Positions 1-64,000 of a stretch of DNA of 64,000 bases are shown here, piece by piece; within the stretch, counting starts at the first letter, position 1, and the number at the start of each line of letters is the position of its first letter. This stretch comes from Bacteroidota bacterium (GTDB lineage Bacteria; Bacteroidota; Ignavibacteria; Ignavibacteriales; Ignavibacteriaceae). The translations under genes were made by a program, and so were the position numbers. Where the stretch lies: contig JAKAGV010000019.1 in assembly GCA_021815405.1 (NCBI GenBank), positions 62,001 through 126,000 of the forward strand, written 5' to 3'. The notes beneath the pieces are model-generated. The model had not been told where the DNA came from and ran no database searches. It saw nothing but the letters and a program-made list of their open reading frames with translations.

Positions 1-1424
1 ACGGTCATCAAATAATTGATTGGATTGCAGATTATTTAAGCGGCATAGAAAAATTTCCGGTTTTATCTCAAGTACAGCCGGGCGATATTAAGAAGAGCCT
101 TCCAGCAGCTCCGCCAATTCACGGCGAAGGCATGGACAATATTCTTAACGGTGTTGAGCAAAAAATTCTTCCCGGCATTACACACTGGAATCATCCAGGC
201 TTTATGGCTTACTTCAATTCAACTTCAAGCGGACCCGGCATACTTGCCGAGCTTCTCGCTGCAGCTTTCAATGCGAACGGAATGCTCTGGAAAACTTCTC
301 CTGCATTAACTGAACTTGAAGAAGTTACACTTAACTGGTTCAGGCAAATGCTTGGGCTTAACGAAGACTTTTGGGGGATTATCTACGATACCGCTTCCGT
401 AAGCACAATGCATGCAATTGCAGCGGCAAGAGAGCAGATAGAAAATTATCAAATAAGACAGCAAGGATTTGCAGGTGCAAAAGATATCCGCGGCTTCAGA
501 CTTTACGCTTCCGAACAAGTGCATTCTTCAATTGATAAATCTGCCATAACTCTCGGTCTCGGAATTGATGGTCTTAGGAAAATTCCTGTTGATAAAGAAT
601 TCAGGATGATCCCGTCGGAATTAGGAAAAGCAATTGAAGAAGACCGAAAGAACGGCTGGCTTCCCTTCTGCGTTGTTGCAACTATCGGAACAACTTCAAC
701 AACAAGTGTTGATCCCGTAGATAAAATTGCTGCGATATGCGAGCGGGAAAAACTATGGCTGCATGTTGATTCTGCCCATGCAGGAGTTACTGCTATCATT
801 CCGGAGATGCGAAACATTTTTAACGGAGTTGAAAAAGCTGATTCGCTTGTTGTTAATCCGCATAAATGGCTCTTCACACCTGTTGATTTAAGCGTATTGT
901 TCACTCGTAAAAAAAATATTTTAAAGAGAGCCTTTAGCCTTGTCCCAGAATATTTAAAAACATCCGAAGACAGCAAAGTTGAAAATTATATGGATTACGG
1001 CATTCAGCTTGGAAGAAGATTCCGTGCGCTTAAACTGTGGTTCATTATCCGGTATTTTGGTACAGAAGGAATTTCTGAAAGAATAAAAGAGCATTTGCGT
1101 CTTGGTAAAATTTTTTCAGAATGGATAATTAACAATCCTCAATTTGAATTGATGGCGCCGGTCCCCTTCAGCACTACTTGTTTTAGGGCTCATCCAAAGG
1201 AAATAAATGACGAAGCAAAACTGGATAAGCTGAACGAAGCTTTGATGAACAGTGTTAACTCAACCGGTAATATCTTTTTAACCCACACAAAGCTGAATGA
1301 TAAATTTGTAATAAGGCTCGTAATATCCGGTTTAAGAATAGAAGAAAGACATGTTATTACGGCAGAGGAAATTCTTCAGGATAAGTTAACCGAACTTTTA
1401 ATTGGCAAAGAGCATAGGGCATAG
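1..1424 (+). CDS. PLP-dependent aromatic-L-amino-acid decarboxylase family protein (5' truncated)
   Basis: Group II pyridoxal-phosphate decarboxylase (AADC/TDC-like), which removes CO2 from an amino acid to give an amine. The reading frame is open from base 3 with family-typical N-terminal sequence (GHQIIDWIADYLSGIEKFPV), so the true start lies left of the window; the ATG at 132 is internal. The PLP lysine is in VVNPHKWLF, the cofactor-holding aspartate in LHVDSAHAG, and the ring-stacking histidine in STMHAIAAARE. About 474 codons are visible, close to the ~480 residues usual for the family. The substrate (Trp, Tyr, Phe or Dopa) cannot be read from sequence alone. No obvious partner gene lies downstream; a weak 6-bp stem (AGCGCA/TGCGCT) overlaps the stop. 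Confidence 0.92.
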   Translation, partial: GHQIIDWIADYLSGIEKFPVLSQVQPGDIKKSLPAAPPIHGEGMDNILNGVEQKILPGITHWNHPGFMAYFNSTSSGPGILAELLAAAFNANGMLWKTSPALTELEEVTLNWFRQMLGLNEDFWGIIYDTASVSTMHAIAAAREQIENYQIRQQGFAGAKDIRGFRLYASEQVHSSIDKSAITLGLGIDGLRKIPVDKEFRMIPSELGKAIEEDRKNGWLPFCVVATIGTTSTTSVDPVDKIAAICEREKLWLHVDSAHAGVTAIIPEMRNIFNGVEKADSLVVNPHKWLFTPVDLSVLFTRKKNILKRAFSLVPEYLKTSEDSKVENYMDYGIQLGRRFRALKLWFIIRYFGTEGISERIKEHLRLGKIFSEWIINNPQFELMAPVPFSTTCFRAHPKEINDEAKLDKLNEALMNSVNSTGNIFLTHTKLNDKFVIRLVISGLRIEERHVITAEEILQDKLTELLIGKEHRA

Positions 1425-1713
1425 CGCAGAGAGTTGTTATGCGCTGCTCAAAGTTGTTTTCTAATATGTTCCAGCTCCTATGTTTTATTATTTAGTACGA
1501 GTCTGACATTTTATTAAATTATATATGCAATTTGAAAAATATTATTGCTAATTTGCGTTTAGAGAATTTATCGAATCTAATAAAGTTTGAAAAATTTTCG
1601 ATAATAATATACCTCGGAGAATAATATCAAAAAGGGGGAATCAATATGTCGATTGTTTAAGTAAATCGAAGAGTCATCTAATAAATAAAAAAAATTTTTG
1701 AGCGAGAAAATTT

Positions 1714-3792
1714 TTGAAATTCAAAACGGTAAAATGGTCAGCAGAAAATATTGCGGCATTTAAATCTGCCGTTTCCTTTTTGATAATTGGAATTCTCTGG
1801 ATTGCTTTTTCCGACCGCATTGCCTCCGTCCTAAGCCGCAATCGATATGCTTTCGAACAAATAGAAATTGTAAAAGGCTGGTTCTTCATTTTCATTACTT
1901 CATTACTTATTTTTTTCTTAATTAAGCGTTATTTAAGCAAAGCTAATGCATCTATTAGCGAAAAAAAAGCTGTTGAAAAGCATCTTGACATTTTCACAAA
2001 ATACGTCAATGATATAATTCTTCTTATAGATTTTGACGGACGTATAATTGAAGCAAATGATAGAGCCCTTGAGGCTTATGGTTATACAAAAGACGAAATT
2101 TTAAACTTGAATATTGAAAATCTTTTAGTGCTGGATGATAATAACAGACACGCAAACCGACGAATGAAAATGATTGAGCAGGAAAGTGCGGTGTTTGAAT
2201 CAATCCATAAAAGCAAAGATGGTAAAATATTTCCTGTGGAGGCAAGTACCAGAACCATTGATATAAACGGGAAAATCTATTTTCAAAGTATAATAAGAGA
2301 TATAACGGAAAGAAAAAAATCAGAACAGGCACTTCTTGAAAGCAAGCTTACACTTAAAGAATTGCTAGAGCTTCTTCCTCAAAATGTGTTTGAAACGGAT
2401 ATAAACGGAATATTAACTTTTGGCAACTTAGCCGGATTTGAAATGTTCGGCTATAAACCTGAAGACATTAAGAAAAACCTTTCAATATTTGATATGATTG
2501 TTCCGGAAGACAGGCTGCGGGCACAGGAAAATATTCAAAAAATATTTAAAGGAGAAAAGGCTGCTTCAAATGAATATACAGCAGTAAAAACCGACGGCAC
2601 TAAATTCCCGGTATTGATATTTACAAACCCTATCATTAGGGGAGGAAAGCCAATTGGAATCCGTGGAATTCTTATAGACATATCGGAGAGAAAAAAAATT
2701 GAGGAGCAGATTAGAAAGCTATCAAGTGCAGTTGAACAGAGTGCAAGTTCTATTATAATTACTGATATTGAAGGGAAAATTGAATATGTAAATCCAAAGT
2801 TCACCGAATTAACCGGTTATTCCTTAAATGAGGTAAAAGGCAAAAAGCCGAGCATATTAAGTTCGGGTGAAACTCCGAAATCGGAATATACCCGTCTTTG
2901 GAATTTGATTTTAAGCGGCAAAGCATGGAATGGTGAATTCCTTAATAAGAAAAAGAACGGAGAATTGTACTGGGAGTCGACATCAATTTCACCTATAAAA
3001 GATGAGGCTGGAAACATTACTCACTTTATAGCAGTAAAAGAAGATATAACCTCACAAAAATTATTGAGCCAAGAACTTGTCGCAGCAAAGGAGAAAGCAG
3101 AAGAGTCGGATAGATTAAAATCAGAATTCCTTGCTCAAATGTCGCATGAAATTCGAACGCCGTTAAACATTATACTAAGTTACAGTTCTCTGCTGAAAGA
3201 AGAAGTAACAGATCTTGACAGCAGCAGGTACAATTCCATCTTCACTTCTATCGCTAATGCAGGTAAGAGATTGCTTAGGACCATCGACTCTATCTTGAAT
3301 ATGTCATCCCTTCAAAGCGGAAACCTGAAAATAAATTTTGCTAAAGTAGATGTTGAAGATATAATTGAAAATCTTTTAAATGAGTTCTCCAATACTGCCG
3401 AACAAAAAGGATTAAAGCTTTCCTATAATTCATCAACTAAAAATACTTTCGTAATCACCGATGAATATATCGCTTCGGAAATATTGCAGAATCTTATTGA
3501 CAATGCGATAAAATATACAGAAAAGGGAGAAATAGAAATTAAGCTTTATCATGATGATTTAAATAGATTAAATATCGATGTTCGAGATACCGGGATTGGT
3601 ATTTCACAAATTTATCTGCCCAAGCTTTTTCACCCGTTTACTCAGGAAGTAGGCGGGTACTCACGTAAATATGAGGGAAATGGTTTGGGTCTGGCTCTTG
3701 TAAAAAATTATGCGGATTTAATAAATGCCGAAATAAAAGTGCATAGCCAAAAAGGAGAGGGTTCAATCTTCACGCTTATCTTTAACAAATAA
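1714..3792 (+). CDS. Membrane-anchored multi-PAS sensor histidine kinase
   Basis: Two N-terminal membrane segments (about residues 16-34 and 50-66) are followed by three PAS domains (about 80-200, 210-330 and 335-460; the third begins SAVEQSASSIIITDIEGKIE). A HisKA dimerisation helix carries the phospho-accepting His in QMSHEIRTPLN (about residue 478), followed by a HATPase domain with N box NLIDNAIKYT, G1 box DTGIGI and G2 box GNGLGLALVK. The protein ends right after the ATPase, so it has no receiver, and no response regulator gene is adjacent: it is an orphan kinase. The start is a TTG in an A/T-rich leader without a clear Shine-Dalgarno; no ATG lies close downstream. The signal sensed is unknown. 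Confidence 0.9.
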   Translation: MKFKTVKWSAENIAAFKSAVSFLIIGILWIAFSDRIASVLSRNRYAFEQIEIVKGWFFIFITSLLIFFLIKRYLSKANASISEKKAVEKHLDIFTKYVNDIILLIDFDGRIIEANDRALEAYGYTKDEILNLNIENLLVLDDNNRHANRRMKMIEQESAVFESIHKSKDGKIFPVEASTRTIDINGKIYFQSIIRDITERKKSEQALLESKLTLKELLELLPQNVFETDINGILTFGNLAGFEMFGYKPEDIKKNLSIFDMIVPEDRLRAQENIQKIFKGEKAASNEYTAVKTDGTKFPVLIFTNPIIRGGKPIGIRGILIDISERKKIEEQIRKLSSAVEQSASSIIITDIEGKIEYVNPKFTELTGYSLNEVKGKKPSILSSGETPKSEYTRLWNLILSGKAWNGEFLNKKKNGELYWESTSISPIKDEAGNITHFIAVKEDITSQKLLSQELVAAKEKAEESDRLKSEFLAQMSHEIRTPLNIILSYSSLLKEEVTDLDSSRYNSIFTSIANAGKRLLRTIDSILNMSSLQSGNLKINFAKVDVEDIIENLLNEFSNTAEQKGLKLSYNSSTKNTFVITDEYIASEILQNLIDNAIKYTEKGEIEIKLYHDDLNRLNIDVRDTGIGISQIYLPKLFHPFTQEVGGYSRKYEGNGLGLALVKNYADLINAEIKVHSQKGEGSIFTLIFNK

Positions 3793-4189
3793 AAATAATA
3801 GAATGAGAAATTTACTCATCCAAACTGAAACAATATTCCATTGATTGTTTTATTTCATGACATGATTAATGAAAATTATTTGCCGTTTTCTCAATATAGT
3901 TTATGGCACAAAATTTACTTGTTACTATTAAGCATCGAAATGAAAGCAAATTAAATGGTAATCTTAACTATTCCGGTTGTAATCATTTTTTCGGTTATTA
4001 TTATTTTGTCATTTCTTATAGGAGGTTTACTCCTATTAAAAGATAATAACAAGATAAGGATCAAATAAAAAGTATTTGACTAAAGAATTCGAAAAACCGT
4101 TAAACTAGATTATTCTTTCAATTCAGAAAATAAAAGTGGAATTGATTAGCTGATAACTGCTGACGAAATTATAAGTCAACAGGTTCAAG
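3793..4189. other. Intergenic stretch between kinase gene and rpiB
   Basis: About 400 A/T-rich bases. The only thing that stands out is a possible 37-codon reading frame (3955-4068, listed separately). No tRNA, tandem repeat or strong terminator was seen. Both flanking genes end here (they converge), so no promoter is needed. Confidence 0.5.
3955..4068 (+). CDS. Possible small single-pass membrane protein (37 aa)
   Basis: An ATG directly after an in-frame TAA opens 37 codons: a hydrophobic stretch of about 25 residues (ILTIPVVIIFSVIIILSFLI) followed by a basic tail (KDNNKIRIK). This has the layout of a single-pass membrane microprotein with a cytoplasmic basic end. No convincing ribosome binding site precedes it, no family was recognised, and a chance frame in A/T-rich DNA readily gives Ile/Leu/Val runs, so the call is weak. 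Confidence 0.22.
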   Translation: MVILTIPVVIIFSVIIILSFLIGGLLLLKDNNKIRIK

Positions 4190-4639
4190 CTATAAATTAT
4201 TTTCTATCTTTGCTAATTTTTCAAAACGCCTTTTGAATCTCCCTTCATTAATAAATTCCGCATTTAAGAAAGCAGTAACAAGTTCTTTTGCAAGTTCATC
4301 ACCAACTATTCTGGCACCAAGGCATAAGACATTCATATTATCATGCTCAACTCCTTGATGTGCAGAATAGGTATCGTGACAAACACAGGCTCTAACTCCC
4401 TTAGTCTTATTTGCAGTTACACAGGCGCCCACACCGCTTCCGCAAATAGCTATTCCCCGTTCGGCTTTTCCACCGGCAATTGCCTTAGCAACGGCATCTG
4501 AAAAGTCAGTATAATCGTCATCGCTTTGATAAATTGTATTTCCAAGATCAACTACTTCAAATTTTTCTTTTATTAGCCAGTCAACCAGATAATTCTTAAG
4601 TTCAAATCCGCCATGGTCGGATGAAATTGCAATTTTCAA
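4190..4639 (-). CDS. rpiB: Ribose-5-phosphate isomerase B
   Basis: Interconverts ribose 5-phosphate and ribulose 5-phosphate in the non-oxidative pentose phosphate pathway (RpiB/LacAB family, cytoplasmic). The 149-residue length is normal. SSDHGGFELK at the N-terminus, the catalytic cysteine at about residue 66 in CGSGVG, and the DNMNVLCLGAR segment are all present. It converges with the kinase gene and is divergent from the MarR gene; the 102 bases between 4640 and 4741 must hold both promoters. Confidence 0.96.
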   Translation of the reverse strand: MKIAISSDHGGFELKNYLVDWLIKEKFEVVDLGNTIYQSDDDYTDFSDAVAKAIAGGKAERGIAICGSGVGACVTANKTKGVRACVCHDTYSAHQGVEHDNMNVLCLGARIVGDELAKELVTAFLNAEFINEGRFKRRFEKLAKIENNL

Positions 4640-4741
4640 GTTAAGTTCCTTTCAAAAAATGATAATTCAGAAAAATGTACCGATTAAAAACCGGACTAAA
4701 ATAAGAAATAAACAAATAATTGGAAGTTATCTTTTTTACAG

Positions 4742-5257
4742 ATGAAATTCTTTTTAGATTCAATTTATAAATTTAACAAATTAATTTTTATTATGGGTAC
4801 ACATTATAAAGGAAGCGATAAAGAAATCAGCGCACTAAATGTTTATTTAAAGCTGGTTAGAGCTGCTGATTCATTGCGCAGCAGGGTTATTTCATCATTG
4901 TCAAAATCCGGTTTAACGGAAAGCCAATTCGGAGTATTGGATGCATTATTTCATCTTGGTCCTCTAAATCAGAGTGAACTGGGAAACAAAATTATGAAAA
5001 GCGGCGGTAATATTACTATGGTTGTTGATAACTTGGAAAAGCAAGAGTTAGTTAAACGCGAAAGAGGTTTAAATGACCGGAGATTGGTTAAAGTTCATCT
5101 AACCAATAAGGGAACTGATTTATATAAAAAAGTTTCGCCAGACTTAATCAATAAAATTATTACCGAAGTTTCTGTCCTAAGCGAAGTTGAACAGGCTGAA
5201 CTTGAGAGGATGTGTAAAGTGATAGGAAATCCAATAAGGCTTTCAAATGGCAAATGA
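4742..5257 (+). CDS. MarR family transcriptional regulator
   Basis: Winged helix-turn-helix regulator of the MarR family. The recognition region LNQSELGNKIMKSGGNIT is followed by VVDNLEKQELVKRE and the wing residues GLNDRRLVKVHLT, with dimerisation helices at both ends. The 171-codon frame may start at 4742 or at the in-frame ATG at 4793, which would remove a hydrophobic 17-residue extension not typical of MarR proteins; neither has a convincing ribosome binding site. It is divergent from rpiB and ends 13 bases from the convergent sirtuin gene, so its target is not obvious from context; such regulators often act on themselves or on the divergent gene. Confidence 0.88.
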   Translation: MKFFLDSIYKFNKLIFIMGTHYKGSDKEISALNVYLKLVRAADSLRSRVISSLSKSGLTESQFGVLDALFHLGPLNQSELGNKIMKSGGNITMVVDNLEKQELVKRERGLNDRRLVKVHLTNKGTDLYKKVSPDLINKIITEVSVLSEVEQAELERMCKVIGNPIRLSNGK

Positions 5258-5270
5258 ATTGATAGATAAC

Positions 5271-6011
5271 TTATCTACAATCCTTTTTATATGCCTCTAA
5301 AAATTCAGGAAGAATTTCCCCAGCCTTACCGAAGTAAGATTCATTCATTAATCGAGAGACTTCAGTCTCCTCAATATTCACTTCAATTAGATACGCGCTG
5401 TTTTCTTTTGCAGTATAAATAAGAGATGCAGCCGGATAAACTACTGCAGACGTTCCTACAACAAAAAATACATTACAGCTCTTAGCAGCTTTCTCAGAAG
5501 CACCAAGCTGGTCTTCCGGTAAATATTCGCCGAACCAAACAACGTCAGGACGTATCAATCCCCCGCATTCACAAGTTGGAATTTTGTCTGTTAATTCAAA
5601 ATCTTCAGTATAAAATTTATGACAATTAATGCAATAATTTCTTTCGATATTTCCATGAAGCTCATAAACAATTTTGCTGCCCGCCCGCCGGTGAAGATTG
5701 TCAATATTCTGTGTAACAACTACTACTTCCGGCAAATATTTTTGAAACTCCGCAATTGTTTTATGAGCGGCATTGGGCTGAGATTCTTTTATAATTTGTT
5801 TTCTATGTTTATACCATTCCCAAACCATCTCCGGGTTACGCATAAACGCATCAAAGTTTGCCAGCTCTTCAGGTTTTAGTTTGTTCCAAATTCCATCTTT
5901 GCCGCGGAATATTGGAATGCCGCTTTCGGCGGAGATTCCGGCTCCGGTAAAAAAAACAATCGACTTTGTCTGTCTTAATTTTTCAATTGTTCTTTCAGAA
6001 ATCTTATACAT
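5271..6011 (-). CDS. NAD-dependent protein deacylase, Sir2 family
   Basis: Removes acyl groups from protein lysines using NAD+. Rossmann signature GAGISAESGIPIFRG, NAD pocket TQNIDNLHRRAGS, catalytic histidine in YELHGN, a zinc ribbon with Cys pairs CINC and CEC, and the late GTSAVVYPA are all visible. The segment WEWYKHRKQ contains the Y-x-x-R pair that marks class III (SIRT5/CobB-like) sirtuins, which prefer succinyl- or other acidic acyl-lysines. The frame could start upstream at 6038, but that overlaps the preceding TPR gene; the ATG at 6011 leaves a 4-base gap and begins nearer the usual family start, so it is preferred. Probably co-transcribed with the TPR gene. Confidence 0.93.
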   Translation of the reverse strand: MYKISERTIEKLRQTKSIVFFTGAGISAESGIPIFRGKDGIWNKLKPEELANFDAFMRNPEMVWEWYKHRKQIIKESQPNAAHKTIAEFQKYLPEVVVVTQNIDNLHRRAGSKIVYELHGNIERNYCINCHKFYTEDFELTDKIPTCECGGLIRPDVVWFGEYLPEDQLGASEKAAKSCNVFFVVGTSAVVYPAASLIYTAKENSAYLIEVNIEETEVSRLMNESYFGKAGEILPEFLEAYKKDCR

Positions 6012-6015
6012 CAAA

Positions 6016-6810
6016 CTATTCGTTCTTAATTTTTTCAAGAAGACTTTTAGCTTCAGCTAACTGTTCGTCGTCATTCTCATCTCTCTTAGGACTGGAAATA
6101 ACCTTATTCAGCATATCTCTGGCTTTTGAATATTCATCCTTCTTGATGTAAGCTTTTGCAAGATCAAGATAGAACATTCTGAAATTAGGATAAAGCTTTA
6201 TTGCAGTATTGTAATCCGTAATTGCTTGGTCCAAGTTTGCCCATCCAAGCCCAAGCACCGCCCTTGCCGGAGCCCACTTCTCGCTCACTTTGTCATTGGT
6301 TCTTGCTAATACATAATAAGCGAGCGCCTGTACATAATTTCCTCCGTTGCCTAAACTAATTGCCTTTTCGCAGTCGGCTTTAACTGCATTGACAACCCCA
6401 GCTACCGAGAACACGCCTTTAAACAAAGCAATCCTGCCATTGGCAATTGCTCTCCTTAAATACGTAACAGATTTATCCGGTGCTAACTTTACCGACTGGT
6501 CCGCATAATTATAAGCTTTCTGGTAAACAGCAAGCTGAGCATCTTTTTGCGCGCCTGTATTATCAGGCATCTTTTCAGCCATATAAACATAAACCCGGCT
6601 CAATCTCCAATATACTTCCCAGTTATTAGGAAACAGCTTATCGGCTTTCTGTAATACATCCAGTGCTTTTTGATTATCGAAGCTAACATCGAGGTAATTG
6701 TCGCATTGATTCAGAAGTTCATCCAAAGTCTGGCTGAAACTTACTGCAGAGAAACAAGCAAGAAATATTACAAACAAAAATGCGGTAAAGAACTTTTGAT
6801 TTGTTTTCAT
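6016..6810 (-). CDS. Secreted TPR-repeat protein
   Basis: 264 residues with an N-terminal signal peptide (KFFTAFLFVIFLACFSAVSF, cleavage probably just before SQTLDE). The rest is helical with tetratricopeptide-like repeats, for example LDQAITDYNTAIKLYPNFRM and AKAYIKKDEYSKARDMLNKV. No catalytic motif is seen. TPR proteins of this size in the FCB group are usually periplasmic or outer-membrane scaffolds. It sits 14 bases downstream of the YhaM-like gene and 4 bases before the sirtuin start, suggesting one transcript, but there is no evident functional link. Confidence 0.8.
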   Translation of the reverse strand: MKTNQKFFTAFLFVIFLACFSAVSFSQTLDELLNQCDNYLDVSFDNQKALDVLQKADKLFPNNWEVYWRLSRVYVYMAEKMPDNTGAQKDAQLAVYQKAYNYADQSVKLAPDKSVTYLRRAIANGRIALFKGVFSVAGVVNAVKADCEKAISLGNGGNYVQALAYYVLARTNDKVSEKWAPARAVLGLGWANLDQAITDYNTAIKLYPNFRMFYLDLAKAYIKKDEYSKARDMLNKVISSPKRDENDDEQLAEAKSLLEKIKNE

Positions 6811-6824
6811 AATAGAACCCTATT

Positions 6825-7820
6825 TTAATCAAATAATGTTTTAGAGTTTGAATCGTCGGTTGCAGAAGTTAAACCATGATTGTACAAGTCAGTGGCTGCG
6901 AGAGAAATAAATTTAGTCCATTTGTTTTCTGAAACTGCACCCGAAGACAAAGCGTTTTTATAAGCGTTAACTTTTGCACTTAGTTCGTCGGCTTGATATA
7001 ATGCAATAGCTTCAAGCGTTTTGGGAACAACCGGTGATGCAAATTCCAGCTTTCCCTGATGACTAAGAATTAAATGAAGAAGGCAGTTCTTCAGATCATT
7101 GGGGAAGCCATTTATCTTTTTTGATTCTTCATTAACAATCATTGCAGAGATGACAATATGCCCGAGCAGTTTTCCTTTGTCGGTATATTCAAAAGTATTG
7201 TCGAAGCTCAGCTCTTCAGTCTTCCCAAAGTCATGAAGCATTGCACCGCAGATGAGAAGATCGCGGTTTATTTCCGGATGAATATCGCACATCAAATCGC
7301 AAATCCTAATTATCTCAAGTGTATGTTCGAGCAGTCCGTAAATGTAAGAATGATGCCATGATTTCCCGGCAGGTGATGTTGAAAATCTTTCAAAGTTTTT
7401 CTCATTAAATATCTGAATCATTAAGGATTTTAGAAATGGATCCGACAGCCTTTCAATTCTGGAGAAAAATTCTTTTTTCATTTCCTCAAGTTTGCGCCTT
7501 GATTTAGGCAGAAAATCTTTCGCTGAAATATTATCGGATGGTTTTGCTTTCCGGATTGTATTAACTCTAATTTGAGGTGCGCCCTGAAAATCATCCATGC
7601 TTCCGGAAATTTTTACAACATCACCGGCAGCTAACGAACTTACAATGCCTTCTAAATTATCCCACACGTTTGCATTAAGAGTCAGGCTTTTATCTCCGAC
7701 TTCAAGATACAAATATTCTTTGCCGGCTTTGGTTAGTCTTATTTCACATTTTCTAACAACAAGAAAATGATCGATCTTAGCTCCCTTTTCAATTGAGTTT
7801 AATTCTTTTTGCTCAGGCAT
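6825..7820 (-). CDS. YhaM-type 3'-5' exoribonuclease (OB fold + HD domain)
   Basis: 331 residues. An N-terminal OB-fold nucleic-acid-binding domain (about 15-100, with LTLNANVWDNLEG and GDVVKISGSMDDFQG) precedes an HD metal-phosphohydrolase domain whose ligands include HHSYIYGLLEHTLE, the HD pair in GAMLHDFGKTEE, and HIVISAMIVNEE. This architecture is that of YhaM/CBF1 exoribonucleases, which trim RNA and some DNA from the 3' end in an Mn/Mg-dependent way. Length fits the family (~310-330). It is followed by the TPR and sirtuin genes at short spacing. Confidence 0.87.
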   Translation of the reverse strand: MPEQKELNSIEKGAKIDHFLVVRKCEIRLTKAGKEYLYLEVGDKSLTLNANVWDNLEGIVSSLAAGDVVKISGSMDDFQGAPQIRVNTIRKAKPSDNISAKDFLPKSRRKLEEMKKEFFSRIERLSDPFLKSLMIQIFNEKNFERFSTSPAGKSWHHSYIYGLLEHTLEIIRICDLMCDIHPEINRDLLICGAMLHDFGKTEELSFDNTFEYTDKGKLLGHIVISAMIVNEESKKINGFPNDLKNCLLHLILSHQGKLEFASPVVPKTLEAIALYQADELSAKVNAYKNALSSGAVSENKWTKFISLAATDLYNHGLTSATDDSNSKTLFD

Positions 7821-7914
7821 CTTTTTCCAAATTGATTTTAATGTGCCTCAACTTATGAAAATAATATTTAATTGTCATCTTCTCCCAAAAATGCTTTTCA
7901 GATAATAGAAAAGA

Positions 7915-8445
7915 TTATTCTTTAACTACTTCAAAAAGGCTTTCCTTTGGAAGATGTGCTATTACTGAACGGTTTAAGAGATCAATTGAAACGGCTATTG
8001 TCTTTCCGTTTTCAGTTTCCTGAACTGTTCCAATAACACCGGTAAACGGACCTTCCTTAATCAGGACTTTAACTCCCCGCACCAAACCTTCATGAATATA
8101 TAAATCCGTTGTTGAGTTGAGCATAGTTTTCAAGTTGTCGATCTGCCACTGAGGAATCCTGGCTGGTCTGCCGCCGTCAAATATACATCTTACAATTGAT
8201 TCCTGTTCTAGGGATATTACTCTTTCTCTTTCATCGGCAAAGATAAAAATATACCCGCGAAGCAGTGGCTCGGTGACTTTCTTTTTCCTGTCGCTCCACT
8301 GTTTTAATTTGGTTATTGTCGGCAGATAGTATTCTATACTGCATGCGCCTATTTGCTCGGCAGCTTTAAATTCGTTACGGGGCTTGGTGTAAAGTGCAAA
8401 CCAAGCTTTACTTTGTAAAATAGAAGAATTATTTCCCTCGTTCAT
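7915..8445 (-). CDS. UpxY-like NusG paralog (transcription antiterminator)
   Basis: 176 residues with an N-terminal NGN domain (WFALYTKPRNEFKAAEQI, then YYLPTITKLKQWSDRKKK and LRGYIFIFAD) and a C-terminal KOW domain (GVKVLIKEGPFTGVIGTVQE). These are specialised NusG paralogs of the UpxY/RfaH group, which in Bacteroidota bind RNA polymerase and allow transcription through long surface-polysaccharide operons. It lies 39 bases downstream of UDP-glucose dehydrogenase on the same strand, which fits that role, but no glycosyltransferase operon follows. It may act on a locus elsewhere, or be a relic of a dismantled capsule cluster. Confidence 0.88.
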   Translation of the reverse strand: MNEGNNSSILQSKAWFALYTKPRNEFKAAEQIGACSIEYYLPTITKLKQWSDRKKKVTEPLLRGYIFIFADERERVISLEQESIVRCIFDGGRPARIPQWQIDNLKTMLNSTTDLYIHEGLVRGVKVLIKEGPFTGVIGTVQETENGKTIAVSIDLLNRSVIAHLPKESLFEVVKE

Positions 8446-8484
8446 AATATCAATATCTTAGCCTAAACAATTTAAAAAACTCAA

Positions 8485-9813
8485 TCATTTTACCGGCATT
8501 CTGCCGATTGAATAATAAATAAAATTATTCTCTTTCATCTTTTCAAGATCATAAAGATTGCGTCCATCGAATATCACCGGCTCTTTAAGAAGCGATTTTA
8601 TTCGCATGAAATCAGGTGCTCTAAATTCATTCCATTCGGTAACTATAATTAATGCATCAGCATTTTCAAGAGCTTTATATGGATGATCTGAATAATTAAT
8701 CTTATCTCCGATAACAGCCTTTGTCGTTTCAATTGCTTCCGGATCGTAAGCTGAAATATTTACGCCGGCGTTTATCAGTTTCTTTATTAATTTTATTGAA
8801 GGAGCTTCGCGAACGTCGTCGGTATTAGGCTTAAATGCAAGTCCCCACATTCCAAAATGTTTTCCTTTAAGACTTCCGTTATAGTGCTTTGAAATCTTTT
8901 GGAAGAAGATTTCAACTTGATTTTCATTCACTGCCATTACCGATTTCAAAATTTTGAAATCATAATTATTTTCATTTGCAGTATTAACCAGCGCCACAAC
9001 ATCCTTAGGAAAACAAGAACCACCGTAACCTATTCCGGGGAACAAAAATCTTTTTCCTATTCTTGAATCGGATCCGATACCAATGCGGACTTTGTCAACT
9101 TCTGCGCCGGTAAGCTCGCAAAGATTTGCTATCTCATTCATGAAAGAAATTTTTGCTGCAAGAAAAGAATTAGCAGCGTACTTAGTCATCTCCGCAGAAC
9201 GTTCATCCATAAAATAAACCGGATTACCGGAACGTACGAAAGGCTCATAAAGCACTGTTAAAATTGATTTGGTCTTTTCGCTGCTGGTACCAATAACAAC
9301 TCTCTCCGGCTTCATAAAATCTTCCACCGCCATGCCTTCTCTTAAGAATTCGGGATTCGAAGCAACATCGAATTCAAAGTTTGGCGCATGCTTCTTAATT
9401 TCAGCACGAACCTTGTCGCTCGTACCGACCGGGACAGTGCTTTTATCAATAATAATTTTAAAACCAATACCAGGCTCATCTTTAAATAATTTTCCAAGAT
9501 CATCAGCTACGCTAAGGACATATTTCAGATCAGCACTGCCGTTGCCGTCTTGAGGGGTCGGCAGACAAAGAAAAATAATTTCAGATTTTCTAACCGCTTC
9601 ACGTAAGTCGGTTGTAAAGGAAAGTCGTTCATTCTTTACGTTTCTATCAACTAATATCTCAAGTCCGGGCTCATAAATTGGGATGGCGCCGTTCTTCAGT
9701 TTATCAATTTTTGCTTTGTCAATGTCGACGCAAATAACAAAGTTGCCGGTTTCAGCAAAACAAGTTCCTGTTACTAAGCCGACATAGCCGGTCCCCACAA
9801 CAGCAATATTCAA
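8485..9813 (-). CDS. UDP-glucose/GDP-mannose 6-dehydrogenase family protein
   Basis: 442 residues. Oxidises a nucleotide sugar (most probably UDP-glucose to UDP-glucuronate) with two NAD+. The N-terminal Rossmann motif is GTGYVGLVTGTCFAETGN; STVPVGTSDKVR and the catalytic cysteine in GYGGSCFPKDVVAL are present; the C-terminal UDP-binding domain includes GLAFKPNTDDVREAPS. The closest textbook equivalent is Ugd/TuaD, with UDP-glucose inferred as substrate. UDP-glucuronate feeds capsule and exopolysaccharide synthesis, agreeing with the UpxY-like gene just downstream. A plain start codon is preceded by a GGAGTA-type ribosome site. Confidence 0.93.
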   Translation of the reverse strand: MNIAVVGTGYVGLVTGTCFAETGNFVICVDIDKAKIDKLKNGAIPIYEPGLEILVDRNVKNERLSFTTDLREAVRKSEIIFLCLPTPQDGNGSADLKYVLSVADDLGKLFKDEPGIGFKIIIDKSTVPVGTSDKVRAEIKKHAPNFEFDVASNPEFLREGMAVEDFMKPERVVIGTSSEKTKSILTVLYEPFVRSGNPVYFMDERSAEMTKYAANSFLAAKISFMNEIANLCELTGAEVDKVRIGIGSDSRIGKRFLFPGIGYGGSCFPKDVVALVNTANENNYDFKILKSVMAVNENQVEIFFQKISKHYNGSLKGKHFGMWGLAFKPNTDDVREAPSIKLIKKLINAGVNISAYDPEAIETTKAVIGDKINYSDHPYKALENADALIIVTEWNEFRAPDFMRIKSLLKEPVIFDGRNLYDLEKMKENNFIYYSIGRMPVK

Positions 9814-9887
9814 GGTATACTCCTAATTTTTAATATCAAATATAATACTACAAAAATAAATTATAAAAAGTGAAGAAGTAAATTTAA

Positions 9888-11414
9888 TTAATGGTAATCG
9901 AGAACAGCCTGGATTTTCTCACTGAAAATATTATCGTCAATAGGTTTTTGAAGGATTGAATCGACTCCAAAGATTTGGAACTCCCGTTTAATCTCTGCAG
10001 TAGCTTCAGGAACTATTGCTATTATGGGAATTCGAGTGCCTTTATCTTCCTTTCTAATCGATTCTATAAACTGAACACCGTTCATCAGTGGAAGATCATA
10101 ATCAGAAATTATAAGCGACGGCAGCTGTGATAAGAAGTGGTTTATTGCATCATAGCCATTGTTAACACCAATTACCTTATACACCGGGAAGTTTTGTTTT
10201 AAGATGTTTTCAAACTTTTCCTTTTCATCATAATTGTTTTCGACTAAAAGAATAGTATTAGGTGAAGACGGAATAGTAAAATGAAACTCACTTCCAATAT
10301 TCTGTTCGGAGTAAAACCAGATTTCACCTTCATGCTTTTCTATAATTTCTTTAACCAGCGAAAGACCTAGACCGGTGCCTTTTTCTCCTTTTGTACCTTC
10401 GGTTGAAAACATTTTTTCAATTCTGAAAAGTTTTGCCTTATTTGAATCCGAAATACCAAGACCTTCATCTTTTACAATAAATTCAATAAACTTATCATTG
10501 AATGAGTCAGCAGATATTTCAATTGTTGTTCCTTCAAGAGAAAATTTAATAGCATTGCTCAACAGGTTTGTAACTACCTGAGTCAACAGTCTTTCATCCG
10601 CCTGCACATAAAGGGATTCCTTTACATGAACTTTTATATCAAGCTTTTTTCTTATTGCGTTTCCGGTTAAAGATGAGATGCAGTTGAATATAATGCTTTG
10701 AACATGAAGCCGCTGCGGCTCAATTTTTATTCTTCCTGTTTGAAGTCGCGACCAATCGAGCAAATAATTTACTAGCTGTAGCTGGTGTTGTGAGGAATCA
10801 TTTATATAATTTAGATATTCAAGCCGCTCCTCGTGAGATAGGTTCGGCTCATTGATAAGGATTTCTGAAAAACCGAGTATGCTTGTAAACGGTGCCCGGA
10901 GGTCATGCGAAAGCATCGAGATGAATTTGTCTTTTGATGCATTAAGATGTTTAAGATTTTCAAGCGACTTTACCAGACTGCTCTGCTCATCAATTAAATC
11001 TGTTATGTCGGAAACAATACCGTAATATTCCTCAGGTTTTCCTGAATTATCTCTTATAACTGAAATGCGCTCATTAATCCAAAGGATAGATTTATCTTTC
11101 CTAACGATGCGATATGAAAGCTTTATGAAATTTGTTGAAGCGTCATTTGAGAAGTCGGTGAATACTTTCTTGATTCTTTGTTGATCATCTTCAAAAATGA
11201 TATTACTGCCTCTTCCGGGGAAATGCTTAACCTCATCAGCAGTATATCCGGTTATTTTAACGATGTTGTCCGAATAATATACAATTTCCTTTTGTCCCTC
11301 TTTCTTTAATGACCAAAGGAAGCTGTCGTCAATCCCGTAAAAAAATTTATTTATTGAGCTGTTGTTGTTATTCAAATTGAAATTAATTTTTGTAGTATGC
11401 CAGGTAGACCGCAA
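9888..11414 (-). CDS. Soluble PAS hybrid histidine kinase with degenerate C-terminal receiver
   Basis: 508 residues without membrane segments. A PAS domain (about 25-150, with YYGIVSDITDLI at its end) leads into HisKA with SMLSHDLRAPFTS, then HATPase (N box LLSNAIKFS, DEGLGI, GTGLGLSLVKE), then a receiver starting at NTILLVENNYDE. The receiver has the phospho-accepting Asp in LIISDYDLPLMNG and the Lys in LQKP, but the usual acidic pair reads Glu-Asn (VEN) and the conserved Thr/Ser switch position is Val (AIVPEAT). It may therefore be phosphorylated poorly or signal differently. No partner regulator is adjacent, and there is no DNA-binding output. Confidence 0.9.
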   Translation of the reverse strand: MRSTWHTTKINFNLNNNNSSINKFFYGIDDSFLWSLKKEGQKEIVYYSDNIVKITGYTADEVKHFPGRGSNIIFEDDQQRIKKVFTDFSNDASTNFIKLSYRIVRKDKSILWINERISVIRDNSGKPEEYYGIVSDITDLIDEQSSLVKSLENLKHLNASKDKFISMLSHDLRAPFTSILGFSEILINEPNLSHEERLEYLNYINDSSQHQLQLVNYLLDWSRLQTGRIKIEPQRLHVQSIIFNCISSLTGNAIRKKLDIKVHVKESLYVQADERLLTQVVTNLLSNAIKFSLEGTTIEISADSFNDKFIEFIVKDEGLGISDSNKAKLFRIEKMFSTEGTKGEKGTGLGLSLVKEIIEKHEGEIWFYSEQNIGSEFHFTIPSSPNTILLVENNYDEKEKFENILKQNFPVYKVIGVNNGYDAINHFLSQLPSLIISDYDLPLMNGVQFIESIRKEDKGTRIPIIAIVPEATAEIKREFQIFGVDSILQKPIDDNIFSEKIQAVLDYH

Positions 11415-11463
11415 TTGAAAAATATTCCGGCATATAATTTTTATTTATTTCAAATATATTAAA

Positions 11464-12468
11464 TTATTTAATAAGATACTCCGAATCGTGCAACTTATTC
11501 TCACCGTTTTTATACAGCGCATACTGAAAGCCTTTTTGAATTGCATAGGAACCAACTTCTCCCTGTTTATTTATTGCAATAAATGCAACCTGGAAAGTTT
11601 TGTAATCTTTCTGCTTCTCAGCTATCCTTTTAATTGCAGCTTCGCAGGCTTCTTTGGGTGATTTGCCGTTCCGCATCTCTTCGACAACTAAATGGCTGCC
11701 TGCAATTTTTATTACCGATTCACCCAATCCAGTTGAGGTAGCAGCGCCAACTTCATTATCAACAAACAATCCCGCGCCGATGATTGCAGAATCCGCTACT
11801 CTTCCATGATATTTAAATGCAATTCCGCTGGTTGTGCATGTACCTGATATATTTCCGGAATTATCCAATGCAAGCATACCGATTGTATCATGATTATATT
11901 TACCGACCGGAATATAATGGCTTGTTTTCAACCACTCCTGCCATGCTTTTTTCGATTCTTTGGTAAGAAGATTTACTTTTTTAAATCCGTTTGCAAGAGC
12001 AAGCTCAAGTGCGCCATCACCAACTATCATAACATGAGGAGTTTTTTCCATTATCAATCTTGCCACAGAGACCGGATGCATTATATGCTGAAGAAAGGCT
12101 ACAGCGCCTGCATTGCCATTTTCGTCCATTATGCTGGCATCAAGTGTTACGTAACCATCGCGGTCCGGCAAGCCGCCATAACCTACGGTGTTAATTTTAG
12201 GATCTGCTTCAATTATCCGTACGCCTTTTTCTACTGCATCAAGCGCACGTCCGCCGCTGGAGAGTGTTTTCCATGCCTCCTCGTTAGCTCTTATTCCGAA
12301 ATCCCAAGTAGAAATAACAATAGGTTTATTAGTTGATTTTGTACTGCCAAAGGTTTTTTCAAATGATGATAAACCTTTACTTATTCTTCTTCCGGCAGGA
12401 TGAATAACTGAGGCAGCGGCAGTTACTGAGGTAAGTGTTTCTACAATAAACTTTCTTCTGGTAGTCAT
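11464..12468 (-). CDS. N4-(beta-N-acetylglucosaminyl)-L-asparaginase (glycosylasparaginase), Tat-exported
   Basis: Ntn-hydrolase of the glycosylasparaginase/isoaspartyl peptidase family, which cleaves the GlcNAc-Asn bond of N-linked glycopeptides. The autoproteolysis site and catalytic Thr are in NHDTIGMLALD; substrate-loop sequence TCTTSGIAFKYHGRVADS and GAATSTGLGES follow. The N-terminus TTRRKFIVETLTSVTAAASV is a twin-arginine signal, so the folded enzyme is probably exported to the periplasm. 334 residues is normal. It suggests scavenging of glycoproteins, consistent with the many secreted peptidases nearby. The alternative, a plant-type isoaspartyl peptidase, is less likely given the HDTIG site and Tat signal. 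Confidence 0.92.
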   Translation of the reverse strand: MTTRRKFIVETLTSVTAAASVIHPAGRRISKGLSSFEKTFGSTKSTNKPIVISTWDFGIRANEEAWKTLSSGGRALDAVEKGVRIIEADPKINTVGYGGLPDRDGYVTLDASIMDENGNAGAVAFLQHIMHPVSVARLIMEKTPHVMIVGDGALELALANGFKKVNLLTKESKKAWQEWLKTSHYIPVGKYNHDTIGMLALDNSGNISGTCTTSGIAFKYHGRVADSAIIGAGLFVDNEVGAATSTGLGESVIKIAGSHLVVEEMRNGKSPKEACEAAIKRIAEKQKDYKTFQVAFIAINKQGEVGSYAIQKGFQYALYKNGENKLHDSEYLIK

Positions 12469-12555
12469 AGCGACATATCAATATAAATTGAATATAGTAT
12501 TTATATCTTTAATATAGGAATTTAATTGTAAACATTTCAATAAGGAAAAAGCCTT

Positions 12556-13491
12556 ATGAAGAACAAATTTTTACTGTTCATTGCTGTGTCAGTTTTGTTA
12601 TTTTCTTTTTCTCTAACTTCAACTTTAGGATTTAGCATCGGAGAAAAAACATTTAACCGAATCAAATCTCCAAATTCCCGTAAATACTTTTCAATACCGA
12701 TTACTATTTCACCGGAAGGTCATATTTTCATAAAAGCAAAGATCAATGGCGTAGAAGGCAGATTTATACTTGATACCGGTGCCGGAATAAATGTTATCAC
12801 TAAAAAATTTGCTTCAAAGCTGAATGACGTAATACCGCTTGACGGAACTTTTACCGGGTTCAGAGCAACAGGGGAAAAACTGAATATGAAGCTATTCAGT
12901 GTAAAAAATATTGAGATTGGAAATTTAATTATACATAATAACATTCTGACAATTCTATATGCAGATTTTGGTAAGTTTGATGGATTGATATCTATGACTT
13001 GTTTCAGAAATCAACCTTTTACAATTGATTTTCCTAACAAGAAAATTTATCTGGAAACTAAGAAAAGTTTGAACGTAAGAATGAAAAAAGGCAAGATTGT
13101 ACCTATCCAATTAGATGATGATAGAGGAATTTCGCTTGACCTGTTTACAAAAGTTAAAGTAAACAACAAATTGATATTACAAATATCGTTGGACAGCGGT
13201 GCAGGATTCGACGTATTCAGATTCAATGCCGGATTCATGAATAAACTTGGGATAGATTCTTCAAACGCAAAAAAATATTCCAAGAAAAGCAGTATTAATA
13301 AGGAAATCAGTAATGCTTTTTACATTTCTAATGTAAAGGATATTTTTCTATACTCAGCACCCTCCGTTCATGATGAAAATGTTAAGGCATCTTTTCTAAA
13401 GGGCTTAATTTATGACGGCATTACTTGTATAAATTGGTTAGGTAAACAAGTTACAATCGATATTCCCGATAAAGAAATGATTTTGAATTAA
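12556..13491 (+). CDS. Secreted retropepsin-like aspartyl protease family protein
   Basis: 311 residues with an N-terminal signal peptide (FLLFIAVSVLLFSFSLTSTL). Two D-[TS]-G motifs are seen: FILDTGAGINVI near residue 75 and ISLDSGAGFDVF near residue 215. Single-motif retropepsins must dimerise; two motifs in one chain suggest a two-lobed pepsin-like arrangement within the bacterial 'aspartyl protease family' proteins (clan AA). Whether it is proteolytically active is unknown. It is divergent from the glycosylasparaginase gene (87 bases between) and ends at a hairpin shared with the convergent subtilase. AAGGAAAAAGCC precedes the ATG. Confidence 0.83.
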   Translation: MKNKFLLFIAVSVLLFSFSLTSTLGFSIGEKTFNRIKSPNSRKYFSIPITISPEGHIFIKAKINGVEGRFILDTGAGINVITKKFASKLNDVIPLDGTFTGFRATGEKLNMKLFSVKNIEIGNLIIHNNILTILYADFGKFDGLISMTCFRNQPFTIDFPNKKIYLETKKSLNVRMKKGKIVPIQLDDDRGISLDLFTKVKVNNKLILQISLDSGAGFDVFRFNAGFMNKLGIDSSNAKKYSKKSSINKEISNAFYISNVKDIFLYSAPSVHDENVKASFLKGLIYDGITCINWLGKQVTIDIPDKEMILN

Positions 13492-13500
13492 GCAGAATAA

Positions 13501-13533
13501 AGACACCCGATGTCTATGAAACACCGGGTGTCT
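13501..13533. terminator. Bidirectional hairpin terminator between convergent genes
   Basis: A perfect 9-bp inverted repeat (AGACACCCG at 13501-13509, CGGGTGTCT at 13525-13533) with a 15-base loop sits just after the aspartyl protease stop and just before the end of the convergent subtilase gene. The flanks are A/T-rich. Confidence 0.7.
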
Positions 13534-13538
13534 GTAAA

Positions 13539-14543
13539 CTATTTTAACAAAACAAGCTTTTTGGTAAAAGTCAGTCCGTTTACATTTAGAGAATATAAAT
13601 AAATACCACTGGCTAGCTGTTCACCGCTCACCGGGAATTTAACTTCATAGCTTCCTGCTGGTTTTGTTTCATCAACTAAAGTCTCTACAACTCTTCCCAG
13701 CATGTCATAAATTCTAAGTGTTACATAACCTGGCTTAGCTATCTGATATTTAATTGTTGTAGTCGGATTAAACGGATTGGGATAGTTCTGCATCAGATTG
13801 TAAGTTAAAGGAGTTTCAATGTTTTGATTGGAAACTGAAGTAGGAATTGTTTGATACTTAATTCTGGCATTAGCAATTGCAGTTCGAAGATCCACTAAAG
13901 AAGTTCCAGCAGCAATTGCAAAGGCTACATCTAAAGTCTGCCCGGCAGGTATAGAAAACGGACCGCCGGATGTTACTTCAGAGATATCACCGGAGCCTGC
14001 TTTTGCCTTGCCTATACCGCTTGAGATCGCCTGCCATTTTTCAGTATTAGTAAAACCATCATAGATTCCCCAGTAACCGTCTGAGCCATCGTTCAAAATT
14101 CCCCAATAACCATAGTTGGTTGAAGAAATCAATGCAGTTGCAACTAGTGTATCAAAGCCTGCAGCATTATGGAATGCGTAACCAAAGTTGCCGTTATAAT
14201 CGTATTCTGTTGAGTCATTCTGTCCATCAACCAAATCCCAATCTGAAAATACTCCGGCATAGAAATTTGAAATTGTTCTGCTCGTATTGTTCGTAAAGCT
14301 GTACTTTAATATTATAAAATTATTATAAGGCACAGAGTTGAAAGAATAAGATTGAAGGCGCGTTGTAATACCGAGTTTATTCGCACCGGCTCCGTTATCA
14401 TTAAAGATCCCGATACCCTGCTCATCAGCAACACTGCCGGGAATATGAATCTTAAACGGTTGAACAACACTAAAGGAAGTATCTTCATAATTCTGATCTG
14501 CTCCGCGACCAGCATCTTCAATAGTTGATGAATCTGTCGATAA
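13539..14543 (-). CDS. C-terminal part of the frameshifted subtilase: ectodomain plus T9SS sorting domain
   Basis: In the frame used here the sequence reads on without a break from DSSTIEDAGRGADQNYEDTS through a beta-rich region to the C-terminal type IX sorting domain (NYPNPFNPTTTIKYQI, then LRIYDMLGRVVETLVDE and GIYLYSLNVNGLTFTKKLVL). It is the direct continuation of the subtilase at 14518-16404; the two frames overlap only between 14521 and 14543, and one base must be gained or lost there. Alone, this part has no signal peptide and a plausible ATG only at 14333. The sorting domain would send the intact protein through the type IX pore to the cell surface or medium. Confidence 0.85.
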   Translation of the reverse strand, partial: LSTDSSTIEDAGRGADQNYEDTSFSVVQPFKIHIPGSVADEQGIGIFNDNGAGANKLGITTRLQSYSFNSVPYNNFIILKYSFTNNTSRTISNFYAGVFSDWDLVDGQNDSTEYDYNGNFGYAFHNAAGFDTLVATALISSTNYGYWGILNDGSDGYWGIYDGFTNTEKWQAISSGIGKAKAGSGDISEVTSGGPFSIPAGQTLDVAFAIAAGTSLVDLRTAIANARIKYQTIPTSVSNQNIETPLTYNLMQNYPNPFNPTTTIKYQIAKPGYVTLRIYDMLGRVVETLVDETKPAGSYEVKFPVSGEQLASGIYLYSLNVNGLTFTKKLVLLK

Positions 14544-16404
14544 TTAATGATCCTTCAAAAAGCATATTATTGCCATTCATGAATTCGAATCCGTCTCCCT
14601 GAGTGTTTGTAGGGTAATCATTGAATCCGTAATTACCTCTGCTGTTTATAGTAAGAGCAACTTGGTTACCCGATTGTGTAAAGTAAGATGGATTAACCGG
14701 AACATCAAACAACTGGTAGTCTGAATAGTTACCGTCAGAGTAATCAAGTCTAAATTGAATATTTGCATCAAGCGGAATGTTATTGGAAAGTGTGAACGAA
14801 AAAAGTGAACCCGAATTATCAAATGTACCCAAAGTCGAGATACCTGACTTTGAAAAAGATCCGTTGACAACAGTTGCATAAGACGGATTCATACTTATTA
14901 ATGAAACCGTCAGGTTGTTAATCGGTTTAAGATAATTAGTAAAATTTACTTTAACGGTAATAGTCTCTCCGGGTTCAAATATATTGTTTCCATTCCCGCC
15001 AGGTGCTGCATCGGAAAACTGAAAATCGGTAGCGCGAACTGCTTCTGCATTGGTGTTAGAAAGTGCTTTGTAAGCATTTATTCTTCCACCGCCTAATTGA
15101 TATTTGAAACCGGAATTTATGCTGTCAATGTTATCGCAGTTTACTCTTATCTGCTGCGCAACCTGGTCTGGAGTATAGTTTGGGAAATGCGAAAATACAA
15201 GCGCTGCTAAGCCAGCGGCGAGCGGTGAAGAGAAAGAAGTACCGTCACCTGTTGTGTAATTATTTGGCTGCCAAGTAGAAAAAATGCTAACACCTGGTGC
15301 GCAGACGTCAATGTTTTCTCCATAATTTGAAAAGTACGCAAGCTCATCTTTTTGATCTGTTGCTGCAACTGAAAGTACATGCTGATACGATGCAGGATAA
15401 AATGATTCTGAAACACCGTCGTTACCCGCAGCAGCAACTACTAGTGCTCCTTTGGAGTTTGCGTAATCAATAATATCTTGTTCTGCTTGAGAATAGCCGC
15501 CGCCTCCCCAACTGCAGTTTATTACTTTCGCGCCATGATCAACTGCATATTTAATACCATCGAAACCATATAAGATATATGGATCTCCTGATGTGGGATC
15601 AATTTGATTTGCCTGCGCTACCTTTACAGCCATAATTTTACATTTAAACCCAATTCCGGCAACACCAATGCCGTTATCTGTAACAGCATCTGCTGTACCT
15701 GCGACTAAAGTTCCGTGGTATGGACTATCTTCAATTGGATTATTATCCGGCGTTGGAAGATTGCCGTTTCCATTTCCGCCAAAATCCCAGCCGATTGAAT
15801 CGCCTGGATATTGCGTATCACTTTGCCAGTTCGGATTGTGCCAAATGTTTGCATACAAATCCGGATGAGACCAATCTACACCGGTATCTACAATGCCAAT
15901 AATAACACTTGTGTCGCCTTCCGAAATATCCCAGGCTTTTTCGGCTTGAATGAGAGCAAGATAATATTCTGATGAATAACCCGGATCGTTAGGAACAACA
16001 GCAACTCGTCTTACATATTGCGGTTCTGCCCATTCTATGTAGCTTAGTTTTTTCAATTTAGCAGAAGCATAAAGGGGGTCTTCATTACCGGAGTAATGAA
16101 CAAGCATCATTCTATTCAAACCAAATTTTACCTCAGCCGGACTGCTGCCAAAAATATTTTTAGCTGAAGTAAACTTGAATTGACCGAAAGCCTGATTCAA
16201 TTGTGCCGTTACATTTTGGGCTTTTAGCATTGTACCAGCAGGTGTGCTTTTTAATTTGATGATAATGGTATGAGATAAATATATTAGATTTCTGTTCTTT
16301 ATAATACCTGAGTTATTTTGTTGATTATTGAAGCCAAATCCAATTTGCGGAACAAAAAATAGAATTATTATGCACAAAAAAACATTACGGTTCCTAATTT
16401 TCAT
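14518..16404 (-). CDS. Subtilisin-like S8 serine peptidase, N-terminal part (frameshifted gene)
   Basis: From the ATG at 16404: a signal peptide (NRNVFLCIIILFFVPQIGFG), a propeptide-like region, then the S8 catalytic triad: Asp about residue 173 in IVDTGVDWSHPD, His about 230 in SPYHGTLVAGT, Ser about 390 in GDGTSFSSPLAAG, with oxyanion Asn in AAAGNDG. A beta-sandwich region follows and the frame stops at 14518 after LIIDRFINY; that short tail is the out-of-frame product. A TTG 18 bases upstream could also start the frame, but the 16404 ATG has AAGG five bases before it. With the indel repaired, the protein would be about 960 residues and end in a T9SS domain. Either a real inactivating indel or an assembly error. 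Confidence 0.88.
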   Translation of the reverse strand: MKIRNRNVFLCIIILFFVPQIGFGFNNQQNNSGIIKNRNLIYLSHTIIIKLKSTPAGTMLKAQNVTAQLNQAFGQFKFTSAKNIFGSSPAEVKFGLNRMMLVHYSGNEDPLYASAKLKKLSYIEWAEPQYVRRVAVVPNDPGYSSEYYLALIQAEKAWDISEGDTSVIIGIVDTGVDWSHPDLYANIWHNPNWQSDTQYPGDSIGWDFGGNGNGNLPTPDNNPIEDSPYHGTLVAGTADAVTDNGIGVAGIGFKCKIMAVKVAQANQIDPTSGDPYILYGFDGIKYAVDHGAKVINCSWGGGGYSQAEQDIIDYANSKGALVVAAAGNDGVSESFYPASYQHVLSVAATDQKDELAYFSNYGENIDVCAPGVSIFSTWQPNNYTTGDGTSFSSPLAAGLAALVFSHFPNYTPDQVAQQIRVNCDNIDSINSGFKYQLGGGRINAYKALSNTNAEAVRATDFQFSDAAPGGNGNNIFEPGETITVKVNFTNYLKPINNLTVSLISMNPSYATVVNGSFSKSGISTLGTFDNSGSLFSFTLSNNIPLDANIQFRLDYSDGNYSDYQLFDVPVNPSYFTQSGNQVALTINSRGNYGFNDYPTNTQGDGFEFMNGNNMLFEGSLIIDRFINY

Positions 16405-16717
16405 AAAAGCCTTACTAGTCAAATTATTTTATTAAATGTGTATTAAGTTAAAAAGAAATATCATCAATATATAAATAATAAATGTGATAGAAATTCAGAA
16501 TAAGATTCAGTTGGATAAATTGTGATCTCTCATTTATCTAAAAATTAATATGAAAGTATTAAAAATGATTTTAAAGTCAATAATTTTCACTCTTAAGGCT
16601 TGACAAATAAAAATAGAGTCCTTATTATATATATGGATAATTTCTTCTCTTCTGTTATTTAGTTAGGGGGTCTCATAATAAACTAATTATAAACAAAATA
16701 TTTCGGAGGCAGGCACT
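16405..16717. other. Divergent promoter region between subtilase and barrel gene
   Basis: About 310 A/T-rich bases between two divergent genes, so it must carry both promoters. Only the rightward one (16600-16628) could be recognised. No reading frame, repeat or RNA was seen. Confidence 0.5.
16600..16628 (+). promoter_or_regulatory. Candidate sigma-70-type promoter for the outer-membrane barrel gene
   Basis: TTGACA at 16600-16605, a 17-base spacer and TATTAT at 16623-16628 match the classical consensus at all but one position. The long leader (about 85 bases) leads to a strong ribosome site (CGGAGGCAG) before the ATG at 16718. Members of this phylum often use a different -7 element (TAnnTTTG), so experimental support would be needed. 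Confidence 0.45.
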
Positions 16718-17371
16718 ATGAAAAAGATTGTTTCTGTTTTCGTTTCTCTCGCTTTTGTTCTCGCAATTCAAACAACAAGCTTTTCGCAATTTAGGCTTAA
16801 GGTTGGACCTGCGTTGGGTATGAATTTCAACCTGCATTCAGGTTCAGACATTGAATCAGGAAGTGGTTTCGGAATTGCGTTCGGAGGATATGCAGATATG
16901 AACTTTACTCCAACTATAGGGATGATAGGCGGCATATCTTTCTATGATAATAGAAGCGGCTCCTATACTGAATCCGGCAGCGACCCGTACTATGGAAATT
17001 ACACCGTGGATGTCAGCGGAAGTCTTGCATATTTTCAATTAGAATCGTTATTCAAATTGCAGATTCCGAATGATAATTTTTTCTTTGTATTCGGTCCGGT
17101 TTTAGGTTTTAATATTCAAAGCCAAGCAGAATCTACCATTAGTTTACCGGCATACAATTATACTTCTAAGGCATCAAAAACAACAATTAAAGATACTCAG
17201 GTAAGATTTGAACTTAAAACCGGAGCTGGCTACGATATTCCAGTTACCAATTTTATTATAATCTCACCGCAGGTAACCTTTGGTTATGGATTAACTGATG
17301 TTGTTAAAGATGTAAAGTGGAAAATTATGACTTTCCAATTATTGGCTGGTGTGAAGTTCAACCTTATTTAG
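16718..17371 (+). CDS. Outer-membrane beta-barrel protein (porin/PorT-like)
   Basis: 217 residues: a signal peptide (MKKIVSVFVSLAFVLAIQTT, cleaved near FSQ), then alternating hydrophobic/polar strands separated by glycine- and serine-rich loops, ending with LLAGVKFNLI, a barrel-closing strand. The initial FRLKVGPALGMNF and late FELKTGAGYDIPV segments fit the small outer-membrane beta-barrel family common in Bacteroidota. Probably an eight-stranded barrel; the substrate or partner is unknown. A strong GGAGG site lies before the start. The truncated convergent gene at 17478-17828 is a paralog of its C-terminal half. Confidence 0.85.
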   Translation: MKKIVSVFVSLAFVLAIQTTSFSQFRLKVGPALGMNFNLHSGSDIESGSGFGIAFGGYADMNFTPTIGMIGGISFYDNRSGSYTESGSDPYYGNYTVDVSGSLAYFQLESLFKLQIPNDNFFFVFGPVLGFNIQSQAESTISLPAYNYTSKASKTTIKDTQVRFELKTGAGYDIPVTNFIIISPQVTFGYGLTDVVKDVKWKIMTFQLLAGVKFNLI

Positions 17372-17392
17372 GAATGAGATAAGGAAATATTT

Positions 17393-17433
17393 TTCCGGGT
17401 ATCGTTATGAAAAATAAATCATGATACCCGGAA
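17393..17433. terminator. Bidirectional hairpin between convergent barrel genes
   Basis: Perfect 11-bp inverted repeat (TTCCGGGTATC at 17393-17403 with GATACCCGGAA at 17423-17433), with further pairing inside the loop, between the stop of the barrel gene and the end of the convergent barrel remnant. A/T-rich flanks on both sides support a terminator in both directions. Confidence 0.75.
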
Positions 17434-17477
17434 TTCTTAAATAGTTTCTTTAGAAGATAAAATTCTAAATCTTAATT

Positions 17478-17828
17478 TTATATTACGTTAAATTTAACGG
17501 TAACCAATGCCTGAATAGTAAGTATTTTCCAGTTTACATCCTGCACAACATTGGTCAATCCATATCCGAAAGAAACCTGAGGAGTAATAAACATACCGGC
17601 AGATGTTGGAATGTCATAACCACCGCCGAACTTTAGCTCAAAGCGGGCATTCATATTTTGTAAGAAACCCTTGCTTGAATTTGAGGTATTATTATTTTGA
17701 TAGCCTGCAGGAAAAGTTTCGGTAGTTGTTTGATCGTATGATCCTTCTACATTAAATCCAACAGATGGACCGAGATTTAATTTCAAAGATTTTTTTAAAA
17801 TTTTATCTTGAAAGTTTTCTTGCTGCAA
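17478..17828 (-). pseudogene. C-terminal half of an outer-membrane barrel gene, inverted paralog of its neighbour
   Basis: The 116-codon frame aligns with the last ~100 residues of the barrel encoded at 16718-17371: LNLGPSVGFNV with FVFGPVLGFNI, ARFELKFGGGYDIP with VRFELKTGAGYDIP, ITPQVSFGYGLTNVVQDV with ISPQVTFGYGLTDVVKDV, and VTVKFNVI with AGVKFNLI. There is no signal peptide and no first half: the sequence just upstream is replaced by a 21-bp tandem repeat. It is therefore most likely a 5'-deleted copy of a duplicated gene, and not exported. The short region MQQENFQDKILKKS before the homology is probably junction sequence. Confidence 0.8.
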
Positions 17829-17862
17829 AATCAGCGGCTAAATATTCTTAATTCTTCAGTGG

Positions 17863-18114
17863 ACATTTAAGAATTATGGCTGGGAGTTTGGGAATTCTTA
17901 GCCGAGATTGCAGAATTCCGGCTGAAGATTCTGGAAGTCTCCGCCAGACTTCTAGAAATCCGGCGGAAAATTCCAGAAGTACGACGGGAAATTGTACAAG
18001 TTCCGGCTGAAATTCCGGAAGTTCAGCCAGAAATTCCAGAATCTTGGCTGGAAATTCCGGAATCTTGGCGAGAAATTCTAGAATTTCCATCAGGAATTCT
18101 CGAATTTCGCACTT
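17863..18114. repeat. Degenerate 21-bp tandem repeat (about 12 units)
   Basis: Reading the + strand, units begin at 17863, 17884, 17905, 17926, 17947, 17968, 17989, 18010, 18031, 18052, 18073 and 18094, each 21 bases, with a core AAATTCCGGAA followed by a GGCTG-like end. The units from 18010 to 18093 are most alike; those at both edges have diverged. The period is a multiple of three, so the minus strand is open across it (17848-18135) and would give a heptad-repeating peptide with I/L-x-EF at each turn; no start signal or family supports this as a gene. The array lies directly upstream of the half barrel gene and downstream of the end of hemL. Confidence 0.85.
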
Positions 18115-18188
18115 TTTTGTTTTAGACAATAACATTAATCACAAAATTGCGGCGGATAGATCTTAAATATTTGAAGGAACAGGTTTGT

Positions 18189-19475
18189 CTATGCGACACT
18201 AACTGATTCACTAAAAGATTGGATTGTTTTATCCAGATCTTCTTTTGTATGTACAGTGGATACAAACGCCGCTTCAAATTGGGCTGGAGCCAGGTAAATT
18301 CCACGCTTCAACATTTCACTAAAAAACTTTCCATAAAGAGCAGTGTCGGATTTTATAGCGGATTGAAAATTATTCACTTCATTTTCTGTAAAGAATAAGG
18401 TCATCATTGAACCGATTCTATTCAAAGCATAATTCTTCTTTACTTCGGCTAATGCTTCACGAAATCCATTTTCAAGATATGATGATTTCTCTTCAAGAGA
18501 TTTATATACTTCGGGATTATTTTTGATGTAGCTGAGCGCGGCAAAACCTGCAGCCATTGCTAATGGATTGCCGCTTAAAGTTCCTGCTTGATAGACAGGA
18601 CCGCTTGGTGCAATCTTTTCCATAATTTCTTTCTTACCACCGAAAGCTCCAACCGGAAGACCGCCGCCGATAATTTTTCCAAAAGTAGAAAGGTCAGGCT
18701 TAATTCCATACAGTTCCTGAGCGCCGCCTTTTGCCACTCGGAAACCGGTCATTACTTCGTCGAAGATTAGAACAATTTTTTCTTCGCTGCAAATGTTTCT
18801 TAATTCTTCCAGGAATTTTTTATCCGCCGGAACAACGCCCATGTTACCAGCAACCGGCTCAATAATTATTGCCGCAATTTCATTTTTATTTTGTTGAATT
18901 ATTTTCTTAACGGAATTGATGTCGTTGTAATCTGCAATCAATGTATCGGCGGCATTGCCTTTTGTAACGCCGGGACTTGTTGGAACGCCAAACGTTAAAG
19001 CGCCGGAACCGGCTTTAATCAAAAAGAAATCCGCATGTCCGTGGTAGCAGCCTTCAAACTTTATAAATTTTTCTTTGCCGGTATAACCGCGGGCTGCACG
19101 AACAGCGCTCATTGTGGCTTCAGTACCGCTATTTACCATTCGCACCATTTCAATTGATTGAACAAGTTCAGTTATCAACTTAGCCATTTTTACCTCAAGC
19201 TCTGTTGGCGCGCCGAAGCTCGTACCATCCTCAACTGCTTTTAACAAAGCTTCTTTTATAAACGGCGGATTATGACCGAAAAGATGCGGTCCCCAGCTAC
19301 CGATATAATCAATATATTCATTTCCGTCAACGTCATAAAATTTTGATCCTTCGCCGCGCTGAATAAAAACCGGATTACCGCCGACAGCTTTAAATGCGCG
19401 TACCGGTGAGTTTACTCCACCGGGAATATATTTCTGCGCTTCGTTAAATAATTTTTCACTCTTCGTAGTATTCAT
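18189..19475 (-). CDS. hemL: Glutamate-1-semialdehyde 2,1-aminomutase
   Basis: Converts glutamate-1-semialdehyde to 5-aminolevulinate, the second committed step of C5-pathway haem synthesis; PLP/PMP enzyme of aminotransferase class III, cytoplasmic. The PLP lysine is in [16 protein letters not shown], with [14 protein letters not shown]-type phosphate-binding sequence ([17 protein letters not shown]) and [10 protein letters not shown] ahead of it. 428 residues is the standard length. It starts six bases after the stop of the PIN-domain gene, so it may be transcribed with that pair. No other haem gene is adjacent. Confidence 0.97.
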
Positions 19476-19481
19476 ATCTTT

Positions 19482-19925
19482 TTAATTTTGTTTTATTAAT
19501 TCTTCTAAAAATAATACTTCAATCTCTTTTATTTTTTTAAGATCTTTGTCGTTAGTCAAAAAGTAATCAGCATTTGAATTAATCGCTGCCGAAATCTGAA
19601 GAGCATCCGGAGTTCTGATCGAATAGTTGCTCCTAAGCTTTGCTGCTTGTTTAGATATCGGTATGTCAATATTAATAATTCTCAAACCTTTCGAATTTTC
19701 TAATATTTCAAGATAACTTTCGGCAATATCTTCATTTTTATTCTTATAAGGATTCACTAAAATTTCTGCTAAAGTAATTGAAGACGTAACTATCTCAAAC
19801 GCTCCTTCTGAACATAATCTGAAAAAATCTTTCAGAAAAACTAAATACGTTTCTTTCTTTTCAAGAAAATAAATGAAAGGTGAAGTATCTACCCCAATTA
19901 TTTTATTCCTGAAAATCTCGATCAC
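19482..19925 (-). CDS. PIN-domain ribonuclease toxin (VapC-like)
   Basis: 147 residues with the PIN acidic residues in place: IGVDTSPFIYFLE at the start, a Glu in TLAEILVNPYK, Asp in TPDALQISAA, and the last in YFLTNDKDLKKI. PIN toxins of type II pairs cut tRNA or rRNA when released from their antitoxin. It overlaps the preceding small gene by 4 bases (ATGA), the usual arrangement of such pairs. It ends six bases before hemL, which is unusual and could couple the two transcripts. Confidence 0.87.
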   Translation of the reverse strand: MIEIFRNKIIGVDTSPFIYFLEKKETYLVFLKDFFRLCSEGAFEIVTSSITLAEILVNPYKNKNEDIAESYLEILENSKGLRIINIDIPISKQAAKLRSNYSIRTPDALQISAAINSNADYFLTNDKDLKKIKEIEVLFLEELIKQN

Positions 19926-20155
19926 TCCCAGGATTTCCTTTCATCATTCAAGTATTTGTCGGTATTCGTCTTTTCCCAAATCTCTTTACCTAAGCCTTCA
20001 AGTTCAAGCAAAGAATGTTGCCGTTTATTTTTAGGTTTTAACGAAGCTCTTATGGAATCCAAAAGACGTTTTTTTTGTTCAGGATTTAATCTAGTAATTT
20101 TTTTCTCGATCTCTTTTACAATATCTTGCTTTTCCATAGTTATCTCAATTCTCAT
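19922..20155 (-). CDS. Antitoxin of the PIN-domain toxin (VapB-like, uncharacterised family)
   Basis: 77 residues. The C-terminal half LLELEGLGKEIW...DERKSWE is typical of small proteins encoded directly upstream of PIN toxins, where it would wrap the toxin; the N-terminal half is charged and helical (IEKKITRLNPEQKKRLLDSI) and may dimerise. A start at the in-frame ATG six codons later is possible. No recognised DNA-binding fold is evident, but self-repression is usual for these pairs. The 4-base overlap with the toxin supports the pairing. Confidence 0.78.
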   Translation of the reverse strand: MRIEITMEKQDIVKEIEKKITRLNPEQKKRLLDSIRASLKPKNKRQHSLLELEGLGKEIWEKTNTDKYLNDERKSWE

Positions 20156-20210
20156 CCTAAAATATAAAATAACTTAATGATTTTCTACCCATTGAATCTA
20201 CAAGGAAATT

Positions 20211-22010
20211 TCACTTAAAAATCATAATGCTATCTCTCTCTTCACCTTTTTCCCACCAATCGTGCGGAACCACTTTCCAATTTCCCAAAGCTTCCGGTGT
20301 AACTGTCTTTTCTTTTTCAATCCATTTCATTAAATAATATCTGAGATCTTTCTGAGTTGAATTAATGATTCGAGAAGCTAATTCTTTCTGAGGAATCTTA
20401 GAACCTTTGGTTAATAGTCCGCCCCCGCCGTTACCTTGATATGAATTAACAGCAACAGTATATGTATCCTTCAGATCGAAAGGCTTTCCATTAGTAAAAG
20501 AAGAAATAGTGACTCTTTCTCCGGCAGGTTTTGTAACATCAAATGTATAATTTATTCCTGCTGCAGATGAATAACTGTAAGAAGGAACAGCTAACTCTGG
20601 TCTGCCGTTTCTTAAAATAATATTTCCGGTTGAATCAGTTTTAAATTTTAGAAGATGGTCGTTTTCATTTTTCATCTGATTAAACCAGTTGCCGTAAGAA
20701 TATTCAAGATAGTTCTTTATTTCCTGACCGGTGAGCTTCATTGTGTAAAGAAGATTTTCATATTTATAAAGATTAAACATATCGCGAACGTAAACTTTAC
20801 CCTTTTTTATTTCGGCATTAAATGAAAGCGGAGTGGCGAATGAAACATCTGCATGCGTAAGCTCAAGCTGAATCCTTTGGATAAGATCGACAAAGGGAGA
20901 ATCGCCGAACATTGATTCGCGGGTTGAGATAGTTTTGGTAAAAGTTCCTATCGGCTTTGATACATACTTCTTTACCTCTTCAACTGCTGAAGAAAATTTA
21001 TTCATGAATAAAGAATCCGGCTTGTAATTTTTGCTGTCTATAATTTCTCCTTTAATTTCTTTCTTCCAGCTTTGATCTGACTTATCATAATTCATTACAA
21101 TATCCGCAACAGCGGCATGCCTGGCAGCATTCGCCGGATCGAGAATCAGCACGTCTTTTCCGTCAGAATTTTTTACCGTGGTATTCCACACTTCATGGTC
21201 ATGACCTGCAAGAATAATATCGAAGCCGGGAACAAGCTCTGCAACCAAACGCGATGCATTTTCAATTTCTCTTTTCCCTTCATCATAATATTTCATTTCA
21301 TCTTCTGGTCCGGAATGGAATAAGCCAACTATCAAATCAGGCTTCTCTTTTTCTTTAATAATCTTAATCCATTTGCGAGCGGTAGCAACCATATCTTCAA
21401 ACTGGATTCCGCTCCAGATATTTTTTGGAAGCCAGTTCGGAATTGCAGGCGTAATCATTCCCAGAACAGCAATTTTTATCTTTCCTTTTTTGATTATTGT
21501 GTAAGGTTTGAAGTACGGTTGATTCGTTTTCAAATCAATGGCGTTCGCCGCTAGCCATGGAAAATTAAATTCTCTTCTCAGTCTATCATAAACCGGATGA
21601 CCCGGCTCGATATCGTGGTTACCAACTGTACCGGCATCGTACTTCATATAATTCATAACCTGTGCACAAATATGCGGAACATCCGTCTTTTCAAAATTAT
21701 AATAATAAACTACCGGCTGACCTTGGAGTATATCACCGTCGTCTAGCAAAATTACATTTTGATTTTTGTCTGCCCGTTCTTCTTTCACGTAAGAATAAAT
21801 TTGTGCGAGCGATGTGTTAAGTGGCTTATCGTTTATAAAATCATAAGGAAAGATTGAGCCGTGCACATCACTTGTCTCGATAAGTTTTAATCTTATTGTC
21901 TGTGCAAAGACTGAAGATGCAGTAAAAATTATGAGGGAAAGAATCAGTATCGAAAATCTACTGCGAAATTCTTTAGAGATTTTTAATTTTTGTTGCGAAC
22001 TATTTTTCAA
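20211..22010 (-). CDS. Secreted 5'-nucleotidase / 2',3'-cyclic phosphodiesterase family protein
   Basis: 599 residues. A signal peptide (FSILILSLIIFTASSVFA) is followed by a metallophosphoesterase domain with metal ligands in TSDVHGSIFPYD, LDDGDILQG, VGNHDIEPG, LFHSGPED and LAGHDHEVW, and a C-terminal 5'-nucleotidase domain (about 350-570, including VNSYQGNGGGGLLTKG that stacks the base). UshA-like enzymes hydrolyse nucleotides and nucleotide sugars in the periplasm. Its start overlaps the upstream ABC permease by 4 bases, so it is the last gene of a three-gene operon. Confidence 0.9.
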   Translation of the reverse strand: MKNSSQQKLKISKEFRSRFSILILSLIIFTASSVFAQTIRLKLIETSDVHGSIFPYDFINDKPLNTSLAQIYSYVKEERADKNQNVILLDDGDILQGQPVVYYYNFEKTDVPHICAQVMNYMKYDAGTVGNHDIEPGHPVYDRLRREFNFPWLAANAIDLKTNQPYFKPYTIIKKGKIKIAVLGMITPAIPNWLPKNIWSGIQFEDMVATARKWIKIIKEKEKPDLIVGLFHSGPEDEMKYYDEGKREIENASRLVAELVPGFDIILAGHDHEVWNTTVKNSDGKDVLILDPANAARHAAVADIVMNYDKSDQSWKKEIKGEIIDSKNYKPDSLFMNKFSSAVEEVKKYVSKPIGTFTKTISTRESMFGDSPFVDLIQRIQLELTHADVSFATPLSFNAEIKKGKVYVRDMFNLYKYENLLYTMKLTGQEIKNYLEYSYGNWFNQMKNENDHLLKFKTDSTGNIILRNGRPELAVPSYSYSSAAGINYTFDVTKPAGERVTISSFTNGKPFDLKDTYTVAVNSYQGNGGGGLLTKGSKIPQKELASRIINSTQKDLRYYLMKWIEKEKTVTPEALGNWKVVPHDWWEKGEERDSIMIFK

Positions 22011-23320
22011 AACAAATTTCCTTTCTTAAATCGAATTATACTAAAAACATTTACCACGGCAGCAATGCCGATAAGGACACCAATACCAGGGAGTAATTCA
22101 ATCGTGTTAGAGCCGCGCCACAGTACATCCATGAATCCGTTCATAGCCCAGTAAACAAGTGTAAACTTACTTAAAATTTGAATAAAAGGAGGAAGAATAA
22201 AAGTCGGGAACCATGCACCGCCAATTGCACTCATTGTTAATATAAGCAGCGTGCCCAAACCGTTTGCCTGAGATGATGTTTTACTTACCGCCGCTAGAAG
22301 CATTCCAAATGCAGTACAAGCTAATGCACCGGCAATTATAACTAAAAGCAAATTGAAGAAATTTGAAAAGATATCAATCCTAAAAATTATAAAACCGGAA
22401 AAGAACATTACTAATAGCTGAATGAATCCGAGAGAAAAATTATAAAGATATTTTCCCCAAAGTATGTGAACGCGCGACACGGGCGCTGAAAGAATCCTAA
22501 GCACTACTCCGCTTTTATTTTCATCGAATAGCGAAGTTGATGTTGCTGTTAAAGTAAACAGAAGGAACATCATCGCCCAGCCGCCTACGCTGCGGGTTGC
22601 ATCCGGGTTGTTTACATCTTTACCTACAAGCTGTTCTTTATCAAGCTGAAGAAGATTGGAAAAGAAATTTGATTTGGAAGCAGCGCTGTCTATGTTGGAT
22701 GAATCTGCAAAATTGTAAGTGGACCAATGCAAAATCCTTGCTGTATCGACGTTAAAATATTTACTCACTGTCAGAGCAATTTTTCTGTTAAAAGCTAGTC
22801 CCTTTCCGGTTCCTAAAAAAGTTTCAGCTTTGTGCTGCATCCCTGTCATAAACAGACTCGGCATCTGCGTCATTATTCTTTGAGTCAGCACGCCTTCAAT
22901 CATCTGCATTTCCATAGCGTTCTTCGGATCGTAAAAAAATTTTAGCCTTAATCCTGTAGAAGTATCGGTAAATGCGTCTTGAGGAATTATGAAAGCGGCA
23001 ACAGCGTTTCCTTTTCTTATATAATCTTTAATTGAATTTGTATCGAACGGGACCATCTTTCCGTTGTCATTGCGAAAATCTCTTACAAGATGAAACGCTT
23101 TTGTAGTATCGAGTACTGATTCAAGTTTCGCTGCTATCTTCGAATTGCTCTGATTCATAAAAGCGATGTCAATGCCGGCAGGTCCGTTTCCGGAGCCGCC
23201 GAAAATAGATCCGAATAAAAAAATCAAAAATATCGGGACAATAAATGTAAGACTGACTGCAGGCTTATCGTGCCAGAAAAGTATGTAATCTTTCTTAATA
23301 AGATGTAAAACTGTTTTCAA
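22007..23320 (-). CDS. ABC-2 type transporter permease
   Basis: 437 residues: an N-terminal membrane segment (PAVSLTFIVPIFLIFLFGSI), a large extracytoplasmic domain (about 40-240), then five further membrane segments from GGWAMMFLLFTLTATSTSLF on, with the ABC-2 signature region LRILSAPVSRVHILWGKYLY. This is the permease layout of YhfI/NatB/YadH-like exporters. It overlaps the ATPase gene upstream and the nucleotidase gene downstream by 4 bases each, so the three proteins should be made together. The exported compound is unknown; efflux of a toxic or lipidic compound is typical. Confidence 0.89.
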   Translation of the reverse strand: MKTVLHLIKKDYILFWHDKPAVSLTFIVPIFLIFLFGSIFGGSGNGPAGIDIAFMNQSNSKIAAKLESVLDTTKAFHLVRDFRNDNGKMVPFDTNSIKDYIRKGNAVAAFIIPQDAFTDTSTGLRLKFFYDPKNAMEMQMIEGVLTQRIMTQMPSLFMTGMQHKAETFLGTGKGLAFNRKIALTVSKYFNVDTARILHWSTYNFADSSNIDSAASKSNFFSNLLQLDKEQLVGKDVNNPDATRSVGGWAMMFLLFTLTATSTSLFDENKSGVVLRILSAPVSRVHILWGKYLYNFSLGFIQLLVMFFSGFIIFRIDIFSNFFNLLLVIIAGALACTAFGMLLAAVSKTSSQANGLGTLLILTMSAIGGAWFPTFILPPFIQILSKFTLVYWAMNGFMDVLWRGSNTIELLPGIGVLIGIAAVVNVFSIIRFKKGNLF

Positions 23321-24234
23321 TCTCTCAGCCTCCTTCCGGTAAGATGAAGAAAGAGCGCCTCGAGCGACGGTTTATGAACATCAATAAAATTGTAACCGAT
23401 GCCGTTGTCTTCCATCGTTTTAAAAAATTCCGAGAGCTTCAGCCTATCATTCGGCTTCAGCTCATACTTTTCCTGATCGTTCATCAGAGTGCCGAATTTT
23501 CCGAACAGATCTTTTTTATGCTCGGTTAAGTGATTTTTGCTGATTAGAATTGTCTGCTCGTATGGAAGCAGTAAAAGCAGTTCATCGAGGGAACCGGCAG
23601 CAATAATTTTTCCGTGGTCAATTATTGCAATGCGATTACAAAGCCTTTCTGCTTCTTCCATATAATGAGTTGTGTAGACTATTGTTTTGCCTTCCTCGTT
23701 CAGCTTTTCAAGATAATCGAAGATGGCATTACGCGACTGCGGATCAACACCAACGGTTGGCTCATCGCAAAGAAGTATTTGCGGATTGTGAAGGAGACTT
23801 GCAGCTATATTCAAGCGCCGCTTCATTCCGCCGGAGAATTCTTTTACTTTATCTTTTCTTCGATCGTAAAGTCCAACACGGTTCAGATTCTCAGCAATAA
23901 TAGCACGAAGCAGGTTCTTTTTAATCCCATAAAACGAACCGAATATTTCCAAATTCTCCAGTGCTGAAATGTCATCATACAAAGCAATCGACTGCGGCAC
24001 CAAACCAATATTTTTTCTTGCTTCAAGATTGCCGAGTGTTATTTTTTCGTTTGCAATAACCAAATCGCCTTCATCGGCATCTTGATAGCCGATGAGCAAG
24101 CTCATCAAAGTTGATTTACCTGCACCATTTGGTCCTAACAATCCGAAAAAATCTTTTTCTTTTATGTCTATAGAAATGTTGTCAAGAGCAGTAACCGAAG
24201 GAAATTTCTTTGTAACGTTTTTAATCGATATCAT
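23317..24234 (-). CDS. ABC transporter ATP-binding protein
   Basis: 305 residues. Walker A GPNGAGKST, Q loop LVPQSIALYDD, signature FSGGMKRRLNIA, Walker B ILLCDEPTVGVDPQ and H loop TTHYMEEAERLC are complete. The C-terminal ~80 residues form the extra domain seen in DrrA/NatA-like exporters. First gene of the three-gene operon with the permease and the 5'-nucleotidase (4-base overlaps). Cytoplasmic face of the membrane. Confidence 0.95.
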   Translation of the reverse strand: MISIKNVTKKFPSVTALDNISIDIKEKDFFGLLGPNGAGKSTLMSLLIGYQDADEGDLVIANEKITLGNLEARKNIGLVPQSIALYDDISALENLEIFGSFYGIKKNLLRAIIAENLNRVGLYDRRKDKVKEFSGGMKRRLNIAASLLHNPQILLCDEPTVGVDPQSRNAIFDYLEKLNEEGKTIVYTTHYMEEAERLCNRIAIIDHGKIIAAGSLDELLLLLPYEQTILISKNHLTEHKKDLFGKFGTLMNDQEKYELKPNDRLKLSEFFKTMEDNGIGYNFIDVHKPSLEALFLHLTGRRLRD

Positions 24235-24373
24235 TTCACTCTTTCCGGAATTTTATCGTTATAAATAACTTTCATGAAAATATGAATTGCATTTTACTTA
24301 CATGATAATTTCTTGATAAGATCTCGCTAAATAAACTTGAGCGGCTTGAAATATTTATATTTGGTCAGTCAAA

Positions 24374-25066
24374 TTACCTCAAAACTTTCACCAGCCACTG
24401 ATGAATAGGAAGCATGTCTTTAAATTTCTTAAATGAAAAATCAACAACATCGGCTTTGGTAAGTTCATTAATATTTTCGCTTTCGTAAAAAGCATAAAGC
24501 CCTTCGTAAAGAAGATATTCGGCGTAAGGAGTTTCGGAATCGTATCCCTTTGGAACTTTCTTATACTTCTTCCCGCCGATAGAATAGTTCCCTTTTTTCA
24601 AAATCTTTTTAACTGCGGCATCCAGTTCTTTACCAAGTTGCGGATTCGATACGGCATCACGGAATAATTTCCACTGCTCTTTCGATGGCATGTAAATTCC
24701 GGAGCCGTAGAAAAATCCTTTCGTGTTTACTTCAAAATAAAATCCGGGACTGTCCATTTTCTTTTTGCCTTCCCAGAAATAAAGTCCAAGGTTTGTTTTG
24801 TAAGGCGATTTGTCTTTACTGAAACGGACATCGCGGTGAAGCCGGAATATCGATTTATCAATCTTTGGAACAGCTTGAATGTTAGGTGTTATGGTCAATA
24901 ACCTTTCTCCAATTTCCACAACAAGCTGAAGCGCAGGTTCAAGAAAATCAGAATTATATTCGTCTCTGTGGGCTTCAAACCACTCTCGTGAATTATTCTT
25001 TGAAAGCTTTTTTAAGAAGTTAACTGTTTTCATTGGAAAATTTTTTAGTGCCGGTAATGATGCCAT
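24374..25066 (-). CDS. DUF2461 family protein
   Basis: 230 residues of the DUF2461/TIGR02453 family, whose biochemical role is not established. Typical segments are ALKNFPMKTVNFLKKLSKNN, SREWFEAHRDEYNSDFLEP, FRLHRDVRFSKDKSPYKTN and FYFEVNTKGFFYGSGIYMP. Soluble and cytoplasmic, no signal peptide. It starts 18 bases after the DPP-like peptidase gene, so it may share that transcript, without an evident functional link. Confidence 0.88.
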   Translation of the reverse strand: MASLPALKNFPMKTVNFLKKLSKNNSREWFEAHRDEYNSDFLEPALQLVVEIGERLLTITPNIQAVPKIDKSIFRLHRDVRFSKDKSPYKTNLGLYFWEGKKKMDSPGFYFEVNTKGFFYGSGIYMPSKEQWKLFRDAVSNPQLGKELDAAVKKILKKGNYSIGGKKYKKVPKGYDSETPYAEYLLYEGLYAFYESENINELTKADVVDFSFKKFKDMLPIHQWLVKVLR

Positions 25067-25084
25067 TTTTACTCCTACATTTAT

Positions 25085-27346
25085 TTAATTCATTGATCCT
25101 GCAGGTTCGTGTTCATACAAATATCTGGTAAGCAGGCTGTATAAATGCAGACTAGTATTTTTACCCTCAAAGATTCCATGTGTTCTATTAGGATAATCCA
25201 TCATTCGAAAAGGCTTATTAAGAGAAATCAATTTATTAACGAGCGCTTCTGTATTTTGAAAATGAACATTATCATCACCAGAGCCATGGACTATCAGCAA
25301 ATTACCTTTCAGGTTTTGTGCAAAGTTAATTGGCGAACCGTTTGCATAACCAACAGAATCTTCCTGGGGTAAACCCATGTAACGCTCCTGGTAAATTGTA
25401 TCGTAATATCTTTGATTGGTAACCGGTGCAACAGACATTCCGGTTTTATAAATATCAGGATATCTGAAGAGTAGATTCAACGTCATCGAACCGCCGCCGC
25501 TCCATCCCCAAACAGCTACACGGTTTGGATCGAGATATGGTCGTGTCTTCAATAGTTCTTCAGCCGCAGCAGCTTGTTCCTTCGATGCAAGTACTCCAAT
25601 CTTTCGATAAACAATTTGCCTCCACTCCCTTCCTTTTGGAGCCGGAGTTCCCTGGTTATCTACGCTAATTATAATATATCCTTGCTGAGCAAGCATTTCA
25701 TGCCACAGCCATTCTCTTCCCATCCATTGGTCCAAAACAGTTTGCGCTGCCGGTTCTCCATAAACATAAAATAGAACCGGATATTTTTTTGACGGATTAA
25801 AATCATAAGGCTTTATACAATAGCCATCGAGATTAATACCGTTTCCAATATCAACTTTGAAAAATTCTACCGGACTGGTTTTTAATTCTTTAATTCTCTC
25901 TTTCAATTCAGAATTAGAAACAAGAGTGCGATAAACTTTATGATCGGGAAGATGAACAATATCCATTACCGGCGGAACATCGAATGAAGAATAAGTATGA
26001 ATTGCCCATTCGGAATTTGGAGAGATCTGGTATGAATGAGTTCCGGGCTCATCCACCGGAGTAATTCTAACCGGATTTCCTACGCCATCGAGATTCATTC
26101 TATACAAATATCTCTGCGTCGCATTATCAGGCGAAGCGATAAAATAAACCCAACCGTTTTTCCGATCAACACTTTCAATGCTGATGACATCGAAGTTTCC
26201 CGGAGTAACGAGAGCAAGATGCCCCGTGTTCATGGAAGCAACATAGATTTGCCGCCAGCCATCGCGCTCACTCAGCCAGAGAAACTGTTCACCATTCTTA
26301 AACCATATTAAGTCATCATTCATTATGTCCACCCAGGCTTTACTCTCATCGGTAAACAATGTACTTACATCTCCTGTTTTGGCATTGCAGATCATAACTT
26401 CATTTTTATTTTGAAGTCTGTTAAGATGCTGAATGATAAGCTCGCTGGAATTATCCGCCCATTCCATTCTCGCAATATAATTATTCCTCGGATCGCCGGG
26501 GACTTTCATCCAAACAGTATTACCGCCTTCGGCATTTACAACACCAATACGGCAGGCTGAGTTTGTGGTGCCGGCTTTCGGATATTGTACCGGCTTTACG
26601 AATGAATAAAGAGAATCGGTATCGTCAATTAAAAGAAAATCTCTTACGCCGCTTGCATCGAGCTGCCAGTATGCAATCGATTTGCCGTCCGGGCTCCATC
26701 TGAAGCCGTCGCGCAAGTCCAATTCTTCTTCATAAACCCAGTCAAATGTTCCGTTGATTGTTGTGAAAGATCCGTCGTACGTAAGCTGGATTATTTTATG
26801 AGAAGTAAGGTCTTCAACGTAAATGTTATTCTTCATAACATAAGCCGCTCTTGTTTGATCGGGAGAAAATTTTGCAAACATTAAAGTCGATGGCTCGGCA
26901 TTTCCGCCGAGTTTAAATAGCTTCCAGTTCTTTAGATTTAAAACCCAGTAATCGCCGCGCGTGTTTCTTCTCCATACTCTTGCGGTGTTTGTAAAAATCA
27001 ATAACAAATCTTTATTGGGTGACCAATGGTAGTCGGCAATCTGCAGCGGATTTTCCTTTCCTTCAGGAATTAATTTTTCCGCCGGAACAAGTATCTTTCT
27101 TGTTTCTGTAGCAGCATCGTAAACAACAATGTCGGTTCCGCCTTTTATTTGCGCCGAGGGTTCTAACGTTGTAAAATGGATTCCATCTTCCAGCCAGCGT
27201 GCCGGACCAAACCTGCCTCCGTAAAAGTATCTTGAACTGAAAATTTTATTTAGTGTAATTAAAGAAGAATCATTATCCTGTGCATGAACCGGATAAATGA
27301 ATAAAAACAATAACAGTGCTGAAAGAAAATAGAATTTGATTTTCAT
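25085..27346 (-). CDS. Secreted dipeptidyl-peptidase IV-like S9 peptidase
   Basis: 753 residues: signal peptide (FYFLSALLLFLFIYPVHA), an eight-bladed propeller (about 40-490) containing the double-Glu motif WVYEEELDLRDG that anchors the substrate N-terminus in DPP-IV, and a C-terminal alpha/beta hydrolase with Ser in GWSGGGSM, Asp in VHGSGDDNVHF and His in NRTHGIFEG. Cleaves N-terminal X-Pro or X-Ala dipeptides; periplasmic or surface. Strong ribosome site CGGGAGTA before the ATG. With the M13 and S8 peptidases in this window it points to a peptide-feeding lifestyle. Confidence 0.94.
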   Translation of the reverse strand: MKIKFYFLSALLLFLFIYPVHAQDNDSSLITLNKIFSSRYFYGGRFGPARWLEDGIHFTTLEPSAQIKGGTDIVVYDAATETRKILVPAEKLIPEGKENPLQIADYHWSPNKDLLLIFTNTARVWRRNTRGDYWVLNLKNWKLFKLGGNAEPSTLMFAKFSPDQTRAAYVMKNNIYVEDLTSHKIIQLTYDGSFTTINGTFDWVYEEELDLRDGFRWSPDGKSIAYWQLDASGVRDFLLIDDTDSLYSFVKPVQYPKAGTTNSACRIGVVNAEGGNTVWMKVPGDPRNNYIARMEWADNSSELIIQHLNRLQNKNEVMICNAKTGDVSTLFTDESKAWVDIMNDDLIWFKNGEQFLWLSERDGWRQIYVASMNTGHLALVTPGNFDVISIESVDRKNGWVYFIASPDNATQRYLYRMNLDGVGNPVRITPVDEPGTHSYQISPNSEWAIHTYSSFDVPPVMDIVHLPDHKVYRTLVSNSELKERIKELKTSPVEFFKVDIGNGINLDGYCIKPYDFNPSKKYPVLFYVYGEPAAQTVLDQWMGREWLWHEMLAQQGYIIISVDNQGTPAPKGREWRQIVYRKIGVLASKEQAAAAEELLKTRPYLDPNRVAVWGWSGGGSMTLNLLFRYPDIYKTGMSVAPVTNQRYYDTIYQERYMGLPQEDSVGYANGSPINFAQNLKGNLLIVHGSGDDNVHFQNTEALVNKLISLNKPFRMMDYPNRTHGIFEGKNTSLHLYSLLTRYLYEHEPAGSMN

Positions 27347-27503
27347 GCATTACTCCCGAATGAGGTCCGATTAAAAATTATGAATGCAAATTGCGCGCTA
27401 AATTACAATGAAAATTTCTTACCGGCAAGAATGAAGTGGTAAACGGCGTGTGGCAGTTGCAGTTTAGGTAATTAGAAATATTGTAAAAGAATTTCTTTGG
27501 CAT

Positions 27504-27567
27504 AAGGTATAAGGGAAACGATAAGCAATTATAAGGAATTTTTATTCCCTTATACCTCTATACCGTA
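27504..27567. repeat. Palindromic interspersed element, copy A
   Basis: A 12-bp perfect inverted repeat (GGTATAAGGGAA at 27506-27517, TTCCCTTATACC at 27545-27556, 27-base loop) forms the core of a 64-base element starting AAGGTATAA and ending CCTTATACCTCTATACC. The same two ends occur 3 kb away at 30485-30545, with a different middle. It lies just past the stop of the DUF4097 gene and may also serve as its terminator. Confidence 0.6.
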
Positions 27568-27580
27568 TTTCTTGGAAAAA

Positions 27581-28768
27581 TTACTTCTTCAATTTCCTGA
27601 TTTCGATACCAGCATTGTCCGATCTAATATTTATAACGCTTCCGCCTCCATTTAAGGTAATCGTAGCTTTTGCCGAACCGCCGTATTGCGAAGTCCCGGA
27701 TCGTTTAGCAGGGAAATCTGATTTGATAATTTCCTCAGACGATTCATCATATTGAACTCCATACGCAACAGCATTGATCGTAGCTTTTGCGGAAGGATTG
27801 ATAAAAAGCTTTACGCCCCCGTTCATAGATTCTAGGCTGCTCTTTCCGCTGCCGACGGACCTAAGCTCAAGATAAATATCACCGCTGTTAGTGCTTGCAT
27901 CAACTGTTCCATTAATGCTGTACAGTTTTATATTTCCGCCAAAAGTCCTGGCGCTTGTTGAACGGCTTGCACCGAGCAGTGTAATGTTGCCTCCGTTTGT
28001 TTTAAGCTCAGCGCTTCCGGAAACTTTTTTTACATTGATGCTGCCGCCCATCGTACTGATAATAGCATCTCCGCCAACATCTTCAGCAATTACATCACCG
28101 CCGTTCGTTTCAGCGTTAAGATCTCCGCCGATATTCTTTAGTGAAATTGTTCCTCCTTTAGTATTAATATTAGCCTTGTCGGAAATATTTTGAGTGTGAA
28201 TGTCTCCGCCCATTGTAGTAAGTGAAAGACTTCCGTTGACATTTCCGGTTGTTATATCTCCGCCATAAGTTGTGGCGTTGGCATTCCCGGTGATAGTTCC
28301 TAAGGTAATATCGCCGCCGTTTGTCAATGCTTTTAAATCGCCGCTTACTCCGGCAAGTGAAATGTCACCGCTTCTTGTGTCAATTCGTAAGCTTCCTTTA
28401 ATATTGTTAGAAAGACTTACATCTCCTCTATTTGTTTCCAGATTCAAGTTATATTCCGAAGGAACAGTAACTCTAACGTCCGACTTGCCATGAGAACCGC
28501 TCCCGTTAAATTGCACGGTAACATTATTACCGCTTTGGTAAATGTTAAGCAGGCTGCGTTGGCTTTCATCAACATCGCTTATGCTTACATTTACTTCATT
28601 TTTATTCCACGTATCGATTGAAATATCGCCAAGCATTAAATTAACCTTAAGCGTGCCGCCTTTGTTAACATTGAATGTTTTGGATATGTCTCCGCTGTCT
28701 GCTGCTTTGGCTAAAATAGCCAGCGACAAGATAATTACTAATCCTGCAGCTAATCTAATCGCTTTCAT
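27581..28768 (-). CDS. Secreted DUF4097 beta-solenoid protein
   Basis: 395 residues: signal peptide (IRLAAGLVIILSLAILAKAA) and a long run of about eleven ~20-residue repeats centred on T-x-G-G-[DNT]-[IV] (for example ALTNGGDITLGTITG, TTYGGDITTGNVN, LTTMGGDIHTQNIS), which predicts a right-handed beta-solenoid of the DUF4097/DUF4098 class. No catalytic site is seen. Its start overlaps the anti-sigma gene by 4 bases and it closes the sigma/anti-sigma operon, so it is probably a periplasmic or cell-surface output or sensor of that envelope-stress circuit; this is inference. Repeat DNA is GC-richer than its surroundings. Confidence 0.87.
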   Translation of the reverse strand: MKAIRLAAGLVIILSLAILAKAADSGDISKTFNVNKGGTLKVNLMLGDISIDTWNKNEVNVSISDVDESQRSLLNIYQSGNNVTVQFNGSGSHGKSDVRVTVPSEYNLNLETNRGDVSLSNNIKGSLRIDTRSGDISLAGVSGDLKALTNGGDITLGTITGNANATTYGGDITTGNVNGSLSLTTMGGDIHTQNISDKANINTKGGTISLKNIGGDLNAETNGGDVIAEDVGGDAIISTMGGSINVKKVSGSAELKTNGGNITLLGASRSTSARTFGGNIKLYSINGTVDASTNSGDIYLELRSVGSGKSSLESMNGGVKLFINPSAKATINAVAYGVQYDESSEEIIKSDFPAKRSGTSQYGGSAKATITLNGGGSVINIRSDNAGIEIRKLKK

Positions 28769-29742
28769 TGTATGTTTCCTTCCTTTAATAAGGATGCAGC
28801 ACGAATGCGTACATATTCGTTGTCATCGTTTTTTATTTGTTGATTTAAGATTTTAATTGTTTCCGGATCAATTCTTTTTTCATTCTGCATTGCAGTTGCA
28901 AGTCCATTTATAGCAGCTACACGAAGCCCCGAGTTTTTGTCATGCTGAAGTACAAAAAGCAAAGCATCGTTTATCTCGTTATCAAAAGGAAAATTGAGAA
29001 GAGCTTTTAATGCTTCCATGCGTACCGCGGGATTACCGTCATACTTAAGCGCAGTAAGTAAAGCGGATTTAACTTTCGGATTTAAATTTGATTTTCCAGG
29101 AATTTGTCCAGCTTGCTTATCAGAAATATTTGCAAGTGCATTAACAGTTTGAATTCTTGTCCCGGGATTCTTCTCGTTTACCAAAGCCTCAGCTAATATT
29201 TTCTGTATTGAAGGATCACTTAGTTTACCTTTCATTGTAACTTGCTTGACGGCATCAAATGAGAATTCTACCTCCCCGGTATTTAAAGAGTCGTTAAGAA
29301 ATCTAACATTGGAAATTGTGACAGCTCCGTTTTCAGCGCCGGACCTTTCACCTAATACATTTAGCTTAGAAGTACCAGTTGAAAAGATCAAATAACCTGC
29401 AAGAAATCCGATCACGAGCGAAAACGCTCCGGCTAATGCCGATCTTCTATAAATCCAGACATTTGTCCTGAGTGCTCTAAATGCTTTTTCCAGCAGAGAT
29501 TGTTTTGAAAGATCATAATTAAGCTTTCGCTTAAATTGAGCTCTTGCTTCATTTAAAAGATCATCATTAACAGCATCTTTTTTATTCTTATTTATAATTG
29601 AAAATAACTTGCTCTGTTTATCATACTCCGACTGGCATTCACTGCATTCAATTAAATGCTGATGAAGCTTCTTCATTTCCTCTTCATTTAGTTCATCAAG
29701 CAAAGCAAGCTGAATCATTTCCTTAAATATTTTATGATCCAT
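28765..29742 (-). CDS. Anti-sigma factor with zinc finger, one TM helix and HEAT repeats
   Basis: 325 residues. The N-terminus is a zinc-binding anti-sigma domain with H-x3-C-x2-C in HLIECSECQSEY; a membrane helix follows at about 110-132 (ALAGAFSLVIGFLAGYLIFS); after a beta-rich segment the C-terminal half contains HEAT-like repeats (LLTALKYDGNPAVRMEALKA, LLFVLQHDKNSGLRVAAING). The zinc domain would hold the sigma factor in the cytoplasm and the HEAT part would face the periplasm. Starts 9 bases after the sigma gene and overlaps the DUF4097 gene by 4. The HEAT sensor domain is unusual for anti-sigma factors. Confidence 0.86.
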   Translation of the reverse strand: MDHKIFKEMIQLALLDELNEEEMKKLHQHLIECSECQSEYDKQSKLFSIINKNKKDAVNDDLLNEARAQFKRKLNYDLSKQSLLEKAFRALRTNVWIYRRSALAGAFSLVIGFLAGYLIFSTGTSKLNVLGERSGAENGAVTISNVRFLNDSLNTGEVEFSFDAVKQVTMKGKLSDPSIQKILAEALVNEKNPGTRIQTVNALANISDKQAGQIPGKSNLNPKVKSALLTALKYDGNPAVRMEALKALLNFPFDNEINDALLFVLQHDKNSGLRVAAINGLATAMQNEKRIDPETIKILNQQIKNDDNEYVRIRAASLLKEGNIQ

Positions 29743-29751
29743 TACGATCTC

Positions 29752-30330
29752 CTAATCCAAAAAATCTTTTAAATTTTCTCTCATCTTTTGAGTTGCAAAG
29801 AAAAGATAATTTTTAACTGTTCCTTCCGTGCAATTCATAATCGTCGAAATTTCCTTAATCTTGTAACCTTTATAATGCTTAAGCGTAAAAACCATTCTCT
29901 GCTGCGGTGATAATTTTTCCAGTCCATTATCAATCATTTCGGAAATTTCCGAGCCAAGCGCTCTCTCATCAGAACTTTCTCCGTCTGCAATTGTATCGGC
30001 TAACGACCTCTGTTCGCCGTCCTCATCGCTAATTTCCTCATCCAAAGAACTGTACGCAAATTTCTTTTTCTGGGAACGATACGTCAGACATACGTTGGTC
30101 GTTACCCGGTAAAGCCAGGTGGAAAACTCGCTTCTGAACTCAAACTTCTTTATACCTTTATACACACGCAAAAAAACTTCCTGGTAGATATCTTTCGCAT
30201 CTTCGTTGTTGCCGATATACGAATAAGCGATTCCAAGAACATTTTTGTCGTACCTGTAAATGAGTTCTTCAAACGCTGTCTTATCTCCGTTCTGTGCCGC
30301 GATTATTAAATTGTTTTCTTCTTGTGTCAT
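29752..30330 (-). CDS. ECF sigma-70 family RNA polymerase sigma factor
   Basis: 192 residues with the two ECF domains: region 2 (YRYDKNVLGIAYSYIGNNED, then DIYQEVFLRVYKGIKKFEFR and STWLYRVTTNVCLTYR) and region 4 (LSPQQRMVFTLKHYKGYKIK, then EISTIMNCTEGTVKNYLFFA). Residue layout is of the RpoE/SigW-like group. It heads an operon with its zinc-finger anti-sigma factor and a DUF4097 protein, and the candidate promoter at 30353-30379 resembles an ECF-type site, which would make it self-activating. Confidence 0.94.
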   Translation of the reverse strand: MTQEENNLIIAAQNGDKTAFEELIYRYDKNVLGIAYSYIGNNEDAKDIYQEVFLRVYKGIKKFEFRSEFSTWLYRVTTNVCLTYRSQKKKFAYSSLDEEISDEDGEQRSLADTIADGESSDERALGSEISEMIDNGLEKLSPQQRMVFTLKHYKGYKIKEISTIMNCTEGTVKNYLFFATQKMRENLKDFLD

Positions 30331-30352
30331 TTAATCCTATTCATCTGTTTAG

Positions 30353-30379
30353 TTAGACTTAACAACGCACAAAAGGTTG
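30353..30379 (-). promoter_or_regulatory. Candidate ECF-type autoregulatory promoter of the sigma operon
   Basis: On the minus strand CAACC (30379-30375) is separated by exactly 16 bases from GTCTAA (30358-30353). ECF promoters generally have an AAC-containing -35 and a GTC-type -10 at this spacing. The predicted transcript starts near 30345, giving a leader of about 15 bases with AGGATT before the ATG at 30330. Confidence 0.5.
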
Positions 30380-30383
30380 GGAT

Positions 30384-30405
30384 GCGGGGAATAATTTTTC
30401 CCCGC
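30384..30405. terminator. Short strong hairpin upstream of the sigma gene
   Basis: Perfect 8-bp inverted repeat GCGGGGAA/TTCCCCGC with a 6-base loop, immediately upstream of the candidate ECF promoter. On the minus strand it could stop read-through into the operon; on the plus strand it is followed by TTATTT. It could also be an operator-like palindrome. Confidence 0.45.
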
Positions 30406-30484
30406 TTATTTCAGGTAATATAAGAAATCTTCCTAACACTTGCGAAGTTAAAGATTAGATTATTTGTAATACCTCAGTGAAGCA

Positions 30485-30545
30485 AGGTATAATGATATAT
30501 GGGTATAGGTGTTTTCCCCGTATACCTTATACCTCTATACCATAA
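30485..30545. repeat. Palindromic interspersed element, copy B
   Basis: Second copy of the element at 27504-27567: same left end (AAGGTATAA) and same 17-base right end (CCTTATACCTCTATACC), similar length, unrelated middle. GGTATAA/TTATACC ends are inverted to one another. Together the copies bracket the sigma/anti-sigma/DUF4097 operon. Confidence 0.55.
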
Positions 30546-30945
30546 TAAAATAAACCGGACAAGCCAGAACTAATAGAGAATCGGTTATAGTGCCCGATTC
30601 GTTTTTCAGTTACGTTGTTCGTCTGCAACCGGACGCTTTACAAAAGACTCCTAACGATACGGGCTCCGTTACCGATCGACGTCATACATTTTCTTTTTCC
30701 ACTTTTCGCAAAATTTAGATACGAAGTTCTTAATACTTCTTTGAAATTATAATTATCTTAATATGTTTGTTTTTATCTTTCAGAATTAGATACTTGATTA
30801 TTTTCACAGATAAATTTTTGACCAATTCTTTAGATTGATTTTCTGAGCAACTGTTTGTAAATAAACTTTTGAAATATAAATTTGATGTTAGAATAAAAAA
30901 TGGAATACTTATTTTTCTATTAATGGAATAGGAGAAACAGGTTTT
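30546..30945. other. Intergenic stretch upstream of the aldo/keto reductase
   Basis: About 400 bases without a supported gene. The only candidate signal is TTG (30741-30743) and TATGTTTG (30762-30769), 18 bases apart, resembling the -33/-7 promoter of Bacteroidota (TTTG and TAnnTTTG), about 175 bases before the start. No tRNA or repeat seen. Confidence 0.4.
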
Positions 30946-31914
30946 ATGATGATGAAGAATTTTGGAAGGTCAAAAGAAAAAATTTCTCAGTTAGGTTTCG
31001 GCTGCTGGGGCATCGGCAAGATGATGTGGATAGGCGCTAATGATGACGAGTCTAAAAAAGTTTTGCGTAAAGCTATTGATGAAGGAATAAATTTTTTCGA
31101 CACGGCTTTGGTTTACGGCAATGGGCACAGCGAGAAACTTGTTGGCGAAGTAGAAAAAGAATCCGGCAAGAAATTATTTATTGCATCAAAAATTCCTTCA
31201 AAGAAAAACGAATGGCCGGCATCAGAATCATCAACACTTAAAGAATCCTTTCCTAAGGATTTTATAATCAATAAGACAGAAGAAAGTCTCCGTAATTTAA
31301 AGAGAGATTATATTGATTTAATGCAGTTCCATGTTTGGAATGATAAGTGGAGCCGATACGATGAATGGAAAGAAGCAGTCCAAAAATTAAAGAAGGAAGG
31401 CAAGGTGCGGCATTGGGGAATTTCGATAAATGATCATCAGCCGACAAACGGAATTGAAGCCGGTAAGACAGGCTTGATTGACAGCTTCCAAGTAATCTTC
31501 AATATATTTGAACAGAAGCCGGCGGATAGATTGTTCCCCTTCTGCAAAGAAAATAAGATTAGCGTCATTGCGCGGGTGCCATTTGATGAAGGCGCTTTGA
31601 CAGGAAATATAAATCCATCAACTCAATTTCCGGTTGGTGATTGGAGAAACGATTATTTTAAAGATAAAAGAAAAGTTGATGTTAAGCTTAGGGTAGATAA
31701 AATTTGGAACGATGTAAAGACTGAAGCTGCTTCAATGGCTGAAGCCGCATTAAGGTTTGTTATTAGTTTTGATGCCATAACATCCGTAATTCCCGGAATG
31801 AGGAAAGAAAAAAATTTAATGGCAAACTTAATGAGCGCAAAGAAAGGACCGCTTTCTCCAAAGATGCTTGAAGAATTAAAAGTACATAAGTGGGATAAAA
31901 ACTTTTACGAGTAG
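30946..31914 (+). CDS. Aldo/keto reductase family protein
   Basis: 322 residues, NADPH-dependent (beta/alpha)8 oxidoreductase. Visible are the start LGFGCWGIGKM, the catalytic Asp and Tyr region FFDTALVYGNGHSEKLVGE, the Lys in FIASKIPSKK, the His region IDLMQFHVWNDKW, and the C-terminal cofactor segment AITSVIPGMRKEKNLMANLM. Most like the YhdN/plant-type AKR proteins; the substrate is unknown. Three ATG codons begin the frame; AGGAGAAACAGG is the ribosome site. Followed 12 bases later by a LOG-like gene on the same strand. Confidence 0.93.
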   Translation: MMMKNFGRSKEKISQLGFGCWGIGKMMWIGANDDESKKVLRKAIDEGINFFDTALVYGNGHSEKLVGEVEKESGKKLFIASKIPSKKNEWPASESSTLKESFPKDFIINKTEESLRNLKRDYIDLMQFHVWNDKWSRYDEWKEAVQKLKKEGKVRHWGISINDHQPTNGIEAGKTGLIDSFQVIFNIFEQKPADRLFPFCKENKISVIARVPFDEGALTGNINPSTQFPVGDWRNDYFKDKRKVDVKLRVDKIWNDVKTEAASMAEAALRFVISFDAITSVIPGMRKEKNLMANLMSAKKGPLSPKMLEELKVHKWDKNFYE

Positions 31915-31925
31915 ATTTTTCCTGT

Positions 31926-32468
31926 TTGAAAATGAAAAGGACAATAACAATTTTCGGAAGTTCGCTGCCTCGACATGGAGACAAGGAATACGAAGATGCT
32001 TACAACCTTGGAAGACTTTTAGCCCTAAATAATTTTAACGTTTGCACTGGCGGCTATCAAGGAGTAATGGATGCAGCATCTAAAGGTGCTGTTGAAAACG
32101 GTGCAGAAGCAATTGGAATAACTGTAGATCTCTGGGAATCAGTACCAAGTAAATATCTTACTAAAGAAATCCGCTGTAAAAATTTGTTTGAAAGAATTTC
32201 AAAGTTAATTGATATCGGAGATGGCTATGTTATTCTTCAAGGCGGTACAGGTACACTATTAGAGCTTGCGGCACTCTGGGAATTATTGAATAAAAATCTT
32301 CTGAGGCAAAAACCCGCTGCATGTCATTCACAAATGTGGAAAGAGATTGTCGGAATAATGGAAAAGCAAATAGAGTATGAGGGAAGGAAAACCGGCTTAA
32401 TCAGATGTCTTAATTCTATCGAGCAAATCGCCGGATATTTGGATAAAGCTTTGGGAGAAACTACTTAA
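31926..32468 (+). CDS. LOG family / TIGR00725-like Rossmann protein
   Basis: 180 residues of the lysine-decarboxylase-like (LOG) superfamily. ITIFGSSLPRHGDKEYEDAY at the start, TGGYQGVMDAASKGA and the nucleotide-binding LQGGTGTLLELAALWELL match the family motif GGxGTxxE. LOG members release the base from cytokinin nucleotides or other nucleoside monophosphates; a bacterial role is often unclear. It starts 12 bases after the aldo/keto reductase stop and converges on the glycosyltransferase gene 26 bases away. An ATG two codons later is an equally good start. Confidence 0.85.
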   Translation: MKMKRTITIFGSSLPRHGDKEYEDAYNLGRLLALNNFNVCTGGYQGVMDAASKGAVENGAEAIGITVDLWESVPSKYLTKEIRCKNLFERISKLIDIGDGYVILQGGTGTLLELAALWELLNKNLLRQKPAACHSQMWKEIVGIMEKQIEYEGRKTGLIRCLNSIEQIAGYLDKALGETT

Positions 32469-32494
32469 CAAATGAATTATACCATAATTAATTT

Positions 32495-33553
32495 CTAACT
32501 CAGAAAATTATTCACTGCATCATATACCATTTCGACATCCAGTTCTTTAATACATTTAAATTTGATATCATTCCTGGAGCAGATTAATGGACGCGGAGAA
32601 TAAAAGAAGCATGGCGAACAGTCAAGGTTAAGCGAAACGATTTTATATTTTGTATTCCATGGATGGATGTAATTAGAATTTGTCGGACCGATGATAGCAA
32701 CGACCTTTCTTTTCATCGCGGAAGCAATGTGCATCATGCTGGAATCATTAGTAACAAATACATCGCAACGTTTAACTATCGCTGCACTCTGAGGCAAATT
32801 TTCTGTTTTGACTGAAACTGCATTCGGTGAACTAATCGAATTAACAATAAACTGCTTAAGTTCCTCTTCTTCTGGTCCTCCAAATATTAAAATCTTTGTT
32901 TTCTTTTGTTCGATTAATCTTTTACCAAGCTCGCTGAACTTTTCCGGCTCCCATCTTCTTTTAATATGATTTTTCAAGGTAGCACATCCGGGATGAAAAC
33001 CTACTACAGTCTCATCATTTTTTATTCCATGAATATTCAGGAACTGTGAAGCGAAAAATTCATCACTGCTGTTAAGATGAAAATATAGATCCGGCTTTTC
33101 ATTGAATGTCTTATTGAGCAGCCTTTCGACCAGCTTAATATTGGTTTCTACATTATGAACTGAATCATCCTCAGTTACAGTAATGTTATTTAAGAATCCA
33201 AACTCCTTGGAATTCATCCTCAAATAATTAACACCGGCACGCTTCGGTGCACCGATTAAAAAATTAATGATGTTATATTCTTTCCTGTTCGAAGGATAAA
33301 CATTTATGGAAGAGTCGTATTTTTTTCTTAATCCAAGAACGAACTTTAAAGATTGAAACCTACCGCTGTTTAGGAAATCAAAGAAAATAACGTTGTTTAA
33401 ATCCGGATTACGTTCGTACATATCCTTTGCACTCCGAAACATTACGAACGCATCGATAACAGCATCTGGATACGCAGAGCGAAGAAGTTTTAATGCCGGA
33501 GTAAACATTAAAGCATCGCCAATGCCGGAAAGGGCTATGATTAATATTTTCAT
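32495..33553 (-). CDS. Glycosyltransferase family 9 (heptosyltransferase-like) protein
   Basis: 352 residues, GT-B fold of family GT9. IIALSGIGDALMFTPALKLL at the N-terminus, GFHPGCATLKNHIKRRWEPE and the donor-binding late segment FVTNDSSMMHIASAMKRKVV fit ADP-heptose:LPS heptosyltransferases. It probably adds heptose or a related sugar to the LPS core at the inner membrane face. It is alone: no other core-oligosaccharide genes flank it. It lies next to the decayed mobile-element island. Confidence 0.9.
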   Translation of the reverse strand: MKILIIALSGIGDALMFTPALKLLRSAYPDAVIDAFVMFRSAKDMYERNPDLNNVIFFDFLNSGRFQSLKFVLGLRKKYDSSINVYPSNRKEYNIINFLIGAPKRAGVNYLRMNSKEFGFLNNITVTEDDSVHNVETNIKLVERLLNKTFNEKPDLYFHLNSSDEFFASQFLNIHGIKNDETVVGFHPGCATLKNHIKRRWEPEKFSELGKRLIEQKKTKILIFGGPEEEELKQFIVNSISSPNAVSVKTENLPQSAAIVKRCDVFVTNDSSMMHIASAMKRKVVAIIGPTNSNYIHPWNTKYKIVSLNLDCSPCFFYSPRPLICSRNDIKFKCIKELDVEMVYDAVNNFLS

Positions 33554-33652
33554 TCAATGATTAAATTTTATTGCGGAAATTTAGACAAAAGTCCCCATAT
33601 TTCTTACTGTCGACGTAAATTAGTTTTTAGTTGAAATTTGGGATAAAGAAAT

Positions 33653-33720
33653 AGAGACTCCCTTCAGAAATATTAAGTTTGATTAAGTAAAAAAAACAAA
33701 ACTTAAAGAAAGGAATCTCT
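33653..33720. repeat. Imperfect inverted repeat upstream of the IS256 remnant
   Basis: AGAGACTCCCTTC (33653-33665) and GAAAGGAATCTCT (33708-33720) pair at 11 of 13 positions just before the transposase start. It is plausible as the left end or leader of the element, but no matching right end was found downstream, and the identification as an IS terminal repeat is only inferred. Confidence 0.35.
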
Positions 33721-33723
33721 AAG

Positions 33724-34203
33724 ATGCAAGATACAGAAATAACAAAAGAAAATCTTCAATGGTACATAGAACAACCGATAGAAATGCAGATGGAGCTATT
33801 TAAGCATTATGTAAATATGGCAAAGATATTAGCCAATCAATTTTTTGAAGATGAAGTAAGGACAAAATCGGGAAAGAAATATTCAAGAGAAAAGCCGGAA
33901 GAAGGAAGATACAGCCGGTGGGGCAGCAATCCGGGGAGTATAAGAGTAGGAGAAGAGAAGGTAAAGGTAAGAGTGCCGAGAATATATGACAATCAGGAGG
34001 ATGAGACAATAGGATTAGAGAATTATAAGAAGTTAAGCCAAATACCATTACCGACTGAGGAGCTACTGAAGAAAATAATAATAGGTTTAAGCCAGCATGA
34101 TTATAAGCAGGTAGTTCAAATGGCATCAGAAAGTTTCGGACTGAGTCAGTCAACAGTAAGCCGGGCGTTTCTGGGGGCATTACAGATTACTGATTGCCGT
34201 TAG
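33724..34203 (+). pseudogene. IS256 (Mutator) family transposase, N-terminal remnant
   Basis: 159 codons of a ~400-residue DDE transposase. The zinc/DNA-binding front is recognisable: SRWGSNPGSIRVGEEKVKVR, VPRIYDNQEDE, and IGLSQHDYKQVVQMASESFG with GLSQSTVSRAF. The catalytic DDE core, which should start with a SRRF...VAIFLDG-like segment, is absent: after SRAF the reading is unrelated (LGALQITDCR) and stops. The gene was therefore deleted near 34170. Ribosome site AAAGGAATCTCT precedes the ATG. Not able to transpose. Confidence 0.85.
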
Positions 34204-34343
34204 CCTTATAGCTGCAAGTGCATTGATTTTGGATTCGCCTCTCTTAACAAAAAATCAGAAAGATTATAGATTTATAAAGGGGCTCAAACTATTAAAGTAT
34301 CCATAAGTAAAGAAAGCACACTAACCCGCAACTGCTAATGAAC
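34204..34343. other. Junction region between two transposase remnants
   Basis: About 140 bases with no gene; the breakpoint of the IS256 remnant lies just left of it. No target-site duplication or terminal repeat was recognised. Confidence 0.4.
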
Positions 34344-34799
34344 TCATTCGAGTTGTGGAATTAGATTGTAGCCGAGATTAAGAGCCTGCTTCTTTAAGTT
34401 TTTAATTCGTTGTTCTTTGATTTTCTGTTCGTAATGTTGAATGCCGTATTCTACATACTCTACTCCTTTAGTCATAACATTATAATAGCAGACGACAATT
34501 TTTCTAGCAGCAGCTTTCATAGCAGTAAGCTTACCCTCCTTAAATTGTATTCGTCTGTAAAAAGCGCCAATAGCATATTCTTGCATATCGAACAGAGTTA
34601 CCCAATAGATTCCGGTCAATTCCATAGCAACTGTAGTAATGCCGTTTGCCCTAAAATATTCAACTGCGGAAATAAAAGATGAGGTAAAAGTAGAGAAAGA
34701 TTTAACTTCCTTATTGGGAAGAGCAATTAAGATTTCTCTGCTGCCGATATCAATACCTGCAGCATGTTCGTAGATAATTGTAAGTTTAGATTTAGACAT
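34344..34799 (-). pseudogene. IS110 family transposase with internal deletion
   Basis: 151 codons that join the N-terminal part of an IS110 transposase (HAAGIDIGSREILIALPNKE with the first catalytic Asp, VAMELTGIYWVTLFD) directly to its extreme C-terminus (YRRIQFKEGKLTAMKAAARK, then IKNLKKQALNLGYNLIPQ). The remaining catalytic residues and the tnp20 core, roughly 150-200 residues, are missing. The frame is intact across the join, so the deletion is in phase. Almost certainly inactive. Divergent from, and adjacent to, the IS256 remnant. Confidence 0.82.
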
Positions 34800-34864
34800 A
34801 AGTCCTCATGATTAGTAAATGATTAAATAAACTTAACAAGCCCGGTCAATAAGATAATGTTAAA

Positions 34865-35125
34865 TTGCTAAATGGGGTAATCCACGAGTTTGTTCCCGAA
34901 CGCAAAATCACGCATACTTTCGAAATGGACAATACGCCCCTCGGTGTTCAACTTGAGGTCTATGATTTTGAAGAACTGACCAAAGATACCAGTAAACTCA
35001 AAATGCACGTAATATATCAATCGGTAACACAAAGAGACCAGGTACTAAAGATGCCCTTTTCTCAAGTCTTAAATATGGCACATAACCGATTGCAGCATTT
35101 GCGCCAGGTTCAAAGCCTGCTATGA
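34865..35125 (+). pseudogene. AHSA1/SRPBCC-domain protein, C-terminal half (5' deleted)
   Basis: 86 codons from a TTG that match the second half of AHSA1-like START proteins: IHEFVPERKITHTFEMDN, a beta strand region LEVYDFEELTKDTSKLKMHV, YQSVTQRDQVLKM and the C-terminal helix. The first ~70 residues (helix-grip front) are absent, the sequence before it being transposase-associated DNA. Probably truncated when the IS elements came in. Confidence 0.7.
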
Positions 35126-35139
35126 CATTCTACCTTCCG

Positions 35140-35381
35140 ATGAAACTTTTTGATAAAAAAGATAAACCAATGTAGACAATAGCAGAGAAATGCGCGAGAG
35201 AATTAGGAAATCCAATGATAAGTTTTTTTCGCCTAATGATATTTTAACTTTGGCTCGGAATACCGGTTTTAAGGATGTGAAAACAATATCAACAAAAGAT
35301 ATGTAAGAATATTATTTTAAGGACAGAATAGATAATCTTTTACCTACAAGCGGAGAAGTATTCTTATTGGCAACGACATAA
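35140..35381 (+). pseudogene. C-terminal remnant of a class I SAM-dependent methyltransferase
   Basis: Read with corrections, the + strand gives MKLFDKKDKPM[stop]TIAEKC, then RELGNPMISFF, and after a shift of one frame SPNDILTLARNTGFKDV, KTISTKDM[stop]EYYF, and KDRIDNLLPTSGEVFLLATT before a TAA at 35379-35381. The block resembles the C-terminus of LCMT/TIGR00027-like methyltransferases from memory. Two in-frame stops (TAG at 35173, TAA after KDM) and one frameshift near 35228 make it non-functional; the SAM-binding domain is not present nearby. Confidence 0.55.
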
Positions 35382-35399
35382 CGAACAATTAAAAATAGC

Positions 35400-36011
35400 A
35401 TGACAAAGAAAAATAAAATAACCGTGAATAGTATTGACCCTAAGATTAATTCCTTTTTCAACAATACAAAAAAATGGCATGACGAATATGAGAAATTGAG
35501 AACGATAATTCTTGACTGCGGACTGACGGAAGAATACAAGTGGATGCATCCCTGTTACACTCTGGAGGGAAAAAATATTGTTTTGATTCACGGATTTAAA
35601 GAGTATTGTGCAATTCTGTTTTTCAAAGGTGCACTGTTAAAGGATGCCAAACATATTTTAATCCAGCAAACTGTTAATGTTCAAGCGGGGCGTCAAATCC
35701 GGTTCTCTAATGTTAATGAAATAGTCAAACTTGAAAGGGTTCTGAAATCCTATATTTATGAAGCCATTGAAGTGGAGAAAGCCGGTTTGAAGGTAGAGAT
35801 GAAAAAGACTTCAGACTACAAAATTCCAGAAGAATTTGGAAAAAAATTAGCTGAAAAGCCTTCCTTAAAAAAATCTTTTGAAGCATTAACTCCCGGACGG
35901 CAAAGAGCATATCTTTATTATTTTTCTCAGCCAAAACAATCTAAAACGAGGGAGTCTAGAGTTGATAAATACTTGCAGCAGATACTTAAGGGCAAAGGCT
36001 TAGACGATTAG
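35400..36011 (+). CDS. YdeI/OmpD-associated (DUF1801) family protein
   Basis: 203 residues. N-terminal DUF1801-like domain (KWHDEYEKLRTIILDCGLTE, EYKWMHPCYTLEGKNIVLIH) and a C-terminal YdeI helix pair (FGKKLAEKPSLKKSFEALTP, then GRQRAYLYYFSQPKQSKTRE). Family of unknown biochemical role; some members are linked to peptide or acid resistance. Starts 19 bases after the methyltransferase remnant and appears intact, so it marks the right edge of the decayed island. Confidence 0.87.
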   Translation: MTKKNKITVNSIDPKINSFFNNTKKWHDEYEKLRTIILDCGLTEEYKWMHPCYTLEGKNIVLIHGFKEYCAILFFKGALLKDAKHILIQQTVNVQAGRQIRFSNVNEIVKLERVLKSYIYEAIEVEKAGLKVEMKKTSDYKIPEEFGKKLAEKPSLKKSFEALTPGRQRAYLYYFSQPKQSKTRESRVDKYLQQILKGKGLDD

Positions 36012-36252
36012 CAATTCTCTGCCTACCGATTTGGCATATTAAAAAAGACGAGAAAAAATTATTCAAACTTTAAGGTAATATTTAATTCTTATCCATTCGA
36101 ATTCGTTTCTCTAAAGTTGAATCTCAGCCATTCCGGCAAAAAAAATTAATTTTAACTAATCCGCTGCGGAGATGTCTATTCTGATGTTAGGAATTCCTGT
36201 GAAAGTGAATAAATTATTTTATAAGTTATACATGAATTTAAAAAGATTTATT

Positions 36253-37056
36253 ATGAGTGAAGAAAAAAAATCACATATACCAGGCATTTACAATTACTGC
36301 GACCGGTGGTGTGAAAGATGTAAATTTACATCGCAATGCCTGCTTTTTACGAATGAATCTAAAATTACTACCCATCAGTTATTAAACAACGGCGAGCTTC
36401 CGAATCTTAATGATATTTTCGATGTTGAAGACGAAAAAGGAAATGACGACGATCTGTCATTTGAAGATTTTGATGATGATGATGACGATTTTGAATTCGG
36501 AGATAATGAAGAAGATGATGACCCTTTTCTAAATGATTTACCTGAGTATGATGACAAGCAATACGAGGAAGAAAAAAAGCAAAGAGACGAAGCTGTAAAA
36601 CAAAATATCTTAGTAAGATTAAGCGACGAATATTTTAACAAAGCTCATTCTCTTTTAGGAATAGTTGAAGAAAAATATAAACTGCATTCTATTGTCAAAG
36701 ATAATGAAGAGAATAAGCTTATACTTACTCTCTATGAAAACTATCAAGTAGTAGAGTGGTTCCACATGTTTATTTTTGTGAAAATCCGGCGGGCACTAAG
36801 CGGAAAGTGGCGTTATGATAAAGAAGCCGATGAAGAGATGAAAGAATTCGAGACTTACGATATGAACGGCACAGCTAAAATTGCTTTGATTGCAGTTGAA
36901 GATTCCATTAAAGCATTGAACAAGTTATTTGACAGTGCCTATGAATTTAAAAATGAAATCAGTGCTTTATTGGTAATAGCAGGCAAGCTTTTAAATGAAA
37001 TGGAGAAAGAGTTTCCGGATTGCAGAAAATTTGTTCGACCCGGATTAGATGAATAA
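36253..37056 (+). CDS. Uncharacterised protein with N-terminal Cys cluster and acidic linker
   Basis: About 267 residues from the ATG at 36253 (MSEEKKSHIPGIYNYCDRWC); the frame is open from 36172 but the 27 extra residues are not obviously coding. A metal-binding-like cluster of four Cys (C-x3-C-x2-C-x6-C in YCDRWCERCKFTSQC) is followed by a long Asp/Glu-rich stretch (about 60-110), then a helical domain (about 110-267) with no catalytic motif recognised. No signal peptide, so cytoplasmic. The family is not known to me with certainty beyond similar hypothetical proteins in the FCB group. Followed 33 bases later by a VOC protein. Confidence 0.75.
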   Translation: MSEEKKSHIPGIYNYCDRWCERCKFTSQCLLFTNESKITTHQLLNNGELPNLNDIFDVEDEKGNDDDLSFEDFDDDDDDFEFGDNEEDDDPFLNDLPEYDDKQYEEEKKQRDEAVKQNILVRLSDEYFNKAHSLLGIVEEKYKLHSIVKDNEENKLILTLYENYQVVEWFHMFIFVKIRRALSGKWRYDKEADEEMKEFETYDMNGTAKIALIAVEDSIKALNKLFDSAYEFKNEISALLVIAGKLLNEMEKEFPDCRKFVRPGLDE

Positions 37057-37089
37057 AATGAATATTTAAAAAATTTAAGGAAAAATGAT

Positions 37090-37440
37090 ATGGCATCAGA
37101 ATTATTGGCACATGCAGAAATCCCATCAACAAACTTAGATAAGAGCAAAGAATTTTACGCAAAACTCTTCGGCTGGGATTTTAAACCTTTCGGCAACGGA
37201 TATCTTCTTTATAATACTCATAAAGGATTTACCCTTGGCTTAAAAAAAGTTGGCAAAGTAGCTAAAGGTGATACAACTATATTCCATGTGAGAGTTAACT
37301 CTCTTGAAGAATATTTGGAAAAAGCAAAAGAATTAGGCGGTAAAGAATCCAGAGGGAAAACAATTATTCCCGCAATGGGAGCTTATGCGTTAATCTACGA
37401 TCTTGACGGCAATACTATCGGATTATTCCAGGGAAATTAA
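37090..37440 (+). CDS. VOC (glyoxalase/bleomycin-resistance fold) family protein
   Basis: 116 residues, one vicinal-oxygen-chelate domain: HAEIPSTNLDKSKEFYAKLF, GWDFKPFGNGYLLYN, FHVRVNSLEEYLEKAKELGG and the C-terminal LIYDLDGNTIGLFQ. Metal-binding His/Glu pairs typical of enzymes are partly present (His near the start), but the substrate is unknown. Possibly in one transcript with the Cys-cluster gene (33 bases between). AAGGAAAAATGATATGG holds the ribosome site. Confidence 0.87.
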   Translation: MASELLAHAEIPSTNLDKSKEFYAKLFGWDFKPFGNGYLLYNTHKGFTLGLKKVGKVAKGDTTIFHVRVNSLEEYLEKAKELGGKESRGKTIIPAMGAYALIYDLDGNTIGLFQGN

Positions 37441-37458
37441 AACTTTAATTAACAATTT

Positions 37459-37502
37459 TAATTGTCTAGTTGATAAATTGTTATTTGGCAATTAGACAAT
37501 TA
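37459..37502 (+). terminator. Rho-independent terminator after the VOC gene
   Basis: 10-bp perfect inverted repeat (TAATTGTCTA at 37459-37468, TAGACAATTA at 37493-37502) with a 24-base loop, followed by GAATATTTTTTCTATTT. Confidence 0.6.
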
Positions 37503-37685
37503 GAATATTTTTTCTATTTCAGCTCTTAATACAATATTCCGGTTGCCAATTAAATAAAACCGGAAGCGTTTGGTCATCTGAATTATCCTTCCTTCACTAA
37601 TTGCTTTTATCTGAGAATATAAAAATTATTTTTACCATTGAAATTAAAAAGTTATTTGACAACCCAAATTGAAAGGAGTACTGAC

Positions 37686-38093
37686 ATGAAAAAGCAAGTA
37701 GTAATGTTAGTCGCTGTTTTACTTCTTGGCGCAACTTCTATTTTTGCATCCGGGAAAAAATCCAATGATGGGGTAATAAATGATAAGGCAATAAAGAATT
37801 ACATGATAGGATTGAAATCCGACAATGTTGGACTTCGCTTTAGTTGCGCTTATTTACTAGGAGAGTACAAAATTGAAAAAGCCATTATTCCTTTAATGGC
37901 AATGCTTCATAACGAAAAGACGGAAGAGGGACGAATAGTAGCTGCTCTTTCGCTCATCAAAATCGGGACAGGTCAATCCATTTTTGCAGTTAAACAGGCG
38001 GCAACGTTTGATAAAAGCGAGCGTGTAAGAAATCTTTGCTCGTTATTTTATAACCATTACGCAGTTTCAAATAGCAGTGAATCCGAATTGTAA
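37686..38093 (+). CDS. Small secreted HEAT-repeat protein
   Basis: 135 residues from the ATG at 37686, chosen because AAGGAG lies 8 bases before it; an upstream TTG in frame is less likely. Signal peptide (VVMLVAVLLLGATSIFA), then an alpha-helical region with two HEAT-like units (LRFSCAYLLGEYKIEKAIIP and RIVAALSLIKIGTGQSIFAV). No catalytic motif. Similar in build to the periplasmic HEAT part of the anti-sigma factor at 28765-29742, though no link is implied. Ends before a strong terminator. Confidence 0.75.
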   Translation: MKKQVVMLVAVLLLGATSIFASGKKSNDGVINDKAIKNYMIGLKSDNVGLRFSCAYLLGEYKIEKAIIPLMAMLHNEKTEEGRIVAALSLIKIGTGQSIFAVKQAATFDKSERVRNLCSLFYNHYAVSNSSESEL

Positions 38094-38118
38094 TTTAATT
38101 TTCATATACTCCTCCTTG

Positions 38119-38146
38119 AAAAAGCCGGATACTGTTCCGGCTTTTT
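38119..38146 (+). terminator. Rho-independent terminator after the HEAT protein gene
   Basis: Perfect 11-bp stem AAAAAGCCGGA (38119-38129) with TCCGGCTTTTT (38136-38146), 6-base loop, ending in a T tract. Classical form in both directions. Confidence 0.9.
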
Positions 38147-38296
38147 CCTTTCAATTAACTTATAAGCGCATGCTGACCAATTTGATATATATTTAAAACC
38201 GGAGATTATTATTAAAATCATTTTAATTATTTTTACTTCAAAAGAATTAATTAATGGGTAGACCTTTCAATCATCACCAACTTTCTAAGAACAATT

Positions 38297-40336
38297 ATGA
38301 AAACAAATAATTTACTTTTATCTTTTTTCTTTATAGCATTCCTTTTCATTCAGAATCTTTTTCCTCAATCGATACAGAAAGGAGACTTTCTAACCCGCGC
38401 TATCGATACAACAGTTAATCCGGGTGTAGATTTTTTTAAATACGCAACCGGTACATGGATGAAAGAGAATCCAATCCCGCCGAGTGAAAGAGCCTGGGGT
38501 GTCTGGAATCTTGTTCAAGATGAAACTTATAAAAGGCTGAAAGGAATTTTGGAAGAAGCTGCTAAAACTAAATTTCCATTGGGAAGTAATGAACAAAAAA
38601 TCGGCGACTTTTATTTTACCGGAATGGATTCTGCCGACATTGAGAAGCAAGGTATTACACCAGTTGAACCGGAATTGGATATGATCAATTCAATAAGAGA
38701 TAAAGAAGATTTGTTTGATGTGGTCGTTGATATGCAGCATGAAGGCGTTCAGGCAATGTTCGAAATGTTTGTAGACCAGGATCAAATGAATAGTAATCAA
38801 TACGCATTGTATTTGTGGCAAGGCGGATTGGGACTTCCAAACCGTGATTATTATTTCCGTAATGATACCAGGACTGAAAATATAAGAACCGAATACAAGA
38901 ACCATCTTACAAAGATGTTTGGAAATCTTAATGAAAATAATACTACCGCAAATAACGACAGCAAAGCAGTTTTTGAGATAGAAACCTTCCTCGCAGACTC
39001 ATCTAGAAAATTGGAAGACTTACGTGACCCTTATGCAAACTACAATAAAATGAGCCTTTCACAGCTTGAAAAAATTTCTCCGTCTATTAATTGGAAAGAG
39101 CTCTTAAAGAAAGCAGGCGTTAATGGAATTGATTCGCTGGTCATTGGTCAGCCTGAATTTTTTGAGGCACTAAGCGATGCAATAAATAAATTTTCCATCG
39201 ATCAATGGAAATCATATTTAAGGTGGCATTTCATTAACTCGATTCCCGATAGATTGAGCAGCAAATTTGAAGTTGAGAATTTTCATTTCAACGGAACAGT
39301 AATGAACGGTGTAAAAGAGCAGAGACCGCGCTGGAAAAGAGTTCAGGATGCTGTTGAAAATGCAATGGGTGAATTACTTGGTCAGGTTTATGTAAAGAAA
39401 TATTATTCCCTTAAAACTAAAATGCGATACGAAAAGCTTGTTGACAACATGGTGGCAGCATTTGCACAGAGAATAAAAAAATTAGACTGGATGAGTGACT
39501 CAACAAAAGAAAAAGCTTTGTATAAGCTTAGCAAATTGACGAAGAAAGTCGGCTACCCGGATAAGTGGAAAGATTTTTCTAAATTGATAGTTGACAGAAG
39601 CTCTTACGCAAGGAACACATTGAATGCAAATGAATTTTGGTTTGACAGGAACATCAAAAAGCTCGGCAAACCTGTTGACAGAAAAGAATGGAATATGACT
39701 CCGCAGACTTACAATGCTTATTATAATCCTTCGAATAACGAAATTGTTCTGCCGGCGGCAATGTTTATTGTCCCAGGAGTTCCTGATTCACTTCTGGATG
39801 ATGCAGTTATATATTCATATGCCGGAGCTTCTACTATCGGTCATGAAATGACTCACGGCTTTGATGACCAAGGAAGGCTCTATGATGCCAAAGGAAATCT
39901 TCACGATTGGTGGACAAAGGAAGATGAGACTAAGTTTAATGAGAAAACAAAATTGATGGTTGAACAGTTTGATAATTATGTTGTGCTTGATAGTATGCAT
40001 ATCAACGGTAAAGCAACTCTGGGAGAAAATATTGCTGACTTAGGCGGGCTCGTTATTGGCTATGATGCATTTAAGAAAACCGATGAATACAAAGAAGATA
40101 AAAAGGTAAACGGACTTACCCCTTCGCAAAGATTCTGGCTCGGCTATGCTTATTCATGGCTTGGTCATTTTAGACAGGAAGCTTTAGCCAGACAGGTATT
40201 AACGGACGTTCACTCACCAAACTTTCTAAGAGTTAATGGACCGCTTAGCGATATTCCTGGTTTCTATAAAGCATTTGGAATTAAGAAAGGTGAGCCGATG
40301 TGGAGACCTTCAGATAAGAGAGTGAAGATTTGGTAA
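38297..40336 (+). CDS. M13 family metallopeptidase (PepO/neprilysin-like)
   Basis: 679 residues: signal peptide (LLLSFFFIAFLFIQNLFPQ) and a neprilysin-type zinc protease with HExxH in TIGHEMTHGFDDQG, the third ligand Glu in ENIADLGGLV, and the substrate-binding region NAYYNPSNNEIVLPAAM. M13 peptidases cut short peptides on the amino side of hydrophobic residues; this one should be periplasmic or surface bound. It ends 22 bases from a convergent decayed kinase. With the S8 and S9 enzymes, a third secreted peptidase in the window. Confidence 0.95.
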   Translation: MKTNNLLLSFFFIAFLFIQNLFPQSIQKGDFLTRAIDTTVNPGVDFFKYATGTWMKENPIPPSERAWGVWNLVQDETYKRLKGILEEAAKTKFPLGSNEQKIGDFYFTGMDSADIEKQGITPVEPELDMINSIRDKEDLFDVVVDMQHEGVQAMFEMFVDQDQMNSNQYALYLWQGGLGLPNRDYYFRNDTRTENIRTEYKNHLTKMFGNLNENNTTANNDSKAVFEIETFLADSSRKLEDLRDPYANYNKMSLSQLEKISPSINWKELLKKAGVNGIDSLVIGQPEFFEALSDAINKFSIDQWKSYLRWHFINSIPDRLSSKFEVENFHFNGTVMNGVKEQRPRWKRVQDAVENAMGELLGQVYVKKYYSLKTKMRYEKLVDNMVAAFAQRIKKLDWMSDSTKEKALYKLSKLTKKVGYPDKWKDFSKLIVDRSSYARNTLNANEFWFDRNIKKLGKPVDRKEWNMTPQTYNAYYNPSNNEIVLPAAMFIVPGVPDSLLDDAVIYSYAGASTIGHEMTHGFDDQGRLYDAKGNLHDWWTKEDETKFNEKTKLMVEQFDNYVVLDSMHINGKATLGENIADLGGLVIGYDAFKKTDEYKEDKKVNGLTPSQRFWLGYAYSWLGHFRQEALARQVLTDVHSPNFLRVNGPLSDIPGFYKAFGIKKGEPMWRPSDKRVKIW

Positions 40337-40358
40337 AATTATTTTAGTTAGGTAATCT

Positions 40359-41054
40359 CTAAGAATTGAAAGTCTTGTAATGCGGGCTAAAAGCTAAGTG
40401 TAAAAGTTGTATCTTTTTAGGGACAGATTTAACCGAGAGTCCGCCTTTATGTAGCCGCATTATTTGCCGGGATAAGCTTAAGTCGATGCCGGAACCTGCT
40501 TTGTTTGTTGTAAAAAACGGAATGAAAATTTTTTCTTGAAGCTCTTCCGGGATGCCCCAGCCGTTATCAATAATCTGAATTATTGCAACTCCGCGGTTGT
40601 CAATTCTGCTTTCCAGTTTAATTGTCGGCTCCAATGATTTTGAAACTGCAGTTATAGAATTCAAAATCAAGTTGATAATCACCTGCTCAATTAAATCCGG
40701 ATCTGCTGTTACTTCAAGATCATTTGGAACTACAGAATAACCGAAAATAATTTTCTTTTTGGCAAATCTATCTTCAAACAGCTTTTCGATTCTTTGAAAG
40801 AGTGGAAAGATATTTAAAGTCTGGAAGTTTGGTGAAGGTATCCGTGTGAGATTCCTGTAATCATCTACAAAATGAAGAAGTCCCTTGCTGCGCCGTGCAA
40901 TTGTATTAAGCGCGACTTTAACATCTTCCATCCCCTCAATATCTAATTCTTGATTTTCTCTATTATCAAGAAGCCCACTTGTCGTAGACGAAAGAGAAAT
41001 TATCGGCGTAACCGAATTCATAATCTCATGCGTAAGAACGCGGATTAAATTTAC
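40359..41054 (-). pseudogene. Sensor histidine kinase C-terminus (truncated and frameshifted)
   Basis: The frame from 41054 (after a TAG) reads VNLIRVLTHEIMNSVTPIIS, so the H box is present, then HATPase with N box NLILNSITAV, DNGWGIPEE and a G2 box GSGIDLSLSRQIM where the usual second Gly is Asp. The sensor half is missing: only about 100 bases separate it from tpiA. The tail reads PKKIQLLHLAF, but one extra A in a run of five As (near 40416) would restore KDTTFTLSF and a stop, as in family members. Two defects suggest a decayed gene; a start at 41021 would give a 220-residue product. Confidence 0.75.
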
Positions 41055-41152
41055 CTACTATAAACGACATAGAACCATATATATTAATGTATTTACTTAT
41101 CAAATTACTAAATTTGGAATGCAATTTTTCAAATAAAAATTAGAGGAATACA

Positions 41153-41908
41153 ATGCGACGAAAAGTTATTGCCGGCAACTGGAAAATGAACAATAATCTG
41201 TCAGAGTCTCAAAACTTAATTTCAAAACTTATCAGCGGATTAGGGAACGAGAAAGTAAGCTGCGATGTTATAATCTGCCCTCCGTTCACATCATTAAGTG
41301 AAGCAAGTTCGCTCACCAAGAATACTGCAATTAAGCTTGGCGCTCAGAATATGTACTTTGAAGAAAGCGGCGCCTTTACCGGCGAAGTCTCTGCTTCAAT
41401 GCTTAAAAGCGTTGGCTGCGAATATGTAATTCTTGGTCACTCTGAAAGACGTACAATCTTCGGTGAGGGTGATCAGTTAATCAATAAGAAAATTAAGAAA
41501 GCCTTAACGAGCGGACTTAAGCCGATCTTCTGCGTTGGCGAAACTCTTCAAGAAAGAGAAGGCAACGTTACCAATGATGTAATCAAAAGACAGGTTACCG
41601 AGGGATTGAAAGAAATTTCTGCAAATGACATGGACAAAATTATCGTAGCCTACGAACCAGTTTGGGCAATAGGCACTGGAAAGACTGCCACACCGGAACA
41701 AGCAGAAGAAGTTCATGCATTTATAAGAGGCTTAATTACAAGCCTTTACTCGCAAAGTGTTGCTGAAAACCTGGTAATCCAGTACGGCGGAAGCGTTAAG
41801 CCGGATAATGCAAAAGAGCTTCTATCTCAAAAAAATATAGATGGTGCTCTGGTAGGCGGTGCCTGTTTGAAAGCCGATTCTTTTATTGGCATAATTAACG
41901 CGGCATAA
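41153..41908 (+). CDS. tpiA: Triosephosphate isomerase
   Basis: 251 residues of standard length. Active-site Lys in AGNWKMNN, His in ILGHSERR, Glu in AYEPVWAIGTG, and the phosphate loop YGGSVKPDNA are complete. Glycolysis/gluconeogenesis, cytoplasmic dimer. The leader before it holds AGAGGA eight bases upstream of the ATG. Divergent from the decayed kinase; no co-transcribed glycolytic gene. Confidence 0.97.
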   Translation: MRRKVIAGNWKMNNNLSESQNLISKLISGLGNEKVSCDVIICPPFTSLSEASSLTKNTAIKLGAQNMYFEESGAFTGEVSASMLKSVGCEYVILGHSERRTIFGEGDQLINKKIKKALTSGLKPIFCVGETLQEREGNVTNDVIKRQVTEGLKEISANDMDKIIVAYEPVWAIGTGKTATPEQAEEVHAFIRGLITSLYSQSVAENLVIQYGGSVKPDNAKELLSQKNIDGALVGGACLKADSFIGIINAA

Positions 41909-42130
41909 ATTCTTATATTGTCCGATAGTTGCACTACCGGACACGAACCTGAGTGCAGTTTTACTACAATTTTACTCATAGTACTCTCTTTTTAAAGAGT
42001 GTAACTCTTAACAGGTCAATGTTCTACAGTAAAATTATCGAACGACTACGGTTTGCATAAATTATTTTATTTTAACCGATTAACTGCGGCGGGAAAGCTT
42101 AATTTCAAGCTTTTCTGCCATATATTATCA

Positions 42131-42161
42131 TTGCATTCCCCTCCTTTCTTTACTATATTTG
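42131..42161 (+). promoter_or_regulatory. Candidate Bacteroidota-type promoter of the GH2-like gene
   Basis: TTG at 42131-42133 and TATATTTG at 42154-42161 are 20 bases apart, matching the -33 (TTTG/TTG) and -7 (TAnnTTTG) elements used in Bacteroidota. It leads to a leader of about 30 bases before the ATG at 42198. Confidence 0.5.
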
Positions 42162-42197
42162 ACAGTTAAATTATTATAATTAGGACAAATATTTCGG

Positions 42198-44786
42198 ATG
42201 GGCTTTCCCAGATTTTTTCCCTTTACTATTCTATTAATATATGCTTTCATAATCCTGCCTCTTAATGCCCAGATAATATTTAAAGAATTACCAAATTACC
42301 AAATAAACAGCTCCGATTCTTCATTTTTCGATATTGGCTCAACCCGTTCTATTATTCCTCTTGATGGAAGATGGTATGTTTATCCTTACAGTAGTAAAGG
42401 GAAAAACAAAGTAACAGTTTCGGTTCCCTCAGTTTTCCATGGAAACGGCGACCTCGTTTTTGAAAAGTATTTTACTCTTACAAAGGATGAGCTTAATAAC
42501 CATGCGATGAAGCTTGTCTTTTTAGGATTAAATTATACCGCCGATATTTCAGTTAATGGGGTAATAATTTTCAGGCATTCGGGCGGAGATTTTCCTTTTT
42601 CCTTTAATCTCCCGCGAGATATACTTGGCACTGAAAAAAAGAATGTCCTGTCAGTCAGACTCTTTTACAAACTCGATTCGGAAAATACTATTCCGCTAAA
42701 GCAAAGATTTTTATTCCCTCAGAACTTCGGCGGAATAATCCGGGATGTTTACATCAAGATGATGCCGAACGTTGCGATTACCGACGAAAATTTATCTTCG
42801 GATTATAATCATTCCTCTGATAAAGCAAGGATAAACTTCTATGCTAAGATAAGCGACAATGCTTTCTATAATGATTCGTCTTCAAATAAAAATCAATTTA
42901 CTTTAAAAGTTAAATTCTTATCGCCCACCGGAAATGAAATCTCGGCGCCGGATAATACATTCACGCTTTCGCCCAACAAAGAAAAAGATATTACTCAATC
43001 GATAGACATTAATTCGCCGGTACTCTGGTCGCCTGCTTCTCCGCAATCATACAAAGTTTATTTTGAACTTTGGAACGGAAATAATTTAATTGACCGCTCG
43101 AAACAAACTCTTGCAGTTTATTCGTTAAAACCGGGAACAAATTCTCTTACGCTTAACGGCGAGCCTTTCCAGTTGAACGGCGTTACTTACGTTCCTTCTT
43201 ATGGAGAATATGGTAACCTTGCGACTTACAGTCAGATGGAAAATGATATTAAGATGATCAAAGATCTTGGATTTAATGCTGTAAGGTTTGCCAAATCGGT
43301 TCCGCATCCATACTACTTAAGTCTATGCGAAAAGTACGGTCTGCTTGCATTTATAGAGATACCGCTTAACATGGTTCCGGAGCCGATTGCCTCTGACCAG
43401 AATTTTATAAGCAGATGCAAGAATTATCTTTCAAATTTCTTGTATGCTTATCAAAAATATCCTGCAGTTGCGGCAGTTGGATTAGGAGGCGCATATCTGC
43501 CAAACTCCGATGCACAACTAGCATTGCTGAAAACTCTAGGTGCAATAGTAAAAAATAATTCCAATTTACTTACTTATGCATCATTCCACGGATTTAATAT
43601 TTCTCCTGTGGACAACATAGATATGTATGGAGTATCTCTTCTTAATAAGTCAGCCAATTCAATTGAAGAACAGTTGAAAAATCTGCAAAGTAAGCTTGGT
43701 GATGGAAAAGTTTTTATAAGCAGCGCTACATACATGGTTAATATCGGCAACACAAACGGATATGTAAATGAGTATTCGTTTGAGGCACAGGCAAAATATT
43801 TTGAAGATTTAATCGAATATGCCAACAATAATCCATTAGCAGGTTACTTCATCAATTCGATGTTCGATTATCGAGGCGATTATGCATCTCTTATAGCGGG
43901 ATACAACAAAAACAATTTGTATCGGATTGGCATCTGCGGCGAAAACAGAGAAACAGACAGGCTTGGTTATAAGGTAGTCTATTCCAAACTTCATAACACT
44001 GAAAAGGTAACAATTCCAATCGGCACTCAAAAGGATGATGCACCTATGATATTTATTGTTGTAGGACTTCTGCTTGCAATAATTATGGGTGTGCTTGTAA
44101 ACTCCGGCAGGAAATTTAGAGAGGACTCTTCCCGTGCGCTGCTAAGACCTTACAACTTTTTTGCTGATGTCCGCGACCAGAGAATTATGTCTGGCTACCA
44201 AACTACTGCACTAGCAGCAATTGTAGCTGCTGTTGCTGCATTGACTATAAGTAACTTGTTGTTTTACTTCAGAGAAAATGTAGTTTTGGAAAAACTTCTT
44301 TTAAGTTTCGGAAGTCAGGGTATTATTAAAACTTTCAGTTATCTTTCTTGGCATCCCTCGGCAGCGCTTCTTTGGCTGACAATTGCAAGCTTTGCATTTT
44401 TAATTATAATAACTTTAGTCGTAAAGATTGCTTCTTTCTTTGTGCGGAACCGTGTCTTTTATTCCGGAACTTACTTTGCAGTTATCTGGTCATTTCTTCC
44501 AATTGTGCTTTTAATTCCTTTGGGAATAGTTTTGTATCGTGTTCTCAGTGCGGATGTAGTAAATATTTATGTTTATCTGCTTCTTGCATTATTTGTCATT
44601 TGGATTTTTTACCGGCTTATGAAAGGAATTTATGTTATATTTGACGTTAATGCCGGAAGTGTTTACTTCTACAGCATTATAATCATTCTTGTTTGTCTCA
44701 GCGGCTTCCTGATTTTCTATCAGATGAAAAATTCTGTGGTTGATTATCTTCAGCTTACTTTTAAACAATATAATATTTTAAGGTAA
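42198..44786 (+). CDS. GH2-like ectodomain fused to a six-helix membrane domain; catalytic Glu apparently lost
   Basis: 862 residues. After a signal segment the order is: beta-sandwich like the GH2 sugar-binding domain (about 60-165, LVFLGLNYTADISVNGVIIF), an Ig-like sandwich (about 185-310), and a TIM-barrel-like part (about 312-600; LTLNGEPFQLNGVTYVPSYG, DLGFNAVRFAKSVPHPYYL, LCEKYGLLAFIEIPL). Where GH2 enzymes have an N-E acid/base the sequence is VGLGGAYLPNSD, and the nucleophile strand reads VFISSATYMVN, so neither Glu is seen. From about 614 there are six membrane helices (APMIFIVVGLLLAIIMGVL to FYSIIIILVCLSGFLIFYQM). Possibly a sugar-binding or scaffolding membrane protein. It ends 8 bases before smc. 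Confidence 0.8.
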   Translation: MGFPRFFPFTILLIYAFIILPLNAQIIFKELPNYQINSSDSSFFDIGSTRSIIPLDGRWYVYPYSSKGKNKVTVSVPSVFHGNGDLVFEKYFTLTKDELNNHAMKLVFLGLNYTADISVNGVIIFRHSGGDFPFSFNLPRDILGTEKKNVLSVRLFYKLDSENTIPLKQRFLFPQNFGGIIRDVYIKMMPNVAITDENLSSDYNHSSDKARINFYAKISDNAFYNDSSSNKNQFTLKVKFLSPTGNEISAPDNTFTLSPNKEKDITQSIDINSPVLWSPASPQSYKVYFELWNGNNLIDRSKQTLAVYSLKPGTNSLTLNGEPFQLNGVTYVPSYGEYGNLATYSQMENDIKMIKDLGFNAVRFAKSVPHPYYLSLCEKYGLLAFIEIPLNMVPEPIASDQNFISRCKNYLSNFLYAYQKYPAVAAVGLGGAYLPNSDAQLALLKTLGAIVKNNSNLLTYASFHGFNISPVDNIDMYGVSLLNKSANSIEEQLKNLQSKLGDGKVFISSATYMVNIGNTNGYVNEYSFEAQAKYFEDLIEYANNNPLAGYFINSMFDYRGDYASLIAGYNKNNLYRIGICGENRETDRLGYKVVYSKLHNTEKVTIPIGTQKDDAPMIFIVVGLLLAIIMGVLVNSGRKFREDSSRALLRPYNFFADVRDQRIMSGYQTTALAAIVAAVAALTISNLLFYFRENVVLEKLLLSFGSQGIIKTFSYLSWHPSAALLWLTIASFAFLIIITLVVKIASFFVRNRVFYSGTYFAVIWSFLPIVLLIPLGIVLYRVLSADVVNIYVYLLLALFVIWIFYRLMKGIYVIFDVNAGSVYFYSIIIILVCLSGFLIFYQMKNSVVDYLQLTFKQYNILR

Positions 44787-44794
44787 CGTTCCAA

Positions 44795-47700
44795 TTGTAT
44801 TTATCACGACTTGAAATATTAGGATTCAAATCATTCGCTTTAAAAACTCAGGTTAACTTTAACCAGGGTGTTACATCCATTGTCGGACCAAACGGATGCG
44901 GTAAGACGAACATTGCCGATGCTATCCGGTGGTGCCTTGGCGAACAGCGCAGCGCCGCATTACGAAGCGACAAGATGGAAAATGTTATCTTCAACGGTAC
45001 TACAAACAAAAAGCCGATGGGAATGGCTGAAGTATCATTAACTATTCAGAATAACAAAGGAATACTACCTACAGAATATTCTGAAGTAACAATAACGCGG
45101 AGAATTTTTAGATCGGGCGAAAGTGAATATCTTCTTAACAAAAACGTCTGCCGGTTAAAAGATATTACAAATCTTTTTATGGATACCGGAATGGGCGCGA
45201 ATGCTTATTCCGTAATCGAGCTTAAGATGGTTGAAAATATTTTAAGCAGTAAGACTGAAGACCGCAGAACAATGTTTGAAGAAGCTGCCGGAGTAAATAA
45301 ATATAAGCTAAGAAGACGTCTTGCTCTTAGGAAGCTTGATGAAGTAAAAGCTGACCTGGTGCGTGTAAATGATATTGTTGCTGAGGTTGAAAAGAAAGTC
45401 AGCTCACTTGAGCGCCAGGCAAAGCGAGCAGACAGGTATAACAAAATTTCTTCAACATTGCGCGAACTTGAACTCGATCTAGCGGAAAGAGAACTTTCTT
45501 TGTTCAACATCCAGAAGACGGAGATAAAAGATAATAAAGAAGCGAACTTTGCAAAGAAGATTTCTGTTGAATCTGATCTTGCAAAGCTTGAAGATGAAAT
45601 AAAAGAAATCAAGCAAACTCTCACGGAAATTGAATCGCAATTGAAGAGCAAGCGTGCCGAGGTTACTTCTCAAACAGAAAAGATTTATAACGTTCAAAAG
45701 CATATTTCAGTTGCCGAAGAAAGAAAAACTTCGCTTGTAAGAAACATTGAGAGATACAAGCAGGAGCTTGATGAGCTGAATTATCAGCTAAAAGAAGCTG
45801 AGGAAATGATCGCCGACGGCACTGAAAATATAAAAGATCTCTCAGACCGAATTGAAGCTAAGCAGGAAGATAAGAAAAACACTTCGGAAAAAGTCGAGCA
45901 ATTTAAAATTCAGCTTGAAGAAAAAAGAAATTCATTAAAATCTCAGTCGGAAGTTCTTCTTGAAAAGTTTAAGGAGATTACAAACAAGGAGAACGAGCTT
46001 TCGAATATTGAAAAAGCTTTGGAAGCGAAGAATCTTTCCATCAGCAAACTGAATGAGCGAATCCAATCGCTGACAAATAATATTGCAAAAACAGTCGGTT
46101 ATCTTTCTGAGCTTGAAGAAGAAAAATCGGATACTGAAAAGAGGATTGCAGAAGCTGAATCAATTTATCTTCAGAAGCAGAAGGAAAAGGAAAACCTTGA
46201 GAAGGAATTAAATTCGGTAAAAGAAAAAGAGCTTGAATTTAAAAGTGTTATCAACGGGCTGAAAGATAAAATCAGCTTGATACAAAACTTGATTGATAAC
46301 CTTGAAGGTGTTTCCAAAGGTGCAAAGGCTCTGCTTGAAAACAGCGACTGGGCGAGAGGCAATAAAACTTTGCTTGCACACATCGGCAACTCTTCCGATG
46401 AATACCGCTTTGCAGTTGAAGCTTCGCTAAAAAATAATTTGAACGATATCTTGATTGAAACGATTGATGATCTTAAGAACGGAATTGATTATCTGAAGAG
46501 CAATGAAGTCGGCAAGGCTTCATTTTATGTTTTTGGATTTGACGATCACCGGCAGAAATCTTTTCTAGAAAAAATCCAGGCGTGGTCAACAAATAAGAAG
46601 TCAAAGCGAATCGGCAAGGAAAGCGGGTTTGTCGGCTGGGCATTTGATTTAGTTCATACAGATGATCAATGGAAGCAGTTCTTCAAAAAGCTGCTTGATA
46701 AAACCGTCGTCGTTGATTCGCTTGATACTGCTTTTAATCTTTCACACAAGTACGGTGAATTTAATTTTGCAACTTTAACAGGCGACTTTGTTAATCACTC
46801 CGGAAGCGTTGAAGCCGGCTCAACACCCCGCCCCGATGACTCTCTATTTGGAAGAAAACAATTTTTAGAAAAGTTAAAAGATGATTTTCCTAAAAAGGAA
46901 AAAGAACTTGAGGGAATCCGGAAAGAAATTGAATCGCTGGAAGAAAGGATAAATGAGATTGATCTTAAAGTCCTTTCCGAGCGCGGTAAGCTGCTTGTAA
47001 ACGATCTTGCAAATGTTGAGAAGCAGATTGCTCAATTCGAATTTGAAAAGAACAAAGCGAATGATGAGATTGAAAAAACTAGGCATGAGATAAATGATCT
47101 TGCGTCTGAATCAAATCAGCTTGATAATGAAAGGCAGAGTTTAAGCTCGCTTCTTGAAAATCAAAAAGCAGAAAGAGCGAAAGCCGAAGAGAACCAGAAG
47201 CTTCTTGAAGATGGGTTTAAGAAGTTTGAAGATGAATTTAATCTTGTAGTTGCAGAGCAGAATAGAATTAATCTCGAGCTGGAGCGTTTGCTTGGCGAAA
47301 AGAAAAACACGGAGAATTCAGTTAAGCGTGCGCAGGATTCAATAGAGACAATTCAAAAATCTATTTCGAAGCGAGAGTTTGATATTTCATCTTCATCTGA
47401 AGAGTTGACTTCGCTTGAAAATGTAATTGATGAGAATAAACTTGAGTTGGATGAACTGACTTTAGGTAAACAGCGTCTTAATCTGGAAGAAAAAGAAATT
47501 GATTTGCACTACCGAGAAGTTAGAAAGCAAAACTCAGATAAGGAAGAGCAGCAGAATTCACTCCGCAAAGAAAGAGAAATTATTTCCGAAGAGATTCACA
47601 ACAGTGATATGAGGCTAAGCGAGATAAATATGAAGACAGCGAATCTCCAGGAGAATATTCGCGAGAATTATTCGATCGCTGTTGAGCTTAAATCCTTCGA

Positions 47701-48388
47701 AGATTTGAATACTTTTAATTTTACCCAGCGCACCGAAGAAGTTCATTCACTTAAGCAGCAGATAAAAAATCTTGGACCGATTAACCTGCTGGCATATTCT
47801 GAATTCGAAGAAGAGAAGCAGCGTCTTGAATTTCTGACAAAGCAGCGTAATGATTTGCTTGAATCCGAAAAAGACGTTGTTAAGACAATCGAAGAAATAA
47901 ATAATACTGCTCAAACGCAGTTTATGGAGACGTTTGAGAAAATACGGAACAACTTCACCGACATTTTTCGCGGGCTGTTTAATCCCGGCGATGAAGCCGA
48001 TCTAAAGCTTGAAGAGAATGTTGATCCGCTTGAAGGAAAGATTGAAATCATCGCCAAGCCGAAAGGCAAGCGTCCTACTTCAATCGAACTTCTCTCGGGA
48101 GGTGAAAAAACTTTAACGGCTATTGCGCTTTTATTTTCTATTTATCTTGTAAAGCCGAGCCCGTTCTGTATTCTAGATGAAGTAGACGCTCCTTTAGACG
48201 ATGCAAATATCGACAGGTATACAAAAATCATCCGCGATTTCAGTAACGATACTCAATTCATCGTCGTTACTCATAATAAAAGAACAATGGAGGCTGCCGA
48301 TACTCTTTACGGCGTAACAATGCAGGAAGAGGGCATATCGAAATTGGTTAGTGTAAGATTTAACGAGGACTTTAATTTTGTATCATGA
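44795..48388 (+). CDS. smc: Chromosome segregation protein SMC
   Basis: 1197 residues, full length. N-terminal head with Walker A GPNGCGKTN (about 31-39), long coiled coils, a hinge (about 505-670, beginning near SKGAKALLENSDWARG), and C-terminal head with LLSGGEKTLTAIALL and Walker B FCILDEVDAPLDDAN, H motif FIVVTHNKRTMEAA. Condenses and segregates the chromosome with ScpA/B (not in this window). The start is a TTG (44795), in line with MYL-type starts of orthologs, with weak ribosome site. Its last codons overlap the open frame of the next gene. Confidence 0.96.
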   Translation: MYLSRLEILGFKSFALKTQVNFNQGVTSIVGPNGCGKTNIADAIRWCLGEQRSAALRSDKMENVIFNGTTNKKPMGMAEVSLTIQNNKGILPTEYSEVTITRRIFRSGESEYLLNKNVCRLKDITNLFMDTGMGANAYSVIELKMVENILSSKTEDRRTMFEEAAGVNKYKLRRRLALRKLDEVKADLVRVNDIVAEVEKKVSSLERQAKRADRYNKISSTLRELELDLAERELSLFNIQKTEIKDNKEANFAKKISVESDLAKLEDEIKEIKQTLTEIESQLKSKRAEVTSQTEKIYNVQKHISVAEERKTSLVRNIERYKQELDELNYQLKEAEEMIADGTENIKDLSDRIEAKQEDKKNTSEKVEQFKIQLEEKRNSLKSQSEVLLEKFKEITNKENELSNIEKALEAKNLSISKLNERIQSLTNNIAKTVGYLSELEEEKSDTEKRIAEAESIYLQKQKEKENLEKELNSVKEKELEFKSVINGLKDKISLIQNLIDNLEGVSKGAKALLENSDWARGNKTLLAHIGNSSDEYRFAVEASLKNNLNDILIETIDDLKNGIDYLKSNEVGKASFYVFGFDDHRQKSFLEKIQAWSTNKKSKRIGKESGFVGWAFDLVHTDDQWKQFFKKLLDKTVVVDSLDTAFNLSHKYGEFNFATLTGDFVNHSGSVEAGSTPRPDDSLFGRKQFLEKLKDDFPKKEKELEGIRKEIESLEERINEIDLKVLSERGKLLVNDLANVEKQIAQFEFEKNKANDEIEKTRHEINDLASESNQLDNERQSLSSLLENQKAERAKAEENQKLLEDGFKKFEDEFNLVVAEQNRINLELERLLGEKKNTENSVKRAQDSIETIQKSISKREFDISSSSEELTSLENVIDENKLELDELTLGKQRLNLEEKEIDLHYREVRKQNSDKEEQQNSLRKEREIISEEIHNSDMRLSEINMKTANLQENIRENYSIAVELKSFEDLNTFNFTQRTEEVHSLKQQIKNLGPINLLAYSEFEEEKQRLEFLTKQRNDLLESEKDVVKTIEEINNTAQTQFMETFEKIRNNFTDIFRGLFNPGDEADLKLEENVDPLEGKIEIIAKPKGKRPTSIELLSGGEKTLTAIALLFSIYLVKPSPFCILDEVDAPLDDANIDRYTKIIRDFSNDTQFIVVTHNKRTMEAADTLYGVTMQEEGISKLVSVRFNEDFNFVS

Positions 48389-48434
48389 CTTAGCAGAATA
48401 TAGCGAGGTATTATTTAGAGGAGATAATTTAAGT

Positions 48435-50414
48435 TTGAATTTTCTGATTCAAGCTGTACTGATTACCGGCTTCTTCTTGATCTTCTGTACCAGCAGCTTT
48501 GCACAGTGGGTAAGTGATCCATCGATGAACACAAAACTAGTAACCGAGACGCACAATCCTATTAATTTATCTGCAGTTAGTGATTTAAACGGTGGCTCGT
48601 TTGTATTTTGGGAGGATAATAAGTACGGATATCAAAGTGAAGTGTTTTATGTTCACCTGGATGCAAACGGAAAAGTAAGTTTTAGAGCCGATGGGAAAAG
48701 AGTGTCCTCTTTAAGCGGACCTGAGGATAATCCGGTATGTGCAACTGCTTCACCAAATTCTGCAGTAGTCATCTGGAATGATCTTTCTTATTCAAATTCG
48801 GGGAGTTTGTTCGCTCAGCGTGTCTATGCTAACGGAGAAGAAGCGTGGGGCGATAAAGGATTGCAGATTTCAAAATCCGAAGACGCAGTAAGCGAATACT
48901 CGGTTGGAGTTGATAAATCTGACAATACATTTATTTCATATATAGCTAAGGAACCGGAGCTTAACGGAGATTTTAAGGTTGAAGTACAAAAAGTTTCAAG
49001 CGATGGTAAGATGCTTTTTAATCAAAATGAAAAATTAGTATTCGAATCTCATGACAGAAAAATGATGACCACTACAGTGCCGGACGACAGCGGCGGAGTC
49101 TTTGTTTTCTGGATCGAAATGCTAAACGGAAGAAGCATGATTTTCGGACAGCATATCAACAGCAGTGGTAAAAAAGTCTGGGGAATTGATGATGCTGAAC
49201 TCCATGAAAAGCCTTTAGATATTTCAAGTACCGCTCACAATGTAATCTCCTATGTTGCAAAGAAGGCATTCAATAACTCAGTTTATATTGCCTGGCAGAC
49301 GCAAACTAAAAGTAAAGACATTTATCACCAACTAATTAATTACAGAGGCAGAATTCAATGGAAGCGTGGTGGTAAATTAGCTACTCCACTTAGAGGCGAT
49401 CAACTTGATCCGCAGGCTGTCTGTACTGACTCTTCAATAATTCTAAGCTGGACTAATGAGTACAGAAATGATAAAGATATTTATATTGAAAGATATGATG
49501 AAAAAGGAAATCCTCTCTGGAACAGATTGGGTGAGCCGGTAATAAAGATGCATGGAGATCAATTTGGTCAAAGGATGATTCCCGATGGGAAAAACGGAGT
49601 TATCATAGCTTGGATTGACCGACGTATTGATTCGTTACTGGCAAATATCTACGTCCAACGGATTAACAGTGAAGGGAAAGAATTGTGGAATCAGTATGGC
49701 GTAATTGCAGCTTCAGAAAAAAATACATTAAAGAGTTATCTCTCCGTTGTTCCAGATGGAAATGATGGTGTTATTACGATTTTTAAAAATTCTACAAAGA
49801 CAAAAAGTGAAATCTTCGGACAGAAAATCTTCAGCACGGGTACTTACTCTTCGCAGATTGTTAGTTTAAGCACTGCGCTGACAGGCGACAGTATAAAGAT
49901 AGCTTGGATTGCTGCTAACGAAAGAGGTTCGACAGATTATAGTATTGAAAGAGCGTTAAAAAGTGCAGACGGAGGCGTTGACTGGGATACAGTCGGTTCT
50001 GTTCATTCTCAAGGAAAAGGAATGGAAGTTCATTATGAGTTTTATGATAAACCGGATACAAGCGGAACTTTGTATTATAGAGTAGTTCAAACTAATGCTT
50101 CCGGTGATTTTCAGAATTCGGAAATAAGTAGTATTAATTATTTTGGTGCCGCTTCCGGCGTGGTTGTTGCGCAGAATTTTCCAAATCCTTTTACAGATTC
50201 GACTGTCATAAGTTTTTATCTTCCGGATCCGGAGCCAGTTACAATAGAATTTTTTGATGAGCATGTCGTTAAGATTAGTGAGATTGATAATTCATTTCCT
50301 GCAGGAGAAAATAAAATTACGTTTTATGCTAAGGGATTAAAGCCTGGAATTTATTTTTATAGGCTGAAAGCAGATGACTTCGTTGATGTTAAGAAGATGA
50401 TTATTACAAACTAA
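48435..50414 (+). CDS. Secreted protein with type IX (Por) sorting domain
   Basis: About 660 residues from the TTG at 48435, chosen because AGAGGAGAT lies 9 bases before it and it places the signal peptide (LNFLIQAVLITGFFLIFCTS, then SFAQW) at the N-terminus; the frame is open 57 bases further, into the smc end. The body has repeating beta-propeller-like units (GGSFVFWEDNKYGYQ, GGVFVFWIEMLNGR, GVIIAWIDRRIDS). The C-terminus is a T9SS sorting domain: VAQNFPNPFTDSTVISFYLP, then GLKPGIYFYRLKADDFVDVK. Exported across the outer membrane. Function unknown. Confidence 0.85.
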   Translation: MNFLIQAVLITGFFLIFCTSSFAQWVSDPSMNTKLVTETHNPINLSAVSDLNGGSFVFWEDNKYGYQSEVFYVHLDANGKVSFRADGKRVSSLSGPEDNPVCATASPNSAVVIWNDLSYSNSGSLFAQRVYANGEEAWGDKGLQISKSEDAVSEYSVGVDKSDNTFISYIAKEPELNGDFKVEVQKVSSDGKMLFNQNEKLVFESHDRKMMTTTVPDDSGGVFVFWIEMLNGRSMIFGQHINSSGKKVWGIDDAELHEKPLDISSTAHNVISYVAKKAFNNSVYIAWQTQTKSKDIYHQLINYRGRIQWKRGGKLATPLRGDQLDPQAVCTDSSIILSWTNEYRNDKDIYIERYDEKGNPLWNRLGEPVIKMHGDQFGQRMIPDGKNGVIIAWIDRRIDSLLANIYVQRINSEGKELWNQYGVIAASEKNTLKSYLSVVPDGNDGVITIFKNSTKTKSEIFGQKIFSTGTYSSQIVSLSTALTGDSIKIAWIAANERGSTDYSIERALKSADGGVDWDTVGSVHSQGKGMEVHYEFYDKPDTSGTLYYRVVQTNASGDFQNSEISSINYFGAASGVVVAQNFPNPFTDSTVISFYLPDPEPVTIEFFDEHVVKISEIDNSFPAGENKITFYAKGLKPGIYFYRLKADDFVDVKKMIITN

Positions 50415-51133
50415 TGGAAAAGATTTTCAAAATATTTGTCGACTTTGACGGCACAATTACAAAGGTTGATGTAGGCGATTCGCTTTTCAGTCAATTCGGC
50501 AATAAAGAAGAAGTTGACAAAATTATTTCAAAACTTCTGGACGATGAAATTTCTGCGAAGCAATCTTGGATATCTTTATGCAAGACGGTTGGCAAAGTTG
50601 ATAAACAAAAACTTGATGCGTATGTAGATTCAATCGAAATTGATGAGACTTTTCATATACTCGTTGACTACTGCATTAAAAATAAAATAGAGCTTTTCGT
50701 ACTAAGTGACGGGTTTGATTATTATATCGAAAGAATTTTTAAGAAAGAAAATTTGAGCGGAATAAAAGTATATTCAAATAAATTAACTTTTACCGATGAC
50801 GGAAGTATGATTCCGGTTTTCCCTTATCTTGATGCGGATTGTACAAGCTCGGCAAACTGCAAGAGGAATCATATAATTAACCATAGCAGCGATGATGATT
50901 ATACGGTGTTCATTGGCGACGGCAATTCCGATAAGTACACTGCGCAGTTCTGCGATTTTATCTTCGCCAAAGATGATTTACTAAAGTTTTGCGAGAGAGA
51001 AAGAATAACTTATTTCCCGTTTACAAATTTTAATGATGTAGTTACAAAGCTTGGGCAGCTTCAATCCAAAAAAAGATTGAAGAAGCGTCATCAAGCTGAA
51101 TTGAAAAGGAAAGAAATTTACACAATAGAATAG
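50414..51133 (+). CDS. HAD-IB family phosphatase, MtnX-like
   Basis: 239 residues. HAD motif I FVDFDGTITKVD, motif II in LFVLSDGFDYYIE, motif IV GDGNSDKYTAQFCD; a helical cap lies between. The fold and these motifs resemble MtnX (methionine salvage 2-hydroxy-3-keto-5-methylthiopentenyl-1-P phosphatase) and other PSP-like phosphatases. No other methionine-salvage gene is nearby, so the substrate is uncertain. Its start overlaps the preceding stop by one base, so translation is coupled. Confidence 0.82.
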   Translation: MEKIFKIFVDFDGTITKVDVGDSLFSQFGNKEEVDKIISKLLDDEISAKQSWISLCKTVGKVDKQKLDAYVDSIEIDETFHILVDYCIKNKIELFVLSDGFDYYIERIFKKENLSGIKVYSNKLTFTDDGSMIPVFPYLDADCTSSANCKRNHIINHSSDDDYTVFIGDGNSDKYTAQFCDFIFAKDDLLKFCERERITYFPFTNFNDVVTKLGQLQSKKRLKKRHQAELKRKEIYTIE

Positions 51134-51208
51134 TTTGTTGTGTGCAGTTTGTTTTTTGAAGATATTTAAGCACAGCAAACTACAAACAACGGACCATAAA
51201 TAAAGATT

Positions 51209-51796
51209 ATGTCGAACATAGCAAATAAATTTTTTAAATATAGAAGTTATACGCCGATACCGTTTATAATACTCATGTTATTATATGAAGATGCGAACGT
51301 GTGGAGCTTAATCTTAGGATTTATAATGGCGCTAACCGGTGAGTTTATCCGGTTCTGGGGCGTTAGCTGGGCTGGCAGTGAAACGCGTACGACCGGGAGT
51401 GTCGGCGGTACATTTTTAATTATTAGCGGACCGTTTGCATACATCCGCAACCCGCTTTATGCAGGCAACATTTTGATGTACCTTGGTTTTGGAATTATGT
51501 CTTTCGCAATTTTTCCTTATCTACAGGTTGTTGCTTTACTTTTCTTCTTTATCCAATATCATTACATAGTTATGGAAGAAGAAGGATATCTTGCTAAAAC
51601 TTACGGCAGCAGTTACGAAGAATACTGCAAGAACGTTCCGAGATTTTTTCCGAGGCTGACTCCTTATAAATCTAAGAATGTTGTACAGCCGCCGTTTGAT
51701 TGGAAAGATGGTTTGAAGTCTGAGAGAAGAACATTGCAGGCGTTTTTGTTTGTAACGCTAACAATTCTTCTTTTATGGTTTTTCAGAAGATTTTAA
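51209..51796 (+). CDS. Isoprenylcysteine carboxyl methyltransferase / PEMT family membrane protein
   Basis: 195 residues with about five membrane helices (for example WSLILGFIMALTGEFIRFWG, FAIFPYLQVVALLFFFIQYH) and the ICMT/PEMT signature ISGPFAYIRNPLYAGNILM, followed by MEEEGYLAKTYGSSYEEYCK. Enzymes of this family methylate lipids or prenylated cysteines using SAM. In bacteria they are generally of unknown role. Lies upstream of lpxB in the lipid A gene group. Confidence 0.87.
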   Translation: MSNIANKFFKYRSYTPIPFIILMLLYEDANVWSLILGFIMALTGEFIRFWGVSWAGSETRTTGSVGGTFLIISGPFAYIRNPLYAGNILMYLGFGIMSFAIFPYLQVVALLFFFIQYHYIVMEEEGYLAKTYGSSYEEYCKNVPRFFPRLTPYKSKNVVQPPFDWKDGLKSERRTLQAFLFVTLTILLLWFFRRF

Positions 51797-51913
51797 TTAT
51801 GAAGATAAGTCGAAACCTGATTGAATATTGGAGTGTTTAAGTGCAACGGCTATTCCATTACTTCGGAAACATTCATGAAAGATTTGAACGTTTTAAAAAC
51901 ATCCGGCTAAGTT

Positions 51914-53050
51914 TTGAGTAAAAACATAATGATAATTGCAGGAGAAGTTTCCGGTGACCTTCACGGCGCCGCTTTGATTACTGAGCTAAAGAAGCTTGAT
52001 ACAGATTTGAAAATATACGGCATCGGCGGAGACAAAATGCAGGCTGCCGGAATGAATATTATTTATCATATCAACCGGATGGCGTTTCTCGGCTTTGTTG
52101 AAGTTATAAGACATCTTCCGTTTATAAAAAAAGTGCAGCGGCAATTATTAAAGTTTGTGAAAGAAAATAATATAAAGAATGTAGTTCTGATAGATTATCC
52201 CGGCTTTAACTTGAGCATTGCGAAAAAATTGAAGCGGCTCGGCGTAAAGATAATTTATTACATTTCACCTCAAGTTTGGGCTTGGGGAACGGGCAGAATT
52301 AAGAAGATTAAAAATCTTGTGAATAAGATGCTCGTTGTTTTTCCGTTTGAAGAAGAGCTTTACAAGAAAGCAGGCATCGATGTTGAGTTCGTCGGTCATC
52401 CATTGCCGGAAAGGATTGACGGATATGATTTTTTAACGCAAGACGAGCTCTTTAAAAAGTTTTCGTTGGATAAATCAAAAGAATTATTGCTGATACTTCC
52501 GGGAAGCAGAAATCATGAAGTTGAAAAAATATTCCCTGTATGCATTAAAGCCGCTGAAAAGATCGCAGGAGAATTTAATCTTCAGATAGTTGCCGCTTGT
52601 TCTTCAAATATTGATGAGAATGTTTTCAGAAAAATTGCCGACGAGACAAGTTATAAGGTTGTGAAAGATCATACTTATGACTTGATGAAGTATGCTAAAA
52701 TTGGAATTGTAAAGTCCGGGACTTCAACTTTAGAAGCCGGCTTGTTTACGCTTCCGATGGTAATTGTTTACAGAACAAATTACCTGACATATTTAATCGG
52801 CAAGAACCTTGTTAAGCTTAACAAAATCGGATTGGCAAATATAGTTGCCGGAGAAAAAGTTGTCCCGGAGTTAATTCAAAATGATGCTAGCAGCGATTCA
52901 ATTTATAAAGAGTGTAGGAAAATTCTATCTGACAGCGAACTATATAATTCAATAAAAGAAAAACTCGGCTGTATAAGAGAAAAGCTGGAGACCGATGGTG
53001 CTTCGCGCAAAGCGGCTCAAGCAGTTTATGCAATTGTAAATGAGACTTAG
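51914..53050 (+). CDS. lpxB: Lipid-A-disaccharide synthase
   Basis: 378 residues, GT-B family GT19. IIAGEVSGDLHGAALITELK at the start, GIGGDKMQAAGM, YISPQVWAWGTGRIKKIKN, and VKSGTSTLEAGLF identify LpxB, which joins UDP-2,3-diacylglucosamine and lipid X. Starts at a TTG (51914) by alignment with orthologs (SKNIMIIAGE); an ATG at 51929 would be shorter. Overlaps the next gene by 11 bases. lpxA/C/D are not in the window. Confidence 0.96.
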   Translation: MSKNIMIIAGEVSGDLHGAALITELKKLDTDLKIYGIGGDKMQAAGMNIIYHINRMAFLGFVEVIRHLPFIKKVQRQLLKFVKENNIKNVVLIDYPGFNLSIAKKLKRLGVKIIYYISPQVWAWGTGRIKKIKNLVNKMLVVFPFEEELYKKAGIDVEFVGHPLPERIDGYDFLTQDELFKKFSLDKSKELLLILPGSRNHEVEKIFPVCIKAAEKIAGEFNLQIVAACSSNIDENVFRKIADETSYKVVKDHTYDLMKYAKIGIVKSGTSTLEAGLFTLPMVIVYRTNYLTYLIGKNLVKLNKIGLANIVAGEKVVPELIQNDASSDSIYKECRKILSDSELYNSIKEKLGCIREKLETDGASRKAAQAVYAIVNET

Positions 53051-53696
53051 AAAATTTAGGCAGGATACTTTAAGAGTTTTAGGAAATATTTTCCTAACCG
53101 GTCTAGTAAATGTTCTTTGTAAAACTTTAAGGGTTACTTTGGTAAATCGCAGTGTAGTCGATTCACTTGAAATTGAAAACAAGAATTATGTTCTGGCTTT
53201 CTGGCATGGTACAATGCTGCTTCCTTGGTATTTAAACAGGAAGAAAAACTTTGCGGCACTGATTAGTAAAAGCAAGGATGGTGATCTTCTGGCAAAGATT
53301 TTAAAACACTGGAAGTACGAAGTGGTAAGAGGCTCAAGCAGCACCGGCGGTAATGTTGCACTTGGAATAATGATTGATTTCGCAAAAAATAAATCATCCA
53401 TTGCAATTACACCCGATGGACCACGCGGACCGGTATATAAAATGAAAGCAGGTGCTGTTATTACAGCTAAGAAGAGCCATCTACCGCTGGTTCTTTGCGG
53501 TATCGGAATCAAGAAGAAAAAAATCTTAAGTAGCTGGGACAGCTTCGAAATACCTGCACCATTTACGAAAGTAAAAGTAATTTTTTCAGATCCTGTTTAT
53601 GTGGATGATAGGCTCGGCTATAATGAAACTTCAAAAGTAATTTTGGAGTGTGAAAAAAAGCTGAATGTTTTACAGAGCGAAGCAGAGAGGTTTTAG
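53040..53696 (+). CDS. DUF374 lysophospholipid-acyltransferase superfamily protein
   Basis: 218 residues. The DUF374 core: LAFWHGTMLLPWYLNRKKN, ISKSKDGDLLAKILKHW, VVRGSSSTGGNVALG and TPDGPRGPVYKMKAGAV. LPLAT-like domain; some members act in late lipid A acylation, and the neighbouring lpxB and lpxK support a lipid A role. Overlaps lpxB by 11 bases, so the two are translationally coupled. An imperfect palindrome follows in the gap before lpxK. Confidence 0.86.
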   Translation: MRLRKFRQDTLRVLGNIFLTGLVNVLCKTLRVTLVNRSVVDSLEIENKNYVLAFWHGTMLLPWYLNRKKNFAALISKSKDGDLLAKILKHWKYEVVRGSSSTGGNVALGIMIDFAKNKSSIAITPDGPRGPVYKMKAGAVITAKKSHLPLVLCGIGIKKKKILSSWDSFEIPAPFTKVKVIFSDPVYVDDRLGYNETSKVILECEKKLNVLQSEAERF

Positions 53697-53794
53697 AATG
53701 CATGAAAGTATGATTTCGTTTACTCATACATCCTTTCAAGCATGCTTTCAGTTATTTAAGAATTAATAATGTTCAGGCTGATGCAATATTCTTG

Positions 53795-54844
53795 ATGAAG
53801 TTTTTAAGATTTATATTATATCCTTTAGTACCGGTTTACGGCTTGATAATAAGGATTAGAAATTGGTTCTTTGACAAAATGATTTTCAAATCGCATAAGG
53901 TGGATGCATCGGTTATTTCGGTTGGTAATATTACTACTGGCGGTTCCGGTAAAACACCGTTGGTAATTTATTTATCAAATCTTTTAAGAAGCGAAGGGAA
54001 GAAGGTTGGTGTTCTTAGCCGCGGTTACGGAAGGAAATCGAAAGGCTACATTCTTGTTTCCAAAGGTGAACAAATTCTTACATCGGTTGATTTATGTGGA
54101 GACGAAATTTATCAGACTGTACTTGAGTGTAGCATACCGGCAGCAGTTTGCGAGAACAGAGTGATAGGCGCCGAGAGATTGATTAAAGAAGCCCTAGTAG
54201 ACACTATTGTTTTAGATGACGCTTTTCAACATAGATGGATCGAAAGAGATATAAATTTACTCATTTGCGAGCAGCGATTTCTTCTAAACGGTTCTTTTTT
54301 GAACCAGAAGATGCTGCCGAGCGGGATGATGCGTGAACCTTTTGACTCAATCAAGCGAGCTGATGCGGTAATAATTAATAGGAAATTTTCAGAGCATAAG
54401 GAGATACCCGTTAATCTAAAAAAATATTTTGCAGATAAAAGAATTTTTACTGCCTATTATGTTGCAGTAGGATTTTGGGATGTCAAGAAAAAATTAAACT
54501 ATAACATTCAGGAGTTTGAAGGACAAAAGAGCCTCGTAGTATCAGGAGTTGCAAATCCGACTTCTTTCATTAACGCATTGAAACAGACAAATGTTGACAC
54601 TACGAACCAGATAATTTTTAGAGACCATAAGTATTATACTCTTAAGGAAATACAGAGAATCAGGAAAGAGTTTTATTCAACAAATTCGCACTCGGTAGTT
54701 ACAACCGAGAAGGATGCTGTTAAGCTTTCGAAATATTCAAAAGAACTTGACGATATCGATATTTATTATTTGAAAATCAAAATTAAGATGGATGAACCTG
54801 AATCGTTTAGAAATTTCATCTTAAATAAATCTTTAAGAAAATAG
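53795..54844 (+). CDS. lpxK: Tetraacyldisaccharide 4'-kinase
   Basis: 349 residues from the ATG at 53795 (a TTG one codon earlier is also open). Membrane-associated N-terminus (FLRFILYPLVPVYGLIIRIR) and Walker A GNITTGGSGKTPLV, then LSRGYGRKSKGYILVS, and the DDAFQHRWIERDINLLI catalytic segment. Phosphorylates the 4' position of lipid A disaccharide with ATP. Third gene of the lpxB-DUF374-lpxK group. Confidence 0.95.
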   Translation: MKFLRFILYPLVPVYGLIIRIRNWFFDKMIFKSHKVDASVISVGNITTGGSGKTPLVIYLSNLLRSEGKKVGVLSRGYGRKSKGYILVSKGEQILTSVDLCGDEIYQTVLECSIPAAVCENRVIGAERLIKEALVDTIVLDDAFQHRWIERDINLLICEQRFLLNGSFLNQKMLPSGMMREPFDSIKRADAVIINRKFSEHKEIPVNLKKYFADKRIFTAYYVAVGFWDVKKKLNYNIQEFEGQKSLVVSGVANPTSFINALKQTNVDTTNQIIFRDHKYYTLKEIQRIRKEFYSTNSHSVVTTEKDAVKLSKYSKELDDIDIYYLKIKIKMDEPESFRNFILNKSLRK

Positions 54845-54949
54845 CTTGGAGAACCATAAAAAATTTAATTGATAGTTTCTGATCTATCTTTTTAAAACAG
54901 AAAAAAGTTAAAATAAATAAATTACTCAAATTTGGAGGAAACAAATATA

Positions 54950-57772
54950 ATGGCAAAAGAAAAAAAATATGTTTACTTCTTTGGAAGTAAAAAAGCCGAA
55001 GGCAGAGCAGACATGAAGAACCTGCTCGGAGGCAAAGGCGCTAACCTAGCTGAGATGGCAAATATCGGTTTACCGGTGCCATCCGGATTTACGATTACAA
55101 CAGAAGTATGTACTGCATACTATAAAAACAACAAGAAATATCCTAAAGAACTCAACAAGCAGGTAAAAGATGCGCTTGCTAAAGTTGAAAAAGAAATGGG
55201 TGCGAAGTTCGGCGATCCGAAGAACCCGCTGCTTGTTTCTGTTCGTTCCGGTGCCCGTGCATCTATGCCTGGTATGATGGAAACAATTCTGAATGTCGGT
55301 TTGAACAACACGACTCGCGAAGCTTTGATTGCAAAAACAGGCAATCCGCGATTCGTGTATGATTCTCACCGCCGCTTAATCCAGATGTATTCTGATGTAG
55401 TTATGGAAAAAGCTGTAGGCATAGAACCGGCTGAAGGCAAAGGCGTACGTCAGCAGCTAGAAAAAGAACTTGAAAAGATGAAGCATGAACGCGGCGCTAA
55501 AAGCGATACCGATTTAACTGCGGATGATCTTAAAGAGTTGATTGAGATATACAAAGTAAAAGTTCAAGAAGTTTTAGGAAAACCTTTTCCTGAAGATGCA
55601 ATGGAACAGCTGTGGGGTGCTGTAGCAGCAGTTTTCCAGAGCTGGATGGGAAGACGAGCAATTGCTTATAGAAAATTTGAAGGTATTCCTGATGACTGGG
55701 GAACTGCTGTTAACGTTCAATCAATGGTATTTGGAAATATGGGTGATACTTCTGCTACCGGTGTTGCTTTCACTCGTAATCCTGCAACAGGTGAAAATTA
55801 TTTTTACGGAGAATGGTTAACCAATGCTCAAGGTGAAGATGTTGTTGCTGGTATCAGAACTCCTAATCCAATTAACGAGGTAGGAAAAAACGAACATACC
55901 GAGCATTTAGCTTCACTTGAAACTGCAATGCCTTCTACATATAAGCAGCTTGATGGTGTTCAGAAAACACTTGAAAAACATTACCATGATATGCTCGATA
56001 TAGAGTTTACAATTCAGGAAGGCAAACTTTATATGCTTCAGTGCCGTGTTGGTAAAAGAAACGGACCTGCAGCGGTAAGAATGGCTCTCGATATGTATAA
56101 AGAAAAATTAATTACTAAAGAAGAAGCTGTACTTCGCGTTCAGCCTTCACAGCTTGATGAACTTCTTCATCCAATCATTGATCCGGCTGCAGAAAAAAAA
56201 TCGAATGTAATTGCAAAAGGATTACCAGCTGGACCAGGCGGTGCGTCAGGTCAGGTTGTATTTTCTGCTAATGACGCTGTTGCGTGGGCAAAAGAAGGCA
56301 AGCAAGTTATCTTAGTACGTGAAGAAACAAATCCTGAAGACATCGAAGGAATGCGAGCTGCACAGGCTATTTTAACAGGTCGCGGAGGAATGACTTCGCA
56401 TGCAGCTTTAGTTGCTCGCGGCTGGGGTAAATGCTGTATTGTTGGTGCAGGCACAATTAAAATAAATTATGCCGAAAAATATTTCTCTGTTGACGGTGTT
56501 ACAGTTCGCGAAGGTGAGTATCTTACTCTTAACGGATCAAAAGGAACTGTCTATCAAGGGCAGCTTCCGATGATTAAAGCTGCTGAAGAAAATCCTGACT
56601 TCGTAGCATTCATGAAGCTTTGCGATCAAGTTAGAAAATTAAAAGTAAGAACAAATGCCGACACACCAGAAGATGCAGCGAAAGCGCGCGCATTCGGTGC
56701 AGAAGGAATCGGACTTTTCAGAACAGAGCACATGTTTTACGGAAAGCATTCCGAAGAGCCTTTGTTCAAACTTCGCAAGATGATCGTTTCAAAAACAGAA
56801 GCAGAAAGAAGAAACGCTCTTGACGAACTTTTCCCGCATGTTAAATCCGATATCAAAGGAACACTTGAAGCAATGGACGGCTACGGAGTTACAATCAGAA
56901 CACTCGATCCTCCTCTTCATGAATTTGTTCCTAATAGAATGGATGAAAGAGAAAAACTTGCGTCAAGTCTCGAAATTTCTCTTGATGAATTGAACGAACG
57001 CGCTGATAAACTTCATGAGAATAATCCAATGATGGGACATCGCGGTGTTCGCCTCGGAATTACTTATCCTGAAGTTACAGAGATGCAGGTTCGCGCTATC
57101 TTTGAAGCAACTGCTGAATTATTACAAGAAGGAAAGAAACCTTTCCCTGAAATAATGATTCCGGTTACCTGCACAATTAACGAAATCAAACATCAGTATG
57201 ATATTGTAAATAGGGTTCATGATGAAGTTTGTGAGAAGTTCGGTTTAAAGAAAATTCCTCACTTAACCGGAACGATGATTGAGATACCAAGAGCTGCTTT
57301 AACTGCTGGAAAAATTGCCGAAGTTGCACAGTTCTTCTCATTTGGTACAAACGATCTTACTCAGATGGGATTCGGATTTTCGCGAGACGATATCGGAGGA
57401 TTCTTACCGGATTATCTCGAAAAGAAAATTCTGCCGGAAGATCCTTTCCAGTCAATTGATCAGGAAGGTATCGGCGAACTGATGAAAGTGGCTGTAGAAC
57501 GTGGTCGCACTACTCGCCCGGATTTGAAGATTGGAATTTGCGGCGAGCACGGCGGTGAGGCGAGATCAGTTGAGTTCTGCCATCGTATTGGTTTGAACTA
57601 TGTAAGCTGCTCTCCATTCCGCGTGCCGATTGCAAGATTAGCTGCTGCTCATGCGGTTGCTAGAGAAGTTGTTGCTGCAAAGACTGTTCGCTCAAACGGA
57701 AAAGCAAAAGCGAAAGTTTCTTCAGTGAAAAAGAGTGCACCGAAGAAAGCTGTAGCTAAGAAGAAAAAATAA
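54950..57772 (+). CDS. ppdK: Pyruvate, phosphate dikinase with Lys/Ala-rich C-terminal tail
   Basis: 940 residues from the ATG at 54950 (GGAGGAAAC before it; a TTG 18 bases upstream overlaps the ribosome site and is rejected). N-terminal ATP-grasp domain, swivelling phosphohistidine domain with the His in GRGGMTSHAALVARG, and C-terminal PEP/pyruvate barrel with the Cys region IGICGEHGGEARS. Interconverts pyruvate and PEP using ATP/Pi (AMP/PPi). The last ~30 residues, after VAREVVAAKTV, are a basic tail (SNGKAKAKVSS then KKSAPKKAVAKKKK) not seen in typical PPDK. Confidence 0.95.
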   Translation: MAKEKKYVYFFGSKKAEGRADMKNLLGGKGANLAEMANIGLPVPSGFTITTEVCTAYYKNNKKYPKELNKQVKDALAKVEKEMGAKFGDPKNPLLVSVRSGARASMPGMMETILNVGLNNTTREALIAKTGNPRFVYDSHRRLIQMYSDVVMEKAVGIEPAEGKGVRQQLEKELEKMKHERGAKSDTDLTADDLKELIEIYKVKVQEVLGKPFPEDAMEQLWGAVAAVFQSWMGRRAIAYRKFEGIPDDWGTAVNVQSMVFGNMGDTSATGVAFTRNPATGENYFYGEWLTNAQGEDVVAGIRTPNPINEVGKNEHTEHLASLETAMPSTYKQLDGVQKTLEKHYHDMLDIEFTIQEGKLYMLQCRVGKRNGPAAVRMALDMYKEKLITKEEAVLRVQPSQLDELLHPIIDPAAEKKSNVIAKGLPAGPGGASGQVVFSANDAVAWAKEGKQVILVREETNPEDIEGMRAAQAILTGRGGMTSHAALVARGWGKCCIVGAGTIKINYAEKYFSVDGVTVREGEYLTLNGSKGTVYQGQLPMIKAAEENPDFVAFMKLCDQVRKLKVRTNADTPEDAAKARAFGAEGIGLFRTEHMFYGKHSEEPLFKLRKMIVSKTEAERRNALDELFPHVKSDIKGTLEAMDGYGVTIRTLDPPLHEFVPNRMDEREKLASSLEISLDELNERADKLHENNPMMGHRGVRLGITYPEVTEMQVRAIFEATAELLQEGKKPFPEIMIPVTCTINEIKHQYDIVNRVHDEVCEKFGLKKIPHLTGTMIEIPRAALTAGKIAEVAQFFSFGTNDLTQMGFGFSRDDIGGFLPDYLEKKILPEDPFQSIDQEGIGELMKVAVERGRTTRPDLKIGICGEHGGEARSVEFCHRIGLNYVSCSPFRVPIARLAAAHAVAREVVAAKTVRSNGKAKAKVSSVKKSAPKKAVAKKKK

Positions 57773-57781
57773 CAAGACTGT

Positions 57782-57810
57782 CCCGGCTCTTTCCTTAGGA
57801 AGGAGCCGGG
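57782..57810 (+). terminator. Rho-independent terminator after ppdK
   Basis: 8-bp GC-rich stem CCCGGCTC/GAGCCGGG extended by TTTCC/GGAAG (one wobble) around a 3-base loop, followed by TTAGGTTTC. Starts 9 bases after the ppdK stop and 38 bases before queA. Confidence 0.8.
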
Positions 57811-57847
57811 TTAGGTTTCAATTAAAAACAAATAAAGGTAACGAAGA

Positions 57848-58882
57848 ATGAAATTATCAGACTTCAAGTATAACTTACCCAAGACGTCGATTGCAAAATA
57901 TCCGGTATCTCCTAGAGACAAATCCAAACTTATGGTGATTAACAGGGAGACGCAGGAAATTGAAAACAAAACTTTTGCCGATATAGTCGATTATATGGAA
58001 AAAGGCGACGTGCTGGTAGTTAATGAAACGCGCGTCTTTCAAGCCCGGCTATATGGAAAGAAAGAAAAGACCAACGCAAAAATTGAAGTGTTTCTATTAA
58101 GAGAATTAAATGCAGATGAGTGCATCTGGGATGTAATTGTTGACCCTGCACGAAAAGTAAGAATAGGGAATAAAATTTATTTTAACGACAAGCTGTGGTG
58201 TGAAGTTATAGATAATACAACCTCACGCGGAAGAACAGTGCGGTTTAATCAGCCGGGTAATGTTTTCAAAGCTGTTGAAAAAATCGGTTTGACTCCGCTC
58301 CCTCCTTACATAAAAAGAGAGCCGGAAGATTCAGATAGAGAAGATTATCAGACCGTTTACGCACGGATTGACGGTGCTGTTGCAGCTCCTACTGCCGGAC
58401 TTCATTTTACTCAGAAGCTTCTTCAGAAAATTGAGAAGAAAGGAATTCATATTGTCCCGGTCGTCCTTCACATTGGTTTGGGTACATTCAGACCGGTTGA
58501 GGTTGAAGATTTAACAAAGCACAAAATGGATTCCGAGTTTTATGAAATAACTCCGACTTCGGCAGAGATAATTAACAAAGCTATTTCCTCCAAGCATAAT
58601 GTTTTTGTCGTCGGCACTAGCACTTGCAGAGCGCTTGAAACAAGTGTAACGGCGGAAGGATTTGCAAAACCGAGCAGAGGCTGGACGGATAAGTTTATTT
58701 ATCCGCCTTATGATTTTAAGGTTACTAAAAAATTGATTACAAACTTGCATGTTCCGGAATCAACTTTGATTATGCTGGTTTGCGCATTCGGCGGAACCGA
58801 ATTAATAATGAAGGCTTATAAGAAAGCCTTAAAAGATAATTACCGGTTCCTAAGCTACGGTGATGCAATGATGGTTTTATAA
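57848..58882 (+). CDS. queA: S-adenosylmethionine:tRNA ribosyltransferase-isomerase
   Basis: 344 residues. Makes epoxyqueuosine in tRNA (wobble position, queuosine pathway). Typical segments: YPVSPRDKSKLMVINRETQE, VNETRVFQARLYGKK, LPPYIKREPEDSDREDYQTV, GLHFTQKLLQKIEKKGI and HVPESTLIMLVCAFGG. No other queuosine gene nearby. Followed 15 bases later by ispD. Confidence 0.97.
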   Translation: MKLSDFKYNLPKTSIAKYPVSPRDKSKLMVINRETQEIENKTFADIVDYMEKGDVLVVNETRVFQARLYGKKEKTNAKIEVFLLRELNADECIWDVIVDPARKVRIGNKIYFNDKLWCEVIDNTTSRGRTVRFNQPGNVFKAVEKIGLTPLPPYIKREPEDSDREDYQTVYARIDGAVAAPTAGLHFTQKLLQKIEKKGIHIVPVVLHIGLGTFRPVEVEDLTKHKMDSEFYEITPTSAEIINKAISSKHNVFVVGTSTCRALETSVTAEGFAKPSRGWTDKFIYPPYDFKVTKKLITNLHVPESTLIMLVCAFGGTELIMKAYKKALKDNYRFLSYGDAMMVL

Positions 58883-58897
58883 TCCAAAGGCTTACAG

Positions 58898-59590
58898 GTG
58901 AAAACCATCGCTATAATTGCGGCAGGTGGCAAGGGTATTAGGAGCGGGCTTTCCGCTCCTAAACAGTATCTTAAGTTTAGTGGAAAAGAATTAATTGCCT
59001 ACACAATCGAGATCTTTCAAAGTAATAAGTTGATTGATGAAATAATTATTGCGGCTGAAAAGAAATATCATCCACTTTTAGAAAAACTCCGGAAGAAATA
59101 TAAGTTCACCAAAATTAAATGCATTGTTGAAGGCGGGAAGGAAAGGCAGGATTCAGTTTATAATGCACTTCTTTCTGCTGAAGCTGACAAAAATGATTTA
59201 GTAGCTGTACATGATGCAGCAAGACCGCTTCTTCCCCAGGAAGTTTTAACCGAATCTATCAAGACTGCATCGGTAAAAGGTAATGCACTTGTTTGTTTGA
59301 AGTCTAAAGATACTGTAGTTAAGGGATCGAGAATGGTTGATTCATATTTGAACCGGAATGAGATTTTCAATGTCCAGACTCCTCAAATCTTTAAATTTAA
59401 AGATTTGAAAAAGGCTATGGAAAAAGCTTATGCGGACAAATTCTATGGAACCGACGAATCGGTTCTAATTAAAAGAATTGGGAAGAAGGTTTATATCGTT
59501 GAAGGTTCAATGTTGAATTTCAAAGTTACAACAAAAAGCGATATTTCTCTGCTAAAAATGATTCTCAATGGTAAATCCTTAACTAATTAA
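58898..59590 (+). CDS. ispD: 2-C-methyl-D-erythritol 4-phosphate cytidylyltransferase
   Basis: 230 residues; MEP isoprenoid pathway step 3. Nucleotide-binding AAGGKGIRSGLSAPKQYLKF, VHDAARPLLPQEVL, NVQTPQIFKFKDL and YGTDESVLIKRIGKKVYIVE are clear. Starts with GTG. Same strand as queA with 15 bases between, so co-transcription is likely; the combination is not a known functional pair. Confidence 0.95.
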   Translation: MKTIAIIAAGGKGIRSGLSAPKQYLKFSGKELIAYTIEIFQSNKLIDEIIIAAEKKYHPLLEKLRKKYKFTKIKCIVEGGKERQDSVYNALLSAEADKNDLVAVHDAARPLLPQEVLTESIKTASVKGNALVCLKSKDTVVKGSRMVDSYLNRNEIFNVQTPQIFKFKDLKKAMEKAYADKFYGTDESVLIKRIGKKVYIVEGSMLNFKVTTKSDISLLKMILNGKSLTN

Positions 59591-59730
59591 AATTAAAGTC
59601 TTTATTAAAATATTCGATAATAAATAAATTTTTCACAGGTAAAATTGCTTGTTCCGTGCAATTTGTCATTGATATTTTGGACTAATCTTTATAGGTTAGA
59701 CATCTACTGGTTTTATAATTATTTAAAAAT

Positions 59731-60405
59731 ATGTTTTTATTAGCTACAATTATAATTCTCTCTTATCTGGTTGGTTCAATACCAAACAGCATAATTGTAA
59801 GTAAGCTTACTAAAGGTATAGATATAAGAAATTATGGAAGCGGCAACGCAGGCGGCACCAATGTAATGCGTGTGCTTGGATGGAAGCAAGGTCTTTTGGT
59901 AATAATTTTAGATGCACTTAAAGGTGTACTTGCGGTTGTTGTAATTGCACGTCTTCATTACGGCTCTATACCTTTTACAAATATAACTCCTTTTGATGAT
60001 TTTACTTTGGTTCAAATTATCGCAGGTATATCTGCTGTTATCGGACATATCTGGACTGTGTTTGCTGGATTCAGAGGCGGTAAAGGAATTGCGACTGCAC
60101 TCGGAATGCTTTTAATGATAAGTACTGTGGATATGCTGATTGCAATGGGAGTATTTGCTTTAGTTGTTGTTATTTCCCGCTACGTTTCTCTCGGTTCAAT
60201 TATCGGAGCTATTACTGTTCCTTTAGCTTTAATTATTAGAGAAAATGTTTTTAAAGTAAACATTCCAAGTTATAATACGCTTCTTCCGTTTGTAATTGCT
60301 TTATCACTGCTAGTCATTTTCACACATCGTAAAAATGTTGTTCGATTGATAAACGGGAGCGAGCATAAGTTAAGCTTTTCTAAAAAGAAAAAACCGGCAA
60401 TTTGA
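59731..60405 (+). CDS. plsY: Glycerol-3-phosphate acyltransferase
   Basis: 224 residues, about five membrane helices. Transfers an acyl group from acyl-phosphate to glycerol 3-phosphate, the first step of phospholipid synthesis. Motifs SYLVGSIPNSIIVSKLTKG, GSGNAGGTNVMRVLGWKQG and FRGGKGIATALGM are conserved. Overlaps nothing; 3 bases separate it from gpsA, which makes its substrate. Confidence 0.96.
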   Translation: MFLLATIIILSYLVGSIPNSIIVSKLTKGIDIRNYGSGNAGGTNVMRVLGWKQGLLVIILDALKGVLAVVVIARLHYGSIPFTNITPFDDFTLVQIIAGISAVIGHIWTVFAGFRGGKGIATALGMLLMISTVDMLIAMGVFALVVVISRYVSLGSIIGAITVPLALIIRENVFKVNIPSYNTLLPFVIALSLLVIFTHRKNVVRLINGSEHKLSFSKKKKPAI

Positions 60406-60408
60406 TTA

Positions 60409-61404
60409 ATGAAAATTACCGTCTTAGGTGCAGGAGGCTGGGGCACAACCCTGGCTGTTCTGCTATTTAATAACAGACATGACGTAACTCTCTGGGAATA
60501 CAAAAAAGATTACGTAGATGTTCTAGCAAAATCAAGGGAGAACCCGGTTTACCTTCCAGGTATTAAAATTCCTTCGGAAATAAAAATTACACATGATCTC
60601 GAAGAATCAACTTATCAAAAAGAGATACTTGTTCTTGCAGTTCCTTCTCAATTTCTTCGCAGTGTAATTAAGGATGTAAAATTTCCCAGCATTAAAAATT
60701 CAATTCTTGTCAGTGTGGCAAAAGGTATTGAGATTAAATCTTTGATGACAATGTCGCAGATGTTGAAGGAAGTTTTTCCTTCAATTTCTGAAGAGCAAAT
60801 TGTAGCGCTGTCAGGTCCCAGCCACGCAGAAGAAGTAAGCAGAAAAATTCCGACGGCAGTCGTTGCGGCATCAAAGAACCATAACACTTCCAAGACCGTA
60901 CAATCAGCTTTCATGACTTCATACTTCCGCGTTTATTCTTCTACGGATATTCTTGGAGTTGAGCTCGGCGGCGCTTTTAAAAATGTAATTGCAATCGGCG
61001 CAGGAATTATTGACGGTGCAAAGTTCGGTGATAATACTAAAGCTGCAATAATGACGAGGGGCGTTGCAGAGATTGCAAGACTTGGCGTTGCAATGGGCGC
61101 AAGCCCTGAAACTTTTTCCGGATTATCCGGTATGGGCGATTTAATAGTAACCTGTATGAGCCGCCACAGCAGGAACCGTTATGTAGGCGAGCAGATTGGC
61201 GCTGGTAAAAAATTAAAAGAAGTTTTAGCCTCAATGGAAATGGTTGCCGAAGGAGTTGAGACAAGCCGCTCTGCATCCGAGCTTTCAAAGAAGCTGGATG
61301 TTGAAACTCCGATAACAAATGAAGTCTACAAAATTCTTTTTGAAGACAAAGACCCCGTAGAAGCAACCAATGACCTGATGACCCGCGATATGAAGATGGA
61401 GTGA
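60409..61404 (+). CDS. gpsA: NAD(P)H-dependent glycerol-3-phosphate dehydrogenase
   Basis: 331 residues. Reduces dihydroxyacetone phosphate to glycerol 3-phosphate, the substrate of PlsY encoded just upstream. Rossmann GAGGWGTTLAVLLFNNRHDV, LGVELGGAFKNVIAIGAGII with the catalytic Lys, DLIVTCMSRHSRNRYVGEQI, and the late TSRSASELSKKLDVETPIT are present. Three bases after plsY, so translation is probably coupled. Confidence 0.97.
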   Translation: MKITVLGAGGWGTTLAVLLFNNRHDVTLWEYKKDYVDVLAKSRENPVYLPGIKIPSEIKITHDLEESTYQKEILVLAVPSQFLRSVIKDVKFPSIKNSILVSVAKGIEIKSLMTMSQMLKEVFPSISEEQIVALSGPSHAEEVSRKIPTAVVAASKNHNTSKTVQSAFMTSYFRVYSSTDILGVELGGAFKNVIAIGAGIIDGAKFGDNTKAAIMTRGVAEIARLGVAMGASPETFSGLSGMGDLIVTCMSRHSRNRYVGEQIGAGKKLKEVLASMEMVAEGVETSRSASELSKKLDVETPITNEVYKILFEDKDPVEATNDLMTRDMKME

Positions 61405-61804
61405 TGTCGCCTACGCTAAGGTTACATTCTTAATTTCTTTCCTCCTTTCTTTTAAATGTTCTAAAAATAAGATAATAAGATTATTGTTTATTGGACTTTA
61501 ATATTGCTTTTAAGTTTATAAAACTTATTAAGAGAATATTTTCAATTTATAAAGAATTATGTTTCTCAAAAAATATAATTTAAACTTTATAAATTTTCAA
61601 ATTGTTAATTAGTGTGGTATATAATAGTGCTTTCTTATTCAGCTTAATGCAGTCTATAATAATTTCAAAGACAGCGACTTTTCCCACCATTTTATATCAA
61701 ATAATTCTTATCCAAAAGTAATCCACATTTGCGTTCAGCAGATTGGGAATTAAAATGCTTATATTAAATTTTAACTTACAAATACAATAATTTATCGAAA
61801 AACT
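61405..61804. other. A/T-rich intergenic region upstream of the beta-lactamase
   Basis: About 400 bases, strongly A/T-rich. TATAAT at 61620-61625 with TTCAAA 18 bases upstream is a weak promoter candidate. No reading frame, RNA, repeat or terminator could be supported. Confidence 0.4.
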
Positions 61805-62707
61805 ATGATAGCAAGAATTAAATATTTCGGATTTATTATTTTTATTATTATACTTTGTCCTGGCTTCAGTCTCGCTCAAGATCAATCACTCAGAACAAAG
61901 ATTTCTAAAATAGCCGACAAAGCAAAAGGACATGTTGGAGTTGCAATTGAAGATTTAGTAACGTCAGATACAATGTCAATTAATAATGAATACCATTATC
62001 CTATGCAGAGTGTATTCAAATTCCCTTTGGCATTAGCAGTATTAAATGAAGTTGACAAAGGCAAATTATCGTTAAATCAAAAAATCCATCTCGATAAGGA
62101 AAACTTACATCGAAATACCTGGAGTCCGTTGAGGGAAAAATATCCGAAAGGTAATGTTAATATTGCGCTGAGCGAGATACTGAATTATACAGTTTCCGAA
62201 AGCGATAATAACGGGTGCGATATTCTTTTGGATCTTATAGGTGGTCCTGCTAAAGTCAACCGGTATATCCACAATCTTGGAATCAGGGAAATTTCAATAG
62301 CAGTAAATGAGGAAGAGATGCATAAGGATTGGTCTATACAATATAAAAACTGGACTACTCCGATGGCTATGGTAAATCTGTTAAGCAAATTCTCAAGAGA
62401 CAGTATCCTTTCGGCAAAAAGCAAAGATTATCTTTGGAACGTTATGGTTTCTACAGTAACCGGAGCTGATAGAATAAAGGGGAAACTACCGGCAGGTACA
62501 ATAGTTGCGCATAAGACCGGCTCTTCAGGAGCAAATAAAAACGGCATATCTGCAGCAACTAATGATGTAGGAATTGTTACTCTTCCAAATGGCAGGTGTT
62601 ATGCCATTGCGGTTCTAATATCAAATTCATCAGCAGATGATAACGTTCGCAACAATGTTATTGCTGATATTTCCAAAGCAGTTTGGGATTATTTTACGGC
62701 TAATTAA
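61805..62707 (+). CDS. Class A beta-lactamase (subclass A2-like)
   Basis: 300 residues: signal peptide (IKYFGFIIFIIILCPGFSLA), S-x-x-K in MQSVFKFPLALAVL, S-D-N in TVSESDNNGCD, Glu166 region VNEEEMHKDWSIQYKNW, and K-T-G in IVAHKTGSSGANKNG. The QYKNWTTP-like stretch after the Glu is typical of the A2 group (PER/CfxA-type) found in Bacteroidota. Hydrolyses penicillins and probably cephalosporins in the periplasm. No mobile element or regulator (LysR) is adjacent, and base composition matches the neighbours, so it looks intrinsic to the chromosome. Confidence 0.93.
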   Translation: MIARIKYFGFIIFIIILCPGFSLAQDQSLRTKISKIADKAKGHVGVAIEDLVTSDTMSINNEYHYPMQSVFKFPLALAVLNEVDKGKLSLNQKIHLDKENLHRNTWSPLREKYPKGNVNIALSEILNYTVSESDNNGCDILLDLIGGPAKVNRYIHNLGIREISIAVNEEEMHKDWSIQYKNWTTPMAMVNLLSKFSRDSILSAKSKDYLWNVMVSTVTGADRIKGKLPAGTIVAHKTGSSGANKNGISAATNDVGIVTLPNGRCYAIAVLISNSSADDNVRNNVIADISKAVWDYFTAN

Positions 62708-62947
62708 AAAGATAACAACAATCGAAATAGCTGAAAGAGTTTGGGTTAGTTCTTTAATCCCTTTTTCCTTGGATGTTGTCCAAAGCTATTTTATTTTTCA
62801 ACTAAATGAAAATAAAACCATTCTGAATTTTACCGTTTGTTAGTTTAAGATATATGCAACCATGCGTAAGAAAAGCATGCAATAATGCACGCATGCATTC
62901 ATACCACGCCTTGTTAATTCTTTCCACTTAAATTATTTTTCAATCCA

Positions 62948-64000
62948 ATGATTTCAGATAAAGAAAAAATATTAAGCGAGCCGGTTCAGTACATTAAATC
63001 TGTGGGACCAAAACGAGCGGAGGCTTTTAAGAAGATCGGCATTTCAACTGTGAGAGACTTGTTGTTCTATTTCCCTTCCCGTCATCTTGATAGAACTACC
63101 ACACTCAGTGCTTCCAAGGCTTACGGCTACTTGATGAATGGCTATGAAGGCGAACTGACTATTATCGCCAAAGTTGCTGACAAAGAAAAAAGATTCTTCT
63201 CGCGGAAAAGCTTGCTCAAGGTTCAGTTAAGGGATTCAACCGGATTCTTTGAATGCATCTGGTTCCAGGGAATAAAATATTTCGAATCTGTCTTTAATGA
63301 AGGTGACATCTTTGCCGTCTCGGGAAAGCCGGCGCTTTCAAAGTTTGGCAACCTTCAATTTACACACCCGGATTTTGATAGAATCTCCGAAGAGGAATCA
63401 AACAGTTTCCTTAACACCGGGAAGATAATTCCTTTTTATAGGATTCCGAAAGAACTGCGGACGACAAACATCGGCGACTTGAGTCTGAGGAGAATTATCA
63501 ACCATGCTGTTGAAGATTATGCTGATTATCTTGAGGAGACTTTGCCGGCAGAGATAATATCAAAAAATAATTTGCTTCAGCTTACGGAAGCTGTAAAGAA
63601 TTTTCATTTCCCTTCAAGTAAGGAAACCCTTCGGCATGCAATTGAAAGATTTAAGTTTGAAGAGTTGTTTTATCTTGAGATGCTGGTTGCTTTAAGGAAG
63701 CATAATTATAAAAGCCAGCTTGCCGGTCATTCAATGAAAGTGCAGACAAACCTAATCCTCGACTTCCTGAAAATTCTTCCTTTCGATCTGACGAAGGCTC
63801 AGTTGAAAGTGTTGAGTGAGATCAGGAAAGATATGGAGGATCCATCCCCGATGAATCGGCTTTTACAAGGCGATGTAGGAAGCGGTAAAACAATCGTTGC
63901 TTTAATCGCAATGCTGATTGCAGTAGACAATGGTTTCCAGGCAGTGATGATGGTGCCGACGGAAATTCTTGCAGATCAGCAGGCAAAAAACATTTCCGGA
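62948..64000 (+). CDS. recG: ATP-dependent DNA helicase RecG (3' cut by window end)
   Basis: 351 codons are visible from the ATG at 62948; the gene runs off the right edge. N-terminal wedge/OB domain (EPVQYIKSVGPKRAEAFKKI, LLFYFPSRHLDRTT, VQLRDSTGFFECIWFQG), then the helicase start TKAQLKVLSEIRKDMEDPSP and Walker A LLQGDVGSGKTIVALIA. RecG reverses stalled replication forks. No other repair gene is next to it within the window. Confidence 0.95.
   Translation, partial: MISDKEKILSEPVQYIKSVGPKRAEAFKKIGISTVRDLLFYFPSRHLDRTTTLSASKAYGYLMNGYEGELTIIAKVADKEKRFFSRKSLLKVQLRDSTGFFECIWFQGIKYFESVFNEGDIFAVSGKPALSKFGNLQFTHPDFDRISEEESNSFLNTGKIIPFYRIPKELRTTNIGDLSLRRIINHAVEDYADYLEETLPAEIISKNNLLQLTEAVKNFHFPSSKETLRHAIERFKFEELFYLEMLVALRKHNYKSQLAGHSMKVQTNLILDFLKILPFDLTKAQLKVLSEIRKDMEDPSPMNRLLQGDVGSGKTIVALIAMLIAVDNGFQAVMMVPTEILADQQAKNISG

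Follow-up and report, generated by a model that had tools for sequence, protein, structure and literature searches.

A conserved operon of an ECF sigma factor, a HEAT-repeat anti-sigma factor and a Toastrack protein in Ignavibacteria, and its candidate regulon

What might an anti-sigma factor sense when the part of it that is predicted to face the periplasm is built of HEAT repeats, and is the secreted solenoid protein encoded directly behind it a ligand of that sensor or one of its outputs? The question is raised by a three-gene operon (30330-27581, minus strand) in a 64,000-nt stretch of Bacteroidota bacterium GCA_021815405.1 (contig JAKAGV010000019.1, 62,001-126,000), referred to here as the window, in which all positions are given. 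The genes run from an extracytoplasmic function (ECF) sigma factor through a HEAT anti-sigma factor to a DUF4097 (Toastrack) protein, at intergenic distances of +9 and -4 bases respectively. An original prediction had described the operon as encoding a sigma factor, a zinc-finger anti-sigma factor with HEAT repeats and a secreted solenoid, and this composition was confirmed by Pfam, hydropathy and models. The 4-base overlap that it placed between the last two genes is real (28765-28768). To that description are added here a promoter motif, a candidate regulon and a partner family, DUF5916. To our knowledge no function has been established for either DUF4097/Toastrack or DUF5916.

Gene order and conservation

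The anti-sigma protein (P0002) matches 38 of 59 related genomes, its own included (E <= 0.001), and an alignment of it matches 58 of 395 genomes of the phylum (E <= 1e-10). Scanning named genomes with a pattern yielded 64 loci, mostly from Ignavibacteria, Ignavibacteriales, Melioribacteraceae or unspecified Bacteroidetes, with one from Neomarinimicrobiota. Loci whose HEAT proteins are identical over the C-terminal 100 residues were treated as duplicates, which left 111 distinct loci including that of the window; 88 of these are complete trios and were used for the distance correlation and for the counts of transmembrane (TM) and signal segments given below. The 64 match rows of the phylum search comprise 30 with loci, 21 covered by 20 regions and 13 outside the counts, and 11 rows of the 59-genome search were without loci, two of which (G047 and G055) were added later. 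The range of the trio takes in the order of the window, other classes of its phylum and the one Neomarinimicrobiota record; among the records met, those that carry it are mostly metagenome-assembled.

Wherever the locus extends far enough upstream of the HEAT gene (106 of 106), a co-directional sigma gene is found no more than 700 bases before it. On the downstream side, 106 of the 109 loci that extend far enough have a DUF4097 gene whose start is at most 200 bases away, with the -4 overlap in 46. These figures are rates given the HEAT gene, because every locus was picked by its HEAT protein. The co-occurrence of the three families that had been proposed as a check is thus strongly borne out, and since they co-occur across genomes the main objection foreseen in the original prediction, that they might be found apart elsewhere, falls away. 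A chance neighbourhood of unrelated genes, in favour of which nothing was found, is ruled out by a gene order kept in more than 100 distinct loci, and its probability is negligible. Three loci (L135, L137 and L139) have the sigma and HEAT genes with no adjoining DUF4097 gene; in L135 and L137 the HEAT gene is followed by what is presumably a TetR-like gene.

The component families are known, and the combination was not found described: no paper on it was met in open-licence PMC, although a classification of ECF sigma factors may already list the neighbourhood. Within the same collection no DUF4097 paper also names both anti-sigma and HEAT repeat, DUF5916 is named nowhere, and nothing was found for Ignavibacteri together with extracytoplasmic function and anti-sigma. 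In one paper the relevant terms are present together, but, in the parts of it that contain them, in separate table rows and references (PMC3174227).

Domains and predicted topology of the three proteins

The first gene (29752-30330, minus strand) encodes a protein of 192 aa with sigma2 and sigma4 domains (Pfam Sigma70_r2, 1.2e-17; Sigma70_r4_2, 5.2e-16). These are the only domains present and the NCBIfam model of the sigma70-ECF superfamily scores above its cut-off, placing the protein among the ECF sigma factors.

The second gene (28765-29742, minus strand) encodes a membrane anti-sigma factor of 325 aa in which Pfam and the model distinguish a zf-HC2/ASD domain, one TM segment, a three-strand module and four HEAT repeats. 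Pfam places zf-HC2 at residues 5-37 (3.9e-5; 24.1 bits against a cut-off of 22.2) and also finds HEAT_2 (9.6e-15). The anti-sigma domain (residues 1-80; 29503-29742, minus strand; Pfam and model) contains the zinc-ligand motif Hx3Cx2C as H29, C33 and C36, and a zf-HC2 domain with this motif is what defines a class I anti-sigma factor. With the class I anti-sigma domain (ASDI) proteins the window protein has in common the N-terminal domain, the Hx3Cx2C motif that is present in many of them and the frequent attachment to the membrane; it differs in having a HEAT sensor domain, a type that goes unmentioned in the excerpted text of the paper describing them, where the word "heat" is used in unrelated senses only (PMC7406223). 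Of 52 aligned anti-sigma sequences, 32 retain the full set of ligands and 20 have other residues at every one of the three positions (the alignment includes 51 of 57 candidate homologues). This loss fits the statement, in the same excerpts, that one group of ASDI proteins may mix zinc and non-zinc members (PMC7406223).

A single strongly hydrophobic segment, in which the highest-scoring 19-residue window begins at residue 102, marks a TM segment at about residues 100-120 (29383-29445, minus strand; hydropathy), and exactly one TM-like segment was found by hydropathy in the anti-sigma factor of 86 of the 88 complete trios. In the model built from the alignment of 52 (mean pLDDT 86), N-terminal helices are followed by a long helix (83-120) across the TM segment, then by three strands (144-173) and by eight helices (177-324) that make up four HEAT pairs. 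The three-strand module joining the TM segment to the HEAT part (residues 144-173; 29224-29313, minus strand) was defined from the model and from conserved residues, N145 being invariant in a 29-row alignment and F162 nearly invariant in the 52-row alignment. Because the protein has one TM segment and a cytoplasmic N-terminal domain, the HEAT-repeat domain (residues 177-324; 28771-29214, minus strand; Pfam HEAT_2, model and PDB comparison) should be extracytoplasmic, a sidedness predicted from topology. Compared with the PDB, it resembles HEAT/ARM and designed helical repeat proteins at Z 13-15; this is a level commonly reached by helical repeats and no relative is therefore named. As a sensor, it would be of an unusual domain type.

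The third gene (27581-28768, minus strand) encodes a predicted secreted Toastrack beta-solenoid of 395 aa (Pfam DUF4097, 2.2e-15), whose membership of PF13349 is given by 57.1 bits against a cut-off of 22.9. A hydrophobic N-terminus followed by ...AKA/AD predicts a signal peptide at residues 1-22 (28703-28768, minus strand), and such an N-terminal hydrophobic segment was found by hydropathy on the DUF4097 protein of 87 of the 88 complete trios. A motif scan identified a solenoid of 11 loose T-x-x-G-x-[IV] repeats with a period of 18 (27812-28435, minus strand). The 11 repeats of T-x-G-G-[DN]-I originally predicted hold in number for a looser form, T-x-[GSR]-G-x-[IV], which occurs 11 times at a spacing of 18-19 residues from residue 112; the strict form has only 5 copies, the average over 2000 shuffles being 0.012. 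In a 47-row alignment that includes 46 of 59 candidate homologues, the window protein has one 18-residue rung more than most of the rows among those listed. It is modelled as a beta-solenoid (mean pLDDT 90.6), and its best Foldseek matches are 3pet, 3ljy, 4opw and 3lyc, the Toastrack-type entries 3pet, 3ljy and 4opw ranking first. By VIA-align it matches 4qrk with Z 16.3 (152 aligned, 2.6 A) and 4opw with Z 14.7 (218, 3.5 A), and other beta-solenoids score as high as the Toastrack entries (8c50, 19.1; 3p4g, 17.7). A PDB sequence search with the protein gave no match at E 0.1.

Toastrack proteins have been described in operons of the PSP/Lia type, and the parts of that work seen here report a DUF4097 beta-helix, linkage to regulators and "an operonically linked sigma factor", all of which the window operon shares (PMC11237479). 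In those parts Toastrack is inferred to be intracellular, with PspC, LiaI-LiaF or two-component partners, whereas the window protein has a predicted signal peptide and a HEAT anti-sigma factor as its partner (PMC11237479). The hydrophobic N-terminal segment in 87 of 88 trios departs from that intracellular placement, in so far as hydropathy predicts secretion. Pfam detected no PspA, PspC or LiaI-LiaF domain among the three operon proteins, so that the operon is not assigned to the PSP/Lia type. LiaG (NCBIfam NF049997) was rejected as an identity for the third protein, since it shares the DUF4097 region (E 3.1e-12) but scores 46.3 bits against a cut-off of 285.

A candidate promoter motif and its targets

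Alignment of upstream regions revealed a predicted ECF promoter (30353-30379, minus strand) consisting of a -35-like CAACCTT (30379-30373), a 14-base spacer and a -10-like GTCTAA (30358-30353) that ends 22 bases before the start codon of the sigma gene. The upstream regions of nine sigma genes of the same genus align on CAACCTT and GTCTAA separated by 14-15 bases, again about 22 bases before the start. Among 104 sigma upstream regions, CAACCTT-N12..17-GTCTAA occurs in 47 (mean 0 in 30 shuffles) and CAACC-N14..18-GTCTA in 56 (mean 0.02 in 50 shuffles), the motif standing at a median of 23 bases before the start. The motif was not seen upstream of sigma in about half of the loci, nearly all those outside the order included, where the promoter may have diverged. 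An AAC in the -35 element and a short spacer are the form of an ECF promoter, and ECF sigma factors usually regulate their own genes. From the placement of the motif we infer that this sigma factor probably reads it.

The CAACCTT/GTCTAA motif has a single site in the 64-kb window and three in the genome of the window. The first lies before the operon, the second, away from the operon, 21 bases before the gene for an 882-aa DUF5916/CBM9 protein, and the third 82 bases before a MoxR-DUF58-VWA/BatA operon. The genome has three DUF5916 genes, one of them with the motif; AAC[CT]T-N14..18-GTCTA was not found in the stretches examined at the other two or at the second DUF4097 gene. With the relaxed motif, one possible secreted-protein target (L232) was also seen in this genome.

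Across the 59 genomes CAACCTT-N13..16-GTCTAA has 83 sites, which were classed by position and by the longest ORF with a start no more than 200 bases downstream: 31 belong to the operon (at most 1 kb before the HEAT gene; 31 of the 38 genomes with that gene have the motif there), 17 to DUF5916/CBM9 genes, 11 to MoxR/Bat and 5 to other Toastrack genes, and 19 are unassigned. Raw counts were rejected as evidence, the reversed pattern having 75 sites (summed over the control columns) against 83 for the motif and, in its relaxed form in the genome of the window, 37 against 9. As the reversed pattern nearly equals the motif in number, the evidence is where the sites lie and not how many there are. 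With a permuted pattern of matched composition there are 14 sites. Every one of them falls inside a stop-to-stop frame of more than 150 codons, and the genes that follow do not match those after the real sites. Real sites lie inside such frames in 13 of 62 distinct cases examined, some of these frames simply being the target gene extended upstream past its start codon; 18 of the 83 sites, all at operons, were left out of this examination and that of the downstream ORFs.

The 17 DUF5916 sites are found in 15 genomes, all of which have the HEAT anti-sigma gene, and in none of the 21 genomes without it (Fisher p 4.5e-4, uncorrected for relatedness), while DUF5916 matches are present in 57 of the 59. 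Where genomes with the HEAT gene are spoken of as trio genomes, the term rests on the rates of co-occurrence; the full trio was seen in the locus for most of these genomes, though not for every one (G043, for example). Pfam confirmed DUF5916 in all 6 targets scanned; for the remaining 11 the assignment comes from phmmer clustering. Among the five Toastrack targets Pfam found DUF4097 in two (L172 and L200) and DUF2807 in two (L205 and L210), the fifth (L206) being assigned by clustering only. MoxR sites lie in genomes with the HEAT gene in 9 of 11 cases. DUF5916 is also linked to the trio by position. In the 75 loci with room for a gene behind DUF4097, a profile built on the DUF5916 targets identified that gene as DUF5916 in 21; in 27 it is a second DUF4097 and in 27 another gene. 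Being the fourth gene in some loci and motif-bearing elsewhere, DUF5916 is thus reached either by the operon or by the motif. Of the new results this one is the strongest, and it points independently to a functional link. Operon and motif together tie the sigma/anti-sigma pair to DUF4097 and DUF5916 in a concrete, testable regulon, whose targets can be read from sequence in genomes of the Ignavibacteria type.

The motif could instead belong to another ECF sigma factor, of which the trio would be one target only. Such a reading gains from G005 and G006, which have a MoxR site, and G058, which has a DUF4097 site, all three with no detectable HEAT anti-sigma gene (G005 is 79% complete), and because of G005 and G006 MoxR/Bat is kept as an uncertain target. 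It is nevertheless unlikely, given that 15 of 15 genomes with DUF5916 sites carry the HEAT anti-sigma gene and that autoregulation is usual for ECF sigma factors.

The Toastrack protein as output or as feedback

From gene content and order, their conservation, the predicted topology, the motif and its placement before the target families, all computed here, we think it probable that the trio is an autoregulated envelope-response module with a HEAT-sensing anti-sigma factor and a small regulon of secreted or envelope proteins. In such a module the anti-sigma factor would keep the ECF sigma factor at the membrane and, through a HEAT domain facing the periplasm, would read some state of the envelope. 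The sigma gene upstream in 106 of 106 loci is an indirect sign that the two proteins may bind as a cognate pair, with the sigma factor inhibited. On a signal the anti-sigma factor would be inactivated, probably by regulated proteolysis as in the analogous RpoE system (PMC8103513). The freed sigma factor would then recognise CAACCTT-N13..16-GTCTAA and transcribe its own operon, the secreted Toastrack solenoid included, together with the genes for other Toastrack proteins and for secreted DUF5916/CBM9 proteins and, possibly, the MoxR/Bat operon. The role of the HEAT domain as sensor, the proteolytic release and the envelope role of the targets are all predicted, as is the identity of DUF5916 as a putative outer-membrane barrel.

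The original prediction had left the solenoid as either ligand or output of the HEAT sensor, and the ECF-like motif at the operon together with the same motif at separate DUF4097/DUF2807 genes supports the latter. Since the motif is shared in this way, the Toastrack proteins are probably outputs. They may be purely so, the HEAT domain sensing other things, such as unassembled outer-membrane or DUF5916 peptides, and acting through regulated proteolysis. The motif at separate Toastrack and DUF5916 genes is what such outputs would have, and we give this reading a little less than an even chance; the near-constancy of Toastrack as third gene (106 of 109), against DUF5916 as fourth gene in 21 of 75, suggests that Toastrack may be more closely involved.

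Such involvement could take the form of feedback of the kind exerted by RseB on RseA. The Toastrack protein would dock on the HEAT domain and shield the anti-sigma factor from proteolysis, and a damaged envelope would draw the solenoid off, releasing the sigma factor so that more is made. HEAT and solenoid folds are both typical protein-binding scaffolds. The gene set of sigma factor, single-TM anti-sigma factor and secreted protein resembles RpoE-RseA-RseB of E. coli, which, as far as the available text of that source describes it, likewise has an ECF sigma factor, a membrane anti-sigma factor and a co-encoded periplasmic third protein under an autoregulated promoter, the last being predicted here (PMC8103513). 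The window system differs from it in the HEAT periplasmic part of the anti-sigma factor, in having DUF4097 as the third protein and in its DUF5916/Toastrack regulon. MucB/RseB itself was rejected as the identity of the third protein, which has no MucB/RseB domain in Pfam and only DUF4097 above the cut-off.

Across the 88 complete trios the partial distance correlation with DUF4097 was 0.41 for the HEAT part, 0.13 for the anti-sigma domain and 0.08 for the sigma factor, with phylogeny uncontrolled. That DUF4097 appears to track the HEAT part rather than the sigma factor would favour feedback, although the correlation is only suggestive and may mirror nothing but shared phylogeny; in addition L135, L137 and L139 retain the sigma factor and HEAT protein without an adjoining DUF4097. 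As the distance test was made without control for phylogeny, feedback, although attractive, is regarded as possible but less likely than not. A more specific form, which would make the trio a distinct class of envelope sigma system, is rather unlikely. In it the HEAT domain would act as a periplasmic receptor that gauges how much of its secreted Toastrack protein is free; envelope demand, with DUF5916 as the partner on the outer-membrane side, would lower this pool, and the released sigma factor would refill it. Under that reading Toastrack and DUF5916 would be parts of a single machine. In L008 and L009 (of which L063 is a named copy) the DUF5916 gene lies divergent from the operon.

Motif-bearing MoxR genes and a weaker motif site

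The promoter-like motif found upstream of the sigma gene (CAACCTT-N13..16-GTCTAA) is also present, in the window's own genome (G000), at a MoxR-DUF58-VWA(BatA) operon on contig C5 (locus L211, positions 223-5249). Among the 59 genomes scanned, MoxR genes with this motif were identified in 11, the majority of which belong to the window's genus, and in two of these 11 the HEAT anti-sigma gene was undetected. A weaker motif, AACCTT-N14-GTCTA, was seen at locus L232 (G000 C17:90747-90771), 35 bases 5' of the gene for a 252 amino acid protein of secreted appearance that we take to be BON-domain-like.

A shorter form elsewhere in the phylum

Locus L138 (positions 4023-6385), from a distantly related genome within the phylum, carries the system in shorter form: zf-HC2 with HEAT repeats, and after it a pair of short Toastrack-like genes, the first of which scores only 18.7 bits to DUF4097, under the Pfam cut-off of 22.9.

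Repeats and other reading frames in the window

The 16-mer CTTATACCTCTATACC flanks the operon with one copy on each side (27549-27564 and 30526-30541). These are the only exact copies in the window; the whole genome holds three, or nine places if one mismatch is counted, and the 16-mer may be a small dispersed repeat. A few kilobases from the operon lie two short ORFs resembling truncated transposases, presumably IS256-like (33724-34203, forward strand) and IS110-like (34344-34799, reverse strand). Separate from the operon, a 151 amino acid ORF (37638-38093, forward strand) was read by eye as a small secreted HEAT-repeat protein. ORFs 13539-14333 (reverse strand) and 48378-50414 (forward strand) end in C-terminal tails of the NPF...GIY.Y....KK type, which resemble type IX secretion sorting domains.
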